IMG/VR virus record: IMGVR_UViG_3300029787_000396
Location: 1 to 21,256 of that record
Length of the DNA: 21,256 nt
Direction: 5' to 3' (one strand)
Origin: a virus
Every line of letters begins with the position of its first letter. Position 1 is the first letter of the stretch. The translations under genes and the position numbers were made by a program. The notes under the pieces were generated by a model. That model was not told the origin of the DNA, did not search any database, and worked only from the letters and a program-made list of their open reading frames with translations. Below, one piece after another: positions 1 to 21,256 of the stretch.

Positions 1-2807
1 CTAAACCTACAACACCGGGTGGAGCAGGAGCATGGTGGAGAGATTTAGGGTATGATAGTTTAGCAGAAGCAAAAGCTGCTGGTTGGAGATTAGTAAATGG
101 TGTACCTAGACGAATTACTGATGACGATGATGATGACGATGATGATGACAACGGTGGTGGCGATGATGACAATGGTGGTGGTGACGAAGACGATGATGAC
201 GAAGACGATGATGACGAAGAAGAAGAAACTCCATATGTTGTAAAGCAAGGTGCAGTAGACCCTAACAGAACAGAACGTGTTCAAGCTACTGGAGAACAAG
301 CAGAACGAATAGCTGCTGGAGATTTTACAGGTGTAGACTTACCACAAATTCCAGATGCACAAACTTTAATAGACCCAAAAACAGGATTACCTGCAGCAAA
401 TACTGAGTTAGACCCTGCTTCAGAAGCTTTTAAAATGCAACAAACTCAAGCAGCAACAGCAGCAGGAGTTGCAGGAATTTCTAAAGAACAAGTATCTCAA
501 GGACAAGCTACAACTGCACAACCAACTGAAGTAGCAGATGCTGCACAAATTACTGAAGATGAATTAACTACTGTATCTGATAAAGATGTAGAAGTAAAAG
601 CTGCTGACGGTACTGTTAGTCGAGGACCTATTGAAGATATTCAAGGTGAAATAACAGCAGGAGTTAAATTTTCAACTGTTGATACTGTTAAAGCAGAAGC
701 TGCAAAAGCTAAAAATGTAGAAGATGTTCTATCTGGAACTTATTTAGTTGATGAAGTAGAAGGTGAAGATACAACTGTTTCTGCTACTCCTGATGCTGAA
801 AGACAAGAACGTGAAACTATATTAGGTCAACCAGCCCCTGACGGAGTTGCTGCTGCTATTAATCAAACAGTAGGATATACTGCTGCTAAACAAAGACTAG
901 TAAAAGGTAAAGCTGCTCAAAGTGCTGCTGCTGATATGTTAAAAGTAGTCGGTGATTTACCACCAGATATAGCTGCTGCAGTTGTACAAGACCCTGAAAC
1001 TGTAACAGCTAAAGTAGATGAAAATCCTGTAGTAGTTAATGCTGCTATTGCTGCGTTACCTACAGAAGCTTTAGTGTCTTCACAAATGGAAACACTATTA
1101 GGTGGTATGGAAGATGGTGAAATACCTTTATGGGCAAAACCTGCTGTTGCTGCAGTTAATCAAGGTATGGCTGCTAGAGGTATATCTGTATCTACTGTAG
1201 GTAGAGATTCATTATTTAATGCTATTATTCAAAGTGCTATGCCAATGGCTCAAAGCAATGCACAAGCTTTACAAGCTAGAGCAGCTCAAAACTTAAGTAA
1301 CGAACAACAAGCAAACTTACAACAAGCTACTCAAGAACAACAGTTAAGAATGCAAAACTTAGCTAATCGTCAAGATGCTGCAAGTCAGACTGCACAAATG
1401 TCTCAGCAAATGAGAGTTATGCAAAGTCAGTTTGACCAACAGGCTGTAATGACAACTGCTGAACAACAACAGCAAACACGTACTCAAAACTTACAAAATT
1501 TACAACAACAAGCTGTTATTAAGTCTCAAAATGAGCAACAAATGGCAATGCAGAATCTTGGTAATGAACAACAGTTAAATATGACAGAGCTTCAAATAGA
1601 AGCTAATGCAGTTGGAGCAGACCAAACTGCAGAAAATCAAGAAAAAATAGCAGAGATGCAAATTGCTGCTGATTTCCTTTCAAAGAATGAAGGATTTAAA
1701 CAGCAAATGGAACTTGCTAATTTAACTAACGACCAACAAATGAGATTAGCTAATCTATCTTCTCGTAACTTAGCAGCTAGTGAATTATTAAGTAATGCTG
1801 AAAAAACAGAACTTGCAAATCTTAATAAAACTTTACAAACTAATCAGCTTCAAGCACAGTTAGCACAACAAATGGGTATAGCTCAACTTAATGTTGACCA
1901 ACAATCAGCTATACAAAATGCTACTACTAAAGCTAACATGGACTTAACTAAGTTTAATGCAGCTCAACAAGTAGAGTTAGCTAATAGTAAGTTTATGCAA
2001 ACTGTAGCTATTACTGATATGAATGCAGAACAACAAGCTATTATGCAAAATGCTACAGCTATGGCTTCAATGGATATTGCTAATTTAAATGCAAGAGAAA
2101 AATTAGCAGTAGAAAATGCTAAAAACTTTTTAACTATGGATATGGCTAATTTAAATAATGAACAACAAGCTAATATGATGAAAGCACAACAAGAGCAACA
2201 AAGATTATTATCAGACCAATCAGCTCAAAATGCTGCAGCACAATTTAATGCTACAAGTGAAAATCAAACAAATCAGTTTATGGCTAACTTAGCACAAAAT
2301 CAATCTCAATTTAATGCAAGTCAAATAAACTCTATGGAGCAGTTTAATAAACAAGCTTTAAATGTAGCAGAAGCTAGAAGAGTAGGTAACGAAGCAGAAG
2401 CTGCTAAGTTAGAAGCACAATTAAAAACAGATGTAAGTAAATTTAATTCACAGTTAGATGCTCAAAGAGAAGAGTTTAATACAAAAAATGAAACAGCTAT
2501 AGCACAATCTAATGTTGCTTGGAGAAGACAAGCTAATACAGCAGATACAGCAGCACAAAATGCAATTAATCAACAAAACGCACAAAATGCATTTGGATTA
2601 ACTGCATCATCTATGAACTTTTTATGGCAAGAACTACGTGACGAAGCTGATTTTAATTTTAGAAGATGGGATAATGATGAAACTAGAAAGACTTCTATAT
2701 ACACAGCAGCTTTAGGTAATGATACAGGGGCTGCAGAAGATAGTAATTGGAGCAGTAATTTAACAGCAATATCTACTTTAATAAATGGATGGTTAAGTAG
2801 TGATTAA
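1..2807 (+). CDS. Gln/Asn-rich coiled-coil virion protein, 5' end outside window
   Basis: The reading frame is open from base 3 to the stop at 2805-2807 (934 residues visible), so the ATG at 435 is internal (residue 145) and the true start lies left of the window. Order of parts: a short Trp/Gly-containing stretch; a 36-residue acidic tract (residues 40-75, 28 Asp/Glu); an Ala/Val/Thr-rich region; a segment at about residues 374-414 (PLWAKPAVAAV, GMAARGIS) that I recognise from marine phage structural proteins; a long Gln/Asn/Met-rich helical region at about 414-890 with recurring units such as MANLNNEQQANM; and a conserved-looking C-terminus (FLWQELRDEADFNFRRWDND). Composition predicts a long coiled coil or fibrous rod. 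It heads a run of virion genes, and AGGA precedes the next gene. Structural role (tail or internal virion protein) is inferred from context and style; no enzymatic motif is visible. Confidence 0.8.
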   Translation, partial: KPTTPGGAGAWWRDLGYDSLAEAKAAGWRLVNGVPRRITDDDDDDDDDDNGGGDDDNGGGDEDDDDEDDDDEEEETPYVVKQGAVDPNRTERVQATGEQAERIAAGDFTGVDLPQIPDAQTLIDPKTGLPAANTELDPASEAFKMQQTQAATAAGVAGISKEQVSQGQATTAQPTEVADAAQITEDELTTVSDKDVEVKAADGTVSRGPIEDIQGEITAGVKFSTVDTVKAEAAKAKNVEDVLSGTYLVDEVEGEDTTVSATPDAERQERETILGQPAPDGVAAAINQTVGYTAAKQRLVKGKAAQSAAADMLKVVGDLPPDIAAAVVQDPETVTAKVDENPVVVNAAIAALPTEALVSSQMETLLGGMEDGEIPLWAKPAVAAVNQGMAARGISVSTVGRDSLFNAIIQSAMPMAQSNAQALQARAAQNLSNEQQANLQQATQEQQLRMQNLANRQDAASQTAQMSQQMRVMQSQFDQQAVMTTAEQQQQTRTQNLQNLQQQAVIKSQNEQQMAMQNLGNEQQLNMTELQIEANAVGADQTAENQEKIAEMQIAADFLSKNEGFKQQMELANLTNDQQMRLANLSSRNLAASELLSNAEKTELANLNKTLQTNQLQAQLAQQMGIAQLNVDQQSAIQNATTKANMDLTKFNAAQQVELANSKFMQTVAITDMNAEQQAIMQNATAMASMDIANLNAREKLAVENAKNFLTMDMANLNNEQQANMMKAQQEQQRLLSDQSAQNAAAQFNATSENQTNQFMANLAQNQSQFNASQINSMEQFNKQALNVAEARRVGNEAEAAKLEAQLKTDVSKFNSQLDAQREEFNTKNETAIAQSNVAWRRQANTADTAAQNAINQQNAQNAFGLTASSMNFLWQELRDEADFNFRRWDNDETRKTSIYTAALGNDTGAAEDSNWSSNLTAISTLINGWLSSD
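120..227 (+). repeat. Asp/Glu-coding trinucleotide repeat tract
   Basis: An in-frame run of GAT, GAC and GAA codons is interrupted by two AAT/AAC-GGT-GGT-GGY islands. It encodes ten Asp, then Asn-Gly3, Asp3, Asn-Gly3, then a mixed Asp/Glu run ending in Glu4. It is a low-complexity acidic linker in the first virion protein, and the repeated triplets make it a likely site of length variation. The antisense frame gives an artificial Val/Ile-rich ORF. Confidence 0.85.
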
Positions 2808-2822
2808 TTTAAGGAAAATATT

Positions 2823-3788
2823 ATGGGATGGTTAAGAAAAAAAGCAAAACAACTTGGTAAAGTATTTAAAAAAGTAGGCAAAAAACTTAAGAAAGGTTTA
2901 GGTAAAATAGCTAAAGCTTTTGGTAAGTTAGGTCCTTTAGGTTCTATAGCTTTATCGTTTATACTTCCGGGATTAGGAAATATAGCAGGTTGGCTTGGTA
3001 ATACAATATCTGCAATGGGTCCGGCTGGTAAATTTTTAGTAGATGTAAGTACTAGTATTTATAAAGCTGCTTCTGGAGCTTTTGACTATGTTAAAGGTAA
3101 AATTACAACTGGTCTTGGTAAAGTATTTAATACAGTATCAGGTGCTATTGAAAATGGTATGAATACTGTTAGTAGTGCTTTTGGAGGTAAAGGTGAAATA
3201 GGTAGTAATTTTAGAAACTTTGTAAGTGATTTAACTAATGGTTTTGTAGAAAAATCTGAAAAAGGATTAGCTTTAGAAAAAAATCAAGCTGTAGTAACTG
3301 ATGTTGTTGAAGATGTAGTAACTGATACTGTTGAAGATACAGTAGTTGATAATGTTAAAGATAAAAAACTTAGTATTACTGAAACTATTAAAAATAAAGA
3401 TTTAAAACTTAAAGAAAAAATTAATACAAGTAAAGAGTTTGCAGCTTATAAAAAAATACAACCTATATCAATGGCAGGACAACAGATGATTCAAGGTGAA
3501 GAAGCATATGAAGCTCAAGTAGCTTATCTTGCAAATCGAAAATCTGATTACTTTAAAGAACAATCAGATTATCAGTTAGCACCATTAGAACAACAAAACT
3601 ATGCACAGGTAGTAGATATGCCTATGTTTGTAGACTTTAGTAATTTTAATCCTGCTCAAGACCCAGCTCAACAATATTTAGCATATAGAGGAATTACAGA
3701 TTATATTAATCCAATGGATATCGGTGGTTATGGTTTTGACTATCAACAATTTTTACAAGCACAATTAGGAGATAGAAACTATGCGTAA
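2823..3788 (+). CDS. Cationic N-terminus plus hydrophobic segment protein, probable virion protein
   Basis: 321 residues. ATG is preceded by AAGGA at suitable spacing. I do not recognise a named family. The first 37 residues hold 13 Lys and one Arg with no acidic residue, spaced like an amphipathic helix. A hydrophobic Gly/Ala-rich segment follows (about 38-75: LGSIALSFILPGLGNIAGWL), then Gly/Ser/Thr-rich sequence. Residues 157-180 are six tandem tetrapeptides of form xVxD. A Lys-rich helix follows, then a Gln/Tyr/Asp-rich C-terminus ending in QFLQAQLGDRNYA. It lies between two virion-type genes and overlaps the next by 8 bases (ATGCGTAA). A membrane-active or internal virion protein is plausible from the cationic helix plus hydrophobic block, but this is inference. 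Alternatively it binds DNA through the Lys-rich end. Confidence 0.75.
   Translation: MGWLRKKAKQLGKVFKKVGKKLKKGLGKIAKAFGKLGPLGSIALSFILPGLGNIAGWLGNTISAMGPAGKFLVDVSTSIYKAASGAFDYVKGKITTGLGKVFNTVSGAIENGMNTVSSAFGGKGEIGSNFRNFVSDLTNGFVEKSEKGLALEKNQAVVTDVVEDVVTDTVEDTVVDNVKDKKLSITETIKNKDLKLKEKINTSKEFAAYKKIQPISMAGQQMIQGEEAYEAQVAYLANRKSDYFKEQSDYQLAPLEQQNYAQVVDMPMFVDFSNFNPAQDPAQQYLAYRGITDYINPMDIGGYGFDYQQFLQAQLGDRNYA
3291..3362 (+). repeat. Six tandem 12-base repeats coding xVxD tetrapeptides
   Basis: Six consecutive tetrapeptides, VVTD, VVED, VVTD, TVED, TVVD and NVKD, at residues 157-180 of the 321-residue protein. The underlying 12-base units (e.g. gtagtaactgat) are partly conserved at DNA level, consistent with past tandem duplication. 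Confidence 0.85.
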
Positions 3789-4413
3789 TCCAAATGCCAT
3801 AGCAAAAGAAGCAGAACCATTTTTATTTGAAGGACCGACAGCAGGACAATCACTAACTAATAGTCCTGACAATCCTTATCCTTGGGAACAAACTCCTGAA
3901 ATAACTTCTGTAAAAGTAGCTACGGAAAAAATATTTTTTGACCTTTTAAAAGAAGATAATCTTACAACTGTTGCAACTTTAATGTCTCAAAAAACTCCAG
4001 TTTCAGATATTGCTAATTTATTATTAGTATCAGGTTTTCAAAAAGGTAAATGGAATCCAGATATGATGTTAAATCTTTTAGAGCCTACTATGTATATGTT
4101 AATGGCTATAGCAGAAAAAGCTGGTATTGACCCAGTATTGACAAGAGATGATACTAATGTTATAATGGAAGAAGATGAAGATGAATCTTTTAGAGATTTA
4201 CAAAATTCTAAACAGCAATTAAAAAATGTAATTCCTGAAGGTAAAGGATTTAAAAATGCTGTTATTAATAAAATAAATCCTGCTTCTGTAGGTAAAAATA
4301 TTAAACAACAATTAGATACTTTAGATACTGAAAAAATGAAACAAAGTATTTTACAAAAACAAAAACCTGACTTACAAAATCAAGAAAGTTTATTAGGTAA
4401 AACAGGAGTTTAA
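3781..4413 (+). CDS. Conserved small phage protein of unknown function in virion block
   Basis: 210 residues. AGGAG sits about 8 bases before the ATG, and the start overlaps the upstream stop by 8 bases, so translation is probably coupled. The N-terminus has a Pro-rich stretch (GQSLTNSPDNPYPWEQ). The middle is helical (VATLMSQKTPVSDIANLLLVSGFQ, then a MMLNLLEPTMYMLMAIAEKAGI block), and the C-terminus is Lys/Gln-rich and probably flexible. No catalytic motif, signal peptide or clear membrane span is visible. The pattern 'SLT..P..PWE' followed by a helical GI.P block resembles a small protein I have seen beside internal virion proteins in marine T7-like phages, but I cannot name its role. Position between virion genes suggests a minor structural or assembly component. 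Confidence 0.75.
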   Translation: MRNPNAIAKEAEPFLFEGPTAGQSLTNSPDNPYPWEQTPEITSVKVATEKIFFDLLKEDNLTTVATLMSQKTPVSDIANLLLVSGFQKGKWNPDMMLNLLEPTMYMLMAIAEKAGIDPVLTRDDTNVIMEEDEDESFRDLQNSKQQLKNVIPEGKGFKNAVINKINPASVGKNIKQQLDTLDTEKMKQSILQKQKPDLQNQESLLGKTGV

Positions 4414-4415
4414 AA

Positions 4416-7019
4416 ATGGCTGAAGATATATTTGGAAACATGAGTAATATGAATATTGATGAACTAGGTTCTTCTTTACTTCAAAGAAAAGCAGACCGAG
4501 AAAGACGAGCTGCTAAAAAAGCTAAGAAAAATGAAAGAATCCAACAAGGACTAGCTGTATTGCTTATGGGTCAAGGCATTATGAAGAGTCAGTTAAAGCA
4601 ACGTATTAAAGAAGTAGATAAAGAGTATAAGTTTGAAAATTTAAATGCTGAAGATAAAGCAAGAAAATTAAATGTTAATGCTACTATTTTAAATACTATT
4701 GGCAATCAATGGGATGGTAAAGGTGGATATGAAGGTTTTAAAGATAGTGAAGATTATTTAGGATTTAGTCAAGCAGTAAGACCGTTTATTGACCAAAAAA
4801 TAAAAGCTATGACTTCTGATGAATACGATACTATTTATGGAACAAGTACATATGAAAACGCTATTAATTTAGCAACAGAAGGATATGCTCAAAAGTATTT
4901 AGAAATAGACCCCGTATCTAAAAAAGCTAATTATTTAGCATATGAAGATGGTTTAAGAGAATTAATAGATGACCCTGAAATAAATTTAGATAGAAATGAA
5001 TTATTTCAAAGAGCTATGGGTTTAGATGCAGATACTTTAACTATGTACAAAAAAAGAAATTATGAAAATATATTAACTACATACAAATCTCAAGGTAATT
5101 TAATGGGTGGTTTTAGAAGAGTATTAAGTTTATTTAATGATGATTTTAAAAACAAAAGTGGATTTGATATTTTTAAAAAATTTGATGAACGTACATTAGC
5201 TGGACCAACTATAAGAGATTTAAATCAAGCAATGAATTTAAAAGGTATGACTAATAACATAGTTAGTAAAGCTTTAGCAGATGCTTCTAAGTCACCTACA
5301 AGATGGAGAGAAAGAGCATCAGGTAAAAAATTTGAAAATTACAGAAAAGATATAGGTGAAATATATTTACCTCAAATGACAAACTTGCTTGATGAAGGAA
5401 GATATCCTAGTGAATTACAAACAGATACTTTTATTGGTAAAAGAAACTGGGATGAATTTATGAGAGATATTTCTGATGAAGATAGAAGAGATTTAATTTT
5501 AGATACTGCTGCACTTAGTTTACGTTTAAAAGAAGATAGAAAATTTTTAATGTCAGTATATAACGAAACTGAAGGAAAAAAAGTAGACGGTAAAAGTTTT
5601 AATGAATTTAGAGCTATATTAGATAATGAATCAAATAGAACTATGTTTGCTGCTATGATAGTTACAGATGCAGGTTTTAGAGATGAAAGTTGGATTCCTG
5701 TTAAACAAGAAACTTATGATTCATTTGGAACATTAAATCAAGTTTATAATAAATATAATATATCTACTATGGTAGGTGATGATATTAACATTAAGAAAAA
5801 CGGTGGTATAGATTTATCTGAAAGTTATATTAATGCTTCAGTAGATAGAAAAAAAGATATGATAGAATCTACAGTTAAAGATATTTTAACAAATTCTAAA
5901 ACTGAGAATGAAAGAAATATAAAACTTGGTGGTGCATTAGATATTGAAATTAATAAATATTTTGGAATGGACTCTCAAGCTTATATAGAAAGTTTAGCTG
6001 CTAAAGAAATGGAAGGCATTCAAACTCCAGTAACTTTAGAAGAAAAAATGCAAAAAAGAATTGATGAACTTCCTGAACAAACTCCTGCAGGTGCATTTTT
6101 AACTGGTGATAGTAGAGAACAACAAATTAAATTTCAAGAAACTGCTAAAGATAATAAAGAAAAAAGACAAAATTTTAGAAAAAAGAAAAATACTTTAATA
6201 CGAGAAATTAGAAATCTTAGTGAAGATAAAACACTTCCTATTACTAGAAATTTATTTACACTTCCTTCTGAAAAAGATGACTTAGAGATTAAAGATGAAA
6301 ATGCAAGATATGTTACAGATTTAATAACAGAAAAATATAATATTGATACTAATCCAAACAATCTTCAAAGATTAAGTTTTGATATTACAAGTGTATTAGA
6401 AAATAATCCAGAAGCTTATAATGAAATTATGGATATAATAAAAAATAAAAATAATAGAGAATATTTAGAATCTTTAAAAGACGAAAAAAAAAAGACTGAA
6501 TTAAATTCTAATTACGAAAATCCCGAATATAATAAATTATTAAATTTACATTTAGATAGATTAGGTATTGATAGTAAAGAACTAGCTACTCGAAATTTAA
6601 ATGAGTTATCAGATTTTATATTAGAAGTAGAAAGTGATGGTGATTTTAATGCTGCTAATCCAAACTCTTCAGCTAGAGGTGGGTATCAATTTATAAAAGG
6701 TTCTGTTGTACCTGCTGTAAATAGATTAGAAAAATATCTTGGACCATTACCTAGATTTGATGAGGTTAGAAAAACAGGAGATGTTAGAAGTTTAAGTCCT
6801 GAAGACCAAACTCTTTTATTTATGGCTGACATTTTAGAAAAAAAAGGTAGTGATAAATTAATTAATAAATTTTTAAATGCTGATAATAAAAAAGATAAAC
6901 AAAATGCAGCTTATGAAATATATACTGTTTTACATCATACAACAGATAAAAAAGGTAACATTCCTTTTAGAGCAAAAGTACAAACTAAATTTAAATTAAG
7001 AAAATATTTTAATGAGTAA
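4416..7019 (+). CDS. Internal virion protein with C-terminal lytic transglycosylase-like domain
   Basis: 867 residues. AGGAG lies 7 bases before the ATG. The first ~60 residues are Lys/Arg-rich and helical, followed by a long alpha-helical charged region without recognisable domains. Residues ~725-867 resemble an SLT/lysozyme-like fold: FILEVESDGDFNAANPNSSA followed by RGGYQF matches the pattern E-S-x-G..N..S.A.G..QF, with E739 the likely catalytic acid. Such domains in virion proteins cleave peptidoglycan so that DNA or ejected core proteins can cross the wall. T7 gp16 carries its muralytic domain at the N-terminus, whereas here it is C-terminal on a smaller protein. The gene overlaps the next by 8 bases (ATGAGTAA). 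Virion location is inferred from neighbours and size. Confidence 0.8.
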   Translation: MAEDIFGNMSNMNIDELGSSLLQRKADRERRAAKKAKKNERIQQGLAVLLMGQGIMKSQLKQRIKEVDKEYKFENLNAEDKARKLNVNATILNTIGNQWDGKGGYEGFKDSEDYLGFSQAVRPFIDQKIKAMTSDEYDTIYGTSTYENAINLATEGYAQKYLEIDPVSKKANYLAYEDGLRELIDDPEINLDRNELFQRAMGLDADTLTMYKKRNYENILTTYKSQGNLMGGFRRVLSLFNDDFKNKSGFDIFKKFDERTLAGPTIRDLNQAMNLKGMTNNIVSKALADASKSPTRWRERASGKKFENYRKDIGEIYLPQMTNLLDEGRYPSELQTDTFIGKRNWDEFMRDISDEDRRDLILDTAALSLRLKEDRKFLMSVYNETEGKKVDGKSFNEFRAILDNESNRTMFAAMIVTDAGFRDESWIPVKQETYDSFGTLNQVYNKYNISTMVGDDINIKKNGGIDLSESYINASVDRKKDMIESTVKDILTNSKTENERNIKLGGALDIEINKYFGMDSQAYIESLAAKEMEGIQTPVTLEEKMQKRIDELPEQTPAGAFLTGDSREQQIKFQETAKDNKEKRQNFRKKKNTLIREIRNLSEDKTLPITRNLFTLPSEKDDLEIKDENARYVTDLITEKYNIDTNPNNLQRLSFDITSVLENNPEAYNEIMDIIKNKNNREYLESLKDEKKKTELNSNYENPEYNKLLNLHLDRLGIDSKELATRNLNELSDFILEVESDGDFNAANPNSSARGGYQFIKGSVVPAVNRLEKYLGPLPRFDEVRKTGDVRSLSPEDQTLLFMADILEKKGSDKLINKFLNADNKKDKQNAAYEIYTVLHHTTDKKGNIPFRAKVQTKFKLRKYFNE

Positions 7020-10000
7020 TCAACTAGACCTATACATTCAAAGCTTACAAGAACAAAGAGCTAAAGAAGAAGAACAAGAAGAACAAGAATTTTTTTATGA
7101 TACTTCTACGTCTGAAACTCCTGAAGGCTATGACACCTTTGTAACTGAACCTACAACAGAACGTGAAGTAAACCCTTACGATTCTACTCCGGGTAAAACT
7201 ACACTTACTGAACTTAGGAATGACCCTGAGTTTGCTCAAAGAGCTTCAAGGTTTTTAGATGGTGTTGGTAGTAATGATAATATCTTTGAATATCTTAGAG
7301 ACTCTGACTATAGTTTAAGTGCTGCTGCTGTTCGTTCTTTTCAAACAGGTAATTGGACAGAAGAACAAAAACAAGACTATGCATATTTAAGAGAAAGATT
7401 TAATAATGCAGATATAGGTAATTGGAAAGAAAGATTTGGAATGATAAAAGATATTGGAGTCGATATAGTTACTGACCCTTTTAATATTCTTGCTGCTATT
7501 TTTGCTATACCTAGTGGTGGTACATCTTTAGGGACTAGAGCTGTTTTAGGAACTACTGCACAACAAGCAATGAAACAATATACAAAAGCTGAATTAAAAA
7601 AGAAAGCTATAAAAGATACTGCATTGTTTACTGCTGCTGAAGGTGCTGCATGGGGTGGACTTCATAATTATTTTTTACAAGATATTGATATGGATTTAGG
7701 TTTACAAGATGATATTGATTTCACAAATATAGGAGTTACTACTTTATTAGGTGGAGCAATTGGTGGAGCTTTGGGTGGTGGTATTACTGCTGCTACGTAT
7801 GGTAGAGCTGCTAGAGAAGCTACAGAAGAAACAGCTAAGAAAATAGATACAGATATAGATAAAGTTCCTGTTACAGATATGCCAGAATATACTCAACAAC
7901 TAGAATTTAAGTTTAGCAACGAAGAAGTTATAGAAAATACTGCTCGTATGAAAACAAGACAAGAAGTTTTAGAAGACTCTGAAATTGATGAAGTTGTAGC
8001 AGAACCTTTAGAAAAATTAAAAGCAGAAGGTAAAAAAGCACAAAGTAAAGGTACAAAAATATTACACACTTTTTTAGCTAATACTATTGGTAAACCTACT
8101 ACAGCTTTTTTAAGTTACGCAGAAAATTCACCACAACTTCAAGCTTTACTTGAAAAGTTTAGATATGATTATGATGTCACAATGACTGGTCAAGGCAAAG
8201 AAGGAGTAAAGAAAAAGTCTTATGGTCTTGCTGTAGGTGAAAGAACAGGTAAATATTTATATGGTTTAGCTAAGTCATTTAATGTTTTAGATAGAGTAGG
8301 TTTTAGAGCTAGATTAGCTAAAGACCAACAAGAAGAATTAAATTCTTTATTAAGAGATAAAAGAGTAACCGGAACTAAACGAGAAGCTCAAAGAGCAGGT
8401 AATAAAGTTTGGATAAGAGATTTAATAGGTAAAGAACATAATGGATTTATAGTAACAGAAGATGTTGCAGTTTCTTACGGTGGTAAAAACTTTGATGGTA
8501 CTGAAGGTGTTAGAAATTTATTAGATAACAGTTTTAATGATATAAATCAAGCAGGATTATTTAGAAAAGGAACTCTTAATAAAGGTGGATTTTTACCTAG
8601 ATTATTTAACTATAAAGCTTTAAAAGAAAACAGAGAAAGATTTCAAAGAGATTTAATAGAATCAGGACATGCTGACCCTTTAAATGAAATAGATGAAGTA
8701 ATTATTAAAAATGCAGAAAATGAAAAAGTAAAAGGTGTATTATTAGATGCAGCAGGTAAAGACGAAGATATATTTGGTGTAGACTTTTTAGACTTAGCAA
8801 ATGGAAACATGCAAAGAGCTAAAGAATTAAAAGCTGAACGTATTGTAGATGATATGTTAATGCAAAGATGGACTCCTTTTGAAGTTAAAATGATGTCTAA
8901 AGATAAAGTTGTTGGAGATTCTGCAGGATATTTACAAGCTAGAAGATTTACAAATTTAGATGATAATAAAATAGCATATGTATTAGAAAGTGATACACAA
9001 CAAATATTAGAAGATTACTTTACTAATGCTGCAAGAGCTATTGAAAGGTCTAATTATTTTGGTAGAAACCTAGTTGAGTTTGAAAAAAAGTTTTTACTTA
9101 AAGAAGGTGGAATTAGAGATGAATTATTAAAAAGTGGTTTAGATGAAAATGAAGTAATTAAAGTACTCGATGGTATTAGAGATATGCACAAACGTGTAAC
9201 TGGTATTGAAACTGATTCAAATTCTATATGGAAAAAAAATAAATGGATGAGAGGTGCTGCTGATTGGGGTAAACTAACACAACAGATGGCTCATTTACCT
9301 TTTGCTACTTTGTCTAGTATTACTGAACCTTTTTTACTTTTAACAAGAGCTGGTAAAGGAGATACTCTTAATGTTGCTAGAGATATTTTAAGTTCTGTAA
9401 TAGTTAAAGAAGGTAAAAGTGTTATAGATAGAACTATAAAAGGTTTTCAACGTGGAGTCTTACGTAAAAGAGTTAAAGGTATTAAAGATATAGATGATGA
9501 AGCTTGGGGTGAATTATATCAAACTGGACTAGCTTTAGAACAAGCAGTACAAGAAAGAATTGAAGGATTAGCCGGTGAAGGTTTACATGGTACTTTAGCT
9601 AAAAATATACAACAAGGATTTTTTAAAGTTAACTTATTAACTCAATGGACAAGAGCTGTTCAACTTGCATCATTTACTACTGGTAAAAGATTAATAAAAC
9701 AAAATGCTGAAAAGCTTTCTAAAGGTGGATTAGGTGCAAGTAAAAAGAAATACTTAATTCAACAGTTAAATGATTTAGGTGTTGATGAAAAAGATGCAGT
9801 TAAATGGTATAAAAAATCTACAGTTAATGGTAAGTGGGATGATAACATAGCTCGTAGCCAAGAATTTTATCAAAAACAATATACTTCAGGAGCTAATAGA
9901 TTTGTAAAAGAAATTATTCTTAATCCTAGTACTGCAGAAGCTAATAGACCTTTATGGTTTTCAACACCTTCAGCTCAAATGTTAGTACAGTTTGCTGGAT

Positions 10001-10650
10001 ATCCTACAGTATTTAATAATACTGTACTTAAAAGATTTTCAAATGAAATGGTTAATAGTCCAGCACAAGCTATACCAAAAGTATTACCTACTGTTATATT
10101 AATGACTTCAGTAGCTCACATTGGTAATATTCTTAGAAGTCAAGGTCAAAATTTAAAAGACTATGAAACTGGTAGAGATAAAGATGCAGGTCAATTAATA
10201 TTTGAAGGTGTTAGAAGATGGGGAGGAATAGGTCCTTTTGATTATGCTGCTAGATATGATAGTGAATATGACAGAAATGTTGGAACTTTAACAGCTACAT
10301 TAAAAACTTTTGCAGGTCCATTACCACAAGATATTATTGATGGTGTTTTATATAGAAAAGGAATACCAGAAATACTTGTTACTAATGTTCCCGGATATGG
10401 TTTATTACCAACAGATACAAGAAAAGCTATGAGAGCTGCAGCAAGAGGTTCATCTAGTAAAGATAAAAAATACAAAGTAAGACAATATTCAAAAGGTGGT
10501 ATAGTTAAAAATGTACCTAATGTTAAAGACGAACCTGATGAAATGCAAAGCAGAGTAACAGGTATGCCTTTTAATAGTACTGCAGATTTTATACAAGATG
10601 AGGAAGATAGAGAGCTTAAATCACAAATGGAAGGATTAGGATTAAAATGA
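7012..10650 (+). CDS. Large internal virion protein (ejection/core protein)
   Basis: 1212 residues; start overlaps the upstream stop by 8 bases. An acidic Gln/Glu-rich N-terminus is followed by a hydrophobic stretch (about 157-185), a Gly-rich hydrophobic segment (about 238-262, LLGGAIGGALGGGITAA), a long charged helical middle, and another hydrophobic span near 1021-1040 (PTVILMTSVAHIGNIL). The C-terminus has YSKGGIVKNVPNV, RVTGMPFN and DEEDRELKSQ, a tail I associate with the large internal virion protein of marine T7-like podoviruses. Such proteins are ejected with the DNA and form a conduit across the envelope. No enzyme motif is visible, so the muralytic activity is probably supplied by the preceding gene product. 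It overlaps the lysozyme start by 4 bases (ATGA). The family assignment rests on size, context and C-terminal style. Confidence 0.8.
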   Translation: MSNQLDLYIQSLQEQRAKEEEQEEQEFFYDTSTSETPEGYDTFVTEPTTEREVNPYDSTPGKTTLTELRNDPEFAQRASRFLDGVGSNDNIFEYLRDSDYSLSAAAVRSFQTGNWTEEQKQDYAYLRERFNNADIGNWKERFGMIKDIGVDIVTDPFNILAAIFAIPSGGTSLGTRAVLGTTAQQAMKQYTKAELKKKAIKDTALFTAAEGAAWGGLHNYFLQDIDMDLGLQDDIDFTNIGVTTLLGGAIGGALGGGITAATYGRAAREATEETAKKIDTDIDKVPVTDMPEYTQQLEFKFSNEEVIENTARMKTRQEVLEDSEIDEVVAEPLEKLKAEGKKAQSKGTKILHTFLANTIGKPTTAFLSYAENSPQLQALLEKFRYDYDVTMTGQGKEGVKKKSYGLAVGERTGKYLYGLAKSFNVLDRVGFRARLAKDQQEELNSLLRDKRVTGTKREAQRAGNKVWIRDLIGKEHNGFIVTEDVAVSYGGKNFDGTEGVRNLLDNSFNDINQAGLFRKGTLNKGGFLPRLFNYKALKENRERFQRDLIESGHADPLNEIDEVIIKNAENEKVKGVLLDAAGKDEDIFGVDFLDLANGNMQRAKELKAERIVDDMLMQRWTPFEVKMMSKDKVVGDSAGYLQARRFTNLDDNKIAYVLESDTQQILEDYFTNAARAIERSNYFGRNLVEFEKKFLLKEGGIRDELLKSGLDENEVIKVLDGIRDMHKRVTGIETDSNSIWKKNKWMRGAADWGKLTQQMAHLPFATLSSITEPFLLLTRAGKGDTLNVARDILSSVIVKEGKSVIDRTIKGFQRGVLRKRVKGIKDIDDEAWGELYQTGLALEQAVQERIEGLAGEGLHGTLAKNIQQGFFKVNLLTQWTRAVQLASFTTGKRLIKQNAEKLSKGGLGASKKKYLIQQLNDLGVDEKDAVKWYKKSTVNGKWDDNIARSQEFYQKQYTSGANRFVKEIILNPSTAEANRPLWFSTPSAQMLVQFAGYPTVFNNTVLKRFSNEMVNSPAQAIPKVLPTVILMTSVAHIGNILRSQGQNLKDYETGRDKDAGQLIFEGVRRWGGIGPFDYAARYDSEYDRNVGTLTATLKTFAGPLPQDIIDGVLYRKGIPEILVTNVPGYGLLPTDTRKAMRAAARGSSSKDKKYKVRQYSKGGIVKNVPNVKDEPDEMQSRVTGMPFNSTADFIQDEEDRELKSQMEGLGLK

Positions 10651-11099
10651 ATATAGAACAATGTAAAGCTGAAATAAAAAGACACGAAGGCGAAGTGTTA
10701 GAAATTTATATGGATAGTCTAGGCTATAAAACTTTAGGAGTTGGACATCTTTGTCAACCTAACGACCCTGAATATGATTGGGAAGTTGGCACACCTGTCA
10801 GTCAAGAAGTAGTAGATATGTATTATCAAGATGATTTTCAAAAACATTATATGGAAGCTATATATGTTTTTGGAAGTGAAGAAGGTTTTTATAATCTTCC
10901 AGAAAAAATACAACATGTATTAGTTAATATGTGTTTTAACTTAGGAGGCTCTAGACTTTCAAAGTTTAAAAATATGTTATTAGCTTGTAGAAAATATGAC
11001 TGGAAAGAAATGGCAGAAGAAATGCAACAAAGTCGTTGGTATTGGCAAGTAGGTAGACGTAGTCAAGAATTACAACAATCAGTTTTATCGGTAGAATAA
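10647..11099 (+). CDS. T4-type lysozyme (endolysin, GH24)
   Basis: 150 residues. The enzyme hydrolyses the beta-1,4 bond between MurNAc and GlcNAc in peptidoglycan at the end of infection. The N-terminal sequence IKRHEGEVLEIYMDSLGYKT aligns with the T4 lysozyme active site: E14, D23 and T29 have exactly the spacing of T4 Glu11, Asp20 and Thr26, followed by LGVGH. Further family features are VNMCFNLGGSRLSKFKNML and the C-terminal SRWYWQVGRRSQEL (RxxEL-like ending). There is no signal peptide or membrane anchor, so release to the periplasm needs a holin; three small membrane proteins follow immediately. The start overlaps the upstream stop as ATGA and has AGGATTAGG upstream, implying coupled late expression. 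Confidence 0.93.
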   Translation: MNIEQCKAEIKRHEGEVLEIYMDSLGYKTLGVGHLCQPNDPEYDWEVGTPVSQEVVDMYYQDDFQKHYMEAIYVFGSEEGFYNLPEKIQHVLVNMCFNLGGSRLSKFKNMLLACRKYDWKEMAEEMQQSRWYWQVGRRSQELQQSVLSVE

Positions 11100-11100
11100 A

Positions 11101-11544
11101 ATGGGATTTCCTTTTGAAATAATAACTATGTTAGCATCTACTGTACTAGGTGGATTAATGAGTGTGTGGGCTGAAAGTCGTAAAGCTAAACAAGAATCAC
11201 AAAAACTTCTTATAACTCGTGGGGAGTTTAATTTAAAAGCAGCTAAACAAGCAAGAGACCACGGGCTAAAAGATAAAGGATTTGCATGGACTAGAAGAAT
11301 TATAGCATTAACATCTATATTTGCTATAGTTGTATTTCCAAAAATAGTAGCTGTTTATTATCCTGATGTAGCTGTTACAATAGGATATACAAATTGGAAT
11401 CCGGGATTTTTATTCTTTAGAGAAGGCAGAGAAGTATTTGAATGGATAACTTTTCAAGGCTTAGTAATTACACAACTTGATACTAATTTAGTATCAGCTA
11501 TAATTGGTATGTACTTCGGTGGAAGTTTAGCCAAAGGAAAATAA
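11101..11544 (+). CDS. Three-span membrane protein, holin-like candidate
   Basis: 147 residues, starting 1 base after the lysozyme stop. Hydrophobic spans at about residues 5-21 (IITMLASTVLGGLMSVW), 66-87 (RIIALTSIFAIVVFPKIVAVYY) and 118-143 (QGLVITQLDTNLVSAIIGMYFGG). A polar Lys/Gln-rich helix (AESRKAKQESQKLL) joins the first two. No signal peptidase site is visible. Small size, three spans and position directly after an endolysin lacking an export signal suggest a holin or holin-like lysis protein. I recognise it as a recurring membrane protein next to marine phage lysozymes but cannot give a family name with confidence. It could instead be a spanin partner or an envelope protein unrelated to lysis. 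Confidence 0.7.
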   Translation: MGFPFEIITMLASTVLGGLMSVWAESRKAKQESQKLLITRGEFNLKAAKQARDHGLKDKGFAWTRRIIALTSIFAIVVFPKIVAVYYPDVAVTIGYTNWNPGFLFFREGREVFEWITFQGLVITQLDTNLVSAIIGMYFGGSLAKGK

Positions 11545-11545
11545 A

Positions 11546-11932
11546 ATGCAAAATAACATGATGGGTGGCTTTAGTGGAGACATGGACAGGAATGAAGTTG
11601 AGATAGACCTTAATAAATTTATGTCGTTGCTTCAAGAGAAGTCAGAATTAAAAGATAGAATAAGAGAATTAGAAGATGAAAAGAATGATAATCCTTATCA
11701 ACGATGGATATTTGTTGCACAAGCAATAGATAGCTGGAGATTAATACCAAGAGCTTTTCTTAGTGTATATATGTATTTATTATACTATGTAGTTTTTTGG
11801 TATATGGATTTACCAGAACCTAGTATGGAACAATCAGGTTTAATATCTGTTGTTGTTGGAGCTGGAGCAGCTTGGTTCGGATTATATACTTCTACTTCAA
11901 AAGGTGGTAAGGACTTTAGTAAAACTAAATGA
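11546..11932 (+). CDS. Small membrane protein with N-terminal coiled coil, lysis-module candidate
   Basis: 128 residues, 1 base after the preceding stop. The N-terminal half is polar with a heptad-like charged helix (about 24-50: LNKFMSLLQEKSELKDRIRE). Two hydrophobic spans follow, about 72-93 (FLSVYMYLLYYVVFWYM) and 100-117 (SGLISVVVGAGAAWFGLY), then a Lys-rich tail. The layout W.LIPR.FLSVYMYLLYY...WFGLY recurs in small phage membrane proteins of holin type. Its stop overlaps the next start by 4 bases (ATGA). A role in lysis is inferred from neighbours; it may act with or against the other two membrane proteins (holin and antiholin pair). Confidence 0.7.
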   Translation: MQNNMMGGFSGDMDRNEVEIDLNKFMSLLQEKSELKDRIRELEDEKNDNPYQRWIFVAQAIDSWRLIPRAFLSVYMYLLYYVVFWYMDLPEPSMEQSGLISVVVGAGAAWFGLYTSTSKGGKDFSKTK

Positions 11933-12216
11933 ATGCTGACCAATGGATGAATTTATTAGAGACTGTAGGTATTCCTGCAGCCTTTGCAGTTGCTGCTGGT
12001 TGGATGGTGTGGAAACTATTTCAACATTTAATATCAGATGTTCATAAAAAATTAGATACGCAACATAGTATGATAGTTGCATTAATAGATAGAATAAGAC
12101 AAATAGATAATGATATAATAAGAATAGATACTATGTGCAGAACAGCTATGGGTATTCCTGTAGATGTTGATAGATTAGCGAGAGCAGATGGAAAAAAAGA
12201 CCAAAGAAAAGATTGA
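11929..12216 (+). CDS. Single-span small membrane protein, holin- or spanin-like candidate
   Basis: 95 residues; ATGA overlap with the previous gene. One N-terminal hydrophobic span (about 12-31: VGIPAAFAVAAGWMVWKLFQ) is followed by an amphipathic helix with regularly spaced Ile/Leu (HKKLDTQHSMIVALIDRIRQ, continuing IDNDIIRID) and a Lys/Arg/Asp-rich tail. The form resembles BhlA/UviB-like holin proteins or an inner-membrane spanin with an N-terminal anchor and coiled coil. No Rz1-like lipoprotein is nested in it that I can see. It closes the lysis block before the curli-type genes. Confidence 0.65.
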   Translation: MNADQWMNLLETVGIPAAFAVAAGWMVWKLFQHLISDVHKKLDTQHSMIVALIDRIRQIDNDIIRIDTMCRTAMGIPVDVDRLARADGKKDQRKD

Positions 12217-12772
12217 TATGATAGAAGATATACACCCTATGAAACAAATAACAATAGCATCTATAGTACAAGTATTTGTATTAGGACTCATGGCTATATC
12301 TATGTTTGGAATTAACAATTTGTTTGCAGATGAAAGACAATTAGATTTAACTTTACCAGAAACAAATTTTAACTATGTACAAATAAAAAAAGACTCTTTA
12401 TTAATACAAGACTCAATAAACAAACGTCTTAGATTTATAAAAATAAAAAATGAACCAAGTAAAAAAACACTAACAACTTACTATATTCTTAATACTATTG
12501 ATATGACAACTTCATATTACATGACTAGAAATCATCCACACATAAACGAAGGTAATTTTTTGTTACCAGAAAAACCTAGTGCTGCAGAATTTTTATTACA
12601 TAAATCTATTATGTCTCCACTTATTGCAGCTAATTTTCAAGAAGAAGAAATTGTATTAGCTAATTGGATTTTAGCAGTTGTAATATTAAAAAATTTATAT
12701 ATATATAATACAACATGTAGAAACATGCCTAACTATCATCATGTAACAGGACAAAACTTAAACCCGTGTTAA
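12188..12772 (+). CDS. Membrane or exported protein, weakly DUF5658-like, unknown function
   Basis: 194 residues from the ATG at 12188 (29-base overlap with the previous gene). In-frame ATGs at 12218 and 12239 are also plausible; the last makes a neat signal-peptide-like N-terminus (KQITIASIVQVFVLGLMAIS ending NNLFA-DER). A polar region follows (about 50-95). Then come spans or buried helices at about 96-112 (TTYYILNTIDMTTSYYM), 133-150 and 154-173 (IVLANWILAVVILKNLYIY). The pattern of an Asp in a hydrophobic helix followed by a conserved-looking EGN motif (EGNFLLPEKP) is reminiscent of DUF5658 membrane proteins, but the match is weak. It lies 3 bases before csgF, so it may be part of the curli-type module. 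CsgE cannot be recognised in it. Confidence 0.65.
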   Translation: MEKKTKEKIDMIEDIHPMKQITIASIVQVFVLGLMAISMFGINNLFADERQLDLTLPETNFNYVQIKKDSLLIQDSINKRLRFIKIKNEPSKKTLTTYYILNTIDMTTSYYMTRNHPHINEGNFLLPEKPSAAEFLLHKSIMSPLIAANFQEEEIVLANWILAVVILKNLYIYNTTCRNMPNYHHVTGQNLNPC

Positions 12773-12775
12773 AAT

Positions 12776-13270
12776 ATGAAATTAATGCCAACATTTAAAA
12801 GCAAAAAGACTACAAGAAATTGTAAGTTTTGTATATTCTTTTGGTCTATCTTAGTTATGTTTTGGTCTGTTAATAGTATGTCAGATGAGATGGTACATCA
12901 ATTTAAGAATCCTAGCTTTAGTGGTATAGGTACATCTGCACATTATCTTACTATAGAGAATCAAGAGTTTAATAGAAAGATGAGTATCAAAGAAGAACTT
13001 AAAGCTTTACAAGACCAAATTAAAAGAGACAAAGAAAATACAACACTTGCTAGGTTTATAAGAAACTTAGAGTCAAGAATATACGCACAACTATCAAGAC
13101 AACTAGTAGAAAACTTGTTTGGAGAAACTCCTAGTGATAGTGGTATACTAAACTTAGAGGGCAACACAATCGAATATAGTGTTGTTGATGGAATAATAAC
13201 ATTAAAAATTACGGACTCAGATGGGAATACGACAGTTATCAGTTTGCCTATTGGCAGTTTTACTTTCTAG
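12776..13270 (+). CDS. csgF: CsgF-like curli assembly protein
   Basis: 164 residues. CsgF is the small exported protein that binds the CsgG pore at the outer membrane and couples substrate secretion to fibre nucleation. An N-terminal hydrophobic signal-type segment (about 17-34: KFCIFFWSILVMFWSVNS) precedes the hallmark start of mature CsgF: VHQFKNPSFSG at 40-50, matching the E. coli F-R-N-P-x-F-G-G motif that sits inside the CsgG channel. Then comes YLTIENQEFN, a charged helix (about 70-100), SRIYAQLSRQL (cf. Q-S-Q-I-L-G) and a C-terminal beta segment NTIEYSVVDGIITLKITDSD with GNTTVISL, equivalent to CsgF's DYIVDI...QLNVTD...TSTIQV. The helix is longer than in E. coli CsgF (138 residues). 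Its last 50 bases encode, in the +1 frame, the CsgG signal peptide. Confidence 0.9.
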   Translation: MKLMPTFKSKKTTRNCKFCIFFWSILVMFWSVNSMSDEMVHQFKNPSFSGIGTSAHYLTIENQEFNRKMSIKEELKALQDQIKRDKENTTLARFIRNLESRIYAQLSRQLVENLFGETPSDSGILNLEGNTIEYSVVDGIITLKITDSDGNTTVISLPIGSFTF

Positions 13271-14075
13271 TTGTGCAGTATTAAATTACAATAACGATTT
13301 AGCTTTAACAAGAGATATACAACCTGCTAGTATTTTAGATTTACAATCAGTTGAATTAGCTGAAGTACCTGCTGCAAAACAAAAACCAATTATAGCAGTA
13401 TACAGGGATAGCTTTCAAGATTTAACAGGGCAAAGAAAAAGTAATAGTAGCTTTGCTTTGTTTAGTACAGCAGTTACACAAGCTCCAGAAGCATTACTTA
13501 TAAGAGCTTTAAAACATGCTGCTAATGGAAAATTTTTTAGAGTTGTTGAAAGGGTAGGATTAGACAATCTTACAAAAGAACGACAGCTTATCAGGTCAAC
13601 CAGAGAAAACTTTGAACAAGACCAAAAGCTTCAACCTTTATTATTTGCTGGTCTCATAATACAAGGTGGAGTAATTAGTTATGACACAAATGTAGAATCT
13701 GGTGGTATTGGTGCTAGGTACTTAGGAATAGGTAATAGTAAACAATACCGAGAAGATATAGTAACTATCTCATTAAGATTAGTTTCTGTATCGACAGGTG
13801 AAATATTAGTAGAGACTACAGTTTCTAAAAATATTTTATCAACAAGTGTGTCTCAGGATATTTTTAAATTTTATGAACAAGGAACAGAACTTGTAGAAAT
13901 AGAAGGAGGAATAGCTGAGAACGAGGTAGGTTCTATAGCTTTGCAAAAGGCAATAGAAGCTGGAGTATTTAACTTAATAGAAATAGGAATAGAGAGAGGG
14001 TATTGGGAATATGAAACAATTAAAATTGATGAGCCTAGTTGTGATGTTGACTGCGTTGACAGCATACGGGGCTGA
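13221..14075 (+). CDS. csgG: CsgG-like outer-membrane curli secretion channel lipoprotein
   Basis: 284 residues, close to the E. coli length (277). CsgG forms a nonameric outer-membrane channel that exports curlin subunits. A lipoprotein signal peptide with lipobox LSSC (Cys18) starts the protein. Family blocks are IIAVYRDSFQDLTGQ (57-71), FSTAVTQAPEALLIRAL (81-97), FRVVERVGLDNLTKERQLIR (106-125), a strongly matching VISYDTNVESGGIGARYLGI (151-170), VSVSTGEILVETTVSKNIL (188-206), ALQKAIEAGV and IGIERGYWE. In the constriction loop the Phe56 equivalent appears kept (F81), but the region around Tyr51 reads SNSSFAL and is one residue longer. The C-terminus has an unusual CDVDC. The start ATG lies 50 bases inside csgF, and no later start would keep the lipobox. 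The first 65 coding bases of the next gene lie within its 3' end. Confidence 0.95.
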   Translation: MGIRQLSVCLLAVLLSSCAVLNYNNDLALTRDIQPASILDLQSVELAEVPAAKQKPIIAVYRDSFQDLTGQRKSNSSFALFSTAVTQAPEALLIRALKHAANGKFFRVVERVGLDNLTKERQLIRSTRENFEQDQKLQPLLFAGLIIQGGVISYDTNVESGGIGARYLGIGNSKQYREDIVTISLRLVSVSTGEILVETTVSKNILSTSVSQDIFKFYEQGTELVEIEGGIAENEVGSIALQKAIEAGVFNLIEIGIERGYWEYETIKIDEPSCDVDCVDSIRG

Positions 14076-14727
14076 TAATGAAATATATATTGACCAATCA
14101 GGTGCTACTGCTAATATAGATTTAGAACAACTTGGTTCTGGAAATATAATAGGTGGTTTAAATTCTGTTGCAGGTACTTTAACTGCACTAGACTTAGATG
14201 GGTTAAATCTTACATTAGATGTAAATCAAATTGGTGATACTAATAAATTTCTTGGTGATATATTAGGAGATAGTATTACAGGTTTTTTTGAGTTTGATGG
14301 AGATTCTAATGCATTTACCATTCAAGTAGACCCTACAAATACTTATGGTGCTGACAATTCAAACTTTAATGTTGACGTTACTGGAGATAGTAATACTTTT
14401 ACATTAGACGTTGCTACTACTTCAATGGCTAGTAACACAGATTTGGATTGGATTATTAACGGAAGTAGCAACACATTAGATTTTGATATAAATTATGATG
14501 GTGGTACTTCTTATGTTGATGTTGATGGAGATAGTAATAATATTACTTTTACAGGTAGTGGTTATGCTGGTGGTTATTTTTATTTAGACCAGACAGGTAA
14601 CTCTAGAACTTTTAACATACAACAACTTAGTACATTAGATAATGATTGGCTCAAAATACTTTCAACTGGTAATTCTGGTACTGTGTGTGTTATCCAAAAC
14701 GATGGTGGCACAGCAGTCGGATGCTAG
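14011..14727 (+). CDS. Secreted curlin-repeat-like protein, candidate CsgG substrate
   Basis: 238 residues. A clear Sec signal peptide (MKQLKLMSLVVMLTALTAYG, cleavage near 20/21) argues for the ATG at 14011 despite a 65-base overlap with csgG. The mature part is acidic and Gly/Asn/Asp/Ser-rich, with about eight irregular repeats around G-x-S/T-N: YIDQSGATANIDLEQLGSGN (first pair, with the curlin pattern Q-x-G-x-x-N), VNQIGDTNKF, FDGDSNAFTIQV, VTGDSNTFTLDV, INGSSNTLDFDI, VDGDSNNITF, LDQTGNSRTFNIQQL and STGNSGTVCVIQNDG. Alternating strands and Asn/Gly turns predict a beta-solenoid like CsgA/CsgB, but Gln is often replaced by Asp and two Cys occur near the C-terminus. Position right after csgG supports a substrate role. 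It may be an amyloid-forming fibre subunit or a non-fibrous adhesin. Confidence 0.8.
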   Translation: MKQLKLMSLVVMLTALTAYGADNEIYIDQSGATANIDLEQLGSGNIIGGLNSVAGTLTALDLDGLNLTLDVNQIGDTNKFLGDILGDSITGFFEFDGDSNAFTIQVDPTNTYGADNSNFNVDVTGDSNTFTLDVATTSMASNTDLDWIINGSSNTLDFDINYDGGTSYVDVDGDSNNITFTGSGYAGGYFYLDQTGNSRTFNIQQLSTLDNDWLKILSTGNSGTVCVIQNDGGTAVGC

Positions 14728-15748
14728 TATAGGAAGCGTAACAGAATTAAAAGGTACAGGCAGAATTGTAAGGGGCATTCCTTATGATGCTGCCTTGTCT
14801 TTTGATATAGAAAGTTATGACAATGTAGAAACTTCTAACGGAAGAATAGGCATAACATTTTTAAATGATAGTCAAGTAAGACTAACAGAACATTCACAAT
14901 TAATTATAGATGAATTTATCTATGACCCTGACCCATCTAAATCTAAGATGGCTCTACAATTTGCTAGTGGAACTGCAAGGTTTATTACTGGTAAGTTAAA
15001 TAATATAAACAAAGAAAACATAGCTATCTCAACTCCAAGTGCTAATGTTTCAATTAGAGGAACTGACTTCACAATTACAGTAAATGAATTGGGAGAAAGT
15101 TTAATTATATTATTACCAAAAGATGATGGTACTCCTAGTGGAGAAATATTAGTAGCAACAGGTGCAGGAGAAGTAATTCTTAACAAGCCATATCAAGCTA
15201 CTACAGTTTCTATGTTTGAACTTGAACCTACTAAACCAGTTATATTAGATTTAACTTTAGAGTTAATTGATAATATGTTAATAGTAAATCCTCCACAGGA
15301 AAAAACAAATGTACAAGGAGAAGATGGAGTTAGCGTTTCTAATATTCTTGATGCTGACTTCCTTGACTTTGATGATTTAGATGTAGACTATCTTGCAGAA
15401 GATGACTTAGAGTTTACTGAATTAGATATTAATTATTTAGATGTAAACTTTCTTGAAGACTTATTAGATATAATACAAGATGTAAATGAGTTAGACCAGA
15501 CTGAAACAATTTTAAAAACTAGTTTAGATTTAAAAGGAACAAGTATAGGTTTTGATTCTAATACACAAGTTAATACTTTTGTCACAGATAATATTATAAC
15601 ATTCTTAAAATCATTAGAAGATACAGTAAGATTAGATTTAGATAAGACAGGTTCTTATACTGTTATCCTTGTGCAAAATGGAAAGAGTACACAAATTGTA
15701 GTTAATGGTGGTGGTTCTTCTACAATTACTATAAAACAAGGCGATTAA
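14642..15748 (+). CDS. Secreted FecR-domain protein with acidic repeat tail
   Basis: 368 residues. A signal peptide (MIGSKYFQLVILVLCVLSKT, cleavage after MVA near residue 23) supports the start at 14642. The in-frame ATG at 14702 would leave only two residues before the cleavage site. Residues ~28-150 match the FecR periplasmic domain: a leading beta strand region, SNGRIGITFLNDSQVRLTEH, then LQFASGTARFITGK, then IAISTPSANVSIRGTDFTI. FecR domains sense or bind in the periplasm; in bacteria stand-alone exported versions often neighbour CHASE2 adenylate cyclases, and one converges on this gene here. The second half has an Asp/Leu-rich repeat (236-276) and a C-terminal beta-rich part. It overlaps the curlin-like gene by 86 bases in the +1 frame. 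It could be a sensor partner of the cyclase or an envelope/surface protein. Confidence 0.87.
   Translation: MIGSKYFQLVILVLCVLSKTMVAQQSDASIGSVTELKGTGRIVRGIPYDAALSFDIESYDNVETSNGRIGITFLNDSQVRLTEHSQLIIDEFIYDPDPSKSKMALQFASGTARFITGKLNNINKENIAISTPSANVSIRGTDFTITVNELGESLIILLPKDDGTPSGEILVATGAGEVILNKPYQATTVSMFELEPTKPVILDLTLELIDNMLIVNPPQEKTNVQGEDGVSVSNILDADFLDFDDLDVDYLAEDDLEFTELDINYLDVNFLEDLLDIIQDVNELDQTETILKTSLDLKGTSIGFDSNTQVNTFVTDNIITFLKSLEDTVRLDLDKTGSYTVILVQNGKSTQIVVNGGGSSTITIKQGD
15347..15469 (+). repeat. Acidic Asp/Leu pentapeptide-like repeat in FecR protein
   Basis: Residues 236-276 are short units of form (L/V)-D-x-(D/N)-(F/Y)-L or D-D-L-x-x: LDADFL, LDFDDL, DVDYL, EDDLEF, LDINYL, DVNFLEDLLD. 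Hydrophobic residues recur about every five residues with Asp/Asn between. This suggests a small repeat solenoid or an acidic metal-binding linker. The function is unknown. Confidence 0.6.
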
Positions 15749-15779
15749 AAAAAATTGTCAACACCTAAAGCCGGTGGTT
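15747..15779 (-). terminator. Possible Rho-independent terminator for the leftward operon
   Basis: Read on the minus strand, an AACCACC arm, 7-base loop and GGTGTT arm form a six-pair stem with one bulged C. Five bases further on there is a run of eight T (plus-strand A run 15747-15754, overlapping the FecR stop). It lies just downstream of the cyclase stop, where the leftward operon should end. The stem is weak and the gap to the T run is longer than ideal. Confidence 0.35.
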
Positions 15780-15840
15780 AAATACTTAGATGGTAGTTAA
15801 TACCTTGGCTTCAAAAACATCTATTATTCAACCACGGGCT
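15769..15840. other. Nested inverted repeat in convergent intergenic gap
   Basis: Arms AGCCGGTGGTT (15769-15779) and AACCACGGGCT (15830-15840) pair at 10 of 11 positions. Inside them TAGATG (15787-15792) pairs with CATCTA (15818-15823). The nesting lies in the only noncoding stretch over 100 bases in the window (15749-15862), between convergent genes. It could be a bidirectional termination or RNA-stabilising structure. It has no tRNA features. Confidence 0.4.
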
Positions 15841-15862
15841 TCTCTGTAGCTCTCATAAAGTT

Positions 15863-17659
15863 TTACTTATTTGAAGGGAAATACACAGTAATTTTTTCTG
15901 ACTTACCTTTTACAGAGATATTATCTACTAATTCATAGTTAAATACATCCCCTGCTAAGTCTTTAGTGTACTCTGATATAATAATCTTCCATTGTTTATA
16001 CTCATTTCTACCAGCAGTAGCTTCTAATCTAGCTGATAAGTTTACAGCATCTCCAACAACAGAGTAATCAAACCTTGTTTCGCTTCCCATGTTACCAACA
16101 ATACAAGTTCCAGAGTTGACACCAGTTCCTACATTGATAGGTGGTAAGTCTAAACCCTGTTCTTTAAATTGTTTATTAAGTTCTAGTGTTGCTTCTTCTA
16201 TTTCTATTGCAGACTTTATAGCTAGTTCTGCATGATTCTCACAGGCAAGAGGAGCATTCCAAAATGCCATTATACAATCGCCCATATACTTGTCAATAGT
16301 TCCATTATTAGCTAATATAATTTTTGTCATCTTATCAAGATAAGTATTTATTAATTCTACCAAGCCTTCAGGGTCATCATTGTTTTTAAATACTTCTGAT
16401 ACAGGAGTAAAGCCCATGATGTCAGTAAATAAGAATGTCATTTCTTTTCTTTCTCCACCTAACTTTAAAAGCTCTGGATTTTTTTGTAGCATAGCTACCA
16501 TATCAGGAGAAAGATAAGTACCAAACTGTTTCTTTATTTGTTGTCTTAATTTAAATTGTGTTCTAAAGTTTATATAGAATTGTTGTAGAGCAATAAGTGT
16601 CATACATGTCATACTCCATGTGACATCTATAAGATACCCAATAGATATAAAGTAATAACCAAGAGAACCTACTGAAGCTATTGAAGTTCCTGCTAATACC
16701 ATACCCCATGTAATACCAAAATAACTTATTACAAAAGCTATTAGTAATCCTGATATAACTAATATCAATAGTTCAACAAACAATCTATAGTCAGGGATGA
16801 ACGGAGAGTCAATCAAAATACTTTCTGCAAGGGCAGCCTGTATCTTGTGTGGTTCTAATAGCCCGTTTGGTGTGGCTAGAGTAGGCATTACCCCTGCTGC
16901 AGTAACACCTACGAATACAAACTTGTTTGCAACATTCATTTCAGATAGTGTAGTTTGTTTTGTATCAACCCAGCTAATCCACTTACGACCAAGGCTATCT
17001 GTTGATATAGGGTCAAGCCCACGAACTCTTATTTGCTCTATACCATTCTTGTTTGTTTTTATTTGATATGTATTAGCATCAACTAAAGTTTTTAATACTT
17101 CAATACCAAAAGAACCTACCCACCCATTAGGAGTTTGTTGTAATAAAGGTATTCTTCTTACAAGATTATCAACATCTACTGGAGCAGACACAGCACCTTG
17201 GGCTGATACCTCTTGAAGTTCTGATATGTTTTGTAAAAATCCTGTAGCTTTTGGTAAGTCTATATCTGGTCCGAGAATAACAGTACCATGTGTTTTAGGA
17301 TAAATATTATTATTATACTCTGGCATAGCTAATACACTAGGAGCATAGCTTAACATCTGTGCAAATATTTTATCTCCCTCAAACCTGTCTGGTTGTGGAA
17401 AAAGAATAACCCACCCAACTCCCAATGCACCTTCGTTAAGTAGCTGTCTATGTATTTCTGCTAAATCTTGTCTAGGAAAAGGATAGCCACCTCGTTCTTG
17501 TACGTCTTCTTCTGTGATATTTAAGATTACAAAATTACCAGATGGCTCTGGTGTTTCTACAAAAGCATCAAAGGTTTTTAACCTCATAACTTCTAAAGGT
17601 GTAACATTAAATATTAAAGGTAATGTTAATAATCCTAATAATAAACTAGCCCACTTCAT
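15863..17659 (-). CDS. CHASE2-domain class III adenylate cyclase
   Basis: 598 residues. It makes cAMP from ATP, with its sensor facing the periplasm. Order: N-terminal membrane span (3-20); CHASE2 sensor (~22-290; VILNITEEDVQERGGYPFPR, GALGVGWVILFPQPDRFEGD, then a late VANKFVFVGVTAAG); three membrane spans (~293-312, 316-338, 343-362); a linker (QFGTYLSPDMVAML) and the cyclase domain (~402-598). Catalytic set complete: metal Asp D413 (LFTDIMGFT) and D461 (YMGDCIMAF), adenine-specifying K457 and D531, transition-state N540 and R544 (DYSVVGDAVNLSARLE). The Lys/Asp pair indicates ATP, not GTP. The start overlaps the upstream stop by 1 base (TAATG), placing it in the ribonucleotide reductase operon. 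The convergent neighbour is a FecR protein, a common bacterial partner. A full-length membrane cyclase in a phage is unusual. Confidence 0.93.
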   Translation of the reverse strand: MKWASLLLGLLTLPLIFNVTPLEVMRLKTFDAFVETPEPSGNFVILNITEEDVQERGGYPFPRQDLAEIHRQLLNEGALGVGWVILFPQPDRFEGDKIFAQMLSYAPSVLAMPEYNNNIYPKTHGTVILGPDIDLPKATGFLQNISELQEVSAQGAVSAPVDVDNLVRRIPLLQQTPNGWVGSFGIEVLKTLVDANTYQIKTNKNGIEQIRVRGLDPISTDSLGRKWISWVDTKQTTLSEMNVANKFVFVGVTAAGVMPTLATPNGLLEPHKIQAALAESILIDSPFIPDYRLFVELLILVISGLLIAFVISYFGITWGMVLAGTSIASVGSLGYYFISIGYLIDVTWSMTCMTLIALQQFYINFRTQFKLRQQIKKQFGTYLSPDMVAMLQKNPELLKLGGERKEMTFLFTDIMGFTPVSEVFKNNDDPEGLVELINTYLDKMTKIILANNGTIDKYMGDCIMAFWNAPLACENHAELAIKSAIEIEEATLELNKQFKEQGLDLPPINVGTGVNSGTCIVGNMGSETRFDYSVVGDAVNLSARLEATAGRNEYKQWKIIISEYTKDLAGDVFNYELVDNISVKGKSEKITVYFPSNK

Positions 17660-17883
17660 TAATTTGTCATTACTCTTGCATTTAAATTAGCTTCTATATG
17701 ATTATGTATTTCATCTAATTTAACTGTTCCTTCTCTTATAATAGTTTTTAAAATAGCATATTCTTTTTTACTAAAGAATGGTTTTAATTTAGTAATGTCA
17801 GTAGATATTCTTTCTGTTACTAATTTACCAGACCTATCATAAAGAAGTTTATAACCTATTAAAACAGATTCTTCTCTTTTCAT
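17659..17883 (-). CDS. 74-residue protein of unknown function between nrdB and cyclase
   Basis: Both ends are fused to neighbours by 1-base TAATG overlaps: its ATG uses the last A of the nrdB stop, and its own stop supplies the A of the cyclase ATG. The sequence is charged and predicted helical in the second half (SKKEYAILKTIIREGTVKLD then EIHNHIEANL), which loosely looks like a winged-helix or HTH arrangement. The first half (GYKLLYDRSGKLVTERIST) looks like a beta hairpin. There is no signal peptide or membrane span. I do not recognise it. It may be a small regulator or simply a phage hypothetical; its coupling to both neighbours makes it a real gene. Confidence 0.7.
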   Translation of the reverse strand: MKREESVLIGYKLLYDRSGKLVTERISTDITKLKPFFSKKEYAILKTIIREGTVKLDEIHNHIEANLNARVMTN

Positions 17884-18854
17884 TATTCAAATCCTGTAAA
17901 TGTTATATTGTCTTGTCTTCCTCTTAATCCTGCTTTCATGTATGTAGTTGCCCTACCTTCAAAAAAGTTCTGATGTTCAACACCCATGACTTCATCTATC
18001 CAACCAAGAGGATTTTCTCTTTGGTCATAGTTAGTTTTAAGACCAAGCTGTAATAATCTTCTGTCAGCTATGTATCTGTTGTAAGCATACATATCTTTCT
18101 TAGTTAATCCTTGTAAGTCTCCCATCTCAAACACAAGGTCTAAAAATTTATCTTCAAGAGTAACCATTTGTCTGCAAATTTCATAGAGTTCTTTCTTAAA
18201 ATCATCTGTCCATATCTCTATGTTTTCTTTGATAAACTCTCTAAACAATTTAGTCATAGCTTCAACATGCATAGACTCATCACGAATAGAATAAGTAACT
18301 ATCTGTCCCATACCTTTCATTCTACCGAACCTTGGAAAGTTTAACAGGATTGCAAAGCTACTAAAGAGTTGTAGTCCTTCTGTAAAAGCTGAATAGACTG
18401 CTAATGTTTTAGCTATAGTTTCTTTCTTAGCTTTACTAGGTTTAAAGTTTCCGACATAGTCATGCTTGTCTGCCATCTCTTCATAGTCAGCAAATGCTTT
18501 ATACTCTATCTCTGGCATACCTACTGTATCAAGCAATAAGCTGTAGGCATGTTGATGTATTGATTCCATGTTAGCAAAAGATGACATCATCATCCTTGCT
18601 TCTGGCTTTTTAAATATAGGCATATACTTATCTATATATCCTGATGCTACATCCACATCTGATTGAGTAAACAATCTAAATATTTGTGTAAGTAAATTCT
18701 TTTCTTTATCTGAAAGTTCTTGCCAGTCTTTTACATCTGTATGTAATGGTACGGATTCTGGCATCCAATGCATTTGATTCTGTAATACATAGTAATCAAA
18801 CATCCATGGATATTCAAAAGGTTTATAATAATCTCTAGTGCCTAATAAGCTCAT
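17883..18854 (-). CDS. nrdB: Class I ribonucleotide reductase beta subunit
   Basis: 323 residues. It forms the diiron (or dimetal) tyrosyl-radical cofactor used by NrdA to reduce ribonucleotides for phage DNA synthesis. All ligand positions are present with E. coli spacing: D66 (cf. Asp84), E97 and H100 in NMESIHQHAY (Glu115, His118), E159 in FTEGLQLFSSF (Glu204), and E193 and H196 in RDESMH (Glu238, His241). The radical tyrosine Y104 corresponds to Tyr122. The start has AAGGA about 6-7 bases upstream in the 9-base gap after nrdA. The C-terminus ends ITFTGFE, a short acidic/aromatic tail of the kind that docks NrdB to NrdA. It is somewhat shorter than E. coli NrdB (376) because N- and C-terminal extensions are reduced. 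Confidence 0.96.
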   Translation of the reverse strand: MSLLGTRDYYKPFEYPWMFDYYVLQNQMHWMPESVPLHTDVKDWQELSDKEKNLLTQIFRLFTQSDVDVASGYIDKYMPIFKKPEARMMMSSFANMESIHQHAYSLLLDTVGMPEIEYKAFADYEEMADKHDYVGNFKPSKAKKETIAKTLAVYSAFTEGLQLFSSFAILLNFPRFGRMKGMGQIVTYSIRDESMHVEAMTKLFREFIKENIEIWTDDFKKELYEICRQMVTLEDKFLDLVFEMGDLQGLTKKDMYAYNRYIADRRLLQLGLKTNYDQRENPLGWIDEVMGVEHQNFFEGRATTYMKAGLRGRQDNITFTGFE

Positions 18855-18863
18855 AATTTTTCC

Positions 18864-20759
18864 TTAACCTTCACAGGCTATACATTCCACATCATCTAAC
18901 TTGATTCTTGGAACTTTTATATTTACATTTTCTACATTTCTAGCTGCGTTAGACCTAAAATAGTAGAGTGATTTAAGTTTATTCATACCATACCAATGAA
19001 CATCATTAACATACTGCATGTATTCATCATGCTTGTCTTGGTCTTCTGTTGCTTTTGGTAAGGTAAAGAATAAGTTTACAGATTGTGCTTGGCATATAAA
19101 CTGTTGTCTTTGATATGCGTGTTCTACAATCCATATTTGATTTATTTCATTTGCTGTTTTAAATATTTCTTTTTCATCATCGTTAAGAATATCTAAGTGT
19201 TGTACTGACCCGTCTGAACCAGCTATATCTTTCCAAATGTTTTCTAGTTTTTTACCTTTTAATCCTTTCGATTTAAAAATCTTTTCGAGAAATTTGTTTT
19301 TAACTTGATAGCTCCCTGATAAAGTTTTATGAGTATAGCAGTTAGCTCTATAAGGCTCAATACTAGGAGAAGTCCCACTACATATAATCCCACTACTAGC
19401 ATTAGGAGCAATAGCCATGAGGTTAGCATTTCTATTACCTGAACCATTGATGTCAGGAGCTTCCCCCCTTTTAATAGCCAACTCTTTAGTAGCTGAATTT
19501 GCTTTTGATTTAATATATGTGAAAGCTTTGTGGTTAAATCCAGTTGCGAAAATACCTTCAAAAGGTATGTTCCTAGATTGTAGATATGCATGAAACCCCA
19601 TTGCACCCAGCCCAAGACTTCTTTCTCTATATGCCGAATAGGCAGATTTAGTATAACCTTCTTTGTCTTTTCTAACATAGTTTTGGAATCTTTTAAAATT
19701 TGCACTATAACCTCCCAGTTGTGATGTGTCTACTGCATTTTCTATGTAATGTTCTATTACATTATCCAGCATTGTTATTAAATCTAATATAAAATTATCG
19801 TCTTTTGACCAGTCATCAAAGTGTTCTAAATTTACAGAAGACAAACAACATACTGCTGTTCGTTCTTCATTAGTTGGTAAAGTTATTTCAGAACATAAAT
19901 TACTTTGTCTAATTTGTAACCCTAAATCTTTTTGTTGTTTTGGTAAAGCATCATTACAAGTATCTATGTTTATCATATATGGTTCGCCTGTCTCTGCTCT
20001 TGCATGTATAATCTGCCACCATAAATCTCTAGCATTTATAATCTTAACAGCTTCTTGAGTTTTAGGGTCAATCAATCTCCAGTCTTCGTCATCTTTTACT
20101 GCATCTAAAAATGCATTAGTTATATTAATACCATTGTGTAAGTTAAGACATTTACGATTAATATCTCCACCAGATTCTTTACGCATGTTTATAAACTCTT
20201 CTATTTCTGGATGACTTATATCCATGTATGCTGCATAAGAACCTCTTCTAGTTGTGCCTTGATTAAAGGCTAACATCTGAGAATCTACAACATGCATGAA
20301 TGGAATTGAACCAGTAGAACGACTGCCATGAGTAGTAGAAATACCGTTGCTCCTAATATCGCCCCAATATCCACCGATGCCTCCACCTGAACTTGCCAAC
20401 CAAATGTTTTCATCGTAGTGATTAGATAAACCACTGCGACTGTCAGGAACATAATTAAGGAAACAAGAGATAGGTAACCCACGACTGGTTCCCCCGTTAC
20501 TAAGTATAGGAGTGCTGAACATGAACCAACGAGAGGAACTGTAGTTGTAAAGTCTTTGAGCCAATTCAAAATCTGTCTCACCTTTGAAGGTTGCTCCGAA
20601 GACGGAGGCTCTTGCGAATGCTTCTTGTGCATGTGTTTCTCCTTCCCAAAAATATCTATCTTTGAGTGTATCTAGACTAAACTTATCAAACTCTTTTTCT
20701 TTATCGTAGTCTATTTCAATTCCTAAGTAAGGCTTAGTTCCTATTTTATCTTCAATCAT
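18864..20759 (-). CDS. nrdA: Class I ribonucleotide reductase alpha subunit without ATP cone
   Basis: 631 residues from the ATG at 20759. A TTG six bases upstream (20765) is possible but too close to the AGGA at 20768-20771, which sits 8 bases from the ATG. Active-site residues: C99 (GLPISCFLNY), the N-L-C-x-E motif SNLCSEITLP (N287, C289, E291) and C304 in TAVCCLSSVNL, equivalent to E. coli Cys225, Asn437, Cys439, Glu441 and Cys462. The C-terminus CIACEG supplies the redox-active cysteine pair that re-reduces the active site. Compared with E. coli NrdA (761), the N-terminal ATP cone is missing, so overall dATP feedback inhibition is probably absent. It overlaps the upstream gene by 8 bases (ATGATTGA) and precedes nrdB by 9 bases. 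Confidence 0.95.
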   Translation of the reverse strand: MIEDKIGTKPYLGIEIDYDKEKEFDKFSLDTLKDRYFWEGETHAQEAFARASVFGATFKGETDFELAQRLYNYSSSRWFMFSTPILSNGGTSRGLPISCFLNYVPDSRSGLSNHYDENIWLASSGGGIGGYWGDIRSNGISTTHGSRSTGSIPFMHVVDSQMLAFNQGTTRRGSYAAYMDISHPEIEEFINMRKESGGDINRKCLNLHNGINITNAFLDAVKDDEDWRLIDPKTQEAVKIINARDLWWQIIHARAETGEPYMINIDTCNDALPKQQKDLGLQIRQSNLCSEITLPTNEERTAVCCLSSVNLEHFDDWSKDDNFILDLITMLDNVIEHYIENAVDTSQLGGYSANFKRFQNYVRKDKEGYTKSAYSAYRERSLGLGAMGFHAYLQSRNIPFEGIFATGFNHKAFTYIKSKANSATKELAIKRGEAPDINGSGNRNANLMAIAPNASSGIICSGTSPSIEPYRANCYTHKTLSGSYQVKNKFLEKIFKSKGLKGKKLENIWKDIAGSDGSVQHLDILNDDEKEIFKTANEINQIWIVEHAYQRQQFICQAQSVNLFFTLPKATEDQDKHDEYMQYVNDVHWYGMNKLKSLYYFRSNAARNVENVNIKVPRIKLDDVECIACEG

Positions 20760-21021
20760 CTTCAATGTCCTGTAAATGTATAGCTATTATAGCATAATGT
20801 ATTATTTTTAACAAGTCCATTTCTATATCTGTTCCATCTTTTTTACCACACCTCATAGCATATTTCATAATGTTACCCATACAAAAACCTTCTCCATGTC
20901 CTGCATCTATTATCATATCAGTAGCTTGATACTTTCCTTGTGCATAATGTCTTTTATATGTACCATCAACATATCTTTGGATTTGTTTTATTGTTTCACC
21001 CTCATTAAATTTATATTTCAT
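20752..21021 (-). CDS. DUF3310-like phage protein (putative nucleotide-metabolism accessory)
   Basis: 89 residues from the ATG at 21021; an earlier in-frame ATG at 21027 lies 1 base from the GGAGG and is less likely. The DUF3310 pattern is recognisable: HYAQGKYQATDMIID, then FCMGNIMKYAMRCGKKDGTD and EMDLLKIIHYAI (Gly-Asn-x-x-Lys-Tyr, Arg..Lys, Asp-Leu-x-Lys, Tyr). DUF3310 proteins are common in T7-like and marine phages and are often annotated as nucleotide-kinase-like, though the activity is not established. Position directly before ribonucleotide reductase fits nucleotide metabolism. The ATG overlaps the endonuclease stop by 4 bases (ATGA) and its end overlaps nrdA by 8. Confidence 0.85.
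   Translation of the reverse strand: MKYKFNEGETIKQIQRYVDGTYKRHYAQGKYQATDMIIDAGHGEGFCMGNIMKYAMRCGKKDGTDIEMDLLKIIHYAIIAIHLQDIEDD
20768..20771 (-). promoter_or_regulatory. Ribosome binding site AGGA of nrdA
   Basis: AGGA on the minus strand, 8 bases before the ATG at 20759 and only 2 bases before the alternative TTG at 20765, which favours the ATG start. Confidence 0.55.
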
Positions 21022-21256
21022 TTCCATTCCTCCGGTAATGTTTCTTCACTATACCATGTGAAGTTATTTGTTTCTGCCCATTCTGCATGAGTTCTTTTAG
21101 TTCCGTCTTTTCTTTTCTTAGCTTGTGGCATAGGAGCATAAGGTTTTTGAAATAAAAATACTAATTCAAATTCTCCTACTTGGTCCTTCAAAGATTCTCT
21201 TATCCAAATATATTTACTATATTCAGCGTAATCCCAAAATCTACCTTTAGCTTCTA
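21018..21256 (-). CDS. T7-type endonuclease I (Holliday junction resolvase), N-terminus outside window
   Basis: The minus-strand frame is open from the right edge (first full codon at 21254) to TGA at 21020-21018, giving the last 78 residues. The sequence EAKGRFWDYAEYSKYIWIRE, then FELVFLFQKP, GTKRTHAEWAETNNFTW and LPEEW parallels the C-terminal half of T7 gp3 (VETKGLWESDDRKKHLLIRE, IRIVFSS, SYGEFCEKHGIKF, IPAEWI). EAKG supplies the catalytic Glu and Lys of the nuclease (T7 Glu65, Lys67); the matching Asp should lie just outside the window. The enzyme resolves branched DNA and, in T7, helps degrade host DNA. The stop overlaps the next start (ATGA), so it is the first visible gene of the leftward operon. 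Confidence 0.88.
   Translation of the reverse strand, partial: EAKGRFWDYAEYSKYIWIRESLKDQVGEFELVFLFQKPYAPMPQAKKRKDGTKRTHAEWAETNNFTWYSEETLPEEWK
21029..21033 (-). promoter_or_regulatory. Strong ribosome binding site GGAGG deciding the DUF3310 start
   Basis: GGAGG on the minus strand lies 7 bases before the ATG at 21021 but only 1 base before the ATG at 21027, so the later ATG, which also makes a standard ATGA overlap with the upstream stop, is the better start. Confidence 0.65.

Follow-up and report, generated by a model that had tools for sequence, protein, structure and literature searches.

A type VIII (curli) secretion module with fecR and CHASE2 cyclase genes in an apparent HTVC103P-type phage

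Genes for CsgF, CsgG, CsgA/B, FecR and an adenylate cyclase have been described as a conserved phage module, present in podophages of the HTVC023P type and in pelagimyophages (Wittmers 2022, PMC9599517). In that T8SS module, small gene(s), csgF, csgG, curlin, fecR and adenylate cyclase follow one another in this order, CsgE is missing and a second curlin is often present. GenBank names csgF, csgG and curlin-associated genes in HTVC008M and in the OM43 phage Melnitz, and the HTVC008M record calls the third gene 'curlin-associated protein, CsgB'. According to the paper on Melnitz, the phage has neither csgA nor csgB, and the pore-only model of that paper starts from this statement (PMC9004378). 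Contrary to the paper, the GenBank record of Melnitz (L085) annotates two curlin-associated repeat proteins, at 6728-7447 and 8506-9522.

In this study, we describe such a module in an IMG/VR virus record of 21,256 bases (GC 32.0%), the whole of which is referred to below as the window. A sequence-only reading of this DNA had recognised a channel, a coupling factor and a curlin-like substrate, which we confirm, but it missed fecR and the cyclase; the linked substrate, which in its view made the case more informative, does not make it new, since both the module of Wittmers 2022 (PMC9599517) and the HTVC008M annotation precede it. The kind of module is already published and is not new; what is new here is a third phage lineage with the module, a motif in the FecR tail, the single viral origin of csgG, the close linkage of the genes in distant viral loci and selection on the curlin gene. 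In the papers searched we found no earlier report of the module in HTVC103P-type phages, and the GOV2.0 survey in PMC9599517 may include such contigs with their lineage unnamed. The module's genes are intact, tightly linked and under purifying selection, and the viral csgG genes, as judged from a CsgG tree, have a single origin. We moderately favour the interpretation that they form a complete phage type VIII (curli) secretion system on one transferable module, by which a surface fibre would be exported, anchored and monitored late in infection.

Source phage and layout of the module

By sequence comparison the window is a contig of the HTVC103P/HTVC115P type and therefore phage DNA; its host, like those of other HTVC103P-type phages, whose genomes have a GC content of 30.8-34.0%, is probably SAR11 (PMC8528129). 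Identity to HTVC115P is 71% for nrdB, 59% for nrdA and about 40% for the structural genes, which lie in syntenic order, and a holin-like gene of 147 amino acids has 58% identity to a gene of HTVC103P and is native to this phage type. The window is a fragment without PolA, so PolA, which is present in eight csgG-bearing relatives, was compared in a close relative instead. The PolA from the contig of L018, which is among the closest relatives, is 52-53% identical to those of HTVC115P and HTVC103P; its identity to HTVC027P, an HTVC023P-type reference, is 23% over 369 residues, a part of the protein, and, on this relative's PolA, the similarity of at least 45% to HTVC023P/HTVC027P that defines the HTVC023P type is not reached. 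The PolA of this relative, and the RNR and gene order, are shared with HTVC103P and HTVC115P. The PolA, nrd and structural matches therefore place the phage in a lineage other than those with the published module. In cultured HTVC115P and HTVC103P, the interval from the structural genes to the replication/nrd side has no annotated csg genes and contains Hsp20 and small genes. At the left end of the window (60-300), a partial protein contains a very Asp/Glu-rich low-complexity stretch (DDDDDDDDDD...EEEE).

The module comprises g95, g194, csgF, csgG, the curlin-like gene and fecR, all on the plus strand, followed by a CHASE2 adenylate cyclase gene on the minus strand. With its flanks it is laid out as follows.

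10647..11932, plus: endolysin and two small membrane (holin-like) genes, upstream of the module (PF00959, 34.3 bits; 58% identity to HTVC103P gene)
11929..12216, plus: g95, membrane/coiled-coil protein of 95 amino acids, first gene of the module (phrog_18771; homologues upstream of csgF)
12188..12772, plus: g194, membrane protein (two-part matches to ORFs of relatives)
12776..13270, plus: CsgF homologue, secreted coupling factor (PF10614, 65.2 bits)
13221..14075, plus: CsgG homologue, outer-membrane secretion channel lipoprotein with lipobox LLSSC (PF03783, 170.3 bits)
14011..14727, plus: curlin-like repeat protein with signal peptide, candidate fibre subunit (kernel, turns, predicted fold, linkage, dN/dS)
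14642..15748, plus: secreted FecR-domain protein with a C-terminal beta domain ending in TITIKQGD (PF04773, 39.6 bits)
15863..17659, minus: CHASE2 sensor with class III adenylate cyclase (PF05226, 98 bits; PF00211, 70.9 bits)
17659..21027, minus: small gene, nrdB, nrdA and nucleotide-kinase-like gene, convergent with the module (HTVC115P identities; phrog_480)

The genes on the nrd side mark the HTVC115P-type lineage. The three ORFs proposed earlier (12776-13270, 13221-14075 and 14011-14727) were recovered exactly, on the late-gene strand of the phage, and the module reaches past the curlin gene, with fecR extending to 15748 and the cyclase to 17659. The overlaps that had been noticed are also real in the ORF coordinates (50 nt for csgF/csgG, 65 nt for csgG/curlin and 86 nt for curlin/fecR); however, csgF does not directly follow the lysis genes, as had been claimed, because g95 and g194 intervene and csgF starts 3 nt past g194. 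The long out-of-frame coding overlaps at 13221-13270, 14011-14075 and 14642-14727 are unusual and are found in relatives too. Promoter and terminator scans gave matches no commoner than chance, and an Rfam search gave no match.

Homologues of g95, which matches no Pfam or NCBIfam family, lie just upstream of csgF in HTVC008M, in Melnitz and in most of 99 distant viral loci; there is one copy in the window and there are usually two in myophage modules. Judged by its position, g95 is probably the gene published as a 'histidine kinase'. That label looks wrong for the module gene before csgF: at 95 amino acids g95 is too short to be a histidine kinase, no HisKA or HATPase domain was found in it, and its HTVC008M homologues likewise gave no kinase match. 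In the second gene, g194, a small pre-csgF ORF seems to have been fused with a protein that relatives place between fecR and the cyclase, since its residues 6-44 match a pre-csgF ORF and its residues 49-172 a post-fecR ORF (L006, L021, L044 and L054). The regions concerned in two of these relatives are 10512-10919 in L044 and 10512-10913 in L006, and one of these relatives has a DUF5658 match of 18.8 bits, under the cut-off of 25.2.

Conservation, origin and the secretion genes

The expectation that related phages would keep these genes was borne out: among 32 nrdB relatives with at least 6.5 kb of sequence beyond nrdB, 26 carry the intact module at the same site and 6 lack all of it, a pattern of whole-block gain or loss with no decay. 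The order csgF-csgG-curlin-fecR is held wherever the contig reaches among the 80 closest csgG relatives. A few ORFs are split in relatives, as is fecR in L002, possibly through sequencing error. The distant set, 99 viral loci that are mostly pelagimyophage-like, was counted only where the contig has room; there, a curlin-like gene follows csgG in 76 of 77 loci, fecR is present in 49 of 49 and the cyclase follows fecR in 31 of 32. In a CsgG tree, all viral sequences fall on one side of a 100/100 branch from the sampled bacterial CsgG proteins, and the HTVC103P-type sequences form one clade.

The csg genes are bacterial in origin, which would fit an adjoining bacterial operon or a chimeric assembly. 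We reject such contamination, and its likelihood is negligible, because the identical junction occurs in 26 other contigs and the GC content of the module equals that of the phage genes (32%); moreover, the alphaproteobacterial csg loci sampled have a GC content of 0.53-0.68, and no homologue of g95, fecR or the cyclase lies within about 10 kb of five sampled csgFG loci. The sequence-only reading was therefore right to regard the module as phage DNA.

The full-length homologues L094 to L097, from genome collections, were rejected as bacterial donors, since the csgG of L096 is identical to that of an IMG/VR contig and L198, which is the L094 contig, carries virion genes; all four are probably phage contigs binned into MAGs. 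L094/L198 and L193 lie in one Maricaulis MAG, and L096 and L194 to L197 in one Rhodobacteraceae MAG; L095 and L097 are also found in MAG bins, and one MAG contains four different csgF-bearing contigs. OR851715.1 (L084, 'Salmonella phage') is an unverified fragment of 1.5 kb with an enterobacterial csgG beside the end of csgF, and is probably host DNA within a phage assembly.

The identities proposed for the coupling factor and the channel were upheld in HMM searches, with 65.2 bits against a cut-off of 25.8 for CsgF (PF10614) and 170.3 bits against 20.8 for CsgG (PF03783). CsgG matches the solved E. coli CsgG at 8.5e-44; HfaB was rejected as an identity for the channel protein, which scores 165.9 bits with the CsgG model and 26.6 with that of HfaB. 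On direct comparison, the N-terminal CsgF motif QFKNPSFSG corresponds to E. coli QFRNPNFGG, and the pattern F-x-[NS]P-x-F-S-G is found in 102 of 127 viral CsgF proteins; in E. coli this motif belongs to the part of CsgF that inserts into the barrel of CsgG in the CsgG-CsgF structures. CsgE (PF10627) was not found in 15 phage records in a search that detected the E. coli positive control; the phage secretion may therefore be inefficient or ungated. CsgE is not universal, and Alphaproteobacteria also lack it (PMC9599517).

The third protein met the earlier claim in part: it misses the Curlin_rpt cut-off (PF07012, 10.6 bits against 20.7) and matches the CsgA and CsgB models weakly, far under their cut-offs, whereas its motif, predicted fold and selection support a curlin-like protein. 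For this reason we call it curlin-like only, a divergent protein without curlin status at the Pfam level; a distant homologue scores 17.1 with PF07012. The curlin kernel is present as NEIYIDQSG, with a QX10Q spacing, and GDSN-type turns recur at regular intervals seven times, a number reached by none of 5000 shuffles; all 151 ORFs of the curlin-like family have the kernel N-x5-Q-x-G. Most repeats of the window protein have lost the glutamines (degenerate class). An AlphaFold2 model of this protein is all-beta (pLDDT 78, pTM 0.75); its C-terminal half (residue 116 on) has two strands for every 23-26 residues, a period in line with the 23 +/- 5 residues published for curlin repeats (PMC10192328). 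Foldseek gave no significant match for this model in the PDB.

Values of dN/dS against up to ten relatives, with overlapping codons included, were 0.08-0.21 for csgF, 0.17-0.26 for csgG, 0.08-0.17 for the curlin gene, 0.14-0.20 for fecR and 0.14-0.35 for the cyclase, compared with 0.10-0.21 for two lysis-region genes. The curlin gene is thus under purifying selection as strong as that on the lysis genes, which argues against the role proposed for Melnitz, in which CsgG (with CsgF) would be a repurposed lysis or pinholin-like pore and the downstream genes passengers. Such a role is supported by the endolysin and holin-like genes that precede the module, by the missing CsgE gate and by the lack of clumping in Melnitz-infected cultures (PMC9004378). 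It leaves unexplained why csgG is so regularly followed by a curlin-like gene and accompanied by fecR in the distant loci, and why CsgF has kept its CsgG-binding motif; in addition, myophage modules do not adjoin lysis genes, and the module, being entirely missing from 6 of the 32 close relatives, must be dispensable for lysis. We consider a pore-only role unlikely, and the ungated pore that the sequence-only reading had offered as one possible use is disfavoured as the sole use by the constraint on the curlin gene.

The location of the module also bears on whether the curlin-like fibre might coat or tether progeny virions at lysis instead of acting on the living cell. In the lineage of the window, the late-strand site next to structural and lysis genes speaks for such a product; however, a product released by lysis needs no outer-membrane export machine, and the myophage module genes lie near replication genes, the csg clusters of HTVC008M and Melnitz, unlike that of the window, being placed between replication and structural genes. 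A virion or burst product is very improbable.

The FecR protein and the CHASE2 adenylate cyclase

The FecR protein consists of a signal peptide, a FecR periplasmic signalling domain, a disordered acidic linker and a C-terminal beta domain; the mean pLDDT of its model is only 61, and a helix at residues 3-24 lies at the N-terminal signal peptide. Foldseek matches its FecR domain to PupR and other anti-sigma periplasmic domains (E 1e-4 to 3e-4). A profile search finds the FecR domain only, with no cytoplasmic anti-sigma part as in the iron-citrate regulator, and no sigma factor gene was recognised among the ORFs of the window. With the anti-sigma part missing, 'iron-dependent regulator' is therefore a poor name, and the published label 'iron regulator' looks wrong here. 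These data also bear on the proposal that an ungated CsgG admits larger nutrients (cobalamin, siderophores), with FecR as the iron sensor (PMC9599517, PMC7029224). The missing CsgE and the resemblance to FecR/PupR-type periplasmic signalling domains agree with it, but neither a FecI-type sigma factor nor a TonB receptor gene was seen within the window, the protein has a signal peptide where the cytoplasmic anti-sigma part would be, and the conservation of curlin and CsgF is left unexplained. An uptake channel is accordingly quite improbable.

A motif, [IVLT]x[IVLT]xQ, lies at most 5 residues from the C-terminus in 98 of 101 unique viral FecR sequences, which are related to one another; it occurs in 5.8% of shuffled tails, in 2.7% of other ORFs on the same contigs and in none of 23 bacterial FecR-domain ORFs. 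E. coli CsgB shares it (AIRVTQR) and CsgA does not, and the last CsgB repeat has been implicated in CsgF binding. An hhalign comparison of the FecR tail with a curlin alignment was not significant (E 0.024, probability 2%), and the link between the two is therefore drawn solely from the terminal motif. We treat what looks like a resemblance to the fibre-nucleating end of CsgB as a lead. The match between FecR and the cell-surface anchoring domain of MpAFP (5ix9; E 0.042 and 0.19 with Foldseek and HMMER) is only suggestive.

The cyclase contains the catalytic motifs FLFTDIMGFT, KYMGD and DYSVVGDAVNLSARLE; the metal Asp pair, the adenine-specific Lys/Asp and the transition-state Asn/Arg of a class III enzyme are present (FLFTDIMGFT, KYMGD, VGDAVNLSAR), and K-x-x-GD is kept in all 66 viral homologues. 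In most relatives the gene is on the plus strand alongside the curli genes; in the window it is on the minus strand alongside the nrd genes, and it has been inverted within the subclade of the window. The inverted gene lies directly behind the nrd operon, so that it may be expressed early or in the middle of infection instead of late.

In the mechanism that we favour, CsgG would form an outer-membrane pore late in infection and CsgF would cap it; the curlin-like protein would be exported by Sec, pass through the CsgG-CsgF pore and assemble into a fibre on the infected cell's surface. With its curlin-type tail, the secreted FecR protein would act as nucleator or anchor, the role of CsgB in E. 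coli, and its FecR domain would signal the state of the fibre or of secretion to the CHASE2 cyclase, which would respond with cAMP. Several results count against this mechanism: Melnitz cultures did not clump although that phage has csgF, csgG and two curlin-associated genes (PMC9004378), CsgE is missing, the curlin-like protein falls under the Pfam cut-off and has no significant PDB match, and the FecR tail does not match the curlin alignment significantly. The likely gain would be a changed contact of the infected cell with its surroundings, such that competing phages are blocked or new hosts are held near the burst. We put forward tentatively a more specific proposal, about which we are rather doubtful: the FecR protein would be a curli component of a new kind, secreted and serving as both anchor and sensor. 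Its CsgB-like tail would bind the fibre or CsgF, its FecR domain would control the CHASE2 adenylate cyclase, and hosts that lack curli would thus be given a surface fibre that has a cAMP feedback of its own.

Spread of the module among unrelated phage lineages of the most abundant ocean bacteria (SAR11) implies a strong benefit, and what the module does matters for competition among phages in dilute sea water and for the contacts of infected plankton cells with neighbouring cells.

Comparison with known systems

The module of the window shares its gene order and the lack of CsgE with the module of Wittmers 2022. It has no second curlin, and it differs from that module in its HTVC103P/HTVC115P-type phage, in the inverted cyclase on the opposite strand and in the g194 fusion. 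Identities of the window proteins to those of HTVC008M and Melnitz are 46 and 40% for CsgG, 46 and 44% for CsgF, 30 and 22% for curlin, 39 and 33% for FecR, and 40 and 31% for the cyclase; unlike the window, these two clusters have two g95 copies, a second curlin-like gene and the cyclase on the same strand.

Bacterial curli systems (E. coli csgBAC/csgDEFG; Alphaproteobacteria) likewise have a CsgG channel, the N-terminal motif of CsgF and a secreted curlin-type protein. In the window, no CsgE was found and no CsgC or CsgD was seen, the curlin repeats are degenerate, and FecR and the CHASE2 cyclase are added.

To judge from alphaproteobacterial gene neighbourhoods and from an operon in Burkholderia, the FecR-CHASE2 combination seems to be a sensing pair that already existed in bacteria and became joined to curli genes in phages. 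FecR-domain proteins occur in 138 of 372 alphaproteobacterial genomes; among the cellular FecR matches listed, coverage is of the FecR domain, ending at about profile position 230 or earlier, and in 6 of 20 alphaproteobacterial loci examined a CHASE2 or cyclase gene lies within a few kilobases of the FecR-domain gene. The Burkholderia BiofilmReg operon, the disruption of which abolishes biofilm, encodes a secreted FecR-LysM protein and a CHASE2 histidine kinase (PMC5192318). Like the window, it places a secreted FecR-domain protein next to a CHASE2 sensor; unlike the window, it has a histidine kinase output with a response regulator, LysM in place of the curlin-type tail and no csg linkage. 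The FecR/PupR anti-sigma regulators share the fold of the periplasmic signalling domain with the window FecR, from which they differ in having a cytoplasmic anti-sigma domain, a transmembrane linkage and a nearby sigma factor or receptor gene.
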